Shown here: positions 1 to 64,000 of the stretch, piece by piece
Position numbering within the stretch: the stretch's first letter is position 1
How the letters are laid out: each line of letters begins with the position of its first letter
Source: Sinorhizobium fredii
GTDB taxonomy: Bacteria; Pseudomonadota; Alphaproteobacteria; Rhizobiales; Rhizobiaceae
Length of the DNA: 64,000 nt
Reading direction: 5' to 3'
NCBI RefSeq assembly: GCF_002944405.1
Contig: NZ_CP024308.1
Span: 186,001-250,000, forward strand
Notes under the pieces: generated by a model
Databases searched by the model: none
The model's input: only the letters and a program-made list of their open reading frames with translations
What the model was told of the DNA's origin: nothing
Position numbers and translations under genes: made by a program

Positions 1-498
1 GCCGTTCGGCTCAATGACATGGACCTGGCCGAATACGACCGAATAATGGACGTCAACCTGAAGGGAGCTGTCCTTGCGTGCCGTGCGTTCGGAAGCCGAA
101 TGTGCGCTGCAGGAGCCGGATCGATCATCAATCTGTGCTCGCTGACCTCGCTCACGCCCTCGCCTCAGCTTGCATACGGGATGTCCAAGGCCGCCCTCAA
201 GATACTGACCGAGAGCCTTGCCGCGGAGTTCGGCCCATCGAACGTCAGGGTCAACGCCGTCGCCCCTGGCTACACGCTCACCCCGGCCATGCAGCAGCGT
301 ATCGACGAAGGGGCGCGAAACCCGGCAAAGATGGTCGAGGCAGCCGCGCTGAGAAGACTTGTGTCGATGGACGAAGTCGCGGAGGCAATCAACTTCCTCT
401 CAAGTGACAAGGCATCCGCCATAACGGGCGTCGTTGTTCCCGTGGATTGCGGTTTCCTTGTCGGCTCCGCCTATCAGGCCTATGCCGCCCAACCCTGA
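1..498 (+). CDS. Short-chain dehydrogenase/reductase, 5' end outside window
   Basis: This is the C-terminal ~165 residues of a classical NAD(P)-dependent SDR. The frame is open to base 1, so the Rossmann glycine motif lies upstream and the substrate cannot be named. Visible family marks are the structural Asn in MDVNLKGAV, the catalytic Ser in NLCSLTS, the Tyr-x3-Lys pair in YGMSK, the NAVAPG turn, and a C-terminal PVDCG where most relatives have VDGG. The next gene is convergent (542-1339), so this gene is probably the end of an operon that starts outside the window. The family call is firm; the substrate is unknown. Confidence 0.9.
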   Translation, partial: AVRLNDMDLAEYDRIMDVNLKGAVLACRAFGSRMCAAGAGSIINLCSLTSLTPSPQLAYGMSKAALKILTESLAAEFGPSNVRVNAVAPGYTLTPAMQQRIDEGARNPAKMVEAAALRRLVSMDEVAEAINFLSSDKASAITGVVVPVDCGFLVGSAYQAYAAQP

Positions 499-541
499 AC
501 AAGGTGCCGGGACGCCGCCTGACATCCTGGCATTTTCGGTT

Positions 542-1339
542 TCATACCTTCAGACCAAAGAAATCCAGCGTCAGATCCCTTTGCATGTCGAGCATTCCGC
601 CGCCGTAACGGACATCGCATCCGATTTCCTTTGCTGCGGCGAGCAGCGGAGTGACGCGAGGTTTCATGATGATGTCCGCGATGATCATTTCGGAGGAGAT
701 GTTGTCGAGGTCGACCGGGATCGGATCTGTTTCCGGATGCAGGCCGCAAGGCGTCGCGTTGACGACAATGTCGTGCCCCCGCGGATTGATTCCTCCCAGC
801 TTCACATTCGCTTTCGGAAAGCGCGCGAGAATCCTCTCCGAAAGATCTGTAGCGCGGGCGGTGTCGAGGTCGCTGATCGTTATCCGCTCAGCGCCCGACT
901 TCGCAAGCTGAAAGCCGATCGAGGCCCCTGCTCCGCCTGCTCCGACCAGAAGGACCGACTTGCCCACCACCTCGTGAGGGCCCGAGAGGACGCCCGCCAT
1001 GAAGCCGGGTCCGTCGAAGTTCGCTCCTGTCAGACGCCCCTGCTCATCGCGCTTGACTGCGTTGACCGCGGTGACGAGCTCCGCAGTCTCGTCATGCTTA
1101 TCGCAGAGCTGGTAGGCTTTTTCCTTGTGGGGCACGCTCACCATGAAGCCGCCAAGGTTCGCGGTGCGACGAAGGCTGTCCCACACTGCCTCGAAATCGT
1201 CTGGACGATAGTGAACCGGGATCATGATCGCGTCGACGCCGTTTGCCGCGAACCAGGGGTTGAATACCTCCGGCGAACGGACGTGGTCGATCGGATGTGC
1301 GATCATGTAGAAGATCTTGGTCTTGCCTGTGATTTGCAA
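542..1339 (-). CDS. Shikimate/quinate dehydrogenase-like NAD(P) oxidoreductase (AroE family)
   Basis: An AroE-family protein of about 265 residues. The N-terminal substrate domain shows HVRSPEVFN, the catalytic Lys in SVPHKEK and the Asn/Asp pair in GANFDGPGF. The C-terminal dinucleotide domain shows GAGGAGASIG, followed by NATPCGLHP and GGGMLDMQ. A catabolic locus and a local GntR regulator suggest a quinate/shikimate-like or other hydroxy-acid substrate, not housekeeping aromatic biosynthesis. I chose the TTG at 1339: homologues usually begin near ITGKTKIF, an AGAGAG stretch lies just upstream, and the ATG at 1378 has no Shine-Dalgarno and sits inside a palindromic operator. Starting at 1378 would add 13 residues. 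Confidence 0.85.
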   Translation of the reverse strand: MQITGKTKIFYMIAHPIDHVRSPEVFNPWFAANGVDAIMIPVHYRPDDFEAVWDSLRRTANLGGFMVSVPHKEKAYQLCDKHDETAELVTAVNAVKRDEQGRLTGANFDGPGFMAGVLSGPHEVVGKSVLLVGAGGAGASIGFQLAKSGAERITISDLDTARATDLSERILARFPKANVKLGGINPRGHDIVVNATPCGLHPETDPIPVDLDNISSEMIIADIIMKPRVTPLLAAAKEIGCDVRYGGGMLDMQRDLTLDFFGLKV

Positions 1340-1371
1340 CGCCGTGTCTCTCTTATATTTCAAATTTGCGC

Positions 1372-1386
1372 TCGACATAATGTCGA
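1372..1386. promoter_or_regulatory. Candidate GntR/FCD operator (TCGACATAATGTCGA)
   Basis: A 15-bp palindrome, TCGACAT-A-ATGTCGA, overlaps a second one (ATGTCGACAT, 1380-1389). The same core occurs as a longer perfect palindrome at 3746-3768, upstream of the aldolase gene and beside the GntR regulator gene. It lies between the AroE-like gene (leftward) and the tautomerase gene (rightward), so it could control both. The repeat is seen directly; the link to the GntR protein at 2850-3650 is inferred. Confidence 0.65.
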
Positions 1387-1465
1387 CATATGATAAACAA
1401 AAGTCAGGACCGACGGCAAGCCGTAAAGAAGGTTCGAACAGAAAATCGTTGAGCAGGGAACGACC

Positions 1466-1657
1466 ATGCCTATTTTGAAAGTGGAGATGCTTTCCGGACG
1501 AACCAGGGAGCAGAAGCGCGAGCTTGCGAAGGCTCTAACCGCTGAAATGGCTAGGGTTACAGGCAATAGGCCCGAAACCATCCAGGTCATCTTCGCCGAG
1601 ACATCCTCCGCGAGCTGGGCCACGGGCGGCATCCTCCTGGACGAACAGGGACATTGA
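1466..1657 (+). CDS. 4-oxalocrotonate tautomerase family protein
   Basis: A 63-residue protein of tautomerase size. It begins Met-Pro, and Pro becomes the catalytic N-terminal base after Met removal. It keeps the family pattern of a beta strand (ILKVEML), a helix with repeated Lys/Glu (REQKRELAKALTAEMARV) and the IQVIFAE strand. The usual second Arg near residue 39 is not obvious, so the reaction is uncertain. It lies 12 bases before the DadA-like gene on the same strand and is probably co-transcribed with it. Tautomerases of this family convert enol and keto forms of 2-oxo acids, which would fit processing of a product made by the neighbouring oxidase. Confidence 0.85.
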   Translation: MPILKVEMLSGRTREQKRELAKALTAEMARVTGNRPETIQVIFAETSSASWATGGILLDEQGH

Positions 1658-1669
1658 TCAGAGGCGGCA

Positions 1670-2911
1670 ATGGCGGACGTTACGATAGTAGGTGGCGGCA
1701 TCATTGGCTTGTGCTCCGCCATGGCTTTGCAGGATCGGGGATACACGGTCGAGATCATTGAGCGCGGTGAAATCGGCCGGGGTGCGTCATATGGAAACTG
1801 CGGCCTCCTAGCACCCGGTGAAGTTGTGCCTGTGTCGCGGCCCGGTGTTGTGAAGAAGATACCGGGGTGGCTGCTGGACCCGGAAGGCCCCCTGTTCGTG
1901 CGTCCGGGCGCCCTTGCCCGCGACCTCCCATGGCTGCTGAGATTTCTCAAGGCGGGAAGTGCCGATACGGTTCGTCACATCGCCTCCTCGCTCGCCCCGA
2001 TGATGAAGAGGGTCAACTCAGATTACGGCGTGCTGCTTGAAAGGATTGGGCGGTCTGATCTCCTCTCACAGGTCGAAAGTCTGATGCTTTTCAAAGATCG
2101 GTCGGAGTATGAGCGCGATCGCTTCTCCTGGGATCTGCGGAGCGAACTGGGCTTTGATCACACGTTTATATCTGGCTCCCAGGTCAGGGAACTCGAGCCC
2201 GCGATCGAAGGTCCCGTCACCTGCGGCGTGATCATGAAGGACTGGTATCATTTCACCGATCCTCTTGCGCTCACCCAGGCCTTGGCAGAGGAAGTCGTGC
2301 GAAGGGGCGGCAAAATCGTCTCCGGCGAGGCTCTTTCCTTCGAGAGCGAGCGAGGACTCGTCCGCAGCGTGAAGCTACGGAGCGGAGACCGGATCGACAC
2401 CAAGCGGATCGTCCTCGCTGCGGGTGCGTGGAGCGGGTCGCTCACCCGGCAGTTGGGACTGCGGATCCCCCTCGCCCATCTCAGCGGATACCACGTCCAT
2501 GCGCCGCATCCGCAAGTCCATCTCGAGCGAGCAATCTACTATGCGTCCGGCGGATTCGTCCTGACTCCGATGGCGACAGGACTTCGTATCGGCGGAACCA
2601 TCGAAATCGCCGGAGCGGATCCCAAGCCGAACTTTCGCAGAGCCGATGTACTTGCGGAACGGGCGAAGACGATCCTTCCCACTCTTGACATCACTGGCAG
2701 CACCCGCTGGATGGGAGCACGTCCATTCATCCCGGACACGATGCCGATTCTCGGCAAGGCTCCGTCCTTTGGGAACGTCATCCTGGCGTTCGGTCACGGA
2801 CAGGTCGGCATGACCCTGGGGGCGACAACCGGACACGTGGTCGCGCAGATCATCGCCGACGAACGGCCCGACGTGGATCTGGGGCCGTTCCGCCCACAGC
2901 GGTTTGCCTGA
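1670..2911 (+). CDS. D-amino-acid dehydrogenase-like FAD oxidoreductase (DAO/DadA family)
   Basis: A 413-residue FAD-dependent deaminating oxidoreductase. The dinucleotide-binding motif VGGGIIGLCSA is at residues ~6-16, followed by IERGEIGRGAS and the DadA-type NCGLLAPGEVVP loop. The C-terminal region holds RWMGARPFIPDTMPILG and FGHGQVGMTLGA, typical of DadA and glycine-oxidase relatives that make imino acids and pass electrons to FAD. Length matches the family (~410-430). It follows the tautomerase gene and overlaps the 3' end of the convergent GntR gene by ~60 bases. The substrate is unknown; D-amino acids, or an amine handled with the class II aldolase, are possible. Confidence 0.9.
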   Translation: MADVTIVGGGIIGLCSAMALQDRGYTVEIIERGEIGRGASYGNCGLLAPGEVVPVSRPGVVKKIPGWLLDPEGPLFVRPGALARDLPWLLRFLKAGSADTVRHIASSLAPMMKRVNSDYGVLLERIGRSDLLSQVESLMLFKDRSEYERDRFSWDLRSELGFDHTFISGSQVRELEPAIEGPVTCGVIMKDWYHFTDPLALTQALAEEVVRRGGKIVSGEALSFESERGLVRSVKLRSGDRIDTKRIVLAAGAWSGSLTRQLGLRIPLAHLSGYHVHAPHPQVHLERAIYYASGGFVLTPMATGLRIGGTIEIAGADPKPNFRRADVLAERAKTILPTLDITGSTRWMGARPFIPDTMPILGKAPSFGNVILAFGHGQVGMTLGATTGHVVAQIIADERPDVDLGPFRPQRFA

Positions 2912-3650
2912 TGGTCGAGGCTGTCGGCGCGAATTTCATCTTGGCTGTGACGCTCTGATCGTAATACTCGAGGAACCGCCCCTTGAACTGCATCGCATGC
3001 TCGTGAGCGACCGCGTCCGCATATTCGAGATCCTTCGCCCGGATCGCCTCGATCATCTGGACGTGATGAACTGCGACTTCCTCGAAGGACATGTGCTCGG
3101 ACAGTGCCTGAAACTCGAAATGGAAGTGGAGCATGCGCCTGCCCTCGTCCAGCAGGCGTTTGTAGAACATCTGGAAGTAGGCGTTCTTGCCCGCTTCCGC
3201 GATCGCCATATGAAAGTTGAAGTTGGCGTCGATGTTGTAGATTGGATCCCGGGTCTTCAGGCTCTTGTTGAAGCCCTTCTCGAACTCGCTCTGCAGCTTC
3301 TCTATCGTCCGCAGTTCCGCGTTGGTGCGGAACTGCGCCGCGAGCCTCGTCGTCGCACGCTGCAGCAGATCAAGGGCATCCAGGTACTTCGGGACGTCCC
3401 TGAAATCGATCGGCGCCACGATCGTGCTTCTGTTCGGAAGGATGTTCACAAACCCCTCGCTGGAGAGACGGACAAGCGCTTCACGAACCGGAGAGCGCGA
3501 GAGGTCGAAGCGCTCACTCAGGCTGTTTTCGTCGATTGGCGATCCCGGTGCAAGTTCAAGCCGCAGGATCTCGTCTCGAAGCTGCGCGTACACGCGCGCA
3601 CTCCCAGTGACCTTCTCAGCCTTATCAGACGCCGGCGCCAAATCAGCCAT
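2850..3650 (-). CDS. GntR family transcriptional regulator, FCD domain
   Basis: A 266-residue GntR/FadR-subfamily regulator. The winged helix (residues ~18-80) shows YAQLRDEILRLELAPGSPI, LSERFDLSRSPVREAL and GFVNILPNRSTIV. The C-terminal all-helical FCD ligand domain has metal-ligand-type His residues in FHMAIAEAGKN and AIRAKDLEYADAVAHEH. Its 3' end overlaps the end of the convergent DadA-like gene. A perfect 23-bp palindrome lies between it and the divergent aldolase gene, and the same core lies before the AroE-like gene, so it probably represses the local catabolic genes and itself until a small acid ligand binds. Confidence 0.93.
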   Translation of the reverse strand: MADLAPASDKAEKVTGSARVYAQLRDEILRLELAPGSPIDENSLSERFDLSRSPVREALVRLSSEGFVNILPNRSTIVAPIDFRDVPKYLDALDLLQRATTRLAAQFRTNAELRTIEKLQSEFEKGFNKSLKTRDPIYNIDANFNFHMAIAEAGKNAYFQMFYKRLLDEGRRMLHFHFEFQALSEHMSFEEVAVHHVQMIEAIRAKDLEYADAVAHEHAMQFKGRFLEYYDQSVTAKMKFAPTASTIRQTAVGGTAPDPRRAVRRR

Positions 3651-3745
3651 ACCCTACTCCCCTCTCATCACACTCGACCACACTCGTTAGCATTTCATCG
3701 GCTCTGCATCAAACAAAGCGAAAAAACCTCGCAAAGCGTTACACA

Positions 3746-3768
3746 ATGGTCGACATTATGTCGACCAT
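3746..3768. promoter_or_regulatory. Candidate GntR/FCD operator, perfect 23-bp palindrome
   Basis: Arms ATGGTCGACAT and ATGTCGACCAT are exact reverse complements around a single central T. It lies 37 bases before the aldolase start and 96 bases before the GntR start, in the divergent promoter region. The 15-bp core matches that at 1372-1386 apart from the central base. It is an excellent operator candidate for the adjacent GntR protein; binding is inferred. Confidence 0.75.
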
Positions 3769-3805
3769 ATAATAGCATCTCCGAGAAATTTCGAAAGGAG
3801 AAGTT

Positions 3806-4597
3806 ATGGCACACGAGTTGAAGACCGACGCCGCCGCTCCGGCGGTATTGAAGAATGCATCCCTTGACACGCCGGAAATCATCGAAGCACGCCGGGATCT
3901 CGCCGCATGCTTTCGCATGGCCGCCAAACTCGATCTGCAGGAAGGCATCTGCAATCACTTTTCAGCGGTTGTTCCGGGCCACTCCGACCTGTTTCTGGTC
4001 AATCCATACGGATGGGCGTTCGCGGAAATCCGTGCATCCCAGCTTCTCATCTGCGACTTCAACGGCAACGTCGTCTCTGGAGACGGCAAGCCAGAAGCCA
4101 CTGCCTTCTACATTCACGCGCAAATCCACAAGGTCATGCCGCGTGCGACTGCAGCGTTCCACACTCACATGCCGAATGCGACTGCGCTCTCGATGATCGA
4201 GGGCGACCCCTTCGTCTGGGCGGGCCAGACCTCGCTGAAGTTCTACGGGCGCACCGCAGTCGATGAGAGCTACAACGGCCTCGCACTGGGCTACGAGGAG
4301 GGGCTCCGCATTGCCGAAGCGATCGGAGACGCGGATATCGTCTTCATGCGCAATCATGGCGTGATGGTCCTCGGCCCGACGATCGCTGAAGCGTTTGACG
4401 ATCTCTACTATCTGGAGCGCGCCGCCGAGGTACAGCTCAAGGCGATGGGAAGTGGCCGCAGCCTTGTGCGAATCCCTCACGAGATTGCGCAGAAAGCGTA
4501 TCTGGAAATGCGTGAGGGCGATCCGGAAAGCGCCCGACTCCATCTGGCCAGCGTCCGCCGGCAGCTTCAGGCATCCGAACCCGAATACGCAGACTGA
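3806..4597 (+). CDS. Class II aldolase/adducin family protein
   Basis: A 263-residue protein of the AraD/FucA class II aldolase-adducin fold. Zinc-ligand His pairs appear in AAFHTHMPNATALS and in FMRNHGVMVLG. The entry helix ARRDLAACFRMAAKLDLQEGICNHFS carries the conserved N-H-x-S. The AAGAGG-like sequence CGAAAGGAG lies 7-15 bases before the ATG and supports this start. Relatives act as aldolases, epimerases or decarboxylases on small hydroxy acids. The gene stands under a GntR operator and divergent from the regulator, so it belongs to the same catabolic unit. The specific substrate cannot be read from the sequence. Confidence 0.92.
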   Translation: MAHELKTDAAAPAVLKNASLDTPEIIEARRDLAACFRMAAKLDLQEGICNHFSAVVPGHSDLFLVNPYGWAFAEIRASQLLICDFNGNVVSGDGKPEATAFYIHAQIHKVMPRATAAFHTHMPNATALSMIEGDPFVWAGQTSLKFYGRTAVDESYNGLALGYEEGLRIAEAIGDADIVFMRNHGVMVLGPTIAEAFDDLYYLERAAEVQLKAMGSGRSLVRIPHEIAQKAYLEMREGDPESARLHLASVRRQLQASEPEYAD

Positions 4598-4850
4598 TGC
4601 GCTCCAGATCCTGATGTAAGGAAGGGCCACGAGAGCGGTCGCACTGCAGACGTATCGCTCTTTTGGTCTCCCCCGACCTAAACGGTGCCATCTGGATGAT
4701 GCATCTAGCACTTTCTCGGGAGATAGCGGCGTGTCGAGGACGATCTACGTAGTGCCCTACCCTTCACACGTCAATATTACGCTTGGATTAGTTCCCCGGA
4801 ACGAGAACATCGGCTGCGCGGTAAGCGGAGACCGTCTGAGGCGTTCCGCG

Positions 4851-5216
4851 TCAGGTGTCGAACTGATAGCTTGCCGGAATGTAGTTGTAGCCACTCTCTC
4901 TCCGTTCAAGGAAGCCGACGGACGAATGCGGCATGTGGTAGCCCAATGTCGAACCTCATCTCCCAATCGGGTTTTTGCAGGTTCAGTGCATAGTGGACCG
5001 CCGAGTCAGCCATTGCTATCGCTCGCTTCCCGTCGGACTCGATGCTGAGGATCGTATGGTCCGGAGAATGCCCGTAGGCGGCAATCGCCGTTATGCCCGA
5101 GACGATATCCTGACCATCTGTCAAGAAGGTCGTTTTCGCCGCCAGCGGCTTGACGTGCGACAGGACCTTAAGATGGTTCGCTCACCAATGGTTCCGCTCG
5201 CTCGTTGATATTTGCG
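4851..5216 (-). pseudogene. Metallo-beta-lactamase-fold hydrolase, degenerate fragment
   Basis: Reading leftward from ~5216, one frame gives TSERNHW, an in-frame TGA near 5185, then NHLKVLSHVKPLAAKTTFL and DIVSGITAIAAYGHSPDHT (the AxGHTPGH-type motif with Thr to Ser), then AIAMADSAVHYALNLQKPDWEMRFDI. After a frame change near 4948 the C-terminus of the same family resumes as GYHMPHSSVGFLER and YNYIPASYQFDT, ending at 4851. About 25 residues normally between these parts are missing, so there is an internal deletion with frameshift, and the N-terminal HxHxDH half is absent. This is a clear relic of a secreted or cytosolic MBL-fold metallohydrolase. Confidence 0.75.
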
Positions 5217-5496
5217 GCGCGGCGGCAACGACGGAGCTGGAGGCGTACGGTTCGGGCGGCGATCCCAATGACAGCATCTGTGGCGCAAAGCAGTCGCTCG
5301 GTCGAGACAGAGTGAATGACCGCGTCCCACCCACCCACGACGCTGGTGAAGGTGAACTCTCGACCCGAAGCGGACTGTTAATTCGTTGCGCGTGAACGGC
5401 AGGTTTGCGCCGTCACTCCTGTCGTTCACGCCACCCCCTCCGGTTCTGGGAAGCAGTCAGTCTGCTTTCGTAATGATCGTCCGGAACGCGCAATAG
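5217..5496. other. Non-coding or decayed stretch
   Basis: No frame here gives a recognisable protein. Short open frames exist on the minus strand, but none has a domain or a convincing start. It joins two gene relics (MBL fold on the left, ureohydrolase-like tail on the right) and is probably the remains of genes between them. Confidence 0.4.
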
Positions 5497-5715
5497 GAGG
5501 CGCGTGCGCCGTGCGAAGACAGCAACCCCGAAGGCCTATCTGAGCAGTTGAGAGTATCGTCGACGGGCAGGCTCACACTTAATACCGTCGTCAGTCTTCT
5601 CGCGAAAGTCGCTGAGGTGTCAGATGTCGTCGAAATGACTGTCGCCGAACACCTGCCATTGAATGCCGAGAGCCTGCGTAAGGCGCTATCACAGTTAGCA
5701 ATCCTTGTGCGTTAG
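5497..5715 (+). pseudogene. Possible arginase/agmatinase (ureohydrolase) C-terminal relic
   Basis: Plus-strand frame 1 between a stop at 5494-5496 and TAG at 5713-5715 reads NPEGLSEQLR, then LTLNTVVSLLAKVAEVSDVV and EMTVAEHLPLNAESL. That resembles the last two helices and the strand VVGFTVAEH-P of ureohydrolase-fold enzymes. No start codon, metal-binding motifs or upstream part are present, so it can only be a remnant. The homology is by eye and short, hence the moderate confidence. Confidence 0.4.
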
Positions 5716-5784
5716 TCGCTGGGTCGGGAGTACTAATACCTTCAAGGCGACGCAGTTGGCGCAGTGTGGCGCTCCATCGACGGG

Positions 5785-6690
5785 TCACCCGGTCGCCCGT
5801 CGCGAGAGTTCACGAGCTAGTTCCAAGAAAGCCCTGACCCCAGCCGATAGATTGCGCCGCCCAGGATAGTAGAGGCAAAGCCCCGGATAGGGCGGTGTCC
5901 AGTCTTCCAGAATACGGATAACGCGCCCCGCGTCGATGTCCGGGAGAATATCTTGTTCGAAAATGTATCCTACGCCGGCGCTATCGAGAACGGCGGTTCT
6001 CGTAAGGCTCGCTTCATCCAACGTTATCGGGCCGCGCACATCAATTTGCACCTGTTCCCCGTCCTTTTCGAAGCGCCACCGAAACAGTGATCCATCGGGA
6101 AGACGAACGCGGATGCATTTGTGATTGAAAAGGTCGGGGGGAGCCAGTGGCTTCCCATACTTCTCGAAATACTCGGGAGAGCCGACCACCGCATGTCGCT
6201 GTGGCCGGCCGAGCGAAACGGCAATCATGTCGGTGGGTACAAGGCCCGCAACCCTGACGCCTAGATCAAATCCGTCGCCGACGACATCCACCAATTTTCC
6301 CTCGGTGACGATATCAACGTGCATGTCTGGATAGCGGCGCAGGAACTCAAGTACGAGCGGTGAGATGATGGCGCGCGCGGCAAAGGGTGCTGCGTTGATA
6401 CGTATCGTTCCGGAAGGTGTTTCGCGATGCGAGCGCACGGTCTCCAGAGCGGTACGGAGATCCTGAAGGGAAGGCGCGACCTGTTGCATAAAGAGCCTGC
6501 CGGCATCCGTCAGCGAGACGCTGCGCGTGGTTCGGTTGAACAATCGGACGCCGAGTCCCGCTTCAAGTCTGCCTACTGTGTGGCTCAGCGCTGTCGTGGA
6601 CATGCCGAGATCGATGGCCGCTGCGCGGAATGTGCCGCGCCGTGCAATCGCGATGATCGCTTCCAGCTCTTTGAGATTGGGTTGTTCCAT
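5785..6690 (-). CDS. LysR family transcriptional regulator
   Basis: A 301-residue LysR regulator of normal family length. The N-terminal winged helix shows [40 protein letters not shown] and [15 protein letters not shown]. The substrate-binding domain shows the subfamily marks [18 protein letters not shown] and [12 protein letters not shown], placing it in the large DNA-binding group often found beside oxidoreductases. It is transcribed away from the NTF2-like/SDR pair at 6787-7886; the 96-base gap is short enough for a shared divergent promoter, so it probably controls that pair. The inducer is unknown. Confidence 0.95.
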
Positions 6691-6786
6691 TGTCCCGACT
6701 TGTTCACTATCGCATGCCGATTTATCCCACTTATCTGCGCAATGGTCGAGGGGTAAGTTTCTGGTCAGATCATGTGGAGAAACACA

Positions 6787-7107
6787 ATGGATATGCCCCC
6801 AACAGTTACCGCGTACTTTGACGCCGACCGCCGCAATGATGTGGAAGCGTTTTCAGAGACCTTTTTGGATGACGCAGTTGTCGAAGACGAAGGCGCTCGC
6901 CACCGAGGCATTGCCGCAATTCGCCAATGGTGGGCGGCTGTGAAAACAGCGACCAACTACGTCGCTGCCCCTGTCGAAGCCACACGCGACGGCGACAAAG
7001 CGCTCGTCCGCGCGAATGTAAGCGGTCAGTTCCCCGGCAGTCCGGTGACGCTCACCTTCGCCTTCACCACCAAAAACGACAAAATCGCCAGACTGGAGAT
7101 CAAGTGA
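6787..7107 (+). CDS. Nuclear transport factor 2-like (SnoaL-like) protein
   Basis: A small alpha+beta cone-fold protein of about 106 residues: [32 protein letters not shown] at the N-terminus and a GIAAIRQWW helix are typical of SnoaL/NTF2-like proteins. I chose ATG 6787 because GGAGA lies 6 bases upstream; ATG 6772 would add five residues and puts that ribosome site inside the gene. The stop shares a base with the SDR start (TGATG at 7105-7109), so translation is coupled. Such proteins are isomerases, hydratases or binding partners; none can be chosen here. Confidence 0.85.
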
Positions 7108-7886
7108 TGAACGATTTTCTCAATCTTAGAGGTAAACGCGCTCTCATCACCGCTGGAACGAAAGGCGCCGGCGCTGCGACGGTCAACCTGTTTCGCGAAC
7201 TCGGTGCACAGGTGCTGACGACGGCGCGGGCGCGTCCGGAAAGCCTCCCGGAAGAGTTGTTCGTAGAAGCTGACCTGACCACCGAAGAAGGATGTGCGAT
7301 TGTTGCTGACGCCGCGCGTCAGCGCCTGGGTGACGTCGATATCATTGTCCATATGCTTGGAGGCTCTTCAGCAGCCGGAGGTGGCTTTGCGGCGCTATCC
7401 GAAGACGACTGGGACAAGGAGCTGTCACTCAATCTGTTTCCGGCTGTTCGACTTGACCGGCTCCTTGTCCCGGACATGGTTGCCCGAGGATGCGGGGTGG
7501 TCGTGCACGTGACATCCATCCAGAGGGTCATGCCGCTTCCGGAATCGACGACCGCGTATGCAGCGGCAAAAGCAGCGCTTTCGACTTACAGCAAGTCGAT
7601 ATCGAAGGAAGTTTCGCCCAAAAGTATCCGGGTCGTGCGGGTGTCGCCTGGGTGGATCGCAACGGAGGCCTCAGTGCGTTTGGCCGAGCGCTTGGCGAAG
7701 CAAGCCGGTACTGATCTGGAAGGCGGCAAGAAGATCATCATGGATGCACTGGGTGGCATTCCGCTTGGTCGGCCGGCGAATCCTGAAGAGGTCGCAGATC
7801 TGATCGCATTCCTCGCGTCCGACCGCGCGTCTTCGATCACGGGTACCGAATACACGATCGACGGAGGTACGGTGCCCACGGCGTAG
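7107..7886 (+). CDS. Short-chain dehydrogenase/reductase
   Basis: A complete 259-residue SDR. The cofactor-binding [10 protein letters not shown] (variant of TGxxxGxG) is at residues ~15-24, the HMLGGS equivalent of NNAG is at ~80, the catalytic Ser in HVTSIQR and the Tyr-x3-Lys in AYAAAKAAL follow, and [11 protein letters not shown] closes the fold. It starts at the ATG overlapping the stop of the NTF2-like gene, so the two are a coupled pair under the divergent LysR regulator. The oxidised or reduced substrate is not evident. Confidence 0.93.
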
Positions 7887-7900
7887 GCGCCCCCTGCAGA

Positions 7901-8368
7901 TCAGGCGGGTGTGTCCCACCCGCCAATCTGGGAGTAGATCGCGTTGCGGAGATAGCGCACGTCGCGGTTCAAAGCGGCCAACTCCGGGGGCGTCTGGGTC
8001 GAAGCTGCAAGCAACGTGTCGCTGAGGCAGCCTGCCTTGTGCTGCAATGCCCGACCTTCTTCGGTCAACGCGATCACCACTTGCCGCTCGTTGCTGAGGT
8101 TTCGGGTCCTGCGCAACAAGCCGGATGTCTCAAGGCGCTTCAAGAGTGGTGTAAGCGTGCTGGATTCCAGTGCAAGGGTGTTGGCAATGGCGCCGACCGT
8201 TTGCTCATCTTCGCTCCACAAAACGTTGAGCACGAGATACTGCGGGTAAGTCAGGCCCAATTCGTCGAGGAGGGGCTTGTAGGCGCGCTGAATGGCGATG
8301 CCAGCAGTGTAAATCGCGTAGCACAACTGATCGTGCAATGGCGGTGGATCATTATGGGGTTTGGTCAT
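7901..8368 (-). CDS. MarR family regulator, OhrR-type
   Basis: A 155-residue MarR protein of the OhrR branch. It has the N-terminal DQLCYAIY with the Cys that senses organic peroxides in characterised OhrR proteins, then YKPLLDELGLTYPQYLVLNVLW, the recognition helix LESSTLTPLLKRLETSGLL and the wing RNLSNERQVVIALTEEG. In OhrR, oxidation of this Cys releases DNA. The gene is divergent from a secreted alpha/beta hydrolase, and two TATCGCGATA palindromes lie between them. It probably represses itself and the hydrolase. No ohr peroxidase gene is adjacent, which is unusual for OhrR. Confidence 0.92.
   Translation of the reverse strand: MTKPHNDPPPLHDQLCYAIYTAGIAIQRAYKPLLDELGLTYPQYLVLNVLWSEDEQTVGAIANTLALESSTLTPLLKRLETSGLLRRTRNLSNERQVVIALTEEGRALQHKAGCLSDTLLAASTQTPPELAALNRDVRYLRNAIYSQIGGWDTPA
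7904..7924. terminator. Bidirectional hairpin between convergent genes
   Basis: Arms GGCGGGTG and CACCCGCC are exact complements around a 5-base loop. The stem lies 17 bases after the SDR stop and overlaps the last codons of the convergent MarR gene. There is no U-run, so its strength as a terminator is uncertain. Confidence 0.5.
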
Positions 8369-8417
8369 TCTGAGCTCCTTTGCGCACCAATATAATCAAG
8401 GTTACCGCGAAAACCAA

Positions 8418-8427
8418 TATCGCGATA
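8418..8427. promoter_or_regulatory. Candidate MarR/OhrR operator, site 1 (TATCGCGATA)
   Basis: A perfect 10-bp palindrome, 50 bases before the MarR start on its promoter side. It is identical to the core of the longer site at 8469-8482, and both lie in the divergent MarR/hydrolase intergenic region. Confidence 0.65.
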
Positions 8428-8468
8428 AGAATTATGTTGACGAGCAGTTCAAGGCCTGCCAGTTTGAA

Positions 8469-8482
8469 GTTATCGCGATAAC
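8469..8482. promoter_or_regulatory. Candidate MarR/OhrR operator, site 2 (GTTATCGCGATAAC)
   Basis: A perfect 14-bp palindrome 30 bases before the hydrolase start, followed at once by a further half-site (AGTTATCGCT). The centre-to-centre distance to site 1 is about 53 bases, close to five helical turns. It is placed to repress the hydrolase promoter. Confidence 0.7.
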
Positions 8483-8512
8483 AGTTATCGCTACGCACGA
8501 AAGGAAAAAGCC

Positions 8513-9304
8513 ATGACACGCACGACCACAACCACCGTTGCCGCAATCGCAGCCGCCGCCATATCCGCCGCAATGCCCGCAAACGCCGCCGACACCATCC
8601 CTGAAAGCCAGGCCGTCAAAAACGTTGTGCTCGTCCATGGCGCATTTGCTGATGGCTCTGGCTGGAAGGGCGTTTACGACAATCTTACGAAGCGCGGCTA
8701 TCGCGTCACAATCGTCCAGAACCCTCTGACCTCGCTCGAAGACGACGTTGCCGCCACCAGACGTGCGCTCGAGCGGCAGGATGGTCCGGTCATTCTCGTC
8801 GGACATTCCTGGGGCGGTACTGTTATCACGGAGACTGGCATCGATCCGAAGGTTGCCGGTCTCGTCTATGTCTCCGCTCTCTCACCCGATGCCGGCGAAA
8901 CGACGGCTCAGCAATACGAAGGATTTGCTCCGGCAGCGGAGTTCGTCATCGAGACCACAAAGGATGGTTTTGGATATGTCAGCCCGGCAAAGTTCAAGGC
9001 TGGGTTCGCTCATGACGTCAGCGATGCCGATGTTGCGTTCATGAGGGACGCGCAGGTGCCAATCAACATGTCGGCGTTCGCCACGAAGCTCGAGAATGCG
9101 GCATGGCGCACCAAGCCTAGCTGGGCTGTTATTGCCACCGAGGACAAAGCTTTTGATCAGGCCATGCTGATCCACATGGCTGAGCGCATCAAGGCGAAGA
9201 TCACCAAGGTGTCGGCAAGCCACGCCTTGTTCATGACGCAGCCTGCGGCCATCGCCGATACCATTGATCAGGCCGCCAAGACCGTGTCGGCGAAAAAGCA
9301 ATGA
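8513..9304 (+). CDS. Secreted alpha/beta hydrolase
   Basis: A 263-residue alpha/beta-fold hydrolase. The N-terminus is a signal peptide with an Ala-rich core ending near PANAAD. The mature part begins with the oxyanion-strand motif VVLVHGAFADGSGW, and the nucleophile elbow is VGHSWGGTVI (G-x-S-x-G with Ser). The acid is probably in IATEDKAFD and the His in SASHALFMTQP. The fold matches the haloperoxidase/pheromone-shutdown-type hydrolases common near OhrR- and LysR-type regulators. AAAGGAAAAAG precedes the ATG. It acts in the periplasm; the ester or peracid substrate is unknown. Confidence 0.92.
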   Translation: MTRTTTTTVAAIAAAAISAAMPANAADTIPESQAVKNVVLVHGAFADGSGWKGVYDNLTKRGYRVTIVQNPLTSLEDDVAATRRALERQDGPVILVGHSWGGTVITETGIDPKVAGLVYVSALSPDAGETTAQQYEGFAPAAEFVIETTKDGFGYVSPAKFKAGFAHDVSDADVAFMRDAQVPINMSAFATKLENAAWRTKPSWAVIATEDKAFDQAMLIHMAERIKAKITKVSASHALFMTQPAAIADTIDQAAKTVSAKKQ

Positions 9305-9312
9305 TCGACTTC

Positions 9313-9348
9313 GCGTCATCGGGAAGGTCGAGACCCTCCCGATGACGC
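9313..9348. terminator. Hairpin terminator after the secreted hydrolase gene
   Basis: Arms GCGTCATCGGGA (9313-9324) and TCCCGATGACGC (9337-9348) form a perfect 12-bp stem, with part of the loop able to pair (AGG/CCC). It starts 8 bases after the hydrolase stop. No long U-run follows. Confidence 0.7.
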
Positions 9349-9491
9349 TGAAACAAATCTGTTAAACAGACCGCAGGCCCGAGCGAGATGCCGGTAGGGC
9401 GTCGGATCCTTCCAAGATCCATGAGCATTTCCTCGTCTTTCGCGACCACGACTTCAGCAAATTACCAGAATTAATTCACGGAGGAACTCAC

Positions 9492-11123
9492 GTGAAACTG
9501 TATACCCATGATGAAAATGTACCTGCAAATACGTCTTTCGCGCACAACACGGTCGGCGATGTCTTCGACTTCATCGTCTGCGGCGCTGGGTCCAGCGGCT
9601 CGGTTGTTGCAGCGCGCCTGGCAGAGAATGGAAACGCGAGCGTTCTCCTGCTCGAAGCAGGTGGAGATCATAAATCCGAGACAGTCTCGAACCCTGCGCA
9701 ATGGCCGTTGAATCTTGGCTCCAGCCGGGACTGGGGCTTCGTTGGACAACCGACACCTGGTCTGGATGGCCGACGACTTCCTCTCAGCATGGGCAAAGGG
9801 CTTGGCGGCGGTTCGAGCATCAACGTCATGGTATGGGCCAGGGGACATAAGGAAGATTGGAATCACTTTGCCGCAGAGGCCGGGGATGACGCCTGGGGCT
9901 ATCAGTCGATCCTTGGCTACTATCGCCGGATCGAAAACTGGCAAGGCGCTCCGGACCCTACTCGTCGCGGGGTAGGTGGGCCTGCATATGTGGCGCAGCC
10001 TACTTCTCCGCAGCCAGTGGCGGAGGCCCTGTTGAACGCGGCATCTGCCATAGGGATACCTCTCTATAATACCACGAACGGCGAAATGATGGAGGCATCT
10101 GGCGGTGCATCGATTGCTGAACTGCGTATCCGGGAGGGCAAGCGGGAAACCGTGTTTGAATCCTATGTTGATCCGCTGCTGTCGCGTCCAAATTTGATGG
10201 TGATCACCGAGGCGTTGGTTACGCGTCTCATCTTCGATGGTAAGCGGGTAAGAGGTGTGGAAGCTCTAATCGACGGTCGGCGACGCCAGTTCATGGCGCA
10301 TTGCGAAACGGTGCTGTCACTTGGCGCGATCAATACGCCGAAGGTCCTTATGCAGTCCGGAATCGGCCCGGAAAACGAACTGCAATCGCATGGCATCCCA
10401 GTCGTGCAACACCTGCCGGGTGTTGGTCGCAATCATCAGGATCATCTCGCCTTCGGCTGCACCTGGGCCTACCGAAAACCGGAAGCAGTGGGCGGTAGCG
10501 GCTGCGAGGCAAACCTCTACTGGAAGAGTGACGCACGTCTGTCCCAGCCTGACGTCCTCCAGTGCCAGTTGGAGTTCGCCGTCCCGTCGCCGCTTGAGGC
10601 CGGTCTCGAAACACCGGAGCACGGCTGGACCATGTTCAATGGTCTCGCACAGCCGAAAAGCCGCGGCCGATTGAGGCTCTCTGGCCCCGATATAAACGAC
10701 CCCGTCCTGATTGAACCGAACTCACTCAGTGAGCCGGAAGACATGGCAGCCGCGTTGGCCGCAGTGGAATTATGCCGCGAACTTGGAAACAGCGATGGCT
10801 TTAGACCTTTGGTGACGGGCGAAACCGCTCCGGGGCAGCGCGACAGATCAGGAATGATCGACTTTATCCGGCGCTCAGCAGTCACCTATTGGCATCAGTC
10901 CTGCACAGCCAAGATGGGACGCGACAACATGTCGGTGGTCGACAATGAACTCAAGGTATACGGTATCGACGGCCTCCGTATCGCGGATTCTTCGATCATG
11001 CCCCGGATCACCACTGGCAACACGATGGCGCCATGCGTTGTCATCGGAGAGCGGGCCGCCGTTTTGATCCGAAACACACACGGTCTGATAGCTGTGAGCG
11101 AACCTGTCGCCCAGTCCATTTGA
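9492..11123 (+). CDS. GMC family FAD oxidoreductase (choline dehydrogenase-like)
   Basis: A 543-residue glucose-methanol-choline oxidoreductase, complete for the family. FAD-binding VCGAGSSGSVVAARLAEN is near residues 21-38 and LLLEAGGD follows. GMC signature 1 is at GKGLGGGSSINVMVWARG and signature 2 at GAINTPKVLMQSGIGP. The catalytic His lies in YWHQSCTAKMG and the second conserved region in TGNTMAPCVVIGERAA. A GGAGG stretch is 6-10 bases before the GTG at 9492, supporting this start. It oxidises an alcohol to an aldehyde using FAD; the alcohol is not known. The gene appears monocistronic, with decayed DNA after it. Confidence 0.95.
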   Translation: MKLYTHDENVPANTSFAHNTVGDVFDFIVCGAGSSGSVVAARLAENGNASVLLLEAGGDHKSETVSNPAQWPLNLGSSRDWGFVGQPTPGLDGRRLPLSMGKGLGGGSSINVMVWARGHKEDWNHFAAEAGDDAWGYQSILGYYRRIENWQGAPDPTRRGVGGPAYVAQPTSPQPVAEALLNAASAIGIPLYNTTNGEMMEASGGASIAELRIREGKRETVFESYVDPLLSRPNLMVITEALVTRLIFDGKRVRGVEALIDGRRRQFMAHCETVLSLGAINTPKVLMQSGIGPENELQSHGIPVVQHLPGVGRNHQDHLAFGCTWAYRKPEAVGGSGCEANLYWKSDARLSQPDVLQCQLEFAVPSPLEAGLETPEHGWTMFNGLAQPKSRGRLRLSGPDINDPVLIEPNSLSEPEDMAAALAAVELCRELGNSDGFRPLVTGETAPGQRDRSGMIDFIRRSAVTYWHQSCTAKMGRDNMSVVDNELKVYGIDGLRIADSSIMPRITTGNTMAPCVVIGERAAVLIRNTHGLIAVSEPVAQSI

Positions 11124-11350
11124 ACTCGTTTGTGAGGAGCTTGGCGTCCTGCTGCGCGGGTCGCCGAGTTCTCCGCAACTGCGTTCTAGCTTCGGCCTGG
11201 ATTGAGACTTACGGAGCACTCAGCGACGTCAGCTTTGCGCCCTCATAATGGTCATCGAGCCACCGGTCGCTGTCGCCGCAAAGCGGACATGACGCAGTGA
11301 CAACGCGGGTCGCAGTTGCGCCAAGTCGCCATTCCGCCCCATGCGGGTGA

Positions 11351-12097
11351 TTAGATCACGAATTCCTCCTCGTACGTCTGTGGCTCGGGAACGGCCGTAA
11401 CCTCCACCGGAACGATCCAATTGGCCGCGTAGCTCTCGCAGTCGGAACGCGGGAGCTCGGGCTGCACGCACCCCGCCCCATCGATCGCGCGACATCGCAG
11501 TATATATCGCCCTACTTCTTCAGGGGTCCACATGTACTCCCACAAGCGCCATGCAAAGGGACGTTCTGTTTCGAGGAGCCTTCCCTCGCGCCAGCCCCTG
11601 CCATCTCCGGTGCAGACCTGCACCTGCCGGATAACAGCCTCTCCGCTCCAGGCGGCTCCGAAAATCCGATACGGTTGGCCGGCGATGAGATGCGCCCCCT
11701 GCACGGGACGCGCGATCTGCGCTTTGACCTGCATCTCCGCAAGCGGGACCAGCCTGGGTTCCCCGAGGCTGCGCTCCCAACGGAAATAGTCGCGCGCCTG
11801 CCAGTAGCCAAGGAACGGTTGCTCCACAACCGTGATATCCGTGATCCACTTGACCCAAGCCATGCCGAACCAGCCACCCACGACCGCGCGTAGCGGGTAG
11901 CCGTGATCGCGCGTCAACGCCTCCTTGTTCATCGAATAGGCAAGGATCGTGCTGTCAGCCATTGCCTTCTCAAGCGGTAAACTGCGCGCAAGAGCGATGG
12001 GGCCGGGAGAAGCCGTTTTCTTGTTCGTGTCGACGCCGCCGCTGTCTGCGCCTACGAGCAGAACCTCACGTGCGGTTCGCTTAACGCCCGCGGCAAG
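11351..12097 (-). pseudogene. Sulfite oxidase-type molybdopterin oxidoreductase, 5'-truncated
   Basis: The frame reads leftward from about 12097 with LAAGVKRTAREVLLVGADSGG, then SLPLEKAMADSTILAYSMN and RDHGYPLRAVVGGWFGMAWVKW, all typical of the C-terminal half of sulfite oxidases (molybdopterin-domain end plus dimerisation domain). The domain continues to EEEFVI and a stop at 11351. The N-terminal ~170 residues with the Mo-coordinating Cys are absent: at about 12097 the sequence switches to a Crp-type gene on the other strand. An internal ATG at 11962 gives a 203-residue frame that would look like a gene, but it is only a fragment. Confidence 0.8.
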
Positions 12098-12470
12098 ATT
12101 GCCCGCACCGGCCTTCCGCAGGCTGATTGCCGATCACCCGGAGTTTTCGTGGGCCCTCCTCGAGCACCTCGCGGCGGGCGTAAGGCATATGACCGAGCGG
12201 GTTTACGAGTTCAGCACGTTGGTCGTGCGCAGGCGTCTCATCCTCGAATTGCTCCGCCGTGCGGACAAGCCGGATGAAACCGCCAGCGCGGTCTTCATAG
12301 ACCCGGCGCCCACCCATTTCGAACTGGCGGCCTCAATCAGCACGCACAGGGAGGCGGTCTCTCGCGAGATGAGCGCTCTAGGCAAGAAGGGGCTCATCGA
12401 GCGACGCGGGCATCGGCTCCTGCTCTGCGACCTTGCGGCTCTCGAAATGCTCGCGGGAAAAGAGGAGTAG
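12098..12470 (+). pseudogene. Crp/Fnr-type regulator, C-terminal fragment
   Basis: From about 12100 the plus-strand frame reads LPAPAFRRLIADHPEFSWAL, then LEHLAAGVRHMTERV, RRRLILELLRRA and the helix-turn-helix SISTHREAVSREMSALGKKG with LIERRGHRLLL. This is the end of the dimer helix and the DNA-binding domain of a Crp/Fnr protein. The cyclic-nucleotide-binding-type barrel is missing; upstream, the same frame runs through the sulfite oxidase relic and is meaningless. The two genes are therefore fused head to head at a deletion junction. Confidence 0.75.
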
Positions 12471-12596
12471 CAGTCACCACGTCCGGAACACAAGAGACTT
12501 GGCCTGTGTTCAGCGCCGCTCAGCCGGAGCGCGTGATGAAGCTCGGAACCCAAAAAGTGACCGGGACGGAACTACCTCGATGGTAGGCACCTAGGT

Positions 12597-13041
12597 CTAC
12601 GGCTCCATTCTTTTCGGTCGTCCGCGGCCAAGAGCGCCGTCGGCGCGGGCCTGCAGATAGGCGTAGATGTCGTCGATGTAAGGAGCGAAATTGGGATCGG
12701 TGGCAAAGCCTTTCATAACCGAACTCCCGCTACTGCTCTGGCCGTCGCGAACGATACGCCTGAACGTTTCGATATCGAGCGGCCGATCGACGAGCGAGGA
12801 GGCGAAGGTCGAGCCGACACCATCCGGGCCGTGGCAATGGCTGCAGCCGCCATGATAACGACGGTATCCGTTGTAGGTCCGGGCATCGGCCTTGCCGTCG
12901 ATCACCTAGAATTTGTCGGCGGCCGCGGTCTCCTGCGAGGAGCTCCCGGAAACTACCACGAGGCCACAGGCGACGACGGCCAACAGAGCCAGTTGCTGTA
13001 GCTGAAATGGACGCGGTTGCCTCGAATGGCGTCTGCTGCAT
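12597..13041 (-). pseudogene. Exported c-type cytochrome with in-frame amber codon
   Basis: Reading leftward, a signal peptide (LQQLALLAVVACGLVVVSGS followed by SQETAAADKF) runs into an in-frame TAG at about 12906-12908, then continues in the same frame as VIDGKADARTYNGYRRYHG with the heme motif CSHCH and SVMKGFATDPNFAPYIDDIY. Homologous small cytochromes read F-K-V at the stop, so Lys AAG has become TAG. In addition, the ATG at 13041 is in a different frame from the signal peptide, which implies a second lesion near the start. The protein would have been a periplasmic single-heme electron carrier like those paired with alcohol dehydrogenases or sulfite oxidases. Confidence 0.75.
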
Positions 13042-13153
13042 GTTATCCCTAGATCGTAACCGATTTAAGGAACATGCAGCAATTCAAGGTGCTGCCGCGA
13101 CCTTTGCCTGTCTGATCACAGTACACGACAGCCGCTCGGCTCCTTGTTCAAGG

Positions 13154-13630
13154 TCAGGCTGCATGTTCGGTGTGGCGCGGCTTCGCGAAGACGTCGATCG
13201 CCTCACCCGTTTCGAGGAAGGATTTGAGACTGGACAGCACGACCGGCCACCCTTTGCTGATGCCCGCTGCCATTCCGCTGCCGGCTTCGAGCTCGTCATG
13301 GCTGACGGTCAGTTGCACCATGCCGTCAAAAGGAACGAGGCTGCAAGTCACCCGGCTGTATTTCGCGGGGTTGTCGGCATCGGACGCATTGGCCCAGGTG
13401 ATGACGAGACGCCGGGGCGGCGTGTGCTCGACCACTTCGCCGACCAGTTCGACGCTCCGCTCGTCATTGGCGCGGATGTGCTCCCATCTCGAACCGGGCT
13501 TCCAGTCGGAGACGTTCTCGTGCCCCCAGTAGCGGCGCGCGATGTCTGGCCTCGTAATCGCCTCGAAGACTTTCTCCGGCGTCGCTCGGATGTAGGTCAC
13601 GTAAACAAAGCTGATCGTCTCTTTGGTCAT
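13154..13630 (-). CDS. SRPBCC/AHSA1-domain protein
   Basis: A 158-residue protein of the activator-of-Hsp90-like START superfamily. It begins TISFVYVTYIRATPEKVFEAIT, followed by YWGHENVSDWKPGSRW, GEVVEHTPPRRLVITWA and the C-terminal helix GWPVVLSSLKSFLETGE, the standard AHSA1 pattern that forms a hydrophobic cavity. I chose ATG 13630 because GGAGAG precedes it at the right distance; starting at 13666 would add twelve unrelated basic residues. Such genes are often paired with an ArsR regulator, but none is present here. Function is unknown. Confidence 0.9.
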   Translation of the reverse strand: MTKETISFVYVTYIRATPEKVFEAITRPDIARRYWGHENVSDWKPGSRWEHIRANDERSVELVGEVVEHTPPRRLVITWANASDADNPAKYSRVTCSLVPFDGMVQLTVSHDELEAGSGMAAGISKGWPVVLSSLKSFLETGEAIDVFAKPRHTEHAA

Positions 13631-13907
13631 CGTCGCTCTCCTTCGAGTTCCCTTTTGCATTCGCAAGAGTGACTTAGCGCCGGATCTCGAAAGGGTGGGA
13701 GTTACAAATTTGACGAGATTCTACTGAGGTGAGGGAAATCGACGCCCGCAAATCACCTTTGCGAGGTTTGAGGAACGGGGAGGATCGACCCGTTGCAGAC
13801 ATCGGGCTTCACGTGCCGAATGACAAAAAAGTACGCTCTGCAGACGTCCGACGATGGCACCTGAGCGTTGCCCTTTGCGTTTTGTGCCGGAGCTCTGATG
13901 GCCGCGG

Positions 13908-14729
13908 CTAGGCCATTCTTGCTTCCGCAAGAAACGACAGCATAAGCGCTGAAACGCTCTGCGGGTCTTCCCAATGCGGGTTATGTCCATACCCCTCGAG
14001 CGTGATGGATCGCACTGAGGGGAATGCCTGTGCAAGTGCCTCGCGATGCGGGCTGCCAAAGAGCGGATCAGCCGAACCACCGATACAGAGCACCGGCGCG
14101 GTGACCCGCATCGCGGTGCGCCGGAGATCGGTTTCGGCAAAGCACTCCAAGATGCCGTGCCAAACGGCCGCCGGCATTGCCGCCGCGTCCCTTTTCATCT
14201 TCGACAGAAAGTCGGGCTCGACAGGCCGGCTGCAGGAATACCAGTCCCGGAGAAAATGCCCCGCGGGGTCTATCGGGTCGCGAAGTGCGCGGATTCCGCG
14301 CGACAGCGGGCTCATGCTGCCAAAATCCGGCCTCAGGCTTGCAGACAGAAGCACGAGGGCGGTCACGTCATCGCGACGACGAGCGGCAAGCTCGATCGCT
14401 GTCATCGCGCCCATCGAATGGCCGATAACGGCAAACTTTGAAATGCCCAGAAACGCCAGAAACCGGTCAATGCTTGCGGCAAAATCGCTGACGCGCATCC
14501 CATCCCCCAAAGCGGACTCCCCGTGTCCGGGGAGATCCGGAATGATCAGACGGTAGCCGGCAAGAAAGGGCTCAAGCGCGGCAAAGCTGCGGCCGGTGTC
14601 AGAATAGCCATGCAGCAGCAGAAGCGGCGGCCCGCTTCCGCTACTGTCGACGAATGCGATCGGCCTTCCCCCTGGCAATTCGACGCGCCGCTTGCGACGA
14701 TGCCATTCGTCCTTGACGCTGCACATCAC
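13908..14729 (-). CDS. Alpha/beta hydrolase coupled to the choline-binding protein gene
   Basis: A 273-residue cytoplasmic alpha/beta hydrolase: LLLLHGYSDTGRSF oxyanion strand, DLPGHGES, nucleophile elbow VIGHSMGAMTA, probable acid in GGSADPLFG and catalytic His in GYGHNPHWEDP. The start (GTG 14729, or ATG 14726) overlaps the TGA of the upstream ChoX-like gene, so translation is coupled. A hydrolase directly after a choline-binding protein suggests release of choline or a related alcohol from an ester, but that is inference from position only. No signal peptide is visible. Confidence 0.88.
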   Translation of the reverse strand: MMCSVKDEWHRRKRRVELPGGRPIAFVDSSGSGPPLLLLHGYSDTGRSFAALEPFLAGYRLIIPDLPGHGESALGDGMRVSDFAASIDRFLAFLGISKFAVIGHSMGAMTAIELAARRRDDVTALVLLSASLRPDFGSMSPLSRGIRALRDPIDPAGHFLRDWYSCSRPVEPDFLSKMKRDAAAMPAAVWHGILECFAETDLRRTAMRVTAPVLCIGGSADPLFGSPHREALAQAFPSVRSITLEGYGHNPHWEDPQSVSALMLSFLAEARMA

Positions 14730-15664
14730 AGGCCGAGCGCTGCCTTAACCGCGGCGAGGCCCGCTTGGCCGTCGAAAGTTGATACGCCGGTCAGCCAGGT
14801 TTCCAACCGCTGTGGCTCGTCCTTTACCGATTGCAGAGCCGCTTCTTCCGGCTCCATTCCATCGTTCATGATGTAGGCCATGCCGCGGTTCTCGTATTCG
14901 ACATCGAAAACGAGGTTGTTCAAAAGCTTTGCGACATTGGGGCACTCCTGCAGGTAGCCCTTGCGCACTTGGGTGGAGACCGTTGCCGCACCGAAATTCG
15001 GGCCATAGAACTTGTCACCGCCAGTCAGATACTTCATGTCGAAGACGGTATTCATCGGATGGGGCGCCCAACCCTGGAAGACGATGAACGACTTGTCGCG
15101 TGTCCGACGAACCACTTCCGAGAGCATGCCCTGCTCGCTCGACTCCACCACTTCCCATTCCTCAAGCCCGAGGGCTGGATCCTCGATCGCGTCGAGCATC
15201 AGTTGGTTCGAGCCTGGCTCGATGCCGTAGAGCTTCCGTTCGAACTTATCGGCGAACTTCTGCAGGTCGGAAAAGTCCCTGACGCCAGCCTCCCAGACGT
15301 AGCTCGGAACGGCGAAGGTGTATTTGGCACCCTCGAGATTAGTCCGAACCGTCTCGACCGAGCCCTCCTCCTTGTACGGCTTGTAGTAAGCGACCATGGC
15401 CGGGTGCCAATAGCCGAGAAACACGTCGAGGTCCTTGCTCTTCAGGCTCGTGTAGATGACGTCGATACCGAGAAGCTGGCTCTTCGCCTCGTAGCCCAGC
15501 GCCTTCAGCAAGGTCAGACCGACCCCGGTGGTGAAGGCAAGATCATTCCAACCCGGCTCAGCCAACCGCACTATTTTGCGGCTTTCCGGCTCTGCCGCAA
15601 ACACAGGAGCGGCAATGGCGATGAGAGCAAACGCCGCCGTCCCAGCTTTTAAAGATCGCTCCAT
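14726..15664 (-). CDS. choX: Choline/glycine-betaine ABC transporter substrate-binding protein (ChoX-like)
   Basis: A 312-residue periplasmic binding protein of the OpuAC/ProX class with a signal peptide ending at VFAAEPES. The aromatic-box residues typical of ChoX are visible in LAEPGWNDLAF, FLGYWHPAMVAYY and FQGWAPHPMN, where Trp and Tyr side chains hold the trimethylammonium group by cation-pi contacts. ATPase (ChoV) and permease (ChoW) genes, which normally follow choX, are absent; a hydrolase gene follows instead. A BetI-like repressor is divergent, which fits choline control. The protein would have to work with a transporter encoded elsewhere, or the locus was cut down. Confidence 0.88.
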   Translation of the reverse strand: MERSLKAGTAAFALIAIAAPVFAAEPESRKIVRLAEPGWNDLAFTTGVGLTLLKALGYEAKSQLLGIDVIYTSLKSKDLDVFLGYWHPAMVAYYKPYKEEGSVETVRTNLEGAKYTFAVPSYVWEAGVRDFSDLQKFADKFERKLYGIEPGSNQLMLDAIEDPALGLEEWEVVESSEQGMLSEVVRRTRDKSFIVFQGWAPHPMNTVFDMKYLTGGDKFYGPNFGAATVSTQVRKGYLQECPNVAKLLNNLVFDVEYENRGMAYIMNDGMEPEEAALQSVKDEPQRLETWLTGVSTFDGQAGLAAVKAALGL

Positions 15665-15695
15665 CGTATTCCCCTTTTATCCAGTTGGTCATTTT

Positions 15696-15713
15696 ATTGT
15701 CCCATAGGTCAAT
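15696..15713. promoter_or_regulatory. Candidate BetI-type operator
   Basis: An interrupted palindrome, ATTGTCC-cata-GGTCAAT (one mismatched pair), in the AT-rich divergent gap between the choX-like and TetR genes. Position and symmetry fit a TetR/BetI site; no second copy is seen. Confidence 0.35.
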
Positions 15714-15766
15714 TATTGATCTTTTCGGAAAGTTTGTCAAATGTGGGCGAAAGTGAGGGCGTGCAA

Positions 15767-16354
15767 ATGAGACTGACCAAGATCAGCGATATCCGAAAAC
15801 GTGAACTCAGACGGGCGGCGTTCGAGGTCCTACAGCGTGAAGGCATGGCGGGGGCAACACTGGAGAAGGTCGCGGCTCAAGCAGGCGCATCGAAGGGCAT
15901 CGTCCTGCACTACTTCGCCAACAAGCAGCAGTTGTTCGAGCATGCGATGCGCGAGGCAAACGCCGTATTGAAGGATGCCGTTGTGAGGCGGCTGAACCGC
16001 GCGAACACCCCGTTTGAACGACTGGAAGCAATCATCGAAGGCAATTTCGAGGACCGCTTCTTCCAGCCGTCGATCTGCCATGCCTGGCTGTCGCTCTGCG
16101 CCGAGGTGCCGCGCGACCCGCAGCTAGCGCGCATTCAAAAAGTCATTCATGCGCGGATGCGATCAAACCTTATGTCGGCGCTGATCCATTTCCTGCCGGA
16201 GGATGAATGCGAGACCGTCGCTCTTGGAATTACCGCGCTGATTGACGGACTGTGGCTGCGACTAGGTCTGCAGTCGGAGGGCCTGACACGTGAAGATGCG
16301 CTTCGCCAGATGCGCGACTATCTTTCTCATCGGCTGCCCTCCGGCGCCGCATAA
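15767..16354 (+). CDS. TetR family regulator, BetI-like
   Basis: A 195-residue TetR protein close to BetI in length and layout. The HTH reads KRELRRAAFEVLQREGMAGA, TLEKVAAQAGASKGIVLHYF, ANKQQLFEHAM. The ligand domain has the BetI-like phrases CHAWLSLCAEVPRDPQLARIQ and ALIDGLWLRLGLQ. ATG 15767 is preferred over an upstream start at 15716 because GAGGG sits 8 bases before it and BetI homologues begin here. BetI represses choline-to-betaine genes and is released by choline; here it is divergent from the choX-like gene, which it probably controls. Confidence 0.9.
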   Translation: MRLTKISDIRKRELRRAAFEVLQREGMAGATLEKVAAQAGASKGIVLHYFANKQQLFEHAMREANAVLKDAVVRRLNRANTPFERLEAIIEGNFEDRFFQPSICHAWLSLCAEVPRDPQLARIQKVIHARMRSNLMSALIHFLPEDECETVALGITALIDGLWLRLGLQSEGLTREDALRQMRDYLSHRLPSGAA

Positions 16355-16835
16355 GCGTCAGACGACGATCTCTAAGGGGTCGTTTGCGGGAGGGGACGAA
16401 GTACTACCTTAAGCGATCGGGCGGTTTACACTAGCAACCATGACACCTTTCACACGATAGGGATTTTTGGCGGGCTTCGCCACAACAGCCGTTGGATAGT
16501 CTCCCTGTAGACGGCAAAGTGCGACCCTGTGTAGTCGTTAGCTACCAACACAATGAAAGGCTTGATTGCACGCACAGCAGACCTTAGCTCAATCCGCCGC
16601 CCATCATCGGACGCCGCCCTTCGCCTATTCTGAGTGAATGAAAGCGGCCCTAGTTCCATCGCTCCACCAGAGCTATCTGAGGCGCACGGCTGAGTTCGCA
16701 TTTCTTGTAAGTTGAGCGATGATGTGCATCGCCTGCCCCTGTCTTTGTCGCTCCAAGTCTCTGTGCTGTATCCATGGCCACGGTTTTCCGGCAGGTTGCC
16801 AGCCCTGATTTTCGCCTTCCAGGAGCCATTTCGTG
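16355..16835. other. Intergenic region, no gene recognised
   Basis: About 480 bases without a supported gene. The minus-strand frame at 16450-16992 has no domain and crosses the start of the MFS gene, so I treat it as chance. This gap marks the left border of the heavy-metal island. Confidence 0.5.
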
Positions 16836-18157
16836 ATGCTACGAGTGCTTGCCAACCGCACCTACCGCCACCTGTTCCTCGCCCAGGTGATCGCACTTGT
16901 CGGAACCGGCCTCGCCACCGTCGCACTCGGGCTTCTCGCCTATGATCTGGCGGGGCCGAGGCGGGGGCGGTGCTCGGCATGGCGCTCGCCATTAAGGTGA
17001 TCGCTTATGTCGGCGTCGCGCCCGTGGCCGCCGCCTTCGCCGAACGGCTTCCCCGCCGCGCGATGCTCGTCTGCCTCGACCTCGTCCGTGCCGCGGTAGC
17101 GCTATTGCTGCCGTTCGTCAGCGAGGTCTGGCAGGTCTATGTGCTGATCTTCGTGCTGCAGTCGGCGTCGGCCGCCTTCACGCCAACATTCCAGGCAATC
17201 ATTCCCGACGTGCTGCCGGACGAGAAGGAGTATACGCGGGCGCTTTCGCTGTCGCGGCTCGCTTATGATCTCGAAAGCGTCGCAAGTCCGATGCTGGCAG
17301 CCGCCCTCTTGACCGTCGTCAGCTTCCATAGCCTGTTCGCCGGCACCGTGTTCGGCTTTCTCGCTTCGGCGTCGCTGGTCATCTCGGTCGCTCTGCCGAG
17401 CCCGAAGGCGGCGGAACGGCGCGGCATCTATGATCGGACGACGCGGGGCTTGCGCATGTATCTCGCCACGCCCCGATTGCGTGGTCTGCTCGCGCTGAGC
17501 CTCGCGATCTCGGCGGCCGGATCGATGGTTATCGTCAACACCGTGGTACTCGTCCAGGCCGAGTTTGGGCTTACCCAACATGCTACAGCCATCGCGCTTG
17601 CCGCCTTCGGCGGTGGCTCGATGATCGCCGCGCTGCTGCTGCCGAGAGTTCTCGACAAGACGCCGGATCGCACCGCCATGCTGGCAGGCGCCGCCTTGCT
17701 CGTCGCCGGCCTGTTCATCGGCGTGTTCGTGCCGAGCTTCGCACTGCTGCTGTCGCTGTGGGTGGCCATTGGCTTCGGCTATTCGCTGACGCAGACACCG
17801 TCCGGCCGGCTGCTGCGCCGGTCGTCCCACCCGGAGGATCGGCCGGCGCTTTTTGCGGCGCAATTCGCGCTGTCGCACGCCTGCTGGCTGATCACCTATC
17901 CGCTTGCCGGATGGCTTGGCGCGAGGGTCGGTCTGCCGGCGACTTTCGCCACGCTCGGCGTGATCGCCGCAGCCCCGATCGTCGCTGCGACGCGACTCTG
18001 GCCCGCGCATGATCCCGACGAGATCGAGCACGTCCACGAAGAGCTTGCCGAGGACCATCCCCACCTCGTTGGAGCGACGCGTATCGGCAATGTCCATCGA
18101 CATACTCATGTCTTCGTGATCGACAGCCATCATTCCGACTGGCCCGCCGAACGATGA
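16836..18157 (+). pseudogene. MFS transporter with one frameshift
   Basis: ATG 16836 opens MLRVLANRTYRHLFLAQVIA and LVGTGLATVALGLLAYDLAG, the first helices of an MFS carrier. At about 16950-16958 (GGCGGGGCCGAGG) the frame is lost; restoring one base gives AEAGAVLGMALAIKVIAYVG, and the second frame then runs without break to 18157 with about ten more membrane helices and a His-rich tail (EHVHEELAEDHPH, NVHRHTHVF). The His-rich C-terminus suggests a metal-related cargo. A start at GTG 16970 would give a 395-residue protein lacking the first helices. Its stop overlaps the next start. It could be a real frameshift or a sequencing error. Confidence 0.8.
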
Positions 18158-18412
18158 GCGATCTCAGCATTTACGCGGGGCTGTTCGCCATCGCGCTTGC
18201 CGCGGCTACCATCCTGCCGATGCAGTCGGAGGCAGCGTTGGCAGGCCTGCTGGTCGCCGGCTACTCGCCATGGATGCTCATCGCCACAGCGAGCGTCGGC
18301 AATGTGCTCGGCTCGGTGGTGAACTGGCTGATCGGCCGCGGCATCGAGCGCTTCCGGCACAGACGCTGGTTCCCGGCAAGCGAAGCCGGGCTCGAGCGGA
18401 TCGTCGGCAGGG
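18154..18412 (+). pseudogene. YqaA family membrane protein, N-terminal fragment
   Basis: ATG 18154 overlaps the MFS stop (ATGA). The first ~80 residues, including YAGLFAIALAAATILPMQSE, LAGLLVAGYSPWMLIATASV and GNVLGSVVNWLIGRGIERF, are the N-terminus of a YqaA/DedA-like membrane protein. After WFPASEAGLERI the homology stops: the frame stays open to 18843, but that part is only the wrong-frame reading of the nickel/cobalt exporter fragment that follows. A normal YqaA protein continues with a conserved second half. The gene is therefore truncated by a deletion whose junction lies near 18400. Confidence 0.75.
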
Positions 18413-18931
18413 ATGACCCGCGGTCTCACGGTGTCGATAGCGCTGTCGGTGACGCATGTCACCATGGCAGTGCTCATCGCGCTGTTCTCGTTGCCGCTGG
18501 TCTCGGTCATGCTCGGCAGCGCCGGTTCGGCTCCGCTTCTGGAGGACGTCAGCCGCGGCCTGCTCGGTGCGATCGGTGCCTGGATGCTCTGGAGCGCGCT
18601 GTTCCGCCGGCCGCACTTCCATGGCGAAGGCGAGAGCGTCGCCGTCGGCTTCATGGCCGGTCTCATCCCCTGTCCGCTGACCCTGTTCGTCATGACTTTC
18701 GCCATGTCGCGCGGCGTGCCCGAGGCGGGCATCATGTTCGCGATCGTGATGATGACCGGAGTGGCGCTGACGCTCTCCAGCGTCGCGCTGGCGACGGTGT
18801 TCTTCCGCACGCGCCTCGAGAGGCTGCTTGCCACCAGGCATAACCTCCTCGCGAGGGCGCCGAAAACGGTCGAGGCCGTCGCTGGAGTCATCCTTGTCGC
18901 GGTCGCGCTGCACGAAATCTTCATCCGCTGA
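18413..18931 (+). pseudogene. NicO/RcnA-type nickel-cobalt exporter, C-terminal fragment
   Basis: A 172-residue frame with about five membrane helices: LTVSIALSVTHVTMAVLIAL, GLLGAIGAWMLWSALF, VGFMAGLIPCPLTLFVMTFA, and TGVALTLSSVALATVFFRTR. The GLIPCP-L-LFVM motif and layout are those of the second half of NicO/RcnA exporters, which pump Ni2+ and Co2+ out of the cell. The N-terminal half with the His-x4-Asp metal motif is missing; a YqaA fragment precedes it in another frame. The ATG at 18413 is probably chance. A short protein might still be made, but export function is unlikely. Confidence 0.75.
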
Positions 18932-19060
18932 CCTAAGCGGTTCAACGGCTTGACAGCTCCCGCCAAAGCGCGCAAAAAATCGCACATGGGGTCGCGATCA
19001 CCCCACGAGGCGACAGCCGAAGTATCGCGTCCATTCAGCCGCTCACCCGGAGGACGCGCC

Positions 19061-19882
19061 ATGTCGTCACTTCTCGAAATTTCTCCCGAAAGGCTCGCCC
19101 GCCTGATCGGCACGCCGAAATGCCCTGCGCTCCTCGACGTCCGCATCGACGAGGACTTCGAGGTCGACCCACGCCTGGTGCCGGGATCGGTCCGGCGCAA
19201 CTATCGCAATGCGCAGGACTGGGCTGCGGAGATCGACAGCGACTCTGCCGTCGTGATCTGCCATCGCGGCAAGAAGCTGAGCTATGGTGTTGCCGCCTGG
19301 CTGCGCAACTATGGCATTGCCGCCGAGGTGCTCGAGGGCGGTTTCGAAGCATGGGCAGAGGGCGGCCATCCGGCCGTGCCGGTATCCGCGATACCGGAGC
19401 GGGATGCCAGCGGACGCACTGTCTGGATAACGCGGGCGCGGCCGAAGATCGACCGCATTGCCTGCCCCTGGCTGATCCGCCGTTTTGTCGACCCGCGGGC
19501 GGTTTTCCTGTACGTGTCGCCGCCCGAGGTCGAAATGGTCGGCGAACGTTTCGCCGCAACCCCCTTTGACATCGATGCGCCCATCCGCTGGAGCCACAAG
19601 GGCGAGCTTTGCACCTTCGACGTAATGGTCGAGGAATTCGGTCTTGCGACGGAGCCGCTGCTGCGCCTGGCAATGATCGTGCGCGGCGCGGACACTGCCC
19701 GCCTCGACCTCGCGCCAGAAGCGCCGGGCCTGCTCGCAGCATCGCTGGGCCTGTCGCGGATGTATGCCGACGACCTCGAGCAGCTCGAGGCAGGGATGCA
19801 GCTCTATGACGCGTTCTATCGTTGGTGCCGCGACGCCACCGAGGAAACGCACAACTGGCCGTCGCCGAAAAAGGATGCTTGA
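19061..19882 (+). CDS. Chromate resistance protein, rhodanese domain plus ChrB-type domain
   Basis: A 273-residue two-domain protein. Residues ~1-115 are rhodanese-like (LLDVRIDEDFEVDP, the active loop VICHRGKKLSYG with Cys, EVLEGGFEAW). Residues ~125-270 are the chromate resistance exported-protein/ChrB C-terminal domain with TRARPKIDRIACPWLIRRFV, DPRAVFLYV, GELCTFDVMVEEFGL and LYDAFYRWC. I chose ATG 19061 because CGGAGG lies 7-12 bases upstream. ChrB-like proteins sense chromate or assist ChrA. It is one base before chrA, so the two form an operon. In some rhizobial and actinobacterial ChrA clusters this two-domain form replaces the usual ChrB regulator. Confidence 0.9.
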   Translation: MSSLLEISPERLARLIGTPKCPALLDVRIDEDFEVDPRLVPGSVRRNYRNAQDWAAEIDSDSAVVICHRGKKLSYGVAAWLRNYGIAAEVLEGGFEAWAEGGHPAVPVSAIPERDASGRTVWITRARPKIDRIACPWLIRRFVDPRAVFLYVSPPEVEMVGERFAATPFDIDAPIRWSHKGELCTFDVMVEEFGLATEPLLRLAMIVRGADTARLDLAPEAPGLLAASLGLSRMYADDLEQLEAGMQLYDAFYRWCRDATEETHNWPSPKKDA

Positions 19883-19883
19883 G

Positions 19884-21290
19884 ATGACCGAGATTGCCGA
19901 CAAGGCCGCGCCGGATTCGGCGCGGCAGCCATACAGCCACGGCATCCCATTCAGCGAAGGCGTCCGCGTCTGGCTGAGAGTGGCCGCTCTGAGCTTCGGC
20001 GGCCCGGCCGGGCAGATCGCGGTGATGCATCGCATTCTCGTCGACGAGAAGCGTTGGATCGGCGAGCACCGCTTCCTGCACGCACTGAACTATTGCATGC
20101 TGCTGCCGGGACCGGAAGCGCAGCAGCTCGCCGTCTACATCGGCTGGCTGCTGCACCGAACCGCAGGCGGTCTCGTCGCCGGCACGCTGTTCGTTCTTCC
20201 GGGTTTTCTCGCGATTCTTGGCTTGAGTTACGTCTACGCCGCCTTCGGCAATGTCACCGTCGTCGAAGGTCTGTTCTTTGGCCTGAAGGCGGCGGTGCTT
20301 GCCGTCGTCGTTCAGGCGGTCTTCCGCATCGGCGGCAAGGCGCTCAGGAACCGGCTGATGATCGGCATTGCCGCTGCGGCCTTCATCGCCATCTTCTTCT
20401 TCCGCGTGCCGTTTCCGCTGATCATCCTGGCGGCCGGCATCATTGGCTATGTCGGCGGCCGTTCCGGTTCACCGCTCTTCCGGGTTGGTGGCGGCCACAA
20501 GGCGGGCACCGGTCCGATCCTCAAGGACGAGGATTCGATTCTCGGCGAAGAGACGCCGATCCATGCACGGCCGAACCTCGCCTGGTCGCTACGGGTGTCG
20601 GCGGTGTTCTTTGCGCTCTGGTTCGTGCCCCTGGCGCTGCTGACAGCCTTCCTCGGCGTCGAAAATGTCTTCACCCAGATCGGCATGTTCTTTAGCAAGA
20701 TGGCGGTCGTCACCTTCGGCGGAGCCTATGCAGTGCTTGCCTATGTCGCGCAGCAGGCGGTTGAGCACTACCACTGGCTGAGACCGGGCGAGATGCTCGA
20801 CGGTCTCGGCATGGCCGAGACGACGCCTGGCCCGCTGATCATGGTGGTTCAGTTCGTCGGCTTCATGGGAGCCTACCGGGATCCCGGATCGCTGAACCCG
20901 ATGATGGCGGCGACGCTCGCCGCGATCTTGACGACCTGGGTGACCTTCGTCCCGTGCTTCCTGTGGATCTTCCTCGGCGCGCCATTCATCGAGCGGCTGC
21001 GCAACAACGTGGCGCTCACCGGCGCAATGTCGGCGATCACTGCCGCCGTCGTCGGCGTGATCCTCAACCTTGCCGTCTGGTTCGGCCTGCACACTCTGTT
21101 CTCGGAGGTCGTGGCCTGGAACCTCGGCCGGCTCTCGCTCGACGTGCCTGTGCTGAGCTCGCTGGTCCTGCCGTCCCTCGTGCTGACCGTGGCAGCAGGG
21201 ATTGCAATCTTCCGGTTCCGCGCCTCGGTCATCGCGACGCTGCTGGCCTGCGCGGTCGCCGGGATGATCTGGACGCTGATGATGTCGTAA
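19884..21290 (+). CDS. chrA: Chromate efflux transporter ChrA
   Basis: A 468-residue long-chain CHR transporter with two homologous six-helix halves. Half one shows RVAALSFGGPAGQIAVMHR and LNYCMLLPGPEAQQLAVYIG; half two shows FFSKMAVVTFGGAYAVLAYV and GMAETTPGPLIMVVQFVGF. The FGGP and PGP motifs, one pair per half, are diagnostic. It is an inner-membrane protein that expels CrO4 2- using the proton gradient. ATG 19884 follows the ChrB-like stop by one base; an in-frame ATG at 19875 overlaps that gene. It appears intact, unlike its upstream neighbours. Confidence 0.96.
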   Translation: MTEIADKAAPDSARQPYSHGIPFSEGVRVWLRVAALSFGGPAGQIAVMHRILVDEKRWIGEHRFLHALNYCMLLPGPEAQQLAVYIGWLLHRTAGGLVAGTLFVLPGFLAILGLSYVYAAFGNVTVVEGLFFGLKAAVLAVVVQAVFRIGGKALRNRLMIGIAAAAFIAIFFFRVPFPLIILAAGIIGYVGGRSGSPLFRVGGGHKAGTGPILKDEDSILGEETPIHARPNLAWSLRVSAVFFALWFVPLALLTAFLGVENVFTQIGMFFSKMAVVTFGGAYAVLAYVAQQAVEHYHWLRPGEMLDGLGMAETTPGPLIMVVQFVGFMGAYRDPGSLNPMMAATLAAILTTWVTFVPCFLWIFLGAPFIERLRNNVALTGAMSAITAAVVGVILNLAVWFGLHTLFSEVVAWNLGRLSLDVPVLSSLVLPSLVLTVAAGIAIFRFRASVIATLLACAVAGMIWTLMMS

Positions 21291-21323
21291 CGGCCGAAGC
21301 TGAGCGCAGGAGGGCGCTGGGCA

Positions 21324-22535
21324 ATGGAAGTCGTGAAATCCGTGCACAGCACCCATCCGGCGACCCATCTATTCGGGGCGCGCGCTCTGCGGGATTTCGG
21401 CGACGGCTTTGTCGCTATCCTGTTGCCGGTCTATCTGCTCGCCCTCGGATTTTCGCCGCTGCAGGTCGGCATCATTGCGACGGCATCGCTCTTTGGCTCC
21501 GCGCTGTTGACGATTGCTGTCGGCTTCCTCGGAGCGCGCCACGATCTTCGCCGGCTGCTTCTGGCCGCCGCTAGCCTGATGACGGCCACGGGCGTCGCCA
21601 TGTCCCTGGCGCACGATTACTGGCTGCTGCTGGTGATCGCTTTTGCCGGCACGATCAATCCGTCGGCCGGCAGCGTCAGTGTCTTCGTGCCGCTCGAGCA
21701 TGCGGCGCTCACCCGCGAAGTGAGCGATGCGGAGCGGACGAAGATGTTTGCCCGCTACAGCCTCGTCGGGGCGCTCGCAAGTGCCGCCGGCGCGCTCGCC
21801 GCGGCCCTTCCCGATTTTACAAGCGTTGTGGGAATCGGCCGGCTGACCGCAATCAAGCTGATGTTCGTGCTCTACGCGCTCGTGGGCATTGCTGGCGGCA
21901 TTCTTTATGCCCGCATACCAAAGCGCATCGCCAGCCACGAAACCAAAGCCGCCGCGCTCGGTCCATCGCGCGCCATCGTTTTGAAGCTCGCAGCCCTGTT
22001 CAGCCTCGACGCCTTCGCCGGCGGCTTCGTCGTCCAGTCGCTGCTCGCCTTGTGGCTGTTCGAGCGTTTCGATCTATCGCTTGCGCAAGTCGGAATATTC
22101 TTCTTCTGGTCGGGCGTGCTGTCGGCGTTCTCGTTTCCCGTCGCCGCATGGCTGTCGCGGCATGTCGGCCTCATCAACACCATGGTGTTCACCCACATTC
22201 CGTCGAGCATTGCCCTCCTGCTGGCGGCATTCGCACCGACCTTGCCCCTGGTGCTTGCCCTGCTGCTGATCCGGGCGGCGCTCTCGCAGATGGATGTGCC
22301 GACGCGCTCTTCCTATGTGATGGCCGTTGTCACTGAGGCGGAACGAGCCGCGGCCGCGAGCTTCACATCCGTGCCGCGCAGTCTTGCAGCGGCGGCGAGC
22401 CCTGCCATGGCAGGTGCTCTCTTCGCTGCCTCGTACCGGTCTTGGCCGCTCGTCATCTGCGCCGCGTTGAAGATTGTCTATGACCTTCTATTGTTGCTGC
22501 AGTTCCGGCAGCTCAAACCACCTGAGGAACGGTAG
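21324..22535 (+). CDS. MFS transporter of the chromate cluster
   Basis: A 403-residue major facilitator with about twelve membrane helices. The start HLFGARALRDFGDGFVAILL and the A-loop GARHDLRRLLLAA are typical; the second half has LAQVGIFFFWSGVLSAFSF and ALSQMDVPTRSSYVMAVV, the latter a motif of MFS proteins often found after chrA in rhizobia. It lies 33 bases after chrA on the same strand, so it probably shares its promoter. Its cargo is not known; export of chromate-related or sulfate-like ions or of a stress product is possible. Confidence 0.92.
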   Translation: MEVVKSVHSTHPATHLFGARALRDFGDGFVAILLPVYLLALGFSPLQVGIIATASLFGSALLTIAVGFLGARHDLRRLLLAAASLMTATGVAMSLAHDYWLLLVIAFAGTINPSAGSVSVFVPLEHAALTREVSDAERTKMFARYSLVGALASAAGALAAALPDFTSVVGIGRLTAIKLMFVLYALVGIAGGILYARIPKRIASHETKAAALGPSRAIVLKLAALFSLDAFAGGFVVQSLLALWLFERFDLSLAQVGIFFFWSGVLSAFSFPVAAWLSRHVGLINTMVFTHIPSSIALLLAAFAPTLPLVLALLLIRAALSQMDVPTRSSYVMAVVTEAERAAAASFTSVPRSLAAAASPAMAGALFAASYRSWPLVICAALKIVYDLLLLLQFRQLKPPEER

Positions 22536-22990
22536 ACCATTCGATGGTCAATTCCGTGACACTCGCTTGCCCGAACGAGCGACTGCTTCGGGCCTCGGTT
22601 TTTCAGCGTGGCTATCGGTGGCAGCGTCGGGTTGAAAAGGGTAACCCAGAAGCTTGCATGCACCGGCGACTCTCGAAGGCAGCGGCCGCATCGGCTGTCG
22701 GTCGATCATCTCAGGTGGCTGTTAATCAGCCCTTCACATTTCTCATTGCATGCCAGCATGGCATCCGTTTCGGTATCGCTGTGCTCCCGGTTGAGGATTG
22801 CGCCTCGTGAGCGCTACCTCAAACTGCCGCCGCCGAGGAAGGGTTTGATTGTTCCCGCTCCATCGTCAACTGCCCGGATACAGCCATTTTGCTTGCCGCC
22901 GATCCCGGAACATGCGCTCACTTTTAACAGCCCGATGTTCATTTTCGAATGTCGGGCCAAGATGGCGAGATCAGAGGCGGAGACAAAGAC
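22536..22990. other. Intergenic region, no gene recognised
   Basis: About 450 bases after the MFS stop. It begins with a weak hairpin (GACCAT-tcg-ATGGTC, 22535-22549) that may end transcription. Short open frames are present, but none has a domain or credible start. It probably carries the promoter of the next small operon. Confidence 0.5.
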
Positions 22991-23169
22991 ATGGCCGAGG
23001 GAAACGACTATCCAGGCATGCCGCTATGGATGAAGATCTCCGGGGCTGTTTTCGGTGCACTCATATTGCTGGCGGCGATCGTGATCGCGTTGACATCGGC
23101 GGCCCCCACGGACCAGGCCGCCACATGTCTCGCGACGGCGGAAATCCACCCGCAGGCAGCAACCCATGA
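22991..23169 (+). pseudogene. Small single-helix membrane protein with frameshift
   Basis: ATG 22991 gives MAEGNDYPGMPLWMKISGAV and FGALILLAAIVIALTS, one membrane helix. Relatives then continue with a Gly/His/Pro-rich tail; here that tail (GGPHGPGRHMSRDGGNPPAG) is found one frame over and ends at 23169, overlapping the next ATG as ATGA. The frame is lost at about 23085-23100 by one missing base. The overlap with the next start shows that the second frame is the ancestral one. A 40-70 residue protein of unknown function, found beside copper genes in relatives as far as I can recall. Confidence 0.7.
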
Positions 23170-23690
23170 CGATGCCTCCGGCGCTCCGCAAGTTCACCCT
23201 GGTCGTGCATGTCATCTCCTCGGTCGGCACTCTCGGCGCGGTGGCCTGCTTCCTTGCGCTTGGATTCGTCGGGCTTTGGGGCGTGGATGCTCAGACGACG
23301 CGAAGTCCGTACGTCGCGATGGACGCCGTAGCGCGGCTCGTCATTGTCCCGCTGGTCTTCGCCTCGCTGCTTACCGGACTTGTCCAGGCGTTCGGAACCA
23401 CCTGGGGCCTCTTCCGGCACTACTGGGTGCTCGTAAAGCTTCTCCTGACCATACTGACCGCCGTCGTCCTACTGCTCCGGATGGAGGGAATAAGCCATGT
23501 CGCGGCGGCGGCCATTAGGGGGGCGCTGGCAGACGCCGATCTACTCGGTCTGAGACGCTCACTCGTGGTCCACGCCTCGGGGGGCGTCTTGGTCCTGATC
23601 GTGACGACGGTGCTTTCGATCTACAAGCCGCGCGGATTGACGCGCTACGGCTGGCGCAAACAGCAGGGCCAGATCAGGAATCGGCTGTAG
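23166..23690 (+). CDS. DUF2269-like integral membrane protein
   Basis: A 174-residue inner-membrane protein with four predicted helices: LRKFTLVVHVISSVGTLGAV, IVPLVFASLLTGLVQAF, LVKLLLTILTAVVLLL and HASGGVLVLIVTTVLSIY. The phrases GTTWGLFRHYWVLVKL and YKPRGLTRYGWRK are typical of this predicted membrane family. Its start overlaps the stop of the small membrane gene (ATGA), so the two were made together. His residues in helices 1 and 3-4 could bind heme or metal, but no activity is established. It ends 18 bases before the convergent cytochrome gene. Confidence 0.85.
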   Translation: MTMPPALRKFTLVVHVISSVGTLGAVACFLALGFVGLWGVDAQTTRSPYVAMDAVARLVIVPLVFASLLTGLVQAFGTTWGLFRHYWVLVKLLLTILTAVVLLLRMEGISHVAAAAIRGALADADLLGLRRSLVVHASGGVLVLIVTTVLSIYKPRGLTRYGWRKQQGQIRNRL

Positions 23691-23708
23691 CGAAGCTATT
23701 CGGCAGGG

Positions 23709-24275
23709 TCACTTCTCGTCCTGGACGCGGAACTTGGCGTGACAGGAGGTACAAGTCTGCAGCATCAGGTGAAAGGCATGCTCGGCTGCCATCGACGAGA
23801 CATCCTGCGCCGCCGTGCGTTTCTTGGCGAGCGGCCCGCCCATCAATACGTCGCCGCCTTGCATGCGCATTTCGGGGCTCAGAACGTCTGGATTGCGGTC
23901 TGCTGCCACCGCCAAGGCCGAAGCATACACGCCGAGATCAACGGCCAGCTTGTCGAACGTCTGGCGCTCGGCTGCGATATTGGAACTGGCCTTGGAGCCT
24001 GCAACGACTGGACCGTCAAAGAGCGAGGAAAGCAGCGCCCCGGAATGGGCCTTGACCGTTTCGGCAGCAGCTTTGAAAGCCTTCGCATCATACGGGGACG
24101 TGCCGTTGAACATGGCGCTGATGCTCTTGGCAGCCGCCGCCATCGCCTTCATATCCTGCTGTCTTTCCTGCACGATACTGTCCGACTTGAACCCTTGCGC
24201 GGCCGCCGCAGACATTGCTGCAATCGCCGCCCCTACGAGAACCAGGCCGCATGCCTTCACCATCTTCGGCCCCAT
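23709..24275 (-). CDS. Cytochrome c-prime (class II c-type cytochrome)
   Basis: A 188-residue exported cytochrome. The signal peptide runs to about SAAAAQGF. The four-helix-bundle body contains QERQQDMKAMAAAAKSISAM and ERQTFDKLAVDLGVYASALA, and the heme site CTSCHAKFR lies at the extreme C-terminus, as in cytochromes c'. The 5-coordinate heme of this family binds NO and CO and may protect against NO, or it may shuttle electrons. An ATG four codons in (24263) is an alternative start. It is convergent with the membrane protein gene and divergent from the copper ATPase remnant, whose missing N-terminus borders its promoter. Confidence 0.92.
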   Translation of the reverse strand: MGPKMVKACGLVLVGAAIAAMSAAAAQGFKSDSIVQERQQDMKAMAAAAKSISAMFNGTSPYDAKAFKAAAETVKAHSGALLSSLFDGPVVAGSKASSNIAAERQTFDKLAVDLGVYASALAVAADRNPDVLSPEMRMQGGDVLMGGPLAKKRTAAQDVSSMAAEHAFHLMLQTCTSCHAKFRVQDEK

Positions 24276-24402
24276 AACTATCTTTCAATTGATCGAGGTC
24301 AACGCGAGCCTTGTAAGCGCGCGGCACAGTAATCGCACGGGTTCGAGCGAGATCACGCGAGATTGTTCGTTTTGGGGCGCAGTTCAGACGGAGGCCGAAG
24401 GG

Positions 24403-26426
24403 GTGATTTACACCTGCCCGATGCATCCTCAGGTACGGCAGATCGGGCCCGGCAATTGTCCGATCTGCGGGATGGCGCTCGAACCGGAAGTCGTCACGGC
24501 CGAAACGGGCCCCAGTCCGGAACTCATCGACATGCGGCAGCGATTCTGGATCGGATTGGCGCTGAGCGTCCCCGTGCTCGTCCTTGAGATGGGAGGTCAC
24601 CTCTTCGACCTCCATATGCTGCTCAGTCCTCAGACGTCGAACTGGCTGCAGCTCGTCTTCGCGACTCCTGTCGTGCTCTGGGCGGGCGCGCCTTTCTTCG
24701 AGAGGGCTTGGCGATCCATCGTCACCCGACACCTGAACATGTTCACGCTAATCGCCATGGGAACGGGTGTCGCCTGGGTCTTCAGCGTTGTCGCCACCGT
24801 CTTTCCCGGTCTCTTCCACCGACCTTCCGTTTAGACGCGGGTTCGGTCGCGGTCTATTTCGAGGCGGCCGCCGTCATCACCGTGCTCGTGCTGCTCGGGC
24901 AGGTTCTGGAACTGCGTGCGCGGGAACAGACCGGGGGCGCGATACGGGCGCTTCTGGACCTCGCGCCGAAGACCGCCCGCCGCATCCGCGACGACGGGAC
25001 GCTCGTCGACGGCCGCAGCTCGGTCGATGAATCGATGATCACAGGCGAGTCGATGCCCGTCACCAAGGAGGTGGGTGCCAATCTAATCGGCGGCACGATG
25101 AACAAGACGGGCGGCTTCGTCATGGAAGCCGGAAAAGTGGGGCGCGATACGATGCTGTCGCGGATCGTGCAGATGGTGGCGGAAGCCCAGCGCTCGCGCG
25201 CTCCGATCCAGCGCCTGGCCGACGAGGTCTCGGGCTGGTTCGTTCCCGCTGTCATCGCGATTGCCGTAATCTCCTTCGCCACATGGATGTGGCTCGGCCC
25301 GGAGCCGCGCTTCGCCCATGGCCTCGTCGCCGCTGTCGCTGTCCTGATCATCGCCTGCCCCTGCGCCCTTGGCCTTGCCACGCCGATGTCGATCATGGTC
25401 GGCGTCGGACAGGGTGCACGCGTGGGCGTGCTGATCAAGAACGCCGAAGCACTCGAGCGCTTCGAGAAGGTCGACACGCTGGTGGTCGACAAGACCGGGA
25501 CGCTCACCGAAGGCAAGCCAAAGGTGATATCGGTCGCGACGACGGAGGGACTGGCCGAGAACGAGCTTTTGCGATTGGCGGCGACGTTGGAGCGTGCCAG
25601 CGAACACCCGCTCGCGAGCGCCATCGTCGATGCCGCCACGGAACGTGGCCTGGCACTCGGGAAGGCGGAAGACTTCGATAGTCCGGTCGGCAAAGGCGTC
25701 ACCGGCTCTGTCGAAGGACGCAAGCTGATCATCGGAAGCCACCGAATCATGGAGGATTCCGGAGTCGACGTGTCGGCCCTTGCAAAGGAGGCCGAAGCCC
25801 TGCGCGGCGAAGGAGCCACCGTCATCTTTGTAGCGATGGACGGACGTGTTGTCGGCCTGTTCGCGATTGCCGACCCGATCAAGACGACGACTCCCGACGC
25901 CGTGCAGACGCTGCGGAATGAAGGCGTCCGCGTGGTCATGCTGACTGGAGACAACAGGACCACCGCCAACGCCGTCGCGCGCAGGCTGGGGATCGAGGAG
26001 GTCGAGGCCGAGGTGCTTCCGGATCACAAGAGCGAGATTGTTGCTCGGCTGCGCCAGGAAGGCCGCGTGGTCGCCGTGGCGGGAGACGGTGTCAATGACG
26101 CCCCGGCGCTCGCCGCCGCCGACGTCGGAATCGCCATGGGAACCGGAACGGACGTGGCGATCGAGAGCGCAGGCGTCACGCTGCTCAAGGGCGATCTCCA
26201 GGGAATCGCGCGGGCGCGGCAGCTAAGTCATGCGACGATGAGGAATATCCGGCAGAACCTGTTCTTCGCCTTCATCTACAACGCCGCCGGCGTGCCTGTC
26301 GCCGCGGGCGTGCTCTATCCGGCCTTCGGGCTTCTCCTGTCGCCGATCATCGCCGCCTTGGCGATGGCGCTCTCGTCGGTCAGTGTGATCGGCAACGCGC
26401 TGAGACTGAGGAGTGCGCGGATATGA
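24403..26426 (+). pseudogene. Copper-type P1B ATPase with truncated start, frameshift and internal deletion
   Basis: The N-terminal heavy-metal-binding segment YTCPMHPQVRQIGPGNCPIC and the first membrane helices run to FPGLF in one frame. At about 24823 one C is missing and the frame is lost; [20 protein letters not shown] continues in the next frame to 26426. There, [20 protein letters not shown] joins directly: about 30 residues of the actuator domain normally between these parts are absent. The ion-path [11 protein letters not shown], phosphorylation site [16 protein letters not shown] and GDGVNDAP are intact. No good start codon is seen before 24403. The pump is almost certainly inactive. 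Its stop overlaps the next ATG. Confidence 0.85.
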
Positions 26427-26623
26427 CCTGGGATCGCAAATGGGCGCTGTTCGCCGCGTCGCTCGCGGTGATTGCCGCGTTCTTCATTCTCCGCGAGCAC
26501 TGGCAGCATGCACTGGGTCTCACACCCTACCTGCTGCTGCTCGCCTGCCCGTTGATGCATTTCTTCCATGGTCAAGGAAGTCACCGCCATGGTCGTCGCG
26601 ACCACCGGGATAATCTCACATGA
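26423..26623 (+). CDS. DUF2933 small membrane protein
   Basis: A 66-residue protein with the DUF2933 pattern: a short charged start, one or two membrane helices ([19 protein letters not shown] and [14 protein letters not shown]) and a His/Gly-rich tail ([12 protein letters not shown]) able to bind metal. It begins inside the stop of the copper ATPase (ATGA) and ends overlapping the next ATG, so three genes were translated as one chain. DUF2933 proteins are usual neighbours of copper ATPases and multicopper oxidases; their role is not known. Confidence 0.85.
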
Positions 26624-27138
26624 CCTACGCGCACGCGGTACAAGCCCTTGCCGACGTCGGAACGTCCGCCGAGATGCTTTTCGACTACCTGGACGACCAG
26701 GCCAGTCTGGGCTCGCACATGCAGAAGCCCTCGATGATGATGCTGGGCGGCCGGATGTCATACGAGTTTGATGCCGCCCAAGGCCGGGCCGTCGGTTCGG
26801 TGATCAAGATGCAGGGCAAGATACTTGGCCTGCGGCTCCTCGTCGAAGAAGTGGTCACCGAGCGGCACCCTCCGCGCCGGAAGGTGTGGGAGACGCGACG
26901 ACGGCCGAATCTTCTCGTCATCGGTGCCTACCGGATGGGCTTCGAGATCAGCGGCTCGCATGGGGCATCGCGGCTTCGCGTTTTCATCGAGTATGACCCG
27001 CCGTCTGCTTTTGGTGGAAAGTTTTTGGGGTCGCTGTTTGGACCGATCTACGCACGCTGGTGCGTCAGTCGTATGGCGAAAGACGCAGCCATCAGGTTTG
27101 GTGACGTAAACCGTGCTCCGGCTGCCAGACCTCTTTGA
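26620..27138 (+). CDS. SRPBCC family protein of the copper cluster
   Basis: A 172-residue protein. VQALADVGTSAEMLFDYLDD at the start, GAYRMGFEISGSHGASRLRV in the middle and the C-terminal GSLFGPIYARWCVSRMAKDA fit the START/SRPBCC helix-grip fold. It carries a Met-rich segment (MQKPSMMMLGGRMSYEF) that could contact copper, but no metal motif is established. The ATG overlaps the stop of the DUF2933 gene, so it belongs to the copA-DUF2933 unit. Function unknown. Confidence 0.8.
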   Translation: MTYAHAVQALADVGTSAEMLFDYLDDQASLGSHMQKPSMMMLGGRMSYEFDAAQGRAVGSVIKMQGKILGLRLLVEEVVTERHPPRRKVWETRRRPNLLVIGAYRMGFEISGSHGASRLRVFIEYDPPSAFGGKFLGSLFGPIYARWCVSRMAKDAAIRFGDVNRAPAARPL

Positions 27139-27255
27139 CCTGAGTTGGGTTGTAAGAGCCTGATCAGGACCGCTTTTTGATGGAACGAACGGCCGACCCG
27201 CCGGTTCCTATGGCTCCCAGGTAATGGCCCGGTCGCCAGTCAGCGGAGGATCGCC

Positions 27256-27744
27256 ATGAGAAAGCACGACAACGGATCGACGCACGGTATGCACGCGTCT
27301 CGGCACCACTATCTCATGCTTGCCGTCAACATGGTGCTCAGCCTGATCGTTATGTACTTCGTAATGTTTTCGATGATCGATGGCTGGCGCGACCTCCACA
27401 ACAACCTCAACACGTTCTACATGGCGCTCACGATGGTTGCTCCGATGGGGATCATTATGCTGGCGACCATGGGCGGGATGTACAAGAACAAGGGTCTGAA
27501 TGTGGCCCTTTATCTCAGCCTGGCCGCTCTTTTTGTTGTGGCTTTTACCGGAACTCGTACCCAAGCCCTGATCGACGATGATCAGTTCATCGCTTCAATG
27601 ATCCCGCACCACTCCGGAGCAATTCTGATGTGTCGCGAAGCGAATCTGACAGATCAGGAGCTGGTCAATCTCTGCAATCAAATCTCCGAAGGGCAGCGCA
27701 AGGAGATCGTGCAGATGGAATCCGTTCAAGCGAGACTGAATTAG
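27256..27744 (+). CDS. DUF305-domain membrane protein
   Basis: A 162-residue protein with a His-rich N-terminus (THGMHASRHHYLM), three membrane helices (LAVNMVLSLIVMYFVMFSMI, ALTMVAPMGIIMLATMGGMY, VALYLSLAALFVVAFTG) and a C-terminal DUF305 ferritin-like segment with the signature FIASMIPHHSGAILMCREA, continued by EIVQMESVQ. The paired His and Met residues are likely metal ligands. The GGAGG just before ATG 27256 supports the start. Such proteins accompany copper and silver resistance genes. It stands alone between the SRPBCC gene and decayed DNA. Confidence 0.9.
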   Translation: MRKHDNGSTHGMHASRHHYLMLAVNMVLSLIVMYFVMFSMIDGWRDLHNNLNTFYMALTMVAPMGIIMLATMGGMYKNKGLNVALYLSLAALFVVAFTGTRTQALIDDDQFIASMIPHHSGAILMCREANLTDQELVNLCNQISEGQRKEIVQMESVQARLN

Positions 27745-27828
27745 CACGGGTTCAAAACCAGGTCCACAAGTGCAATTTTGCGTGCGGAGAGCTTTGCCCG
27801 ACTCCAGCACAAATGGCCGATGAACGCT

Positions 27829-27943
27829 TGACGACCGGTTCCGACTGGAACGGCAGCAAGGTTGCCGCGCCGAAGGCGACGGCGAATAATCCCAGATACG
27901 CGCTCACACCCAGCATCAGGTCATCGGCTGGAAGAGAGAACAC
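27829..27943 (-). pseudogene. YqaA family N-terminal relic (second copy)
   Basis: The minus-strand frame reads LGVSAYLGLFAVAFGAATLL then PFQSEPVV before homology is lost. It aligns with the first 27 residues of the YqaA fragment at 18154 (YAGLFAIALAAATILPMQSE). The remainder of the 63-residue open frame is unrelated. It is a second truncated copy of the same gene family in the metal island, in the opposite orientation. Confidence 0.6.
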
Positions 27944-28155
27944 GATCCCGAAGGAGGGGGAAAGTCCTCTCTAGGCAGAACCACGGGCTTGCTCGAATTT
28001 TCCGTTTGACCTTACCATCGTTGGAAGCCCTAGAACTCTGATCAGACTGCAGATTTAAGTTAGACGCTGTAGCCGTGCCACACTATCGACGCGAATCGCG
28101 TGTTGATACGGGCTGACAATTGACAACTTCGGGACCGATGGTAGTCCTCTCGGGC

Positions 28156-28536
28156 ATGGGTATGTTTCGAATCACATTGCAAAAGATGTTGGTTCTGCTC
28201 CGCTTGGCGATTGTCATCTCGCTGACGGTTTACTCATTGCCGACCGCCTCTGCCGCCATGCATGGCGCTTGGTCCCATCCGGAAAGTGCTCAGTCCGACG
28301 ATCATCATCATGAGATGGCAAGCGGCGGACATTCGCACGGCGATCAGAAATCCTCCCCGGACGACGCTCAGAAGCTCGCGAAGACGGAGTGCTGCAAGGG
28401 CTTCTGCGTCAGCATGGCGATTGTCGCGGAAACCGACCCTGTTGGCGGACCTCGCGTAGCATCCATTCGCGAGTTCATCGACGACGCCCGGAGCAGGGGC
28501 GAGCTTCCACCGCTGCACCGACCCCCAAACATCTGA
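28156..28536 (+). CDS. Exported His-rich protein at the head of the copper operon
   Basis: A protein of about 126 residues that I do not recognise by name. It has a signal-like helix (LLRLAIVISLTVYSLPTASA) followed by a His-rich mature part (DDHHHEMASGGHSHGDQKS) and a Cys pair in AKTECCKGFC. This layout suits a periplasmic copper-binding or copper-responsive peptide, similar in style to CopL or DUF2946-type proteins. The start is uncertain: ATG at 28156, 28162 or 28138 are possible, and none has a strong ribosome site. It lies upstream of, and on the same strand as, the lipoprotein-TolC-oxidase block. Confidence 0.7.
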   Translation: MGMFRITLQKMLVLLRLAIVISLTVYSLPTASAAMHGAWSHPESAQSDDHHHEMASGGHSHGDQKSSPDDAQKLAKTECCKGFCVSMAIVAETDPVGGPRVASIREFIDDARSRGELPPLHRPPNI

Positions 28537-28574
28537 ATAGGACCGTACCCCTTCTTCTCACGGGGCTAACGAGT

Positions 28575-28600
28575 GTTCGCGAGCAGGTTTGCTCTCGAAC
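28575..28600. repeat. Imperfect hairpin before the copper efflux lipoprotein gene
   Basis: Arms GTTCGCGAGCA and TGCTCTCGAAC pair with one mismatch around a 4-base loop. It lies 39 bases after the His-rich gene and 30 bases before the lipoprotein start, so it could be an attenuator or an operator. No run of T follows. Confidence 0.4.
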
Positions 28601-28629
28601 GCGGCTGCAATTCCTATTCGGATAACACC

Positions 28630-28857
28630 ATGAAACCATTGTTTTTCGTGGCCGCCCTGCCGCTTTTCGCGAGCGGATGCGCCTCCACATTGCCTCCCGA
28701 TGTCATTGCCACGGGCGATCTCGCCGCCTCCCAAGCCGAGGTGCGCCCCCTCCGATACACGAGCCCCGTTTCGGGCTACACCCACCGCGTCCCGGTCGAT
28801 CCCCAGCCGTGGCGTAACCAGAACGGCGCGCAGACTCCGGAAGGAGACGCGTCATGA
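28630..28857 (+). CDS. Small lipoprotein preceding a TolC-type gene
   Basis: A 75-residue lipoprotein: signal sequence KPLFFVAALPLFASGC with a lipobox ending at Cys16, then a short Pro-rich mature part (YTSPVSGYTHRVPVDPQPWR). The ATG overlap with the TolC-type gene (ATGA at 28854) shows they are translated together. Small lipoproteins of this kind sit in front of CusC/TolC-like genes in rhizobial copper clusters; the role is unknown, perhaps outer-membrane assembly of the channel. Confidence 0.82.
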   Translation: MKPLFFVAALPLFASGCASTLPPDVIATGDLAASQAEVRPLRYTSPVSGYTHRVPVDPQPWRNQNGAQTPEGDAS

Positions 28858-30314
28858 TGAGAGCCACTGTCAAATTGGCTGCGGCCCTCGCCCTGCCGCT
28901 TGTGCTCGGCGGCTGCGTGTCCGCCAGCGAATATGCAGCGAAGAACGCTGGCTTCTCCTCGGTCGAGGCCAAGACCGCCGAGGCCGCAGGCAAGCAGACC
29001 GTGTGGGTGCAGAACCAGCAGCAGGCGCGTGTCGTCTCCGACCGCGTGAAGACGCTGATGGCGAGGAAGACCATCGACGTCGAGACCGCCGTCCAGGTCG
29101 CGCTTCTCAACAACAAGGGTCTGCAGGCGGCTTATGCGGACCTCGGGGATTCGGCCGCCGATGCCTGGCAATCGACTATGCTGGTCAATCCGACGGTCGC
29201 CATCGGCTTCAACGGTATCGGAGCGCCGGGGATCGAGGCATTCAGGTCCGTCGAGGGCGTGATTGCCAACAATATCCTGGCGCTCGCGACACGCGAACGC
29301 GACATTGCCATCGCCGACACCCGCTTCCGGCAGGCGCAGTTGAACGCGGCTCTGCGCACGCTGCAACTTGCCGCTGATACCCGTCGCGCCTGGATCAACG
29401 CCGTTGCCGCCTGGGAAACCGTGGCCCAGCTCAATCAGGCGCAGGCAGCGGCGGACGCCGCCTCGGAGCTTGCACAGGAACTCGGCAAGAGCGGCGCGCT
29501 CACAAAAGAAGGTCAGGCCCGCGAGCATGTGTTCTTTGCCGAACTGGCGGGACAAACGGCAAAGGCGCGGCTGGAGGCGAGGCTCGCCAAGGAGGAGCTG
29601 ACGCGCCTGATGGGGCTCTGGGGTTCAGGCATCGACTATCAGGTTCCGAACCGTCTGCCGCAGTTGCCGAGGGGGATAATGAAGCGTGACCTGATCGAGG
29701 CGGAAGCGATCCAGCGGCGTGTCGATCTCCAGATGGCGAAGCTCGACCTCGATGCGACCGCCAAATCCTACAAACTGACGGAAGCCACCCGCTACGTTAC
29801 AGACCTCGAGCTCCTCACCGGCTTCGAGACCGAACGGGAAAAGGAGGATGGCGAGGTCAATACCGAGACGACCGGACAGGCAGAACTCGAATTCGTCATT
29901 CCGATCTTCGACAGCGGCAGGGCGCGGATGCGCAAGGCCGAACTCGCCTATATGCGGGCGGCGAACCTGCTCGCCGAAAAGGCCGTCAACGTCCGCTCCG
30001 AAGCGCGCTCGGCCTACCAGGCGTACCGCGCCAATTACGACATAGCCGGGCACTACCGAAACAGCGTCGTGCCGCTGCGCACCAAGATCGAGGAGGAATC
30101 CCTTCTCACCTACAACGCCATGATCACCAACACCTTCGAGCTGCTCGCCGACAGCCGCGAAAAGGTCAATGCGAACCTGCTTGCCGTCAACGCCAAGCGC
30201 GACTTCTGGCTGGCCGAGGCCAACCTCGCCCCCGCCATCTACGGCGGCGGCGCGGGTGCGGCGGCCGGGGAAACCGAAGTCGCGGCTGCCGCCGAAAGCG
30301 GCAGCGGTCATTGA
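28854..30314 (+). CDS. TolC/CusC-type outer-membrane efflux lipoprotein
   Basis: A 486-residue outer membrane efflux protein. The signal peptide ends in a lipobox (LVLGGC), so it is probably an acylated CusC-like channel. The two OEP repeats with long coiled-coil helices are clear: TAVQVALLNNKGLQAAYADL with QLNAALRTLQLAADTRRAWI in the first, and AEAIQRRVDLQMAKLDLDAT with AEKAVNVRSEARSAYQAYRA in the second, plus ELEFVIPIFDSGRARMRKAE between. No inner-membrane RND pump or membrane-fusion protein gene is nearby, so its partner is elsewhere or it serves periplasmic copper export with the neighbouring oxidase and cupredoxin. Confidence 0.92.
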   Translation: MMRATVKLAAALALPLVLGGCVSASEYAAKNAGFSSVEAKTAEAAGKQTVWVQNQQQARVVSDRVKTLMARKTIDVETAVQVALLNNKGLQAAYADLGDSAADAWQSTMLVNPTVAIGFNGIGAPGIEAFRSVEGVIANNILALATRERDIAIADTRFRQAQLNAALRTLQLAADTRRAWINAVAAWETVAQLNQAQAAADAASELAQELGKSGALTKEGQAREHVFFAELAGQTAKARLEARLAKEELTRLMGLWGSGIDYQVPNRLPQLPRGIMKRDLIEAEAIQRRVDLQMAKLDLDATAKSYKLTEATRYVTDLELLTGFETEREKEDGEVNTETTGQAELEFVIPIFDSGRARMRKAELAYMRAANLLAEKAVNVRSEARSAYQAYRANYDIAGHYRNSVVPLRTKIEEESLLTYNAMITNTFELLADSREKVNANLLAVNAKRDFWLAEANLAPAIYGGGAGAAAGETEVAAAAESGSGH

Positions 30315-30329
30315 GGAAAGGAACAGGCC

Positions 30330-31679
30330 ATGTTCAACAGAAGACAGTTACTCGGCGCGAGCGCCGCGCTGGTGTCGACCGCCGCCTGGGCAAAGACGTC
30401 CAACATGGGACTGCCCGAGGCGGCCGTGATGGAGACTGCGGAGACGCAGCCGCCGCTAAAGCCCACCTCCGGCCCCGACTACAACCCGGTCGTCACCCTC
30501 AACGGCTGGACCCTGCCCTATAGGATGAACAACGGCGTCAAGGAGTTCCACCTTGTCGCCGAGCCGGTCGAGCGCGAGATGGCGGAGGGCATGACCGCCT
30601 ATCTCTGGGGCTACAACGGCCAGTCGCCGGGTCCGACGATCGAGGCGGTCGAAGGCGACCGGGTGCGCATCTTCGTCACCAACAAGCTGCCGGAGCATAC
30701 GACGATCCACTGGCACGGGATGATCCTGCCGTCTGGCATGGACGGGGTCGGCGGCCTCACGCAGCCGCACATCCCCGTCGGCAAGACCTTCGTCTACGAG
30801 TTCGATCTCGTGAAATCGGGCACCTTCATGTACCACCCGCATTCCGACGAGATGGTGCAGATGGCGATGGGGATGATGGGCTTCTTCGTCGTCCATCCCA
30901 AGGACCCGAAGTTCATGCCGGTCGACCGCGACTTCGTCTTCCTGCTCAACGCCTACGACATCGATCCTGGCTCTTACGTCCCGCGCATCATGGAGATGAC
31001 CGACTTCAACATGTGGTGCTGGAACAGCCGCATCTTCCCCGACATCAGCCCGCTCGTCGTGTCCAAGAACGACCGGGTGCGCGTCCGGGTCGGCAACCTG
31101 ACGATGACCAACCACCCGATCCACATGCATGGCTACGACTTCGAGGTCACCTGCACCGACGGCGGCTGGGTGCGGCCGGAGGCGCGCTGGCCGGAGGTCA
31201 GCATCGACATCCCGGTGGGCGCGATGCGGGCCTACGAGTTCGACGCCAGATACGAGGGCGACTGGGCGATCCATTGCCACAAGTCGCACCACACGATGAA
31301 CGCGATGGGGCACGACATCCCGACCTTCATCGGCGTCGACAAGAGCAAGGTCGCCGAGAAGATCAAGAAGCTTCGCCCGGAATACATGCCGATGGGCACC
31401 AAGGGCATGGCCGACATGGGCGAGATGGAAATGGAAATCCCCGAAAACACCATCCCGATGATGACCGGCTGGGGTCCGCACGGCCCGATCGAGATGGGCG
31501 GCATGTTCTCGGTCGTCAAGGTGCGCGAGGGCATCTCCGCGGACGACTACGCCGATCCCGGCTGGTACGAAAACCCGCCCGGAACCCAGGCTTGGGAGTG
31601 GACGGGCGAAGTTCCCGACGCGCCGAAGGCCAAGGACGCCAAGACCCAGATCACGCCGAAACATGGAAATCATGGCTGA
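30330..31679 (+). CDS. Multicopper oxidase (periplasmic copper oxidase)
   Basis: A 449-residue exported oxidase with an RRQLLGASAAL signal of Tat type. All copper-site motifs are present: HWHG in TTIHWHGMI, YHPHSDE, the HxxHxH in NHPIHMHGYDF and the terminal HCH-x3-H-x4-M in WAIHCHKSHHTMNAM, giving one type 1 and one trinuclear site. A Met-rich tail (GMADMGEMEMEIPENTIPMM) is typical of copper-tolerance oxidases that convert Cu(I) to less toxic Cu(II). It lies 15 bases after the TolC-type gene and 39 bases before the cupredoxin gene, within one operon. Confidence 0.96.
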   Translation: MFNRRQLLGASAALVSTAAWAKTSNMGLPEAAVMETAETQPPLKPTSGPDYNPVVTLNGWTLPYRMNNGVKEFHLVAEPVEREMAEGMTAYLWGYNGQSPGPTIEAVEGDRVRIFVTNKLPEHTTIHWHGMILPSGMDGVGGLTQPHIPVGKTFVYEFDLVKSGTFMYHPHSDEMVQMAMGMMGFFVVHPKDPKFMPVDRDFVFLLNAYDIDPGSYVPRIMEMTDFNMWCWNSRIFPDISPLVVSKNDRVRVRVGNLTMTNHPIHMHGYDFEVTCTDGGWVRPEARWPEVSIDIPVGAMRAYEFDARYEGDWAIHCHKSHHTMNAMGHDIPTFIGVDKSKVAEKIKKLRPEYMPMGTKGMADMGEMEMEIPENTIPMMTGWGPHGPIEMGGMFSVVKVREGISADDYADPGWYENPPGTQAWEWTGEVPDAPKAKDAKTQITPKHGNHG

Positions 31680-31718
31680 TCCCGTATGCCGATCTTCAAT
31701 CAACCAAAGGACCACACC

Positions 31719-32198
31719 ATGAAAGCTCAAATCTTCGGACTTCTCGCCGCCGCGCTCGCCACCCCGGCGCTCGCGGGTGGCAATCACGCAGGCGGGCACG
31801 GCGAGGCCATGGCGGTCGGCGAACCGGGCAAGAAAGCCAACGCGACCCAGACCATCCAGGTCACGATGAAGGAGACGGAAGACGGCAAGATGATCTTCAC
31901 GCCGTCGACCTTCAAGGTCCGCAAGGGCCAGACCGTTCGCTTCGCGATCAAGAACGCGGGCGAACTCGACCACGAGTTTGTGCTCGATCAGGAAGACAAG
32001 ATCATGGAGCACAAGGCGGTAATGGAAAAGTTCCCGGAGATGGAACATGACGATCCGAACGCCATCCGTCTCGCGGCCGGAGAGTCCGGCGAAATCATCT
32101 GGAAGTTCACCAACGACGGCACGTTCAAGATCGCCTGCCTGGTCCCCGGCCACTACGACGCGGGCATGCACGGCGACGTCACGGTTGCCAAAAAGTAA
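31719..32198 (+). CDS. Exported cupredoxin
   Basis: A 159-residue blue-copper protein with signal peptide KAQIFGLLAAALATPALAGG and a His/Gly segment NHAGGHGEAM. Type 1 copper ligands are visible: His in ELDHEFVL, then Cys, His and Met in IACLVPGHYDAGMHG. ATG 31719 follows AAAGGA; the upstream ATG 31686 would add an implausible hydrophilic extension. It probably carries copper or electrons for the multicopper oxidase made from the same mRNA. Confidence 0.93.
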   Translation: MKAQIFGLLAAALATPALAGGNHAGGHGEAMAVGEPGKKANATQTIQVTMKETEDGKMIFTPSTFKVRKGQTVRFAIKNAGELDHEFVLDQEDKIMEHKAVMEKFPEMEHDDPNAIRLAAGESGEIIWKFTNDGTFKIACLVPGHYDAGMHGDVTVAKK

Positions 32199-32217
32199 TC
32201 ATCGAAAGGAGCCGCAC

Positions 32218-32514
32218 ATGAAAACGCTCATCAAACTCACCCTCGCCTCGACCCTCGCCTCGGCCCTCGCGCTTGGCACCGCCTACGGCGCTCTCGCCGC
32301 CGAGTTCACCAAGGCCACGGTGAAGAAGATAGACGCCAAGGCCAAGAAGGTCACGCTGATCCACGAGGAACTGAAGAGCCTCGACATGCCCGCGATGACC
32401 ATGGTGTTCCGCGTCCAGGACGACGCCATCCTGGAGAAGCTGAAGGAAGGCGCGAACGTCGAGTTCGTCGCCGAGCGCGTCAACGGCAAGCTGACTGTGA
32501 CGCAGGTCAAGTAA
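32218..32514 (+). CDS. CusF-like copper-binding periplasmic protein
   Basis: A 98-residue exported protein. The signal peptide runs to GALAAEF. The five-strand OB-like CusF fold shows KVTLIHEELKSLDMPAMTMV then FRVQDDAILEKLKEG. CusF binds Cu(I) through one His, two Met and a Trp; here the His and the MPAMTM Met pair are kept, but Met stands where Escherichia coli CusF has Trp, as in many homologues. GAAAGGAG lies before the ATG. It is the last gene of the copper operon and probably hands copper to the efflux channel. Confidence 0.93.
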   Translation: MKTLIKLTLASTLASALALGTAYGALAAEFTKATVKKIDAKAKKVTLIHEELKSLDMPAMTMVFRVQDDAILEKLKEGANVEFVAERVNGKLTVTQVK

Positions 32515-32521
32515 TCGCTGC

Positions 32522-32555
32522 AACAGGACGCAGGCGTAGCCGGCCGCGTCCTGTT
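32522..32555. terminator. Hairpin terminator of the copper operon
   Basis: Arms AACAGGACGC (32522-32531) and GCGTCCTGTT (32546-32555) are exact complements and start 7 bases after the CusF-like stop. The GC-rich loop can also pair in part. No clear U-run follows. Confidence 0.65.
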
Positions 32556-32627
32556 CGGCTCATTCGCTGGGCGACAGCTCCCGATTAATGTCTAGTATTT
32601 GCCCCAAGGTGCCATGCAGCGGGAGCG

Positions 32628-32993
32628 CTACGATACGGGCGGCGTGCAGACGGCTCTCCAGAGATCATCCTTCCAGTCGGGTTCAACACCGGAATTAGGT
32701 ATCTGGTAGTCAACATTCCCCATCGAGACCGCTGCCGGAGGACCGCATCGGACTGACGCCTTGTGCTTGCCGGGATCGCTGTAAGCCCCCTCTCCGTCGA
32801 CGCTCGTTTGAGAGAGCGAGATGAGCACATCGAAATCGTACCCCACGCTTGCCGCGGCTCGGTTTCCGACGATACTCAGGCTGACAACGGTGTGGTCGGG
32901 AAAGTGCGCCCTGTGAAAGACTAGGGGCTCGGTCGCGGCCGCAGACGTTAGCAGCAAGGTCTCGATAGCAACGGCCGAGAGGACAGTACGCAT
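32628..32993 (-). CDS. Exported hypothetical protein
   Basis: A 121-residue protein with a signal peptide (TVLSAVAIETLLLTSAAATE) and a mature domain that I do not recognise: FHRAHFPDHTVVSLSIVGNR, FDVLISLSQTSVDGEG, GKHKASVRCGPPAAVSMGN, and the terminal PDWKDDLWRAVC. The even spread of charged residues and the paired Cys (VRCGP and AVCTP) suggest a real small periplasmic protein with one disulfide. It is convergent with the copper operon. No function can be given. Confidence 0.7.
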   Translation of the reverse strand: MRTVLSAVAIETLLLTSAAATEPLVFHRAHFPDHTVVSLSIVGNRAAASVGYDFDVLISLSQTSVDGEGAYSDPGKHKASVRCGPPAAVSMGNVDYQIPNSGVEPDWKDDLWRAVCTPPVS

Positions 32994-33317
32994 TCACCCC
33001 TCCCGTGGTTCATGCGGCGTCCAAACTATACCACGGAGAATGTTCATTGTGGCGTCCCGTTCTACGGCTGCTTCTGCCGCGCCAAGCCGTCGCACGGCAC
33101 CTGCGTGTTGGACTTCCGCAGTCCACCCTCTCGCGACGGATGGGAACCGGAAAGATCGATCCACCCGCGACGATGATGAAGGCGAATTCCGACCCTATGC
33201 CGACCTCGGCACCAGTCAACCAGAACGGCTGGATCCCGAGCCGATAGCGGCTATCGCGCTAATCTGGGCGCCGGTGATGCGCTCGCATCGCATCACCGTC
33301 GAGCAGATGGCCTGAGT
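32994..33317. other. Intergenic region, no firm gene
   Basis: Several overlapping short open frames occur on the plus strand. The one at 33040-33315 ends with a plausible protein-like stretch (EPIAAIALIWAPVMRSHRI), but it has no domain and no clear ribosome site, so I do not call a gene. Confidence 0.45.
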
Positions 33318-33500
33318 TCACTGGCGGCTTTTCTTACTTCTGACAGATACGTTGCCCGACCGGTCCGAAGCAGCGGCACCGACGCCGGCTTGGCTTTCAA
33401 GTTCTTTTGCAGCCTGGTGCCAGTGGCGCTCATGGTCTCCGTCAAGCCGGCCTTCGCGCTCCCAAATCTCGTAAGCACGCCTGCGAACGCGCTCGACCAA
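33318..33500 (-). CDS. DUF2934 protein
   Basis: A 60-residue protein if translation starts at TTG 33500, which has CGGAG at the right distance. It holds the DUF2934 core VRRRAYEIWEREGRLDGDHE followed by RHWHQAAKEL, a short helical hairpin common in rhizobia. The open frame continues upstream to 33611 without a better start, so up to 97 residues are possible. The C-terminus is Ser/Lys rich. Function is unknown; DUF2934 proteins are often found among stress genes. Confidence 0.7.
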   Translation of the reverse strand: MVERVRRRAYEIWEREGRLDGDHERHWHQAAKELESQAGVGAAASDRSGNVSVRSKKSRQ

Positions 33501-33646
33501 TGTTCTCCGTTTTTTCTCCTTGTTACTTGTGCCGCTGTCGTCACGTCGGCGCGAAAAAGCGATTCCGTGCCAACCGAGTGGACACAGTTGCGCACGGGAG
33601 TAACGCTGCACCGCTCCCGGGACCTTCGCCCATCAGGTAGCCGTCC

Positions 33647-34249
33647 TCAAGCAGAAGCAAAGTGACCCTCGGAGATAATTTCCGAAAGCGCCTTGCGATG
33701 GCTCGGGGCTTCGCGCTGCTGAAGCGGCTCGGGAAGTTGCGTCTTGTCGCCGATGCGGCCGATTGCGACGGCGGCCTCGACCCGGTAATTCTCGGGAACG
33801 CCGAGTTCCGTTCGCGCCCGCTCGTAATCGATTCCCGCCATGCCGTGGGCCTGCCACCCCGAATGGGCCGCCTGCAGGGCCAGTGCGCCCCAAGCGGCGC
33901 CCGCGTCGAAGGAGTGCGTGTACGAGGGAACCTCTTCCGCCGCGCCTGGCGGCAACAGCGAGGTTTTCGAAAGCACGAAGATCAACGCCGACGCTCGCCG
34001 TGCCCAGCTTTGGTTGAATTCATTGAGCAGGCCCAGCAGCTTTTCCCAGCCGTTTGCGCCGCGGCGCGAGTAGACGAAGTGCCACGGCTGAGCATTGTAG
34101 GCAGACGGCGCCCAGCGGGCCGCTTCCAGTATCTCGAAAAGCTCGCCTTGCGAGATCTCGATGCTTGCGTAGGCGCGAGGCGACCAGCGCTCTAGAAATA
34201 ACGGATTGATCGCATGTTCTGCAATACGGGAGTTCACATTCACAGTCAT
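33647..34249 (-). CDS. Nitroreductase family protein
   Basis: A 200-residue FMN-dependent nitroreductase. The N-terminal RWSPRAY and ILEAARWAPSAYNAQPWHFV are family hallmarks for FMN phosphate and ring binding; GAAWGALALQAAHSGWQAHG and FGVP-like ELGVPENYRVEAAVAIGRIG follow. Its natural role may be NAD(P)H-dependent reduction of nitro or quinone compounds, or supply of reduced flavin. The latter would help the three flavin-dependent monooxygenases that follow upstream in the same orientation, none of which has a dedicated flavin reductase here. This link is inferred. Confidence 0.93.
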   Translation of the reverse strand: MTVNVNSRIAEHAINPLFLERWSPRAYASIEISQGELFEILEAARWAPSAYNAQPWHFVYSRRGANGWEKLLGLLNEFNQSWARRASALIFVLSKTSLLPPGAAEEVPSYTHSFDAGAAWGALALQAAHSGWQAHGMAGIDYERARTELGVPENYRVEAAVAIGRIGDKTQLPEPLQQREAPSHRKALSEIISEGHFASA

Positions 34250-34300
34250 TGATGTCTTCCAATCTTCAACGACGCGTTTGAGTTGTCATGCAAGGACGAG

Positions 34301-34504
34301 TCACCAGTTTTTGTATCGGCCGCGCCGCCGCCTGAGGCTCGTGAGCTCTTCGGAGAGTTCGGCGATGCGATCTCGGAACTCATCGCTTGTCCCGTCGTCG
34401 AAGTCATCGAACCCGAAGCAATCCCGTGCCTCATAAAGCTCAAGCCGGCCCTGCAGGAAATCCCGGATCGCATTCAGGCGTTCAAACTGTCTGAGCATGC
34501 TCAT
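34301..34504 (-). CDS. Small hypothetical protein at the end of the organosulfur operon
   Basis: A 67-residue charged helical protein (LRQFERLNAIRDFLQGRLEL, then SDEFRDRIAELSEELTSLRR) that overlaps the 3' end of the monooxygenase gene by 23 bases and is in the same orientation. Acidic helices and an Arg-rich tail suggest a small coiled coil. I do not recognise the family. The overlap and start position support a real gene, but homology is needed. Confidence 0.55.
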   Translation of the reverse strand: MSMLRQFERLNAIRDFLQGRLELYEARDCFGFDDFDDGTSDEFRDRIAELSEELTSLRRRRGRYKNW

Positions 34505-35594
34505 GGCTTATCTCCGTTTGTCGCATGGGAGGGGCAAGGCTGTCCCCACTCTCATCCTTGTCGCTGGCGTCCGGCGCAACCCAGCCAAGCTCGGGCGCGA
34601 TGCGGGTCACGACGTCCTCAAGTATCTGGCGATAGTTCTCCTCTTCGAACTCGTACGGCAGTTCGACGCGAAGCTCGCTCACCGCCGGCAGGAGCGGATC
34701 GGCAAACAGCCGCTCCAGAATTTCCTCCGAGGTGCCGACGAGGTCGCGGGCATAGAGCGTCCGGCGTTCGCCTTGGGGCGAGAGCGTTCGCGCATGACGC
34801 CCGGCCGCATATTCGCGGTAGCGCCGCCGAGTAAGAGCATCCGCACTGTCGAAGGGCACGATGACCCGGCCGAGCGCCACCCGCTTTTCAGTGCCGCCAG
34901 ACGAGCGATAGGAAGCAAGCTGGCGCGCCTGCGCGACGAAGAAATCATCGGTTTCCTCGCCGGTCGTGACGTTGCCGATCAGCAGATTAAAGCCGTTCGC
35001 CCCCGCCCATTGGCCGGAACGAAGCGAGCCGCCGCCATACCAGAGGCGCTCGATGAGACCTTTGGCATAAGGCTGCAGGCGCGGGCGCTTGGGGCCGAAG
35101 GGAGTCGTGATGACGTTATCGCCGCCGCCGAGGAAATTGCCGCGCAAATTCTCGGCGAAGCGAAGCACGCGCGCATGCGAAAAGTTGTAGCTCGACCAGT
35201 CGCCGTCGAAGGCGAGCGGCGCGATCAGGTCCAGATGCGGCGGCCGGCCAGCGCTCAAACCGACATTCAGCCGGCCTCGCGACAGCACGTCGACCGTCCC
35301 GAGGTCCTCGGCGAGGCGGTAGGGATTTTCATAGCCGATCGGGATGACGGCGGTGCCGAGTTCGATACGGCTCGTCCTCTGGGTCGCCGCCGCCAGGAAC
35401 GCGGCTGCCGAGGAAATGCCCGGTTCGAGGTGCCTTTGGCGCACCCATGCGCCGTCAAAGCCCAGTGCCTCGCCGTACTCCAGCAGCGCCAGCGTCTTCT
35501 CCAGCCCTTCGACCGGATCGTCGTCCCGGTAGTTTCCCGGACTGAGGAAGCCGATATGGCTGATCGAGACTTTGCGGTTGGTCATTTCCGGCAT
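34482..35594 (-). CDS. LLM-class flavin-dependent monooxygenase (luciferase-like)
   Basis: A 370-residue bacterial-luciferase-fold enzyme. SISHIGFLSPGNYRDDDPVE at the start, FDGAWVRQRHLEPGISSAAA, the strand ELGTAVIPIGYENPYRLAED and VDVLSRGRLNVGLSAGRPPH mark the TIM-barrel FMN site. It needs FMNH2 and O2 to oxidise a substrate, often cleaving a C-S bond in sulfur scavenging. The start is two bases after the end of the upstream binding-protein gene, so it is in the same operon. Substrate is inferred from context only. Confidence 0.92.
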   Translation of the reverse strand: MPEMTNRKVSISHIGFLSPGNYRDDDPVEGLEKTLALLEYGEALGFDGAWVRQRHLEPGISSAAAFLAAATQRTSRIELGTAVIPIGYENPYRLAEDLGTVDVLSRGRLNVGLSAGRPPHLDLIAPLAFDGDWSSYNFSHARVLRFAENLRGNFLGGGDNVITTPFGPKRPRLQPYAKGLIERLWYGGGSLRSGQWAGANGFNLLIGNVTTGEETDDFFVAQARQLASYRSSGGTEKRVALGRVIVPFDSADALTRRRYREYAAGRHARTLSPQGERRTLYARDLVGTSEEILERLFADPLLPAVSELRVELPYEFEEENYRQILEDVVTRIAPELGWVAPDASDKDESGDSLAPPMRQTEISHEHAQTV

Positions 35595-35596
35595 CC

Positions 35597-36529
35597 TCAG
35601 AATTTCGGCAGGCCGGGAGGATTGGTTTCCGATCTGGGCAAGGCTTCCTCGGAGAGATGCCAGCGATCAAGGATCCTGGCATAGGCTCCGCTCTCGATCA
35701 GGCCGTTGGTGGCGATCGTCAGCGCATCGGCAAGACCGCTGCCCTTGCGGGTCGTGATCGCGACGTCGGATCGCTCCGGCCAGCCGGCACTCAGCGTCCC
35801 GACCCGCCTGATGTTCTTGTCGCGCGCCGCGATGAAGACGAGTTGCGCGTGTGGTTGGACAATGACGTCGGCACGGCCGGAACTCAACGCCAGCAGGCTT
35901 GCCGCCTCGTCGTCGTAATATTGCAGTTCGAGGGGTTTCAGCCCGGCCGCCACATTCTCCTCGCTCCATTTCAGGAGAATGCGCTCCTGATTGGTGCCGG
36001 CCCCCACGATGATCCTGAGGCCGGCGGCGTCCTTCGGCTCCTTGATCGACGTGACGGTGCTGTCGGCTTTGACGAAGAAGCCGTGAAGGCCCTGGCGATA
36101 GCTCGAGAAGTCGAACTTCTCCTTGCGCTGTTCAGTGACCCCGACATTGGAGATCACCGCATCGTATTTGCCGGAGGTCAGACCGAGCGGCCAGTCGATC
36201 CAGGCGACGGGTATCAGTTCGAGTGTCAGGCCAAGACTGTCGGCTATGGCCTCGGCATAGTCCGGATCGGCGCCGACGACGGTCCTGGCATCGGTCGCAT
36301 AAGTGGCAAGCGGCGGCCCGCCCGGGCTGACCGCGACCGTGAACTTGCCGGGAGTGACGAAGTTGAAGGCAGCGGGGATTACCGCGATCGCCTTTTCGTT
36401 TCTTTCAGCGCGGACGCGACCCGGCTGTTCTGGGCTGAGGTCGAAGCCGGTATCGGCTTGCGCAGGACTGAAGTGAAGGAGCGCCGCCACCGTTGCGGTG
36501 ACAATCGTGCGGATTACCCGAATGCCCAT
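35597..36529 (-). CDS. Amino-acid ABC transporter substrate-binding protein (family 3), copy 1
   Basis: A 310-residue periplasmic binding protein. The signal peptide ends at SPAQADTG. The SBP-3 fold shows FTVAVSPGGPPLATY, ADPDYAEAIADSLGLTLELI, the hinge SGKYDAVISNVGVTEQRKEKFDF and GLRIIVGAGTNQERIL. It is about 50% identical by eye to the next gene (36597-37559), a tandem paralogue with the same DLSPE/DLSPD start and NPPGLPK end. In Bacillus subtilis, TcyJ and TcyK are likewise two binding proteins for one cystine and S-alkyl-cysteine transporter. The likely ligands are S-substituted cysteines or cystine. Confidence 0.92.
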   Translation of the reverse strand: MGIRVIRTIVTATVAALLHFSPAQADTGFDLSPEQPGRVRAERNEKAIAVIPAAFNFVTPGKFTVAVSPGGPPLATYATDARTVVGADPDYAEAIADSLGLTLELIPVAWIDWPLGLTSGKYDAVISNVGVTEQRKEKFDFSSYRQGLHGFFVKADSTVTSIKEPKDAAGLRIIVGAGTNQERILLKWSEENVAAGLKPLELQYYDDEAASLLALSSGRADVIVQPHAQLVFIAARDKNIRRVGTLSAGWPERSDVAITTRKGSGLADALTIATNGLIESGAYARILDRWHLSEEALPRSETNPPGLPKF

Positions 36530-36596
36530 CTTGCTTGTGATCTCCTTTGAAAGACGGAAGGCGGCGATTAAGCCGCCGGTCGAATGAACGAGGTGA

Positions 36597-37559
36597 TCAC
36601 GAACCGCTCTTCGGCAGGCCGGGCGGGTTGGTCTGCGATGCCTCGACCGCCTCGTCAGTGACGCTCCAGCGCTTCAGCACCTCGCCATACTTGCCGCTCT
36701 TGATCAGATCGTTGATGGCGATGGTGATCGCGTTGGCGAGGCCGGCGCCCTTGCGGGTTGTGACCGCAATTTCCGCCGTCAGCGGCCAGCCGCCGCTGAC
36801 GATGCCGACAACCTTGGTGTCCTTCTTGATCGAAGCGGCATAGGCGCGGGTGGCGTTCGGGTTGAACTCGGCGTCGGCCCGCCCGGCCTGCAGTGCCAGA
36901 TCGGCCGCGGCGCGATCGTCGTAATATTGCACCTCGATCGGCTTCAGGCCGGCGGCCACGTTCTCGCGGTCCCATTCGAGGATGATCTTTTCCTGGTTGG
37001 TGCCGGTGCCGGTGATGACCCTGAGTCCGGCCACGTCCTTCGGCTCCTTGATCGAGTTGATCGGGCTGTCCGCCTTGACGGTGAAGGCAAGCACATCCTT
37101 GCGGTAGGTCGAAAAGTCGAATTTCTCCTTGCGTTCTTCGGTGACAGTCACGTTGCTGATCACAGCATCGTATTTGCCGGAACTGACGCCGAGCGGCCAA
37201 TCGGCCCAGGCGACCGGCACGAGTTCGAGTTCCAGCCCGAGCGAATCGGCAAGAAGCGACGCAAGGTCCGGATCGGCGCCGACGACCGTCTTGGAATCCG
37301 TCGCATAGGTGCCGATCGGCGGATCCCACGGACTGATGGCGACCGTGAACTTGCCCTGAGTGACGAACCTGAAGTCGGGAGCGATCGCCTTGATCGCGGC
37401 CTCGTTCCTCTCGGCCCGGACACGATTGGAGGTGTCCGGGCTCAAGTCATATCTCTCCTCACCCCAGGCCGGGCCGAGTCCGATGCTCGCTACCGCGATT
37501 GCGCCAGCAAGGAGCAGTTTTGCGGAACCGAAGACTGCCATGCGTTCACTCCTTTTCAT
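36597..37559 (-). CDS. Amino-acid ABC transporter substrate-binding protein (family 3), copy 2
   Basis: A 320-residue paralogue of the preceding protein with its own signal peptide (VASIGLGPAWGEERYD). The conserved blocks are FTVAISPWDPPIGTY, ADPDLASLLADSLGLELELV, SGKYDAVISNVTVTEERKEK and GLRVITGTGTNQEKIILEW. Differences cluster in the ligand loops (SPGGPP against SPWDPP), so the two copies may bind different amino acids and share one membrane unit. The next gene upstream in the operon is the fused permease-ATPase. Confidence 0.93.
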   Translation of the reverse strand: MKRSERMAVFGSAKLLLAGAIAVASIGLGPAWGEERYDLSPDTSNRVRAERNEAAIKAIAPDFRFVTQGKFTVAISPWDPPIGTYATDSKTVVGADPDLASLLADSLGLELELVPVAWADWPLGVSSGKYDAVISNVTVTEERKEKFDFSTYRKDVLAFTVKADSPINSIKEPKDVAGLRVITGTGTNQEKIILEWDRENVAAGLKPIEVQYYDDRAAADLALQAGRADAEFNPNATRAYAASIKKDTKVVGIVSGGWPLTAEIAVTTRKGAGLANAITIAINDLIKSGKYGEVLKRWSVTDEAVEASQTNPPGLPKSGS

Positions 37560-37609
37560 CTCAGAATTGTGGATTGTGTCGTTCGGATGCGCGCCCGAGG
37601 CGGGGAGCT

Positions 37610-39379
37610 TCAGAGAACCCGGGCCAGAAATTCGCGGGTACGGGGATGCTGTGCTTCGCTGAAGATCAGCGCCGGCGGCCCCGCCTCGAGCACGCGGCCC
37701 GCGTCCATGAAGACCACGGTGTCGGCGACCTCGCGGGCAAACCCGATCTCGTGGGTCACGATCACGAGCGTCGTGCCGGTGCGGGCCAGTTCCTTGATCA
37801 CGTCGAGCACTTCGCCGACGAGTTCGGGATCGAGCGCGGAGGTGGGCTCGTCGAAGAGCAGCACTTTCGGGCGCAATGCCAGGGCGCGGGCGATGGCGAC
37901 CCGCTGCTGCTGACCGCCTGAAAGCTGGCGTGGATAGGCATTGATCTTGTCGCTCAAACCGACGCGGGCAAGCAGGTCCTGCGCCAGCCGGATGGCCTCG
38001 GCTCGTTCGACACCGCGCACCTGCAGCGGCGCCTCGATGAGATTTTCGAGCACGGTCATGTGCGGGAACAGGTTGAAGTTCTGGAACACCATGCCGATGT
38101 CGGCGCGACGCTTGAGGATGTCCTTTTCCTTCAGCTCGTAGAGCGTATCGGCCTTCTGGCGATAGCCGACGAGTTCGCCATCGATTGATATGAACCCGTC
38201 ATCGACGCGCTCGAGGTGATTGATCGTCCTGAGCAAGGTGGATTTGCCGGAGCCGGACGGTCCGAGGATTGCGGTCACGCTGCCGGCGGGCAGGTTGAGT
38301 TCTACATTGTCCAGCACCTTGAACGAACCGAAGCTCTTGGAGATGCCGTGAACATGGACGGCGCCGCCGGAGCGCGGAACCTGCGCGCCGTGAAATCCTG
38401 CCCTGTTGGCGGTCGTCTCCGAGATTTCCGGCAGCGGACGGCGGAAGCGCGAGAAAAAGGCCTGGAAGGGCAGCGGCACCGGATTGCGAACCGCGCCCTT
38501 CGAGAAATGCCGCTCGATATAGTGCTGGCCGATCGAGAGACCGGTCATGATCACGAGGTACCAGACGGTCGCCACCATCAGGAGCGGAATGACTTCGAGG
38601 TTGCGGCGATAGATGACCTGGACCGTATAGAAGAGCTCCGGCAGCGCCAGCACGTAGACCATCGAGGTGCTTTTCGCGAGCCCGATGATCTCGTTGAAGC
38701 CGGTCGGCAAGATCGAGCGCATGGCCTGCGGCAAAACGATACGGAACGCCTGCCGACTGCGTGGTAGACCGAGGGCGGCGGCCGCCTCGTGCTGTCCCTG
38801 GTCGACGGAGAGTATGCCGCCGCGCACGATCTCGGCGAAAAAGGCCGACTGATTGAGGGTCAAGCCCAGGAACGCAGCCGCAAACGGCGTCAGCAATTGT
38901 GTCGTCGGGTAGTTCACAAACACCGTGTCGGTGAAGGGAACGCTGAGGGTGATCGTCTCGTAGAGATAGCCAAGATTGTTGAGCACGAGCAGCAGGACGA
39001 TAAGCGGGATCGAACGCAGCAGCCAGATATAACCAAACGAGAGACTGACAAGCAGGGGTGACTTCGAAACTCTTGCAAGCGCCAGACCGGTCCCGAGAAG
39101 CGAACCGGAAACAGTCGCCAGCGCCGTCAGCAGCAGCGTCCGCCCAAGGCCGGCAAGAACCGGCTCGGCGAAGAACCACTCGGCGAAGACCGGCCAGCCC
39201 CAGCGCGGGTTGGTGAGCACCGAATAGAGCAATGCTGCGATAACCACAGCGGCAAACAACGAACCAAGCGCGCGACCTGGGTGGCGCGCCGGGACGATGC
39301 GATAATGCGCGTAACTCTGCGTGGCTTCGCTTCGTCGTTCGATTTCGGCGCCCGCCGCATAGTCGCTCAGAAGTGCCAT
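37610..39379 (-). CDS. Fused amino-acid ABC permease and ATPase
   Basis: A single 589-residue polypeptide. Residues ~40-320 are an ArtM/HisM-type permease with a long EAA region (EIVRGGILSVDQGQHEAAAA and LGLPRSRQAFRIVLPQAMRS). Residues ~335-589 are a GlnQ-type ATPase with Walker A GPSGSGKST, LSGGQQQRVAIARAL and Walker B VLLFDEPTSALD plus the switch His in VIVTHEIGFA. Most polar-amino-acid importers encode these as two genes; here they are joined with a ~20-residue linker and no stop. It should dimerise to form the whole inner-membrane transporter for the two binding proteins. Confidence 0.95.
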   Translation of the reverse strand: MALLSDYAAGAEIERRSEATQSYAHYRIVPARHPGRALGSLFAAVVIAALLYSVLTNPRWGWPVFAEWFFAEPVLAGLGRTLLLTALATVSGSLLGTGLALARVSKSPLLVSLSFGYIWLLRSIPLIVLLLVLNNLGYLYETITLSVPFTDTVFVNYPTTQLLTPFAAAFLGLTLNQSAFFAEIVRGGILSVDQGQHEAAAALGLPRSRQAFRIVLPQAMRSILPTGFNEIIGLAKSTSMVYVLALPELFYTVQVIYRRNLEVIPLLMVATVWYLVIMTGLSIGQHYIERHFSKGAVRNPVPLPFQAFFSRFRRPLPEISETTANRAGFHGAQVPRSGGAVHVHGISKSFGSFKVLDNVELNLPAGSVTAILGPSGSGKSTLLRTINHLERVDDGFISIDGELVGYRQKADTLYELKEKDILKRRADIGMVFQNFNLFPHMTVLENLIEAPLQVRGVERAEAIRLAQDLLARVGLSDKINAYPRQLSGGQQQRVAIARALALRPKVLLFDEPTSALDPELVGEVLDVIKELARTGTTLVIVTHEIGFAREVADTVVFMDAGRVLEAGPPALIFSEAQHPRTREFLARVL

Positions 39380-39442
39380 TGCTGAGTCCTTTCGGATTAT
39401 TTGGGGTGAAGCCGCGCCTTGGTTCCGGGTGCGCCGGCGGCG

Positions 39443-39994
39443 TTAGGGATGGCCCGCCAGAAGCGGCTCCTGTGGCAGCGATCCGCCCAACAGGGCAGCC
39501 GAGGCGACGAGATGGGAGATGTCCTTCTCGAAGGGTAGCGTCTTGTAGGTTTCCGGGTCGGCGTCGACATCGAAAAGCGCCGTGTAGCCATTGGTGAGGT
39601 AGAGTCCGACGGCCTCAGGCTGCCGGAATCCGGTCGTCAGATAGATTCGCGAATAGCCCTGCCGCGCGGCCTGTGCCTCAAGCTCCAGAATGACCTTGCG
39701 CGCCAGGCCCTGGCGGCGCAGATCTAAACGCGTCCATATCCGTTTGAATTCAGCTGTCCTGTCGTCGTAGTGCTTGAAGGCACCGCCGCCGATCGTCTCC
39801 CCGTTTCGGATCAGGAGCACGAAATTGCCATGCGGCGGAGCGAAGGCTTCGGGCGGATATCGATTGAGCTCGGCGGCTGCGCCCTGTTCGTCGAAATAGG
39901 TGCCGTAGCGGCTGTCATATTCGAAGATGAGCTCGTCGATCAGCGGTTTTGCACGTGGATCGAGTGGCGACGTGTAGACAAACGTGTCGCTCAT
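39443..39994 (-). CDS. GNAT family N-acetyltransferase
   Basis: A 183-residue GNAT acetyltransferase. The acetyl-CoA motif is at FKRIWTRLDLRRQGLARKVI (R/Q-x-x-G-x-G/A variant RRQGLA), with FVLLIRNGETIGGGAFKHY before and GYSRIYLTTGFRQPEAVGLY with NGYTALFDVDADPE after. ATG 39994 overlaps the stop of the M20 gene (ATGA). In the B. subtilis yxe and ytm systems a GNAT (YxeL/SnaB-like) N-acetylates S-substituted cysteine before monooxygenase attack; this gene is in the matching position. Confidence 0.92.
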   Translation of the reverse strand: MSDTFVYTSPLDPRAKPLIDELIFEYDSRYGTYFDEQGAAAELNRYPPEAFAPPHGNFVLLIRNGETIGGGAFKHYDDRTAEFKRIWTRLDLRRQGLARKVILELEAQAARQGYSRIYLTTGFRQPEAVGLYLTNGYTALFDVDADPETYKTLPFEKDISHLVASAALLGGSLPQEPLLAGHP

Positions 39995-41205
39995 GCCGGT
40001 CTCCTGTTCTTGGAATCGTTGCGCAGGAAGGTTTCGGCGAGCCGGACCCAATAGCGAGCAGCGGGTGCGATGATCCCATCGTCGAAGTTGTAGTGGGGGC
40101 TGTGCAACGCGGCGCTCTCGCCATTGCCTACGAAGAGGTAGCTGCCGGGCTGGCGCGCGAGAAAGAAGGCAAAGTCCTCACTAGCGGTGCGGGGCTTGAA
40201 CTCCTGTTCGATCCAGCCTTCGCCGAAGGTGTCGACGGCGACACGGCGCGCGAATGCCGTTTCTTCCTCATGGTTGACGACCGCCGGGAAGCCGAGCCGG
40301 TAGTCGACGTCAGCGCACGCCCCGAAGCTTTCGGCCTGTGCCCGGGCAAGCGCTGCGATGCGTGTCTTCAACTGCTGGCGAACTGCTTCGCTGTAGCTCC
40401 TGACCGTCAGTTTGATCTCGACACTGTCCGGGATCACGTTCGACGCTGATCCGCCGTGGATCGACCCGACGGTAACGACCGCCATCTCCCGCGGATCGAC
40501 GTTGCGCGAAACGATACTCTGCAATGCTGTGATGAACGACGCAGCTGCTACGACCGGATCGACCGCATTATGGGGCTCTGCGCCGTGACCACCCCTGCCC
40601 TTGATGTGAATTATCGCCTGATCGACCGACGCCATTGCCGGTCCCGCGACGAACCCAAAATGGCCAATCGCGATACCGGGCCAGTTGTGCAGGCCGAAGA
40701 CCGCATCAACCGGGAAGCGTTCGAACAGCCCGTCCGACAGCATTTTGCGCGCCCCGGCCCCGATCTCCTCCGCTGGTTGAAAGATGAGCCTCAGCGTGCC
40801 GGAGAAGCGGCCGCTTTGGGCAAGATAGCGTGCTGCCGTAAGAAGAATCGTCGTGTGGCCGTCATGACCGCAGGCATGCATGACACCCGGCTCCTGGCTC
40901 GCATACGAGAGATTGGTTTTCTCGTCGATCGGCAGCGCATCCATGTCCGCGCGGATGCCGATGCGCCGACTGCCCTCCCCGCGTTGGAGCGTCGCCACGA
41001 CGCCCGTTCCGGCGATACCCGTTGCAACCTCGTATCCCCAGCTCGTGAGGAAATTCGCGACGATGCCGCTGGTACGGACCTCCTGGAACGCGAGTTCCGG
41101 ATTTCGGTGAAGATCATGCCGCAACTCGATCATCTCGCCAATGTAGGCAGCGATGCCTTGCTCGACGTCATCGATGAATTGGGCGTTGTTGGTGATGGCA
41201 TTCAT
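39991..41205 (-). CDS. M20-family amidohydrolase/N-acyl-amino-acid deacylase
   Basis: A 404-residue metallohydrolase of the M20D/HipO-AbgB type. Metal and catalytic residues are visible: HACGHDGHTT near residue 110, the Glu pair in FQPAEEIGAGA near 145, GLHNWPG, the dimerisation domain HIKGRGGHGAEPHNAVDPVV and the C-terminal His in ALHSPHYNFDD. Enzymes like YxeP and SndA deacetylate N-acetyl-cysteine derivatives in sulfur salvage, which fits the neighbouring acetyltransferase and monooxygenase. The cytoplasmic location is supported by the lack of a signal peptide. Confidence 0.95.
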   Translation of the reverse strand: MNAITNNAQFIDDVEQGIAAYIGEMIELRHDLHRNPELAFQEVRTSGIVANFLTSWGYEVATGIAGTGVVATLQRGEGSRRIGIRADMDALPIDEKTNLSYASQEPGVMHACGHDGHTTILLTAARYLAQSGRFSGTLRLIFQPAEEIGAGARKMLSDGLFERFPVDAVFGLHNWPGIAIGHFGFVAGPAMASVDQAIIHIKGRGGHGAEPHNAVDPVVAAASFITALQSIVSRNVDPREMAVVTVGSIHGGSASNVIPDSVEIKLTVRSYSEAVRQQLKTRIAALARAQAESFGACADVDYRLGFPAVVNHEEETAFARRVAVDTFGEGWIEQEFKPRTASEDFAFFLARQPGSYLFVGNGESAALHSPHYNFDDGIIAPAARYWVRLAETFLRNDSKNRRPA

Positions 41206-41222
41206 TCCGACACCTCCGACGG

Positions 41223-42566
41223 TCAGGCGCGAACCTTGTGCAGGGGCTCCTGAGCAGTGCTGGCGTAGCGGCTCTCCCGGTAGGGGAGCCCAAGATGGCT
41301 GCGAAGTGTCGTGCCCTTCAGCTTGGAATCGAAATAGCCGCGCCGCTCAAGGAGCGGCAGCACATGAGCGACGAAGTCGTCGAGCCCCTCGGCGATCACG
41401 GGGAACCCAAGAATGAAGCCATCGGCGGCTTCCCCATCGACCCAGCGGATAATCTCGTCGGCGATGTGGTCGGCAGTGCCGATGAAGGCTGTCCTCGGCG
41501 TCGCGACGTCGAGTGCTATCTCCTGGAGCGTCGCCCTTGTTTCGCGCGCCGTCTTCTTGATGCGGTCGGTGGTGGCGCGAAAACTGTTCTTGCCGATGTC
41601 GCCGATGTCGGGAAAGGGCGCGTCGAGCGGATAGGCGCTGAAATCGTGGTGATCGAAAAAGCGGCCGAGATAGCGGAGCGCTTCCTCGATTGTCACGAGG
41701 CTGCGGATAGCCTGGTATTTCGCCTCGGCCTCTTCGGCGCTCGTGCCGACGATCGGACCGATCCCCGGGAAGATCCGAATGTCCGCCGCACTTCGTCCCT
41801 GCGCGATCGCGCTTTGCTTGACCTGCTTGTAGAAAGCCTTCGCCTCATCGATCGGCCCGCCATTGGTGAACACGGCGTCGGCATGCTTGCCGGCAAGCCT
41901 GACGCCGGAGTCCGAGGCGCCGGCCTGGAAGACAACCGGCTGTCCTTGTTTCGAGCGGCCGATGTTCAGCGGCCCCTCGATCTGGAAAAAGCGCCCCTTG
42001 TGGTTCAGCCGACGCATCTTCGTCTTGTCGACAAAAACCCCCGTGTCGCGGTTGCACACGAAGGCGCCGTCGTCCCAAGAATCCCAAAGGCCTTTCGTCA
42101 CATCGAGATATTCGTCGGCGATCTCGTAGCGCAGTTCATGCTCCGGGTGCGGCTTGCCATAGTTCCGGCCCGAACCCTCGAGCGGCGACGTCACCGCGTT
42201 CCAGCCGGCGCGCCCGCCGCTGATCAGATCGAGCGAGGCGAACTGCCGGGCAATGGTGAAGGGATCGCTGTAGGAGGTCGAAACCGTGCCGACGAGGCCG
42301 ATCTTCGAGGTGGACGCCGCCAGCGCCGACAGGATCGAGATAGGCTCGAATCGGTTGAGGAAATGCGGGATCGACTGTTCGTTGATGTAGAGTCCGTCGG
42401 CGACGAAGGCGAAGGCGATACCGGCGGCCTCCGCCTTCAGGGCCGTTTCGACGAAGAAACCGAAATTGACACTGGCATCGGCCGGCCCGCTCGGATGCTT
42501 CCAGGCATTCATGTGTCCGCCCGGTCCCTGCAGCATGATGCCGAAAGTCACTTTCTTGCTGGTCAT
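41223..42566 (-). CDS. NtaA/SnaA/DmoA-type FMN-dependent monooxygenase
   Basis: A 447-residue long-form luciferase-like monooxygenase. It starts KVTFGIMLQGPGGHMNAWKH, has GLVGTVSTSYSDPFTIARQF, the family signature LISGGRAGWNAVTS, and the insert GRFFQIEGPLNIGRSKQGQP with VVFQAGASDSGVRLAGKHAD. Members remove side chains from nitrilotriacetate, dibenzothiophene, dimethylsulfide or S-substituted cysteines using FMNH2 and O2 (YxeK, SnaA/YtnJ). With acetyltransferase and deacylase genes next door, oxidation of an N-acetyl-S-substituted cysteine is the best guess. Confidence 0.95.
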   Translation of the reverse strand: MTSKKVTFGIMLQGPGGHMNAWKHPSGPADASVNFGFFVETALKAEAAGIAFAFVADGLYINEQSIPHFLNRFEPISILSALAASTSKIGLVGTVSTSYSDPFTIARQFASLDLISGGRAGWNAVTSPLEGSGRNYGKPHPEHELRYEIADEYLDVTKGLWDSWDDGAFVCNRDTGVFVDKTKMRRLNHKGRFFQIEGPLNIGRSKQGQPVVFQAGASDSGVRLAGKHADAVFTNGGPIDEAKAFYKQVKQSAIAQGRSAADIRIFPGIGPIVGTSAEEAEAKYQAIRSLVTIEEALRYLGRFFDHHDFSAYPLDAPFPDIGDIGKNSFRATTDRIKKTARETRATLQEIALDVATPRTAFIGTADHIADEIIRWVDGEAADGFILGFPVIAEGLDDFVAHVLPLLERRGYFDSKLKGTTLRSHLGLPYRESRYASTAQEPLHKVRA

Positions 42567-42590
42567 CGCATTGATCCTTCTGCGAATGGG

Positions 42591-43586
42591 TCAGGCTGCG
42601 AGGGAAAGCCGCTCTCTGGCGATGAGCTCGATGGAGGCGAGCCGTTCGGCGGCACCCACGGCGGGGGTATCGATGATGAATTCCGTCACGCCGTGGCGCC
42701 GGTGCAATGCATCGAGCTCGTCGTGCACCTGCTGCGCCGTGCCGTGGACCACGCTCGGGGTTTTCTCCTCGATGCGGTATTCGGCAACACCGGCCTGACG
42801 GGCGAATTCCGCGGCCTGTTCCTCGCTGCCGACATTGACGCTCTGGCCGTCGGCAAGGAAAACCTTGAAGATTTTCAGGCCCGCGACGCGCTCGCGTGCC
42901 CCACCCTCGGTTTCTGCCGCGAGCGCCGCGAGCGCCAGGATCGGTCGGTCACCACCGGACGCCTGTTCGTAGGCCTTGAACGTCTTGTCTAGATTGTCCG
43001 GATCGCCGTTCAGGTGCCCGGCGAAGACGAGCTTCCAGCCCTTTTCGGCCGCGAGCCTGGCGCTCTCCACGCCGGCTCCGAGCAGGAAGCGGTCCGGCGC
43101 GGTTGGCGGCAAAGGGGTCGCGAATAGACCGCCGTCCCGACCCTCGTCCGGATCAAGATAGCGGTTGAGATCGGCAAGCTGCTCGGCAAAGCTTTGCCGG
43201 CGCGAAGGATCGACCGCCGCCTGAAGCGCCCGCGTAGCAAGGGGCAAGCCGCCCGGCGCCTTGCCGACGCCTAGGTCGACGCGTCCGGGCGCAAGCGTGG
43301 CGAGAAGGTTGAAGGTCTCAGCCACCTTGTAGGTGCTGTAGTGCTGCAGCATCACACCGCCTGATCCGACGCGGATCTTGGACGTCCTCGCAAGGAGATA
43401 GGCGATCAGCGTTTCCGGCGCCGAACTTGCAAGACCCGCCATGTTATGATGTTCAGCAACCCAGAACCGGCAATAGCCCAATTCCTCTGCCCTGGCTGCG
43501 AGCGCGGCCGTTGCCTGCAGCGCATCGGCGGCCGTTTTTCCTTCATCGAGGGGGCTCTTGTCGAGCAGGCTGAGCTGGTAAGCCAT
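42591..43586 (-). CDS. LLM-class flavin-dependent oxidoreductase (MsnO8-type)
   Basis: A 331-residue luciferase-fold enzyme of the short group. QLSLLDKSPLDEGKTAADAL opens the barrel, followed by LGYCRFWVAEHHNMAGLASS, RTSKIRVGSGGVMLQHYSTY and the phosphate region LLATLAPGRVDLGVGKAPGG. The terminal VVHGTAQQVHDELDALHRRH is typical of the MsnO8 clade. It is the first gene of the leftward operon ending at 34301. The gene order (two LLM enzymes, deacylase, GNAT, transporter, binding proteins, LLM) is that of S-substituted-cysteine or organosulfur salvage loci. Confidence 0.93.
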   Translation of the reverse strand: MAYQLSLLDKSPLDEGKTAADALQATAALAARAEELGYCRFWVAEHHNMAGLASSAPETLIAYLLARTSKIRVGSGGVMLQHYSTYKVAETFNLLATLAPGRVDLGVGKAPGGLPLATRALQAAVDPSRRQSFAEQLADLNRYLDPDEGRDGGLFATPLPPTAPDRFLLGAGVESARLAAEKGWKLVFAGHLNGDPDNLDKTFKAYEQASGGDRPILALAALAAETEGGARERVAGLKIFKVFLADGQSVNVGSEEQAAEFARQAGVAEYRIEEKTPSVVHGTAQQVHDELDALHRRHGVTEFIIDTPAVGAAERLASIELIARERLSLAA

Positions 43587-43628
43587 GGAGCTGTTCCGGT
43601 TTCCGCCAGGACTGAACTCCAGTTAATA

Positions 43629-43641
43629 CATAATTTTTATG
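43629..43641. promoter_or_regulatory. Candidate operator before the organosulfur operon
   Basis: CATAA-TTT-TTATG is a perfect 5-bp-arm palindrome in an AT-rich patch about 45 bases upstream of the first gene of the leftward operon. AT content is much higher than in the flanks. It may be a promoter-proximal regulator site; the regulator is not encoded nearby. Confidence 0.3.
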
Positions 43642-43789
43642 CACTTTAAGAAATGCGGTTCTGTTTGCGCCTGCGAATGAGGAAAGTTGTCGCTTCTACC
43701 GCCGATTGAAGAGGCGTTTACCGTCCTTAGCCTCCTGCCCGTGCTAACCGATCGACGTCAGACATTCGCGGCGCCCACGCCGGGCGGAC

Positions 43790-44617
43790 CTAGCCGAGCG
43801 GCGAAAGTCGGGCCAGGGTGTCCCCTCGCCTGTCGCTGTGAAGCAAGTGCAGGCAGCGCCGTTTCAGTCGCATGAACTCGCTTGATGCGATGATCTTGGT
43901 GGTTCTCGGTCTGTCAAAGGGGACTTTGATTTCTTCGTGAATCCGGCCGGGCTGCGCCTGCATGACGATGATGCGGTCTGCAAGCAACAAGGCTTCGTCG
44001 ATGTCATGGGTGACGAAGACGATGGTCTTGCGGAACTGCTCCCAGATTTCGAGCAACAGTTCCTGCATCCTGAGCCTCGTCAATGCATCCAGTGCTCCGA
44101 AGGGTTCGTCCATCAGCAGGAGCTTCGGCTGGTTGATGAGGACGCGCGCGATCTCCACACGCTGCTGCATACCGCCGGAAAGCTCGGACGGATAACGATC
44201 GGCAAACCCGCTCAAGCCGACCAGATCGAGCACCCTCTCCGCTTCGAGCCTCCTCTCCGAACGCCCAATGCCGCGCATCTTCGGACCGAAAGCGACGTTG
44301 TCGCGGGCATTCTTCCAGGGAAAAAGCGTGTGGTGCTGAAAAACGATGCCGCGCTCCGGATCGGGGCCGTTAACGGCTAGACCATCGACCGAGAGCCTGC
44401 CCGCGGCCGGAATGATATGCCCTGCCAATGCACCGAGCAGCGTGGATTTGCCACAGCCGGAGGGACCCAGGAGGCAAACGAACTCGCCGGGCGAAACCTC
44501 GAAGCTGACATCGCTGACGGCTTCGAACATCGTGCTGCCGCGGCCAAGCCTGATCGAAACGTGCTCGGCCTCGACTCGTCCGGTCGCAGCACCGGCTATG
44601 CGCTTCTGGATGTTCAT
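43790..44617 (-). CDS. ABC transporter ATPase, TauB/SsuB type
   Basis: A 275-residue ATPase. Walker A GPSGCGKST, Q-loop VFQHHTLFPWKN, signature LSGGMQQRVEIARVL, Walker B LLLMDEPFGALDALT and the switch His in VFVTHDIDEAL are all present; the PWKN after the Q-loop marks the nitrate/sulfonate/taurine class. ATG 44617 overlaps the stop of the permease gene (ATGA). It energises uptake of an aliphatic sulfonate or similar oxyanion with the permease and binding protein that precede it in the operon. Confidence 0.95.
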   Translation of the reverse strand: MNIQKRIAGAATGRVEAEHVSIRLGRGSTMFEAVSDVSFEVSPGEFVCLLGPSGCGKSTLLGALAGHIIPAAGRLSVDGLAVNGPDPERGIVFQHHTLFPWKNARDNVAFGPKMRGIGRSERRLEAERVLDLVGLSGFADRYPSELSGGMQQRVEIARVLINQPKLLLMDEPFGALDALTRLRMQELLLEIWEQFRKTIVFVTHDIDEALLLADRIIVMQAQPGRIHEEIKVPFDRPRTTKIIASSEFMRLKRRCLHLLHSDRRGDTLARLSPLG

Positions 44618-45399
44618 TGACGGCCTTCCTTCTTGTTCCATGGCAGGAGTGCGGTCCCCGCCGCCTTGAGGAGCGCACTGCTCGCCATGCCGAGCAGCCC
44701 GATCACGACCATGCCGACGATGATCTCGGGATAGTTCTGCAAGGTGTAGGATTCCCAGGTGTAGTAGCCGATGCCGAACTGGCCGGAGATCATCTCCGCC
44801 GTGACGAGGCAGAACCATGACGTTCCCATGCCGATCACCAGCCCTGTGACGATATTCGGCGCCGCACCCGGAATGATGACCTCGAACAGCATGGCGGCGC
44901 GGGTGCTTCCGAGGCTCCTGGCCGAGGCGATCAGCCGCGGATCGACACTTTCCACGCCATGGACCGTGTTGATGACGATTGGAAACAAAGCCCCGGTGAA
45001 GGTGATGAAGATCATCGAGAGTTCCGACGATGGGAACATCAGAACCGCGAGCGGGATCCACGCGACGGCAGGGATCGGCCGCAACAGTTCGAGAGGCGTC
45101 TGCAGAAAATCCCCGAGAACGCGAAAGCGTCCAATGATGAGGCCGAGCGCGACTCCGACGGCAGCCGCGATCGCATAGCCTGCAAAGACCCGTCCAAGAC
45201 TGCTCGAGACATGGGCGAAAAGCCGCGGCGAGGCAAGGAAATCGAGCATTGCGATAACCACATCCACCGGCGACGGCACATTCTCGAAGGTAACGATGCC
45301 GAGACTCACCTTGAGGCTGGACGCCATCTGCCAAACGAAGAGGCAGATGGCGAGCGAGCCGGCCCGGCGCAGCCAATGTCCGATGAGGGAGCCGGTCAT
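44614..45399 (-). CDS. ABC transporter permease, TauC/SsuC type
   Basis: A 261-residue inner-membrane protein with about six helices and the EAA loop SVDPRLIASARSLGSTRAAM followed by LFEVIIPGAAPNIVTGLVIG. GTSWFCLVTAEMISGQFGIG and YYTWESYTLQNYPEIIVGMV are standard for the nitrate/sulfonate permeases. It begins 8 bases after the binding-protein gene ends and overlaps the ATPase gene, so the three form a tight operon. Confidence 0.95.
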   Translation of the reverse strand: MTGSLIGHWLRRAGSLAICLFVWQMASSLKVSLGIVTFENVPSPVDVVIAMLDFLASPRLFAHVSSSLGRVFAGYAIAAAVGVALGLIIGRFRVLGDFLQTPLELLRPIPAVAWIPLAVLMFPSSELSMIFITFTGALFPIVINTVHGVESVDPRLIASARSLGSTRAAMLFEVIIPGAAPNIVTGLVIGMGTSWFCLVTAEMISGQFGIGYYTWESYTLQNYPEIIVGMVVIGLLGMASSALLKAAGTALLPWNKKEGRQ

Positions 45400-45407
45400 C
45401 GGTGGCC

Positions 45408-46820
45408 TCAGTTGCTTGCCAGGATCGACGATTTCACGCCGGTAAAGTCAAGCACGTTTCCGCCATGTGCCTTTGCCCAGCTTTCCGCATTTTCCTTGAG
45501 GAGGAACGCGCTGACCTCGCCGCTGTCGGCACGCACGAACCAGGCCTGCTCGCCGATGAGCTTGATTCCGCTCTCGCGATCCTGGGCGTAGAAGACCCGG
45601 ATCGCCTTGCCATCTCCTTCTATCGCCTTGAGGGCCTTCAGCGCGTTTTCGGGCGAGGCATAGTGCCTGACCTGCGGTTCTCCATCGACCCAGATCTCGG
45701 CGACGCGCTTCGGATCCTTGATTGGCTCGCTGGTGGCAGCATCCTTGGCTGTAAGCGGCAACTGCTCATAGTTCTTGAGGGCCGCCTCGTAATCGAGGCC
45801 CGACGCCTTGAACGCAGCGCGAATGAAGCGGTCGTCGACGAAGCTGTCGACGTCCAGCGATCCGTCCGCCTTCTTGAGAGACTTTAGGGTTTCGATGGCC
45901 GTGGCGACGGCCTGCCGATACTGAGGTTTCCATGTGAGGTCGCGGGTCTGCAGTCCGAGAGGACCGTGGAACAGATAGTCGACCTCGGCCTCGACACCGG
46001 TGACCTTGCCGATCAGCTCGCTGTATTTCTCAGGCTCCTTGGCGATCAGCTGATCCGCCTCGATCGCAGCGCGAAGATAGGCGACGACGATTTCCGGATA
46101 TTTTTCCGCATAGGAGGCGTCGACCAGAGCGCCATGAAAGGTCGGCGTCTTCGCCTGCGAGCCATCATAAATCTTTCGGGCAAAGCCGCGCCACGGGAAG
46201 AGCTCGGCGAAGGGAACGAAATCGGCATGGGCCTCGATCTGGTTTGCCTTGAGTGCGGCGCCGGCGACCTCGGGAGCCTGGGTGATGATGCTCACGTCGC
46301 TCTCCGCGTCCCATCCCTGCGCCTTGACAGCGCGAAGCAGCATGCCGTGCGAGGTGGAGGCAAACGGCACCGAGATCGTCTTGCCCTTCAATTCAGGAAG
46401 CGACTGGATCGGCGAATCCGTGGGCACGACAATGCCGTTGCCGCTACCGTTCACGCTACCCGAAAGGACGGTGATGAACAGGCTCTTCCGTCCGGCCTTG
46501 AGGTGCGCGAGGCCGTTGAAGGAGCCGGGAAAATCCGCCATCACCCCGAAGTCGAGCTTGCCGGCGATCTGCTCGTTGGTGATCGGTGCGCCACTCGTGA
46601 AGTTCTTCCATTGAATGTCGTAGGTGGCGTCCTTGTACTTGCCGTCATGCGGAAGATATTTTTCAAGCAGCTTCAGCTCGCGGATGAGCAGGCCGCCGGT
46701 CGCGGTGTTGATGGTAGTATCCTGAGTGCCGATCGCCACCCGGATGGTCTCGGCCTGGGCGGTTGAAGCAAAGCCGGGTGCCGCCAAGGCAAGGGCCACG
46801 AGATGTGTGCGCAAGTTCAT
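45408..46820 (-). CDS. ABC transporter substrate-binding protein, NrtA/TauA class, long form
   Basis: A 470-residue exported binding protein, longer than typical TauA or SsuA (~320). The signal peptide ends at ASTAQAE. The N-terminal lobe shows VAIGTQDTTINTATGGLLIR, then EQIAGKLDFGVMADFPGSFN and the PFASTSHGMLLRAVKAQGWD hinge. The extra C-terminal ~120 residues (EIWVDGEPQVRHYASPENAL and AQDRESGIKLIGEQAWFVRA) form an added domain. Its ligand is unknown; an oxidised organosulfur acid fits the region. The gene heads the operon and is divergent from a Crp-type regulator. Confidence 0.93.
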   Translation of the reverse strand: MNLRTHLVALALAAPGFASTAQAETIRVAIGTQDTTINTATGGLLIRELKLLEKYLPHDGKYKDATYDIQWKNFTSGAPITNEQIAGKLDFGVMADFPGSFNGLAHLKAGRKSLFITVLSGSVNGSGNGIVVPTDSPIQSLPELKGKTISVPFASTSHGMLLRAVKAQGWDAESDVSIITQAPEVAGAALKANQIEAHADFVPFAELFPWRGFARKIYDGSQAKTPTFHGALVDASYAEKYPEIVVAYLRAAIEADQLIAKEPEKYSELIGKVTGVEAEVDYLFHGPLGLQTRDLTWKPQYRQAVATAIETLKSLKKADGSLDVDSFVDDRFIRAAFKASGLDYEAALKNYEQLPLTAKDAATSEPIKDPKRVAEIWVDGEPQVRHYASPENALKALKAIEGDGKAIRVFYAQDRESGIKLIGEQAWFVRADSGEVSAFLLKENAESWAKAHGGNVLDFTGVKSSILASN

Positions 46821-47160
46821 GGTTCTATCCCATAGTCGTGCCGCGGGTTCTTGCCCGCCGGCTTCCAGTTGACTGACCCCAGTGTCGATCGCCGAACCGC
46901 TGTCGAGCGAATTTATGAGGCGGCTGTCAAAGCGGGATAAGCAATTATTTGCGGCGTGCCGGCCGGCACTTTGGCGCAAGCGTTCGGCTACTAACCCGGA
47001 TTTTTGCTTATGTAATAAGCTGTTAGCTGCGGCATAGGCATCCCGGCCGGTGGTGGTAGCGGGACAAACGTCCAAGCTCCTCCGGAAAAGAGCAATGATT
47101 TTCCTTTATATTAGATAGATTCTATATAGTTTTATCCGGGGACTGAAGAGGGAAGTCATC
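46821..47160. promoter_or_regulatory. Divergent promoter region with AT-rich palindromes
   Basis: This 340-base gap between the binding-protein gene (leftward) and the Crp gene (rightward) has no gene. It contains GCTTA-tgtaa-TAAGC at 47006-47020 and, close to the Crp start, TATATTAGA...TCTATATA at 47107-47128 (one unpaired base). These AT-rich symmetric elements may bind the Crp-family protein or another regulator. No classical Fnr or Crp box is evident. Confidence 0.4.
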
Positions 47161-47964
47161 ATGAGCCTGGAACTACGCACCGAGAATATTGGGAAAGATC
47201 GACGGCCGGAACTGCCGCCGGAGCTTCCAGACCCGGTCATCCTGCCCGGCTACCAGGCACTGTTCCTGAGCGAAAGCGTCGACGGATTGGACGAGGGCGC
47301 CCATTTCCTCGACGCTTTGAAGCCGGAGGAATGGGCAAGGCTCAACAGCCATGGCCGGCACTTAGCCTTCTCGAGCGGTGCGGCAATCTTCGCCCAGGGC
47401 GACAGCCACGACGGCATATTCATCATCAAGACCGGTCAGGTTCGGGTCTTCTATACCGCTCCGTCAGGCCGTGAGATCACACTTGCCTATTGGACGGACG
47501 GGCACTTCATCGGCGGCCCGGAAATGACAGGAGGCGGCACGCATATCTGGTCCGGCGAGGCACTCAGCGATTGCGAGATCCTGTTCCTACCGGCCTCCGC
47601 CCTGAGAAAACTCGTCGTTGAACTTCCGAGTTTCGCCCTCTGTCTTCTGCAGGGATTGGCCGCGAAGGGCAAATGCTATTCCGCCATGGCCCAGATGCTC
47701 GGGACGCGATCGGTCATCGAACGCCTGGCGCAGTTCCTCACCAATCTCGGACAGCTTCATGGCGTGCGCGACGGGCAGGCGGTGATCATCAATGCCAAGG
47801 TGACACACGACCAGATTGCCGCCATGGTCGGATCGACGCGTCAATGGGTCACGATGATGATGAAGCGCTTCCAGAAGGAGGGTCTGGTTACGGTGACGCC
47901 GCGGCATATCCGCATCGAGCGCCCGCACAAGCTTATGAACATGGTATCGAAGGGCGGCGCCTGA
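47161..47964 (+). CDS. Crp/Fnr family transcriptional regulator
   Basis: A 267-residue regulator with an unusual ~40-residue N-terminal extension (ELPPELPDPVILPGYQAL). The effector barrel includes FAQGDSHDGIFIIKTGQVRV and SGREITLAYWTDGHFIGGPE; the C-terminal HTH includes VTHDQIAAMVGSTRQWVTMM. No Fnr-type Cys set and no full cAMP-pocket motif is seen, so its signal is unknown. It is divergent from the sulfonate-type transporter operon and precedes the asf-like genes on the opposite strand; it may control both. Confidence 0.93.
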   Translation: MSLELRTENIGKDRRPELPPELPDPVILPGYQALFLSESVDGLDEGAHFLDALKPEEWARLNSHGRHLAFSSGAAIFAQGDSHDGIFIIKTGQVRVFYTAPSGREITLAYWTDGHFIGGPEMTGGGTHIWSGEALSDCEILFLPASALRKLVVELPSFALCLLQGLAAKGKCYSAMAQMLGTRSVIERLAQFLTNLGQLHGVRDGQAVIINAKVTHDQIAAMVGSTRQWVTMMMKRFQKEGLVTVTPRHIRIERPHKLMNMVSKGGA

Positions 47965-47974
47965 CGCCGCCCTT
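47950..47974. terminator. Hairpin terminator overlapping the Crp-family stop codon
   Basis: AAGGGCGGCG (47950-47959) and CGCCGCCCTT (47965-47974) form a perfect 10-bp GC-rich stem with a 5-base loop carrying part of the stop codon. It serves the end of the Crp gene and of the convergent HEAT-repeat gene, which stops at 47986. Confidence 0.7.
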
Positions 47975-47985
47975 GCGCGAGAGAT

Positions 47986-48942
47986 CTACCCTAGCTTTGT
48001 AAGTGCCCAGCGAACCGTCTTGCGCACGTCCGGATCGGCATCGGATGCAAGTTCCATCAGCGACTCCCGTGCGGCGGGATCAGCGATCTCGCCGAGTGCG
48101 GCGGCCGCCTCTTTACGCAGAGCCGGGATCTCGCTTTCGAGCAGTTGCGCTATGGCCGGGACCGCCGTCTGCACCTTGAGCTTGCCCAACGCGCCGAGGC
48201 TTTTCTGCTGGACCTGCCAGTATTCATCGCCAAGACCTTTCACCAGCACGTCAGCGTCGCAGACCCGACCGATGCGGCCGAGCGATTCCGCCGCGGCCGC
48301 CCTGACTTGCCAGTTCTCGTCGCTAAGAGCGGCGGCCACGGCGGCACGGGCTGCGGCTTTCGTCGTGAAGGTCAATGCGTCGACGGCGACGGCCCGGACG
48401 CTCGCGTCGGCGTCGCACGTCGCATCGATCAGCGACGGCAGGGTCTCCTCGAGCTTGAGGTAGGCAATGACGGCAAGGGCCTCGGCCCTGACGTTCGGAT
48501 CCGCGTCGCGCATTGCGCCAAGCGCCGGCCCGAGCGATGAAGACGAGCGCAGCGCTCTCAACCCCCGAAACAACGCGGCACGGACAAAGGCGCTTGGGTG
48601 GCTAAGGGAAGGCAGGATTTCCGCTGCCGCTGCCGGGTCCTTGACCTCAGCAAGACTATCCGCCGCTGCTTGTGCGACCGATGGGTCGTCATCCTTCACC
48701 AGCTTGGCGAGGGCTCTCGCGGCATCGCGCGTCTCGAACTCGCCAAGCGCGATCGCCACCTGCAAGCGCACGCTCGCATCGTGATCCTCGCCAGCGGCCA
48801 AGAGATGTGGCAGCACGTCGATGCTTGCAGTTTCGGCAAGATCAATCACCGCGAGCCTGCGTACGGCCGGGTCTGCGTCGGTGAGCCGCTCGGCGATCTC
48901 CTCGGCGTCGCCGAAGTCTTCGAAGGGGTCGAACGCACTCAT
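47986..48942 (-). CDS. HEAT-repeat (PBS lyase-type) protein
   Basis: A 318-residue all-helical solenoid made of about ten ~31-residue HEAT/PBS-lyase-like repeats, each with D-x-D-P/A-x-V-R-x-x-A (for example TDADPAVRRLAVIDLAETAS and DADASVRAVAVDALTF). No enzyme motif is present; such proteins act as scaffolds or assist cofactor attachment. It ends the leftward run flavoprotein-ferredoxin-HEAT and starts only two bases before the ferredoxin stop region, so it is probably made with them. It may hold the flavoprotein/ferredoxin complex or help load its cofactors. That role is inferred. Confidence 0.92.
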   Translation of the reverse strand: MSAFDPFEDFGDAEEIAERLTDADPAVRRLAVIDLAETASIDVLPHLLAAGEDHDASVRLQVAIALGEFETRDAARALAKLVKDDDPSVAQAAADSLAEVKDPAAAAEILPSLSHPSAFVRAALFRGLRALRSSSSLGPALGAMRDADPNVRAEALAVIAYLKLEETLPSLIDATCDADASVRAVAVDALTFTTKAAARAAVAAALSDENWQVRAAAAESLGRIGRVCDADVLVKGLGDEYWQVQQKSLGALGKLKVQTAVPAIAQLLESEIPALRKEAAAALGEIADPAARESLMELASDADPDVRKTVRWALTKLG

Positions 48943-48943
48943 G

Positions 48944-49177
48944 TCAGCGCAGCAGATACGGAATGTTGACGGTGACCGCGCCGGTCGGGCAGTCCGTTTC
49001 GCACGGCATGCAGTACCAGCATTCGTCGAACTTCATGAAGGCCTTTCCGGTCAGATCGCTGATCCGCAACACGTCGAGCGGGCAAACGTCGACGCAGACG
49101 GTGCAGCCTTTGTCGGCAATGCATTTCGCATCGTCGACGACGACGGGAACGGTGGTGGGCGAAAGCGCGAGGGGCAT
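48944..49177 (-). CDS. AprB-like 4Fe-4S ferredoxin
   Basis: A 77-residue ferredoxin with two 4Fe-4S sites. The first Cys set is in KCIADKGCTVCVDVCP (Cys-x5-Cys-x2-Cys-x3-Cys), unlike the usual spacing and closer to AprB of adenylylsulfate reductase; the second is ECWYCMPCETDCPTGAVTV (Cys-x2-Cys-x2-Cys-x3-Cys), again very like AprB. The gene follows the AprA-like flavoprotein by 12 bases. In the asf system of Pseudomonas putida (as I recall) a ferredoxin, AsfB, serves the flavoprotein AsfA. It would pass electrons to or from the flavoprotein. Confidence 0.93.
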   Translation of the reverse strand: MPLALSPTTVPVVVDDAKCIADKGCTVCVDVCPLDVLRISDLTGKAFMKFDECWYCMPCETDCPTGAVTVNIPYLLR

Positions 49178-49189
49178 TTTCTCTCCTGG

Positions 49190-50929
49190 TCAGGCTTGAT
49201 TGGAAACGCGCAGGCGCTCGTAGGCGGTGCGCTCCTCGTGCTCGATTGGCACGATATAAGGCTCGATCGCCCGCTTTTCGGACACCATTCGGCCGTCGAC
49301 CTTGCGAAGCAGCGTATGGCAGAACCAATTGTCATCGTCCTTGTCGGGGTAGTCGACACGATTATGGTAGAGGCCCCAGCGGCTCTCGGTCCGATAGAGC
49401 GAAGCCTGGGCCGCCATGTCGGCGCAATCGAGAATCGAGGAGACTTCCAGCGAGCGCATCAGTTCATGCGGATTGCGCGCGACGAGCGCCCTCTCGAGAT
49501 CTTCCCTGACTTCTGCAAGCCGCGCCTGCCCGATCTGCATCTTCGCGGTAACCTTGGGCGGCTGGAGATAGTCGTTGACGAGGCGCCGGGTCTTGTATTC
49601 CAGCTGGTTCGGCGGAATGCCGTCGTCGCGCCGGGTCGGCGCCAGCACACGTTGGCGCTCGAGGCTGACCAGTTCGCTGTCGAACTCCGGCAGGTCGATC
49701 TCACCCGCAACCCCGGCAGCGTGTTCGCCGGCGATCGCGCCATTGGTGAATGCGCCGAGCATGTAGTTGTGCGGGACACTCGCCATATCGCCTGCGGCAT
49801 AGAGGCCCGGCACGGTGGTGCGGGCGAATTCATCGACGAAGACCCCGGACGCACTGTGCCCCGAGCAGAAGCCGATTTCCGAGATATGCATCTCGATCAT
49901 CACCTCGCGGTAGTCGGTCCCGCGCGCTTGATGGAACCTGCCGCGCGACGGCCGCTCAACCTTGTGCAAGATCTGTTCGATCTCGCCGACGGTGTCGGGA
50001 TGCAGATGATTGAGTTTCAGGAAGACCGGGCCCTTGCCCGACTGCAGTTCGTTGTAGAATTCCTGCATCATCTGTCCCGACCAGTAGTCACTCTCGATGA
50101 AGCGCTTGCCTTCGCTGTTCGCCGTATAGGCGCCGAACGGACCAGCGACATAGGCGCAGGCCGGTCCATTATAGTCCTTGATCAACGGATTGATCTGGTA
50201 GCATTCGAGATTGGCCAGCGCGGCGCCTGCGTGATAGGCCATCGAATAGCCGTCACCGGAATTCGTGGGGTTCTCGTAGGTTCCGAACAGGTAGCCCGAA
50301 TGCGGCAGGCCGAGCCGGCCCGCTGCACCCATGCAAAGGATCACGGTCTTGGCGCGAAGCACGAGAAACTCGGCCGAGCGCGTATTCACCGCGATGGCGC
50401 CCGCTATCCTGCCGTCCTTCGCCGTCAGCAGCCGTGTTGCCATGAAGCGGTTGGAAATCAGGATCCTTTCCCGCCTGATCTGGCGGTAGAGCGCCTTCTT
50501 CACCGTGTCGCCGTTCGGCATCGGCAGGACATAGGTTCCGAGATGATGAACCTTCTTCAGGTCGAAGTCGCCATTGGCGTTCTTCTGGAAGCGTATGCCG
50601 AAGCGGTCGAGCTCCTCGATGATTTCGAAACAGCGTGAGGCATACTTGAACACCGGCGCCTGATCGACGATGCCGTCATTGGCGATGGTGATCTCCTTGG
50701 TGTACTGCTCCGGCGTGGCGTATCCCGGCACGACGGCATTGTTCAGCCCATCCATGCCCATCGAAATCGCGCCTGAGCGCTTCACATTGGCCTTTTCGAG
50801 TAGCACCACGTTCAATTCGGGATTTCGCTGCTTCGCTTTCAACGCCGCCATCGGTCCGGCCGTACCGCCGCCGATCACCAGAACATCGCAAGTTACTTCC
50901 GTGAGGCCTTCGACAAAATTGTCTTCCAT
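49190..50929 (-). CDS. AprA/AsfA-like flavoprotein (fumarate reductase/adenylylsulfate reductase family)
   Basis: A 579-residue FAD protein. The dinucleotide motif VIGGGTAGPMAALKAKQ is near residue 18, ERANVKRSGAI-like KANVKRSGAISMGMDGLNN follows, then GYLFGTYENPTNSGDGYSMA, and the flavin end motif ARTTVPGLYAAGDMASVPHN. C-terminal helical segments resemble AprA more than succinate dehydrogenase, and the typical fumarate-site His/Arg set is not obvious. With the AprB-like ferredoxin it forms a soluble two-subunit reductase. AsfA, a protein of this type, is required for desulfonation of aromatic sulfonates in P. putida, so a role with sulfonates is proposed. Confidence 0.93.
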   Translation of the reverse strand: MEDNFVEGLTEVTCDVLVIGGGTAGPMAALKAKQRNPELNVVLLEKANVKRSGAISMGMDGLNNAVVPGYATPEQYTKEITIANDGIVDQAPVFKYASRCFEIIEELDRFGIRFQKNANGDFDLKKVHHLGTYVLPMPNGDTVKKALYRQIRRERILISNRFMATRLLTAKDGRIAGAIAVNTRSAEFLVLRAKTVILCMGAAGRLGLPHSGYLFGTYENPTNSGDGYSMAYHAGAALANLECYQINPLIKDYNGPACAYVAGPFGAYTANSEGKRFIESDYWSGQMMQEFYNELQSGKGPVFLKLNHLHPDTVGEIEQILHKVERPSRGRFHQARGTDYREVMIEMHISEIGFCSGHSASGVFVDEFARTTVPGLYAAGDMASVPHNYMLGAFTNGAIAGEHAAGVAGEIDLPEFDSELVSLERQRVLAPTRRDDGIPPNQLEYKTRRLVNDYLQPPKVTAKMQIGQARLAEVREDLERALVARNPHELMRSLEVSSILDCADMAAQASLYRTESRWGLYHNRVDYPDKDDDNWFCHTLLRKVDGRMVSEKRAIEPYIVPIEHEERTAYERLRVSNQA

Positions 50930-50945
50930 TGTTGTTCCCTAAGCC

Positions 50946-51227
50946 TCACGAATTGGCGATGTCCCGCAGATAGCTCCACGGATAGATGCCGCGGTCATGG
51001 CCATCGGAAAAACCTAGGCGCACGGCGTAGGAGCCGATCGTCTCGGCGCTCGTGATGGTCACGTCGTCGAACGAACCCTCCCTGCCCTCGATGGAAGATC
51101 GGACGTGATGAGCCGCTCGGCTGAGCGCGCGCAACCGTGAAGCCGGGATGGAGGAGAGATTGCCGTCATCCCACGTGATGGCGAGTGAGCGGCGCTCGGC
51201 GTTGATTCTTAGTTCCAAAGGTATCAT
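50946..51227 (-). CDS. DUF971 (gamma-butyrobetaine hydroxylase-like N-terminal) protein
   Basis: A 93-residue stand-alone DUF971 domain: PLELRINAERRSLAITWDDG, then ETIGSYAVRLGFSDGHDRGI and the conserved end YPWSYLRDIA. ATG 51227 is chosen; an upstream frame start would add unrelated residues. DUF971 occurs at the C-terminus of some iron-sulfur carrier (ApbC/Mrp) proteins and at the N-terminus of gamma-butyrobetaine hydroxylase, so a role in Fe-S or Zn handling for the adjacent ferredoxins is plausible but not shown. It lies between two flavoprotein/ferredoxin sets. Confidence 0.88.
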   Translation of the reverse strand: MIPLELRINAERRSLAITWDDGNLSSIPASRLRALSRAAHHVRSSIEGREGSFDDVTITSAETIGSYAVRLGFSDGHDRGIYPWSYLRDIANS

Positions 51228-51360
51228 GGCGTTTCCTGATCGTTGGACGCCATTGTAGGAATCGACCCCGGTTGGACACGCAATAAATTGCCTGATCGGC
51301 CGCCGCGGTGAAAAAGCGGCGGCCACTCTCTCTTCCCTGCAGCATTGCTGACTTGTCGCT

Positions 51361-51680
51361 CTACTGCGGGAGGCGAAAATGGTCGTCGACCCGGCGCAGG
51401 TGGCGCGTTTCCTTCGCCCATCCGATCGATCGACGATAACTGCCGAACAAGTTCGCTTGCTTCACGTTTTCCACCGTCAGCCCGTATGCGTTCGCCGGAT
51501 CGGGATCGACGTAGAGCGAATCCACCGGACAATAGACCTCGCACATGAAGCAGGTCTGGCAGTCGCCCTGTCGGGCGATAACCGGAGGGCCGTCGCAATG
51601 GCGTCGAACACGTTGGTCGGGCAAACCTTGACGCAAAGATTGCAGTCGGTGCAGGTTTCCGTGTCGATGACTTCGATCAT
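51361..51680 (-). pseudogene. Second 2[4Fe-4S] ferredoxin with frameshift
   Basis: ATG 51680 opens MIEVIDTETCTDCNLCVKVC PTNVFDAI, the first cluster (Cys-x2-Cys-x2-Cys-x3-Cys). At about 51595-51600 one base is missing; in the next frame it continues GPPVIARQGDCQTCFMCEVY then CPVDSLYVDPD and the tail NLFGSYRRSIGWAKE, ending at 51361. The second cluster set is intact, so the ancestral protein was about 105 residues. The start overlaps the stop of the flavoprotein pseudogene (TAATG). Either a decayed copy or a sequencing error. Confidence 0.8.
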
Positions 51681-53288
51681 TACTCGGCCGCCTCGCGAAA
51701 AATCGGTTCTTCAACGGGTTCCGGCCTGACCGCGATATGTCCGAGCCCGCTGACGATCAGCCTATGGCGCTGTGCCGGATCCTGTTTCGAGAAATCATCC
51801 CGGCGGTGCATGCCGCGCGTTTCGGTGCGCGCAAGCGCAGCGCGGTACATCCAGCGCGCCGTCGCGGTCATCGCCGCCACCTCCCGCAGACGAAGCAAGT
51901 CTAAGTGGGAGACGCCGCCGCTAGTCTCCAGTCTTTCCCAAAGATCATCGAGGCGATGAACCTCGCGGGACAGAGCAGCCTCGGTCCTGAAATAATTCAC
52001 GTCGAGCGGAAAGACCGCCTGCTGCACGGCCTGCAGTGCCGCGTTCGTGTCGAGCTCTCGCGCGGCCCCCGCATAGCCCGCTCGACCAAGGCGCCGCAGC
52101 ACGGGACTGGGCTTTTTCTTCAGCGCAAACTTAGCAGCAGCGGTCCCGGCAAAAGCGCCGGTCGCAATCGCCCACGCGGCATTGTGGCTGCCGCCGCCGG
52201 TAAAGCCGCCGCAAATCGGCTCGCGGGTCGCATTGTCGCCGGCGCATAGAGACCCGGCACCGTGGTGGCGCAGTCGAGCCCCGTCAGCCGCAGCCCACCG
52301 GTGCCGCGCACCGTGCCTTCGAGCCGAAGCGTAACCGGAAATCTCTCGGTGAAGGGATCGATGCCGCGCCGGTCGAAGGGAATGAAGAAATTCGGTTGTG
52401 CGCGGCGCATGATCGCCTTCAACGCGTCGGTCTCGGCGAGATCGAGCCGTGCATAAACAGGCTCCGACAACAGCGTGCGGGCGATGATCGAGCGTCCCCG
52501 CGCTGAACCCGCGCCCTCGATCAGGGTTCCATCCTCGCGATAGAACCGCGCGAAACGATAAAGCGCCGTCTTGGTAATCGAGGCGAAGCTCGGCGAACGT
52601 AAGCCGACGAGAACTCCATGCCGGAAAGCTCCGCTCCCGCTTCCGCCGCCATCAGATATCCGTCTCCGGTTAGCACGTCGCAGCCGAGCGCCTTGCTCAT
52701 GAAGGCACATCCGCCTGCTGCCATGATGACGGCAGCCGCGCGCACGATCCAGTTGCCGCCCTCCTGCCGACGAATGCCGGTCGCGCCGGCGATCGCGCCG
52801 GTGCCGTCGCGGACAAGTTCGAGCGCCGGCGAATGATCGAGTATCCGAACACCGGCATTCTTCACCTTGCGGCGCATCAGCCGCATGTATTCCGGCCCCT
52901 GGACCGAGATACGCTGCTCGATCCCCTGCTCATTGGACGGAAATGGATAGCCCCAGGCAGCCAGCCGATTGACGCTTTCCCAGGTTTTGTCGAGGATCGG
53001 AACCATCCAGCGCCGCTCAGAGAGATAGCCGCCCATCCCCTCCCGGCTTGCCATGGCGGTTTCCCGCTCGCGCGGATCGGGCGGCACGTACCAGATCTGG
53101 GTGCCGGCTGAGGCGGTGGCGCCGGAACTGCCGCAATGCCCCTTGTCGACCAGGACAACCTTCGCGCCAGCTGCGAACGCATTGAGCGCTGCCCAGCAGC
53201 CGGCTGGTCCACCGCCCACGACGAGGACATCCGTTTCGATCTCGAGAGAGGATTCCCGATTGCCTGGTGTCGGATCGCGCTCAGTCAT
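51680..53288 (-). pseudogene. Second AprA/FrdA-like flavoprotein with two frameshifts
   Basis: The N-terminal part reads TDVLVVGGGPAGCWAALNAF, then HCGSSGATASAGTQIWYVPP and FSSAY at about 52610, where the frame is lost. The middle part SPSFASITKTALYRFARFYR to TVPGLY lies in a second frame, and after about 52247 the third frame gives AGDNATREPICGGFTGGGSH and the C-terminal LRRLGRAGYAG...FREAAE. Each switch needs one extra base, so two single-base deletions have occurred. Rejoined, the protein would have about 535 residues, with FAD motifs kept. It is a divergent paralogue of the 49190-50929 flavoprotein, paired with its own ferredoxin. Confidence 0.85.
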
Positions 53289-53315
53289 GACGATACCTCT
53301 TGATCGTGTTTCGTA

Positions 53316-53329
53316 TTTAGTACACTAAA
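53316..53329. promoter_or_regulatory. Candidate operator TTTAGT-AC-ACTAAA
   Basis: A perfect palindrome (6-bp arms, central AC) in the 72-base divergent gap between the second flavoprotein gene and the PhnD-type binding-protein gene. Its AT-rich core in a GC-rich neighbourhood and its position over both promoters make it a good regulator-site candidate. Confidence 0.45.
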
Positions 53330-53360
53330 ACGGTCGATTATAACTGCAACCGAGGTCCTC

Positions 53361-54170
53361 ATGCGGATTGCCAGCCTTGCAATGTATGTCAGCCCGCCAC
53401 CGGTCGCGGCGGCGACGACGGCGCTGTGGGCGTTCATTCGGGACGACTTGCGGCGGGAGGGACTCCATGATGTCCCGGAAGGCTTGAGCGCCGACATCCG
53501 CTATGACGAAAGCTGGAGTCACCCTGACCTGTTGCTGGCGCAGACCTGCGGCTATCCTTACATCCGGCATCTGCGCGGCAAGGTCCGGCTCGTCGCGACA
53601 CCGGTCTATTCGCATCCGGGCTGCGACGGTCCGGCGAAATGCAGCTTCATCATCGTGCGCCAGAATTCGCCAGTGCGCGCCCTTGAAGAGCTCCGCGGCG
53701 CGCGGGCCGCCATCAACGAAGCCGGCAGCAATTCCGGGGTCAATCTGTTCCGCGCCGCCGTCGCGCCGTTTGCGAGCGGCGGCCGGTTCTTCGCCTCCGT
53801 GGTCGAGACCGGAGGCCACCGCGCCAGCATCGACGCCGTCGCGTCCGGTGCCGCGGATGTGGCCGCAATCGACTGCGTCACCTATGGCAATACGCTGCGT
53901 TTCGATCCCGAACGCCTGGCCGGAATCCGCGTGCTTGAAGAGACCGTCAAGGGTCCGGGGCTGCCGTTCATCGCTCGCGCGGCGGCATCCGACCGAGAAA
54001 TCACGGCTCTGCGCGGGGCGCTCAAAAGGGCGATCGCCGAACCGTCGCTGGCCGAAACGCGCGACACGCTGGCGCTCAAGGATTTCGTCGTCCTTGCGGA
54101 CGCGGATTACGAACCATTGGCCGAGCTTGAGCGATCTGCGCATCGCCTTGGCTACCCGGTCATCGCCTGA
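53361..54170 (+). CDS. PhnD/SsuA-class periplasmic-binding-like protein (AsfC-like)
   Basis: A 269-residue binding protein of the phosphate/phosphonate-type class: RIASLAMYVSPPPVAAATTA, SHPDLLLAQTCGYPYIRHLR, then VATPVYSHPGCDGPAKCSFI and the ligand loop INEAGSNSGVNLFRAAVAPF. No clear signal peptide is visible, so it may act in the cytoplasm or be exported without a classical signal. Divergent from the AprA-like flavoprotein gene, it occupies the place of AsfC, the binding protein of the asf arylsulfonate system. It overlaps the end of the convergent ATPase gene by 19 bases. Confidence 0.88.
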   Translation: MRIASLAMYVSPPPVAAATTALWAFIRDDLRREGLHDVPEGLSADIRYDESWSHPDLLLAQTCGYPYIRHLRGKVRLVATPVYSHPGCDGPAKCSFIIVRQNSPVRALEELRGARAAINEAGSNSGVNLFRAAVAPFASGGRFFASVVETGGHRASIDAVASGAADVAAIDCVTYGNTLRFDPERLAGIRVLEETVKGPGLPFIARAAASDREITALRGALKRAIAEPSLAETRDTLALKDFVVLADADYEPLAELERSAHRLGYPVIA

Positions 54171-55114
54171 ACGACGCCTGTCTCGACTGGAAAATGGCAG
54201 GCAACGGCTCGGCCGTCCGAGACGGTCTCGAGCCGCGGCTGCGTCGTTGCGCAGACAGCCCTTGCGACGGGACAGCGGCCGTGGAAGCGGCAGCCGGGCG
54301 GCGGCTCGTGCGGGCTCGGCAACTCTCCCTTCAGCACAATCCGGTCGCCGCGTCTTTGCGCATCGACTGTCAGGTTCGAGGAAAGCAGCGCCTGGGTGTA
54401 GGGATGCGCCGGACTTGAAAAGAGCTGGCGTGTGCCGCCGCATTCGACGATCTGTCCGAGATACATGATAGCGACCCGATCGGTGACCCGTCCGACCACG
54501 TTGAGGTTGTGCGAGATGAACAGGTAACTCAGTTGCAGCCGGTCCCTCAGCGATCGCAAGAGGTTGAGCAGTTCGCCCTGGACGGAGATGTCGAGACCCG
54601 CAGTCGGCTCGTCGGCAACGATGATCGAAGGCTCGGCGGCAATCGCCCGCACCAGCGCCACCCGCTGGGCCTGCCCGCCGCTCAACTGGTGCGGATAGCG
54701 CGGCAGCAGTTGCTTGCCGAGGCCGATGCTTTCGGCCAGCGCTGCGATGCGCGCCCAGCTTTCGGCCGAATAGGTCCTGCGGATCTTCAGCGGCTCGGCC
54801 ATGAGCGCGCCGACGGTGAGGCGCGGGGAAAGCGAGCTTGCCGGATCCTGGAAGAGAAGCTGGACCTTGCGCTGCAGATCACGCCGCCGTACGGCAGTGC
54901 TACTGCCAAGCACTTCCCCGCCAATCGCGAGCTCTCCCGAAGACAAGGGCTGCAGTCCGGCGATCGCGCGGGCCACCGACGTCTTTCCGCATCCGCTCTC
55001 GCCCACGAGGCCGAGCGCTTCGCCGGGACGCAGTTCGAGCGAGAGGCCGTCGACGGCGGTCATCCTGCCGTAGCGGATTACCGCGTTCTTGAGGGAAAGA
55101 GCGAGCGCACTCAT
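54152..55114 (-). CDS. Dpp/Opp-type ABC transporter ATPase (DppF-like)
   Basis: A 320-residue ATPase: Walker A GESGCGKTS, Q-loop LLFQDPASSLSPRLT, signature LSGGQAQRVALVRAI, Walker B IIVADEPTAGLDISVQ and switch His in LFISHNLNV. The C-terminal oligopeptide/dipeptide domain with three Cys (GCRFHGRCPVARAVC) marks the DppF/OppF group, which can hold a 4Fe-4S cluster. ATG 55114 overlaps the upstream gene stop. It is the last gene of the leftward five-gene transporter operon. Confidence 0.95.
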   Translation of the reverse strand: MSALALSLKNAVIRYGRMTAVDGLSLELRPGEALGLVGESGCGKTSVARAIAGLQPLSSGELAIGGEVLGSSTAVRRRDLQRKVQLLFQDPASSLSPRLTVGALMAEPLKIRRTYSAESWARIAALAESIGLGKQLLPRYPHQLSGGQAQRVALVRAIAAEPSIIVADEPTAGLDISVQGELLNLLRSLRDRLQLSYLFISHNLNVVGRVTDRVAIMYLGQIVECGGTRQLFSSPAHPYTQALLSSNLTVDAQRRGDRIVLKGELPSPHEPPPGCRFHGRCPVARAVCATTQPRLETVSDGRAVACHFPVETGVVQAMTG

Positions 55115-56088
55115 CGCGAAGCATCCTGCCAACAGGAGAACCTGTGTCCCGCCTCCACCTGCCGACGTGGCGGCGGTTCGCTGCATCGCGCGTGGCTTTC
55201 GGTGCAGCGCGCAGCGAAGATGCATCCGGCGGGACGACATGCCGGATCCGGTACGATCCCCGGAATCGTCGCGAGGTCCTGTTCGGGATCGAAGTCGGAA
55301 TAGGGATCGATCTCGCAGGCAAGCAGCGCGCGGGTGTAGGGATGGAGCGGCTTGCGCAGGACCGCCTTGACCGGCCCGCTTTCCACCACCGTTCCGGCAT
55401 ACATGACGACGACGCTGTCGCAGAGTTCGGCGATCAGCCCCATGCTGTGGCTGACGACGAGCATCGAGGACCGGGTCCGCCGCCTCAGGCGCTGCAGCGC
55501 TTCGACCACCTGCATCTCGATCGTCGCATCGAGCGCCGTCGTGGGTTCATCGGCGATCAGCAGCTTGGGCTCGACGAGCAGCGCCATCGCGATGACGACA
55601 CGCTGCCGCATGCCGCCGGAAAACTCATGCGGATAGGCACGCATCCGTCGTGGCGCATCCGGCACGCCGACTTCGGCGAGCACGCGCTCCGCCCGCGCCC
55701 ACAGTTGCGAGCGGCGGTCCTTGGGGAAGCGGCGGCGCTGTATGTCGACCAGTTGCGTGCCGATCGTGAATAGCGGATTGAGCGAACTCATCGGATCCTG
55801 AAAGACCATGGCAATCTCGGTGCCGCGGAGCGCTTCGGCCTCCTTTGTTGCAAAGACATTCTCGCGGCTATCGAAGGCGGCGCGGCCGGCAGACACTTCA
55901 GCATCGTCCGCCAGAAGGCCAAGCAGGGCGAAGGCCACGGTCGACTTTCCGCTGCCGCTCTCGCCGACGAGACCGACGGCCTCTCCATGTCCGATGGTGA
56001 TGTCCACCGAATCCAGAACATGCGCGGTCGCCCCGGCGCCGGGATAGGAAACGTTCAGTTTCTCGATGGCGACAAGGGCTTCGCTCAC
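55111..56088 (-). CDS. Dpp/Opp-type ABC transporter ATPase (DppD-like)
   Basis: A 325-residue ATPase: Walker A GESGSGKST, Q-loop MVFQDPMSSLNPLFT, signature FSGGMRQRVVIAMAL, Walker B LLIADEPTTALDATIE and switch His in VVSHSMGLIAE. The C-terminal Cys motif GCIFAARCTESHARC marks the DppD/OppD group. The start is GTG 56088 in a GTGA overlap with the permease stop. The long open frame upstream to 56325 is not part of this gene. Confidence 0.95.
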   Translation of the reverse strand: MSEALVAIEKLNVSYPGAGATAHVLDSVDITIGHGEAVGLVGESGSGKSTVAFALLGLLADDAEVSAGRAAFDSRENVFATKEAEALRGTEIAMVFQDPMSSLNPLFTIGTQLVDIQRRRFPKDRRSQLWARAERVLAEVGVPDAPRRMRAYPHEFSGGMRQRVVIAMALLVEPKLLIADEPTTALDATIEMQVVEALQRLRRRTRSSMLVVSHSMGLIAELCDSVVVMYAGTVVESGPVKAVLRKPLHPYTRALLACEIDPYSDFDPEQDLATIPGIVPDPACRPAGCIFAARCTESHARCSEPPPRRQVEAGHRFSCWQDASR

Positions 56089-56918
56089 AGGTGCTTCCTC
56101 AGCTTGGGATCGAGTGTGTCGCGCATGGCCTCCCCCAGAAGCGCAAAGCCGAGAGTGGCAAGGATCAGTGCCAGGCCGGAAAAGGTGGCGAGCCAGATCG
56201 ATTGCTCGAGATAGGTGTAGCCGTCGTTGAGCAGACTGCCCCAGCTCGCCAGCGGCGGCCGCACACCGAGACCGAGGAAACTGAGGCCTGCCTCGATGGT
56301 GATGACGACCGGGATGTCCATGCAAGCGAGCACGAAGATCGGGCCGATGATGTTCGGAGTGACATGGTGCAGGATAACCCGCCAGCGCTCCGCCCCCAGC
56401 ACCTTTTCCGCCTCGATAAAAGGACTGTTGCGAAGCGCGATCGTCTGCGCCCGTGCGACCCGGCCGAAATGTGGGATGAAAACGATGCTGACAAGGAGCA
56501 CGACGTTTCCCAGCCCCGGCCCCAGAACCGCGACGAGCGCCAGCGCAAGAATGATGCTCGGAAACGAGGTGACGATATCGAAGATTCCGACGATCGAGAA
56601 GTCGACCGCACGCGGCGACAACGCGGCCGCAATGCCGAGCGCAACGCCGGCGATAAGCGAAATGGCGATCACCGACAAGGCGACGCCAAGGGCGACGCGG
56701 GAGCCGTAGATCAGGCGGCTTAGGATATCGCGGCCAAGATGGTCGGTGCCGAGAAGGTGCTGGAAGGATGGATCCATCAGCCGCTTTGCTGGCGCGATCG
56801 CATTTGGGCCATAGGGTGCGATCAGCGGCGCGGCGATTGCGACCAGGCAGATCATCGTGACGGCAAAGAGCGCGAAAGCTCCGCCCGGTCGGCGGGCGAT
56901 TTGGAGCAGGGCCGGCAT
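56085..56918 (-). CDS. Dpp/Opp-type ABC permease (DppC-like)
   Basis: A 277-residue inner-membrane permease with about six helices. N-terminal region GPNAIAPAKRLMDPSFQHLL then GTDHLGRDILSRLIYGSRVA is diagnostic for DppC. The EAA loop is at EAEKVLGAERWRVILHHVTP. It overlaps the DppD-like start (GTGA) and follows the DppB-like gene by three bases, so all five genes are one operon. Confidence 0.95.
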   Translation of the reverse strand: MPALLQIARRPGGAFALFAVTMICLVAIAAPLIAPYGPNAIAPAKRLMDPSFQHLLGTDHLGRDILSRLIYGSRVALGVALSVIAISLIAGVALGIAAALSPRAVDFSIVGIFDIVTSFPSIILALALVAVLGPGLGNVVLLVSIVFIPHFGRVARAQTIALRNSPFIEAEKVLGAERWRVILHHVTPNIIGPIFVLACMDIPVVITIEAGLSFLGLGVRPPLASWGSLLNDGYTYLEQSIWLATFSGLALILATLGFALLGEAMRDTLDPKLRKHL

Positions 56919-56921
56919 GGC

Positions 56922-57899
56922 TCAGGTCCCCCGCGCTGCGGCGAGGCGGGATCGCTCGCGTGGATCGAGGAGGCTCTGCGTCAGATCGGCAGAAAGATTG
57001 GTCAGCACGTAAAGAAGCACCGTGATGAACACGCCACCCTGCACCACCGGATAGTTGCGGGTGCGGATCGCGTCATAGATCAGCGAGCCGAGGCCAGGCC
57101 GATTGAAGATCACTTCGACGAAGACTGCGCCGCCGAGAAGTTCGCCGAACCCCATCGAGAGAATCGCAATGGTCGGTAGAATCGCCGGCTTCAATGCATA
57201 TTTCATCAGGATCTTCGCTTCGCTGACGCCATAGGCGCGTAGAGTGCGGATGTGGTTCTCACCCAAAACCTCCAGCAGCGACGAGCGCAACAGGCGGGCG
57301 AGGTAGCCGATCCAGCCGACGGCAAGGGCGGCGGTCGGAAGCACCAGATGCCACAACTGGTCGCCGACAGCACCGGCCTCACCTGCTCCGAGTACCGGGA
57401 ACCAGCGCAAAGTCACCGAGAACGTCATGAGCAGGAAGACCGCGACCACGAAGCTCGGCGTCGAGATGAAACCAACGCTGAGGAACGCCACGAGACGGTC
57501 CGTCTTGCCGCCGGGATTGCGCGCCGACAACAGCGCCAGCGGCACCCCGAACAGAATGGCCGAGAGCATGGCGGAGAACGCCAGCGCCACCGTGTTGGGC
57601 AGCGCCGCCGCAACGAGCCCGGCCACCGGCCGGCCGTTGAAGACATCCTCTCCGAGATCACCGGACAAAAGGTGGGCGAAGAAGGCGAGCACTTGCTCGC
57701 CGACCGGCCGGTCGAGGCCGATACGGGCGTTCAGCGCGGCGACGGCCTCCGGGGTCGCGCGCGAGCCGAGAATGACGGTTGCCGGATCGCCCGGTATGAG
57801 GCGCGTCAATGCCATCAGGATCACGACGGAACCGGCAACGGCGAGAAGCGCCGTCGCCAGCTTGAAGGCAAGGTGGATCCGGAAAGACGCGCCTCTCAT
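56922..57899 (-). CDS. Dpp/Opp-type ABC permease (DppB-like)
   Basis: A 325-residue inner-membrane permease. The N-terminal ALTRLIPGDPATVILGSRAT followed by VAALNARIGLDRPVGEQVLA is the DppB signature, and the EAA loop is at LRAYGVSEAKILMKYALKPA. The segment GLGSLIYDAIRTRNYPVVQG near the C-terminus is conserved in the family. It pairs with the DppC-like protein to form the channel. Confidence 0.95.
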   Translation of the reverse strand: MRGASFRIHLAFKLATALLAVAGSVVILMALTRLIPGDPATVILGSRATPEAVAALNARIGLDRPVGEQVLAFFAHLLSGDLGEDVFNGRPVAGLVAAALPNTVALAFSAMLSAILFGVPLALLSARNPGGKTDRLVAFLSVGFISTPSFVVAVFLLMTFSVTLRWFPVLGAGEAGAVGDQLWHLVLPTAALAVGWIGYLARLLRSSLLEVLGENHIRTLRAYGVSEAKILMKYALKPAILPTIAILSMGFGELLGGAVFVEVIFNRPGLGSLIYDAIRTRNYPVVQGGVFITVLLYVLTNLSADLTQSLLDPRERSRLAAARGT

Positions 57900-57941
57900 T
57901 GCCGGGCGCCCCTTTCAGGCTTGGCGAATACCGGCACGGTG

Positions 57942-59504
57942 TCAGGCCGTGGCTTCGGTGAAGGCCGTGTACAGCCAGTTGTTGCCGTTCGGCAGGACAC
58001 CCGGCTTCAGCCATTTGCGCGAGGCAAAGGCATTGAGGTTGTGGGTGATCCAGATGAAGGCTGCGGATTCATCGAGAAGCTTCTGGGCATCGATATAGAT
58101 CTTTTCCCGTTCGGCCTGATCGACAGTGACGCCACCCTTCTCATGCAGCGCGTCGAATTCGGCATTTTTCCAACGCTGCCAGTTCCACTGCCCGACCTGG
58201 GCCGAAGTGAACCATTGCGTCTGGAAGCCCGGATCGAACTTGCCGTTGAACTTTATGAGCGACAGTTCGAGGTCTTTGCTGGCATCGTTCTCGCCGAGCG
58301 CCCAGTAAGCGGCGGATTCCAGCGCCTCGATCTCGACCTCGATGCCGACTTCGGCGAGATTCGCCTGAATGATCTGCGCGATCGCTTCATAGCGTGCGGT
58401 GGACTCGATGGTCAGCTTCGTCTTGAAGCCGTTCGGATGGCCGGCTTCGGCAAGAAGCGCCTGCGCCTTCTCGAGGTCACGCGAATAGACCGGGGCGTCC
58501 TTCCAATAGCCGAGCAGGCTCGGCGCCAAGAGCGAATTGGCGCGCGGATAGAGTCCGGAATAAGCGCCCTGCAGAATCGCATCGACGTCGACCGTATAGC
58601 GGATCGCCCGGCGCACGCGGATGTCGTCGAACGGCGCTTTTTCGATATTCGGGCCGAACCAGACATAGTCGATCGCGGGGATCTCGGTGACGCTCGCATC
58701 CGACAGCCCGGCAAGCTCCTTGCCGCTTTCCGGATCGATTGCCGTGAAGTCGATCTCGCCGGAGCGGAACGCGATTTCCGCGGTCTTCTGCTCGCCGATC
58801 GGCTTCCCGACGATTTGCTGGAAATGCGGTTTGATCGGCCCCTTGTAGTCCGGGTTGATTTCCAGGACGAACTGTTCGCGCGGCGTCCATTCCTTCAGCA
58901 CGTACGGTCCGCTGCCGATCAGCTTGGTGGCGATATCCTTGCCGAGGGCCTCGAACGCTTTCTTCGAGATGATGCGTCCGGACCCGTCGGCCAGCGCGAT
59001 CGTGTAGAGGGCGGGCGCCGGGTTCTTGAGAATGATGCGCCCCTCGAGCGGACCGGTCACTTCTACGCGCTCGAGTGCCGCCCAATCCTTGGCATAGGTT
59101 ACCGGCTTGCCCTCTGCATCGGGCTTGATGAAGCGCTCGAAGGAGAATTTCACATCCTCCGCCGTCAGCTCCCCGTACCCGCCGGTAAAGGTCAGTCCGC
59201 TGCGAAGCTTGAAACGGATCTCCCTATCGCTGACCTGCTCCATCTCTTCGGCCGCGTCGAGCTCCCACTCGATCGAGCCGGGTTTGAAAGAAATCAGCCC
59301 CTGCTGCACCGACCAGATTACATTGAGATCGATCGGCCCGGAACGGTTCGCCGGGTCGAGATTGGATAGGTCCTTCTCCACGCGCACCACGATCTTGGTG
59401 CGATCGGCACTTGCAAATGCCGGATGAGTGCCGCCAATGGCGACGACAGTGGCAAGCGATGCGCCGCCGATGAGTACCTGCCGGCGGGTCGAATTGAATG
59501 TCAT
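57942..59504 (-). CDS. Dpp/Opp-type substrate-binding protein (SBP family 5)
   Basis: A 520-residue exported binding protein. STRRQVLIGGASLATVVAIG suggests a Tat signal. The family-5 fold shows LSNLDPANRSGPIDLNVIW, TAEDVKFSFERFIKP, IGSGPYVLKEW, the hinge RRAIRYTVDVDAILQ and SLLAPSLLGYW. GGAGGCATCCC precedes ATG 59504. SBP-5 proteins bind peptides, nickel, opines, glutathione or other bulky amino-containing compounds. Within this sulfur region, glutathione or S-containing peptides are possible ligands, but the sequence alone cannot decide. Confidence 0.94.
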   Translation of the reverse strand: MTFNSTRRQVLIGGASLATVVAIGGTHPAFASADRTKIVVRVEKDLSNLDPANRSGPIDLNVIWSVQQGLISFKPGSIEWELDAAEEMEQVSDREIRFKLRSGLTFTGGYGELTAEDVKFSFERFIKPDAEGKPVTYAKDWAALERVEVTGPLEGRIILKNPAPALYTIALADGSGRIISKKAFEALGKDIATKLIGSGPYVLKEWTPREQFVLEINPDYKGPIKPHFQQIVGKPIGEQKTAEIAFRSGEIDFTAIDPESGKELAGLSDASVTEIPAIDYVWFGPNIEKAPFDDIRVRRAIRYTVDVDAILQGAYSGLYPRANSLLAPSLLGYWKDAPVYSRDLEKAQALLAEAGHPNGFKTKLTIESTARYEAIAQIIQANLAEVGIEVEIEALESAAYWALGENDASKDLELSLIKFNGKFDPGFQTQWFTSAQVGQWNWQRWKNAEFDALHEKGGVTVDQAEREKIYIDAQKLLDESAAFIWITHNLNAFASRKWLKPGVLPNGNNWLYTAFTEATA

Positions 59505-59789
59505 GGGATGCCTCCAATTTTCGCGGCATCCGACCACACTTGGCCGGTCCGCGCCCTCAACGAAGGCGATTAGAGTTCATTGTACATTAAATCTACAGAC
59601 TAAATCAACTCAGTCGTAGGTCAATTTCGGAATGCCATTTCGTATTTTCACTTGAGTTGGCAACGGCATTGCGAATCCGTCGTTCGCAGCTCGCTAGCAC
59701 TTGATCTAAATAGTCGTAATCTATAGAAATGATATATTAGATTACAGTGCTGTTTTTGCAGCGCTTTTCCTTGTATCCCGGAGTTTCGA
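59505..59789. promoter_or_regulatory. Divergent promoter region, AT-rich
   Basis: The gap between the Dpp-type operon (leftward) and the desaturase gene (rightward) is markedly AT-rich around 59575-59750, with TGTACATTAAATCTACA near 59580 as a weak inverted repeat. No gene is seen. Promoters for both directions must lie here. Confidence 0.45.
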
Positions 59790-60716
59790 GTGTTGCCTAT
59801 CGGCAGTTTTTCTGCTCTCAAGAGCCCATCCATAAGCCGACTGGAATGGCCGACCGTCGCGCTTTCGGGGGCCATCTACGGCGGCTATCTGGCGCTCACG
59901 TGGTGGTGGGCGTCACTACCGATGCCGCTGGTCATGGCCGCTGGCAGTTGGCTAATTGCCTGGCACGGCTCGCTTCAGCACGAAGTGATGCATGGCCATC
60001 CTACCCGCAATCGGCGGATAAACGATGCGATCGGCTGGGCACCACTGTCCTTGTGGCTTCCCTATGCGATCTACAAGGATAGCCACCTCACCCATCACCG
60101 CGACGAGCACCTGACCGACCCGATAGAAGATCCGGAGTCCTCTTACTTCACAAAGGCCGCCTGGGATCGGCTCGGAGCTTTCGGGCGGTTGCTCGCCGCA
60201 TGGAACAGCACCCTGCTCGGCCGGCTGGCGATTGGCCCGGCCATAATGATCCTGAACTTCCTTGCCCAGGAACTGCGCGCGGTCTTTGAAGAAGGCGGCG
60301 AACGTCGGAGGATCTGGCTGAGCCACAGTGCGGGTGTGGCAGCTGTGCTCGCCTGGGTTTTGCTGGTCTGCGATATGCCTCTTTGGCTTTACGTGTTTGG
60401 CTTCATCTACGGCGGCGCGGCACTTACACGGCTTCGCTCCTATGCCGAGCATCGCTATGCCGACAATCACGAGGAGCGTACGGCGATCGTCGAAAACAGC
60501 AGGCTCCTTGGTTTGCTGTTTCTGCACAACAACCTGCACGTCCTGCATCACAGCCGGCCAGGCATTCCCTGGTACCGGATCCCTGCGATCTACCGCCAGA
60601 ACAGAGATGCTCTCGTCGCCCTGAACGGCGGGCTGGTCTACAACAGCTACCTCGAAATTGTCCGGCGATTTCTCCTGAACCCGCATGACGATCCGCGGCA
60701 TCCGCGACATCGATGA
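59790..60716 (+). CDS. Membrane fatty-acid desaturase family protein
   Basis: A 308-residue membrane di-iron protein. Three histidine boxes are visible: HEVMH in LQHEVMHGHPTRN, HxxHH in KDSHLTHHRDEHL and HVLHH in NNLHVLHHSRPG, plus helices YGGYLALTWWWASLPMPLVM and AGVAAVLAWVLLVCDMPLWL. Start is GTG 59790 with CGGAG upstream. Enzymes of this fold desaturate or hydroxylate lipids, or oxidise small substrates in organosulfur and alkane breakdown. Its position between sulfur transport genes and a small hydrolase suggests a role in alkyl-chain oxidation, but no evidence fixes it. Confidence 0.93.
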   Translation: MLPIGSFSALKSPSISRLEWPTVALSGAIYGGYLALTWWWASLPMPLVMAAGSWLIAWHGSLQHEVMHGHPTRNRRINDAIGWAPLSLWLPYAIYKDSHLTHHRDEHLTDPIEDPESSYFTKAAWDRLGAFGRLLAAWNSTLLGRLAIGPAIMILNFLAQELRAVFEEGGERRRIWLSHSAGVAAVLAWVLLVCDMPLWLYVFGFIYGGAALTRLRSYAEHRYADNHEERTAIVENSRLLGLLFLHNNLHVLHHSRPGIPWYRIPAIYRQNRDALVALNGGLVYNSYLEIVRRFLLNPHDDPRHPRHR

Positions 60717-61064
60717 AATCATCCGGAAAGACGCCTAAGTTCGTCAAATTGGACAGCGACCGACGCGTTATTAGCCTCGTTACCAGCCCGCATGGGCAGT
60801 GCGGGATCCCGGCCTACCGAAATTGTCACTGCCTTCGATGTCACCTCTCCGCGCTGGAATTTCCGTCAAGGGCTGGGTCGGAGCGACCTCTTGCCCGCGG
60901 GGTGCGGCTCACGGCTGTTGCTGATGGCTGAAATCCGCCACATGCTGCAATAGCCTCTGTGATCTTCCCTCTCACTGGACGCATTCTGCAGCCGGGTGCA
61001 ATCACCTGACTGCAGAATGCGGCAAAAGCAAAAGCAAACGCAGAGACAGGTGGCCCACCCAGCT
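60717..61064. other. Intergenic region with a hairpin
   Basis: About 350 bases between the convergent desaturase and hydrolase genes. No gene is supported. It holds the 12-bp inverted repeat at 60980-61021 and, beside it, a short GCAAAA tandem (GCAAAAGCAAAAGCAAACGC). Confidence 0.5.
60980..61021. terminator. 12-bp inverted repeat, possible terminator of the hydrolase gene
   Basis: CGCATTCTGCAG (60980-60991) and CTGCAGAATGCG (61010-61021) are exact complements separated by 18 bases. It lies 44 bases past the end of the leftward hydrolase gene and 264 bases past the desaturase stop. Read leftward, it could end hydrolase transcription; no U-run is adjacent, so a protein-binding or other role is also possible. 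Confidence 0.5.
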
Positions 61065-61700
61065 CTAGTTCGGGGCGAGACGCGCACCGGTGAACGCTCT
61101 CGGGAATAGCTCGTCCTTCGGTCGTCGCTCAGTAGACAAACGCTCGCTCGATGACCTGAGAAGGTCGAATAAGGCATATCCAACTTGCCAGCGACCGAAG
61201 CCGCTCGCGATGTTGATATGCCCGGCCTCGCCGAGATCGATGAGCGCACTGCCCCAATATCGTGCCGTAAGCCGTAATCTTTCCACTGACATGTAGGGAT
61301 CATTAAGACTTCCGACGACGAGGCTCGGGAACGGCAGTCGCCAGCGTGGCATGTCGCCGAAATTTATTGCGCAGGGATGCAGCTCCTCCGTCGTTTCGAG
61401 GTCACATGGCGCCACCAGCAGTGCGCACCGTACGCGTGATGCAAGGGGATGGTTCGCAAGGTTTGCAGCAAGCGCGCAGCCGAGGCTATGGGCGACCAGC
61501 CCGATATCGCCCGGGCTGGCTTCAATGGCGCTTTCGAGGCACCCCATCCAATTGTCCAGATCGGGACAGGTCCAGTTGTCCTGCTCGACAATTTGGCTGT
61601 CCCTATTGTCGCGCGCCCAATGACGCTGCCAATGTTCTTCGGGCGATCCATTGAGCCCCGGAAGAATGAGTGTTTCGATGTCCGGAACCAGTGGTCTCAT
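61065..61700 (-). CDS. RBBP9/YdeN-type serine hydrolase
   Basis: A 211-residue small alpha/beta hydrolase of the RBBP9/YdeN family. TLILPGLNGSPEEHWQRHW, the nucleophile elbow in LVAHSLGCALAAN (H-S-L-G), the acid in VGSLNDPYMS and the His in LGEAGHINIASGFG with W are all typical. I chose ATG 61700; an open frame continues upstream to 61895 but shows no homology. It lies 136 bases after ssuB in the same direction, so it may be read with the ssu genes. The substrate is an ester or amide of unknown kind. Confidence 0.9.
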   Translation of the reverse strand: MRPLVPDIETLILPGLNGSPEEHWQRHWARDNRDSQIVEQDNWTCPDLDNWMGCLESAIEASPGDIGLVAHSLGCALAANLANHPLASRVRCALLVAPCDLETTEELHPCAINFGDMPRWRLPFPSLVVGSLNDPYMSVERLRLTARYWGSALIDLGEAGHINIASGFGRWQVGYALFDLLRSSSERLSTERRPKDELFPRAFTGARLAPN

Positions 61701-61836
61701 GCGCGCGATCTCCTTCGCGAGGACTGGCAGCCACTTACATCCGGCATGCCAAGTGCTTCCACGTGCTCGTGCTCGAAGTTTTGTCACTGGCAGCGCATTG
61801 GGGTCCATTTCCAATGCCGACGCGGCCATGGTTCGC

Positions 61837-62667
61837 CTATACCTCGTCGAGAATTCGCGCCTGCAATGAGACGGCTGCGGTGTCCGCTGCCCCACGACGC
61901 GGGCGGGGAAGGTCGATCGGCATGTCGAGGGCGATCCCGCCGTCGCGCAGGACGATCACCCGATCGGCAAGTGCGACCGCCTCGGCGACATCATGCGTGA
62001 TCAGAACCGTCGTAAAGCCGTGCTCGTGCCAGATGCGTTCCAGCAGGCGGTGCATCTCCATGCGCGTGAGGGCATCGAGAGCCCCGAAGGGTTCGTCCAG
62101 CAGGAGGACGCCCGGCCGGCTCACCAATGCGCGCGCGAGGGCCACGCGCTGGGCCTGACCCCCCGAAAGAACAGCCGGCCAGTCGTTTGCCCGATCTGCA
62201 AGCCCGACATCGGCTAGAGCCGCCGCCGCGCTATCGCGCCAATTCTTTGTCCGAGCGATGCCGACATTGCTGATCACCCGATGCCAGGGAAGCAGCCTCG
62301 CATCTTGAAACAGGAGCCGCACATTCGACTGAAGCGACTTTACCTCAGCACCGCCCACTGAAATCACACCGCTGCTCGGCCGGTCGAGGCCGGCAATGAG
62401 ACGCAGAAGCGTGGACTTGCCGCAACCGGATCGCCCGACGATCGCCAGCAATTGGCCGGCCGGAATCTCCAGATTCAGCCGCGAGAGCACTCGCCTGCTC
62501 GCGAACGATTTCGACAATCCGTCGAGGAGCACGGTCTTCCCATTTACCGGGCGTTCCTCCTGTTTCCGCGGAATCAGCTCGCTGACGACGGTCCGCTCGG
62601 TCGGACCCGGCACTTCCCGGAGAAGGGGCCGGCCACGCACACGAAGATAGGATACAGGCTCGCTCAT
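61837..62667 (-). CDS. ssuB: Sulfonate ABC transporter ATPase SsuB
   Basis: A 276-residue ATPase: Walker A GRSGCGKST, Q-loop LLFQDARLLPWHRV, signature LSGGQAQRVALARAL, Walker B VLLLDEPFGALDALTR and switch His in LITHDVAEAV. The QDARLLPW segment and gene order with ssuC and ssuA point to aliphatic-sulfonate import. It has a ~40-residue N-terminal extension not needed for the ATPase fold. The start overlaps the ssuC stop (ATGA). Confidence 0.92.
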   Translation of the reverse strand: MSEPVSYLRVRGRPLLREVPGPTERTVVSELIPRKQEERPVNGKTVLLDGLSKSFASRRVLSRLNLEIPAGQLLAIVGRSGCGKSTLLRLIAGLDRPSSGVISVGGAEVKSLQSNVRLLFQDARLLPWHRVISNVGIARTKNWRDSAAAALADVGLADRANDWPAVLSGGQAQRVALARALVSRPGVLLLDEPFGALDALTRMEMHRLLERIWHEHGFTTVLITHDVAEAVALADRVIVLRDGGIALDMPIDLPRPRRGAADTAAVSLQARILDEV

Positions 62668-63479
62668 GATGTCGCTTCCCCGGTTGGGTTCATTCGATAG
62701 GCGGGATGCCAGGCGAGCGCGCGTGCCTCAATCAGGCGGGTGATGGTATCGGCAACCTTGCCGAGCAGCGCATAGACGATGACGCCGAGCACGACGACAT
62801 CGGTCTGCAGAAATTCCCGCGCGTTCATGGTCATGTAGCCGATACCCGAGGTCGACGAGATCGTCTCGGCGACGATGAGGGTCAACCACATAATGCCGAG
62901 CGAAAATCGCAGACCGACCAGGATTGACGGCAAAGCGCCCGGAAGGATCACCCGCCAGAACAGGGCCAGGCGGCCGAGCCCGTAAACGCGTGCCATCTCG
63001 ATCAAGCGGACGTCGATCGTGCGAATTCCGTGGAATGTATTCAGATAGAGCGGAAAGGCGGTTCCGATGGCCACGAGAAAGATTTTCGCCTCCTCGCCTA
63101 TTCCGAACCACAGGATGACGAGCGGGATGATGGCAAGATGCGGTACGTTGCGGAGCATCTGCATCGAGGTGTCGAACACGACTTCGACAAGCCGTGAAAT
63201 TCCGGCCAGGATGCCGAGGGCAAAACCTATCCCGCCACCGATAATGAGGCCCTTCAAAGCCCGTTCCGTCGAGATCGCAGCATTCGTCAGGAGCGTGCCG
63301 TTGCGCACGCTTTCCAAAAAGGCCGCGGCGACAGCGCTCGGCGCCGGCAGGAGACGCATCGACAATAGTCCGCTGCGCGAGGCGATCTCCCATATGACCA
63401 GAAGACCCAGCGGCAGCGCCCAGGAAGCCAGGAACGTAAGTGCCGCCGCGCTTCTGGGTTGGGGTAAACGGGTTGCCAT
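62664..63479 (-). CDS. ssuC: Sulfonate ABC transporter permease SsuC
   Basis: A 271-residue permease with about six helices; SWALPLGLLVIWEIASRSGL at the start, LLPAPSAVAAAFLESVRNGT, the EAA loop VRLIEMARVYGLGRLALFWR and VILPGALPSILVGLRFSLGI are the SsuC pattern. It follows the binding-protein gene by 40 bases and overlaps ssuB, so ssuA-ssuC-ssuB is one operon. Confidence 0.94.
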   Translation of the reverse strand: MATRLPQPRSAAALTFLASWALPLGLLVIWEIASRSGLLSMRLLPAPSAVAAAFLESVRNGTLLTNAAISTERALKGLIIGGGIGFALGILAGISRLVEVVFDTSMQMLRNVPHLAIIPLVILWFGIGEEAKIFLVAIGTAFPLYLNTFHGIRTIDVRLIEMARVYGLGRLALFWRVILPGALPSILVGLRFSLGIMWLTLIVAETISSTSGIGYMTMNAREFLQTDVVVLGVIVYALLGKVADTITRLIEARALAWHPAYRMNPTGEATS

Positions 63480-63519
63480 CAGGACGCCTTTCTCGCCGGC
63501 CTGGTTTCGTTGCCGCCGG

Positions 63520-64000
63520 TCACTTCTGGACTGCGTCGGCGATCTTGATCGCCGACGGGATCAGACCGAGCTCATGAAACACGTCGGCGATCTTCTGCTG
63601 CGCGGCGACCACCTCCGGCGTGATCGGCTTTACGCCGTATTGCCGCCGCTCGACGGCGACTTCGAGCACCTCCTTCGGAAGACCGAGTGCCGGGGAGAAC
63701 TGCTCGGCAACGTCGCTGCGGTTGGCATTGATCCAGGTGTCCACCTCGCCAAGCGACGCGACAATGGTATCGACCACCCCGGGATGCGCATTGATGAAGT
63801 TCCGCGAAGCGAGATAGAACTCGTGGTTGTCCACCACGCCGGTGCCATTCGCGAGCTGTCTCGCGCCTGTAGCGGCTTCGGCGGCTGCGAGGAACGGCTC
63901 CCAAATCACCCAGGCGTCGACGGCGCCCTTTTCGAAGGCGGCGCGCGCATCCGCTGGCGGCAGGAATGAAACTTCTATGTCGGAATAGGAGAGCCCTGCC
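63520..64000 (-). CDS. ssuA: Sulfonate ABC transporter substrate-binding protein SsuA, 5' end outside window
   Basis: The C-terminal ~159 residues of an SsuA-type binding protein; the frame is open at the window edge. VSFLPPADARAAFEKGAVDA, AWVIWEPFLAAAEAATGARQ, NHEFYLASRNFINAHPGVVD and RRQYGVKPITPEVVAAQQKI are typical, with the aromatic WVIWEPF and sulfonate-loop regions kept. It imports aliphatic sulfonates with SsuC and SsuB. The monooxygenase SsuD and reductase SsuE are not in view; they may lie upstream. Confidence 0.93.
   Translation of the reverse strand, partial: AGLSYSDIEVSFLPPADARAAFEKGAVDAWVIWEPFLAAAEAATGARQLANGTGVVDNHEFYLASRNFINAHPGVVDTIVASLGEVDTWINANRSDVAEQFSPALGLPKEVLEVAVERRQYGVKPITPEVVAAQQKIADVFHELGLIPSAIKIADAVQK

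Follow-up and report, generated by a model that had tools for sequence, protein, structure and literature searches.

Known aerobic routes of sulfonate utilisation, those of SsuD and TauD, cleave the C-S bond using oxygen. AsfA and AsfB, of Pseudomonas putida S-313 and C. metallidurans, combine a flavoprotein and a small ferredoxin with ABC uptake, AsfC presumably being the binding protein. AsfAB have been described as a reductase and ferredoxin in aromatic desulfonation (PMC4267179); the C. metallidurans reference used here (NC_007974) is, from its position, probably the AsfA of PMC2864759. Dissimilatory APS reductase (AprAB) has a flavoprotein of the same family as the protein studied here. 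The PAPS reductase of Methanothermococcus thermolithotrophicus (PDB 8a8o; PMC10322725) pairs an FAD-binding alpha subunit, a member of the fumarate reductase family, with a small 2[4Fe-4S] beta subunit. Two further families, PRK08275 and PRK13800, carry the name 'fumarate reductase/succinate dehydrogenase flavoprotein subunit' only, with no partners, pathway or function given.

The window, a 64,000 nucleotide stretch of the Sinorhizobium fredii contig NZ_CP024308.1 that matches plasmid DNA of Sinorhizobium americanum, contains a set of approximately eight genes (Table 1) that, judged from sequence, probably forms an undescribed flavin reductase and uptake module. It is similar to the methanogen PAPS reductase in its pairing of flavoprotein and ferredoxin, but includes a HEAT-repeat protein, a DUF971 protein and its own ABC transporter, and no CysC or CysD partners, as found with an Ilyobacter relative, were present in the annotated module loci read. 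It resembles AprAB in using FAD and in the second cysteine motif of the ferredoxin, and AsfA/AsfB in its general parts, although it differs from the latter in its type of binding protein, apparently in most of its regulators, and in the addition of the HEAT and DUF971 proteins. The transporter components are of the same types as those of SsuABC and TauABC, but the binding protein ends in an additional NosL-like tail and scores below the cut-offs of those families. No description of the module was found among the listed matches in the open-licence literature, as far as titles and abstract openings show, nor was it present in the examined passages of PMC13352529; in this respect the set looks as undescribed as the sequence-only reading had suspected.

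Composition and distribution of the module

Table 1. Features of the intact module and of the adjoining asf-type locus (positions in the window)
Feature	Position	Strand	Remarks
Intact module (DUF971, flavoprotein, ferredoxin, HEAT protein, Crp/Fnr regulator, sulfonate-type ABC transporter)	43790-51227		
ABC transporter ATPase	43790..44617	-	best NCBIfam model taurine ATP-binding subunit, below cut-off; 83/93 loci
ABC transporter permease, NtrB/SsuC/TauC-type	44614..45399	-	81/93 loci
Substrate-binding protein, SsuA/TauA-type, C-terminal NosL-like tail	45408..46820	-	82/93 loci
Crp/Fnr-family regulator	47161..47964	+	start codon not settled
HEAT-repeat protein	47986..48942	-	matches C-terminal part of fusion family PRK13800
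Small 2[4Fe-4S] ferredoxin	48944..49177	-	12 bases after flavoprotein gene; first motif C-x5-C-x2-C-x3-C
AprA-like FAD flavoprotein, PRK08275 family, presumed catalytic subunit	49190..50929	-	Pfam, NCBIfam, tree, residue comparison
DUF971 (GBBH-like_N) protein, presumed Fe-S maturation helper	50946..51227	-	
Broken AsfB-type ferredoxin gene, separate system	51361..51680	-	two reading frames
Broken AsfA-type flavoprotein gene, separate system	51680..53288	-	three reading frames
PhnD-type binding protein, of asf-type locus, not intact module	53361..54170	+	Pfam
Oligopeptide-type ABC transporter of asf-type locus	54152..59537	-	binding protein by Pfam; ATPases/permeases by ORF reading and order in Rhizobium sp. 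NXC24

The flavoprotein, ferredoxin, HEAT and DUF971 genes listed by the sequence-only reading were all confirmed, but that list left uncounted the sulfonate-type ABC transporter and Crp/Fnr regulator (43790-47964), which are also members. The gene set is held together across distant bacterial groups, as seen in a comparison of 93 loci. The genome loci were the best 80 of 589 confirmed relatives (68-91% identity), and consequently lean to close relatives; 12 plasmid loci were hand-picked from 73 matching records, and the Bradyrhizobium/Rhodopseudomonas group accounts for 30 of the 93. Three loci originating from AsfA searches (L018, L025 and L032) stand outside this sample, L032 being a near-identical counterpart of the window. 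Carriers include Cyanobacteria, one actinomycete, Thiobacillus, Acidithiobacillus and Hydrogenophilales.

The ferredoxin gene is near that of the flavoprotein in every locus, and within 500 bp in 91. The anticipated constancy of the other two neighbours is borne out: a HEAT gene is nearby in 92 loci, and in the remaining one, from Tsukamurella, it is fused to the flavoprotein in a protein belonging to PRK13800. DUF971 is present in 75 loci; a Mrp gene was found in only two of the 18 that lack it, and in three cyanobacteria a Mrp/NBP35 gene, with a NUBPL domain in two cases, occupies its place. Regulators are of the Crp/Fnr type in 55 loci and the GntR type in 34, that of L029 having a UTRA domain, while two cyanobacterial loci additionally encode a protein with a LysR domain.

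The adjoining asf-type locus

The earlier proposal that the module is present in two copies stands only insofar as a second flavoprotein and ferredoxin pair exists, in pieces, at 51361-53288. As read from its frames, this pair is a remnant of a known sulfonate-use system of the AsfA/AsfB type, broken by frameshifts. The flavoprotein pieces belong to the AsfA branch and are 57-86% identical to the AsfA-type protein that Rhizobium sp. NXC24 has in intact form; the ferredoxin pieces share 69-81% with their counterpart in the same strain; the intact flavoprotein of the window is only about 25-26% identical to that AsfA-type protein. S. americanum CFNEI 73 carries an intact copy of the AsfA-type gene. 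The PhnD-type binding protein is likewise present as described, but was wrongly assigned to the intact module, since PhnD and AsfA-like genes lie near the module in one of the 93 loci, the window itself.

Nor is an identification of the intact module as an asf system supported. It is the broken pair that is of the AsfA type, the best tree sets the intact flavoprotein apart from AsfA (although an AU test did not reject their union, p 0.081), the regulators counted are of the Crp/Fnr or GntR type, AsfR being a LysR-type protein, and the binding protein is of the SsuA/TauA rather than the PhnD type. The substrate could still be an arylsulfonate.

Relationships of the flavoprotein, ferredoxin and binding protein

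The flavoprotein contains the Pfam domains FAD_binding_2 and Succ_DH_flav_C and is a member of PRK08275 (NF006131; 1074.6 bits, cut-off 587), while scoring below the cut-offs of the models for aprA (152.7 bits against 641.75), sdhA_frdA (155.1 against 567.3) and AprA-like PAPS reductase (NF005331; 274.5 against 557), the last being a separate clade in the tree. Among solved structures, the closest three in sequence are the PAPS reductase alpha subunit 8a8o (E 8.1e-59) and two AprA proteins, with a succinate dehydrogenase fourth. In the tree it is sister to a group of APS reductase and methanogen-type PAPS reductase (support 99/98), and two proteins of the same genome, presumed to be SdhA and NadB, fall outside this assemblage; the tree input omitted the rows of L005 and L006, contained an incomplete row for L067 and trimmed the fusion of L023 to its first 590 residues. 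The flavoprotein therefore does not group inside the succinate dehydrogenases, and the sulfur-related direction of the sequence-only reading is supported. Such proteins are common: 6439 of 8000 scored candidates matched at E <= 1e-30, not all necessarily of the same clade, and identity was 79-94% among the 120 matches listed.

Four residues of AprA were compared: Trp234 and Arg265, which belong to its substrate site, and Asn74 and His398. By alignment, N63 and H358 stand at the positions of Asn74 and His398 in all 93 loci, whereas Arg265 is replaced by leucine (Leu249) and Trp234 by tyrosine (Tyr218), also throughout, and the flavoprotein is therefore not an APS reductase. PAPS reductase retains the equivalents of both Arg265 and Trp234, so sulfur-oxyanion chemistry at the flavin of the module protein is not assured.

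The ferredoxin had been credited with the cysteine spacing of AprB, which is accurate for the second motif alone. The first is C-x5-C-x2-C-x3-C in 90 loci and C-x3-C-x2-C-x3-C in the other three, against C-x2-C-x7-C-x3-C in the aligned AprB of PDB 3gyx.

Profile searches with the binding protein gave TauA 6ssy (6.7e-26) followed by SsuA 3uif and SsuA 2x26 as first matches, and three of its four best solved relatives are titled as taurine or sulfonate binders, the fourth being a nitrate transport protein. The best NCBIfam model is SsuA_fam (1.5e-32), whose score of 113 bits stays under the cut-off of 163.5; the taurine model gives 75.7 bits against 304.25. The NosL-like tail matches PF05573 in 36 of 47 members at E-values up to 5, the best being 5.7e-7 and that of the window's own protein 0.0082; copper binding is a conceivable property of this tail.

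Gene neighbourhood and proposed function

Neighbours were counted using probes from individual loci (YeiH from L028 and L052; TauE/TSUP from L026, L028 and L029; reductase from L107; FdxA from L074; GntR from L029; amidase from L059; SCO1, PCuAC, cytochrome and membrane protein from L062), and because these lie within the 93, each count includes its own source. An NADPH:ferredoxin reductase gene, that of L107 matching 2bgi at 2.9e-113, lies within 10 kb in 42 loci (16 of the 63 outside the Bradyrhizobium group) at a median of 129 bp, and FdxA occurs in 25. YeiH-type exporters are found in 26 loci; outside Bradyrhizobium they occur in 6/63, or 5/62 on removal of the probe source L028, against 0.17 expected from 48 matches in 100 Pseudomonadota genomes with rounded genome sizes, under a Poisson model whose assumption of independent loci is not fully true. 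YeiH-type genes are absent from the genome to which the window belongs. TauE was discarded as evidence of enrichment, its three occurrences in 63 loci (1.7 expected) all being probe sources, although phmmer probes may under-count. In Leptolyngbya, TauE and a 'putative sulfate exporter' directly follow the module, and in Pseudanabaena both YeiH and TauE are beside it. Two Sinorhizobium copies lie amid sulfonate/sulfate transport genes and tauD, one of them also beside ssuD; two further copies, read by annotation, have no evident sulfonate context.

The reading we favour, at a probability of just under one half, is that the module imports a sulfonate-like anion and releases sulfite from it reductively, driven by NADPH and ferredoxin. 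The SsuA/TauA-type transporter would bring in an oxyanion, with an organosulfonate or a comparable oxidised organosulfur compound as the likeliest candidate; the flavoprotein and its own 2[4Fe-4S] ferredoxin would reduce this by two electrons in the cytoplasm to yield sulfite, perhaps through attack of the FAD N5 on sulfur as proposed for APS and PAPS reductases. Electrons might pass from NADPH via ferredoxin-NADP reductase to the ferredoxins; the HEAT protein may hold the flavoprotein or be a subunit of it, and DUF971, or Mrp/NBP35 in cyanobacteria, may supply or insert the [4Fe-4S] clusters. The cell would then assimilate the sulfite or, where YeiH/TauE-type genes are adjacent, export it through those carriers. 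Gene content, conservation, the fusion, family placement and residue changes were observed, whereas the substrate, the direction of the reaction, the sulfite product and the parts played by the HEAT and DUF971 proteins are inferred. Consistent with this reading are the position in the tree, the top structure matches, N63 and H358, the relatives of the binding protein, the reductase, FdxA and YeiH neighbours, the exporter genes of Leptolyngbya and Pseudanabaena, the PRK13800 fusion and the Sinorhizobium contexts. Against it are the changes at Arg265 and Trp234, the succinate dehydrogenase in fourth place among solved relatives, the two copies lacking an evident sulfonate context, TauE at chance frequency, the missing YeiH of the window's own genome, the gaps in DUF971 and the presence of the module in Thiobacillus, Acidithiobacillus and Hydrogenophilales, where scavenging sulfur is less obviously useful. 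It also leaves unexplained the amidase genes (12/93 loci) and, in a subset of loci, those for SCO1 (11/93), PCuAC (8/93) and cytochrome c (9/93).

Several of these difficulties would suit a module handling a sulfur-free or nitrogen-containing oxyanion, or another small acid, through a fumarate reductase- or aspartate oxidase-like flavoprotein, with the sulfur neighbours incidental. The residue changes, the amidase genes, the occurrence in sulfur-rich chemolithotrophs, GNAT genes in Nostoc and Methylocystis loci and a permease closest to NtrB of nitrate transporters all agree with this; it is nonetheless unlikely, as the tree and three best structure matches favour AprA and PAPS reductase over succinate dehydrogenase, sulfonate binders are the nearest relatives of the binding protein and YeiH-type exporters are enriched. 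That the flavoprotein and ferredoxin merely form an electron chain feeding an oxygenase elsewhere is suggested by the description of AsfAB, by the FMN-dependent monooxygenase genes following the window's module and by the nearby reductase and FdxA genes. We regard it as improbable: among the types counted, LLM monooxygenases of the window's two kinds occur in only six and two of the 93 loci and TauD in four, and the closest relative whose function has been demonstrated also acts as a reductase (PMC10322725). The shared general parts and the AU result would accommodate a divergent asf system desulfonating arylsulfonates, of which the broken pair is an older version; the exclusion of AsfA in the best tree, the different binding protein, the apparently differing regulators in most loci and the single locus with AsfA or PhnD genes nearby make this improbable as well.

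In an extension of the reductive sulfite-release reading, the APS-reductase flavoprotein family could possibly, though doubtfully, have a third functional branch in this module. Its enzyme would be a reductive desulfonase that needs no oxygen, is driven by NADPH and ferredoxin, and acts on aliphatic compounds resembling taurine or alkanesulfonates; it would have an obligate HEAT subunit and dedicated uptake and sulfite export, and would be spread over Proteobacteria, Cyanobacteria and Actinomycetota. Even with a non-sulfonate substrate, the conserved set is a ready target, and the HEAT and DUF971 proteins gain a testable biochemical setting. With a reductive, assimilatory counterpart to the oxygen-dependent routes that uses the APS-reductase fold, the sulfur cycle would gain a further route in rhizobia, methylotrophs, cyanobacteria and soil Burkholderiales, and a function could be assigned to many proteins currently named 'fumarate reductase/succinate dehydrogenase flavoprotein'.

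Gene content and conservation of the module

On the minus strand, the genes for the DUF971 protein, flavoprotein, ferredoxin and HEAT protein follow one another in that order, separated by gaps of just 16, 12 and 1 bases. The product name of PRK08275, the family to which the flavoprotein belongs, conveys no specific function. Flavin monooxygenase genes of the NtaA/DmoA and MsnO8 types come after the transporter in the window; with the window counted, such genes are rare near the module, found at 6/93 and 2/93 loci, respectively, in the sample described below.

Features of the module and neighbouring genes (window coordinates)
Feature	Position	Strand	Support or remark
DUF971 protein	50946-51227	-	Pfam or NCBIfam
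Flavoprotein	49190-50929	-	Above curated cut-off of PRK08275
Ferredoxin	48944-49177	-	Pfam or NCBIfam
HEAT protein	47986-48942	-	Pfam or NCBIfam
Crp/Fnr regulator	47161-47964	+	Pfam or NCBIfam; faces the DUF971-to-HEAT genes
ABC binding protein	45408-46820	-	Pfam or NCBIfam
ABC permease	44614-45399	-	Pfam or NCBIfam
ABC ATPase	43790-44617	-	Pfam or NCBIfam
Flavin monooxygenases	41223-43586		NtaA/DmoA and MsnO8 types
AsfB-type ferredoxin	51361-51680		Spread over two frames
AsfA-type flavoprotein	51680-53288		Pieces spread over three frames
PhnD-type protein	53361-54170	+	
Oligopeptide-type transporter	54152-59537	-	

Partner genes were counted with phmmer, using score thresholds, at 93 loci comprising the best 80 of 589 genome relatives, 12 hand-picked plasmid loci and the window. 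The ferredoxin gene accompanies the flavoprotein at every locus (within 500 bp in 91) and the HEAT gene at 92 (within 500 bp in 71); the sole locus lacking a separate HEAT gene, from Tsukamurella, encodes flavoprotein and HEAT repeats as a single 893 aa fusion that matches PRK13800 at 1568 bits. DUF971 is found at 75 of the 93, the binding protein, permease and ATPase at 82, 81 and 83, and Crp/Fnr and GntR regulators at 55 and 34. Of the 76 of these loci whose flanks extend 8 kb or more in both directions, 66 combine the ferredoxin and HEAT genes with the full set of three transporter genes, and DUF971 is additionally present in 55. By annotation, and within reach of the gene tables, the set is also found in Leptolyngbya, Rhizobium acidisoli and Paraburkholderia sprentiae, as well as on plasmid B of Sinorhizobium americanum CFNEI 73, where the incomplete gene table lacks the binding protein and permease. 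Both the composition of the module and its cohesion are firm. The flavoprotein itself is widespread yet patchy, exceeding the cut-off in 15/299 genomes of an even draw of Pseudomonadota and 3/240 of an alphaproteobacterial draw, the window's own genome being counted in both.

Other neighbours, again among the 93 loci that include the best 80 of 589 relatives, are restricted to subsets. An amidase gene lies within 10 kb at 12 (L022, L024, L069, L072, L074, L075, L080, L081, L086 and three of the Bradyrhizobium group, including L059), Nostoc and Methylocystis being among the hosts. Genes for SCO1 (11/93), PCuAC (8/93), cytochrome c (9/93) and a Pfam-less membrane protein of around 230 aa (9/93) characterise mostly roseobacter-type loci: SCO1, cytochrome c and the membrane protein occur together at L062, L064, L066, L067, L069, L071, L072, L074 and L107, all of which, except L071, also have PCuAC. 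These genes lie near those of the transporter; of four such loci examined closely, three have them interspersed among the transporter genes.

The neighbouring asf-type locus and strain CFNEI 73

The sequence-only reading had taken the module to be present in two copies, but the second flavoprotein-ferredoxin pair is instead asf-type, as every piece of it aligns to an asf-type protein that is intact in Rhizobium sp. NXC24. CFNEI 73 has single-frame matches to both the asf-type flavoprotein and its ferredoxin, and the frameshifts in the window may represent either real decay or sequence error. NXC24 shares the order of desaturase, oligopeptide-type ABC transporter, PhnD-type gene, flavoprotein, ferredoxin and then SfnB; because this gene order is repeated, the PhnD-type gene, previously regarded as part of the module, and the oligopeptide-type transporter are both assigned to the asf-type locus. 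PhnD and AsfA-type genes are found near the intact module only in the window, among the 93 loci that include the best 80 of 589.

The genome holding the window consists of 6.56 Mb in four contigs. The window matches plasmid C of CFNEI 73, aligned over 23.4 kb, with a flavoprotein 99.8% identical. Between 44 and 51 kb in the window there are 0-3 mismatches per kb, and across 43000-51999 there are 0-8 per kb; the flanks diverge more (6-15% at 41-42 kb, reaching 151 mismatches per kb at 41 kb, and 1.4-6.7% at 52-59 kb, with 67 per kb at 55 kb), before similarity is high again at 60-64 kb (3-14 per kb, or 0.3-1.4%). This mosaic of a near-identical module block, divergent nearer flanks and a close distal segment suggests recent exchange. 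CFNEI 73 carries two module flavoproteins, on plasmids B and C (92.9% and 99.8% identical to that of the window), and the window's own genome carries one.

Placement of the flavoprotein

The nearest solved sequences are the alpha subunit of the M. thermolithotrophicus PAPS reductase (E = 8.1e-59) and two AprA proteins, followed by SdhA. In a maximum-likelihood tree of 43 rows, the 18 module flavoproteins form one clade (100/99), to which AprA and PAPS reductase are sister (99/98), with nine AsfA-type rows falling outside this grouping. Forcing the module flavoproteins and AsfA into a single clade gives a tree 11.2 log units worse that is not rejected (AU p = 0.081), and the long AsfA branch leaves the relative placement of these two less settled.

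The alignment covers Arg265, Trp234, Asn74 and His398, functional-site residues of AprA. At all 93 loci, including the best 80 of 589, Arg265 is replaced by Leu249 and Trp234 by Tyr218, with the counterparts of Asn74 and His398 retained. PAPS reductase differs from the module flavoprotein in keeping the Arg and Trp of the AprA site. The published account of that enzyme describes the proposed catalytic residues as retained, and proposes a mechanism in which FAD N5 attacks sulfur (PMC10322725). The module flavoprotein is therefore a relative with an altered substrate site, neither an APS nor a PAPS reductase. Separately, Ilyobacter polytropus plasmid pILYOP02 harbours CysC, an AprA-like flavoprotein, ferredoxin and CysD in one cluster; this flavoprotein groups with 8a8o in the tree, and the cluster is the equivalent, in a bacterium, of the methanogen-type PAPS reductase.

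Transport, electron supply and the fate of sulfur

The top solved matches to the binding-protein profile are TauA (6.7e-26) and SsuA (3uif, 2.4e-22; 2x26, 8.9e-20), then 3e4r, titled a nitrate transport protein, all ahead of everything else. The top NCBIfam model, SsuA_fam, falls under its cut-off, and 36 of 47 members have a weak NosL-like match (E up to 5) at the C-terminus. Among the 93 loci including the best 80 of 589, 42 have a nearby ferredoxin-NADP reductase gene (that of L107 matching PDB 2bgi at 2.9e-113) and 25 an FdxA gene; these neighbours point to electrons entering from NADPH, and hence to the flavoprotein being a reductase. The plant Fe-S factor HCF101 joins DUF971 with Mrp, making a role in Fe-S maturation likely for DUF971 by analogy. 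By annotation, the Pseudanabaena, Nostoc and Leptolyngbya loci have Mrp/NBP35 and lack DUF971, a NUBPL domain being present in the first two; phmmer found no Mrp gene at the 16 other DUF971-less loci of the 93.

YeiH-type (PF03601) genes lie near the module at 26 of the 93 loci, again including the best 80 of 589: 20 of 30 in the Bradyrhizobium group and 6 of 63 outside it (5/62 when L028, the source of a probe, is omitted), where a background of 0.13 per Mb would predict 0.17. PF03601 was confirmed in L028, L052 and L062; the window's own genome has no YeiH-type gene. TauE is not enriched near the module (3/63 observed against 1.7 expected, from the same 93), and YeiH and TauE exporter genes directly follow it in two cyanobacteria. 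Proteins of COG2855 export sulfate or sulfite, and the Leptolyngbya record names one of them a putative sulfate exporter.

No description of the module appeared among the papers listed by searches of the open-licence PMC literature, and by that measure it is apparently undescribed. This conserved module is best read as importing a sulfonate-like compound and reducing it in a ferredoxin-driven reaction with sulfite as the product, the odds on this substrate and reaction being about even.
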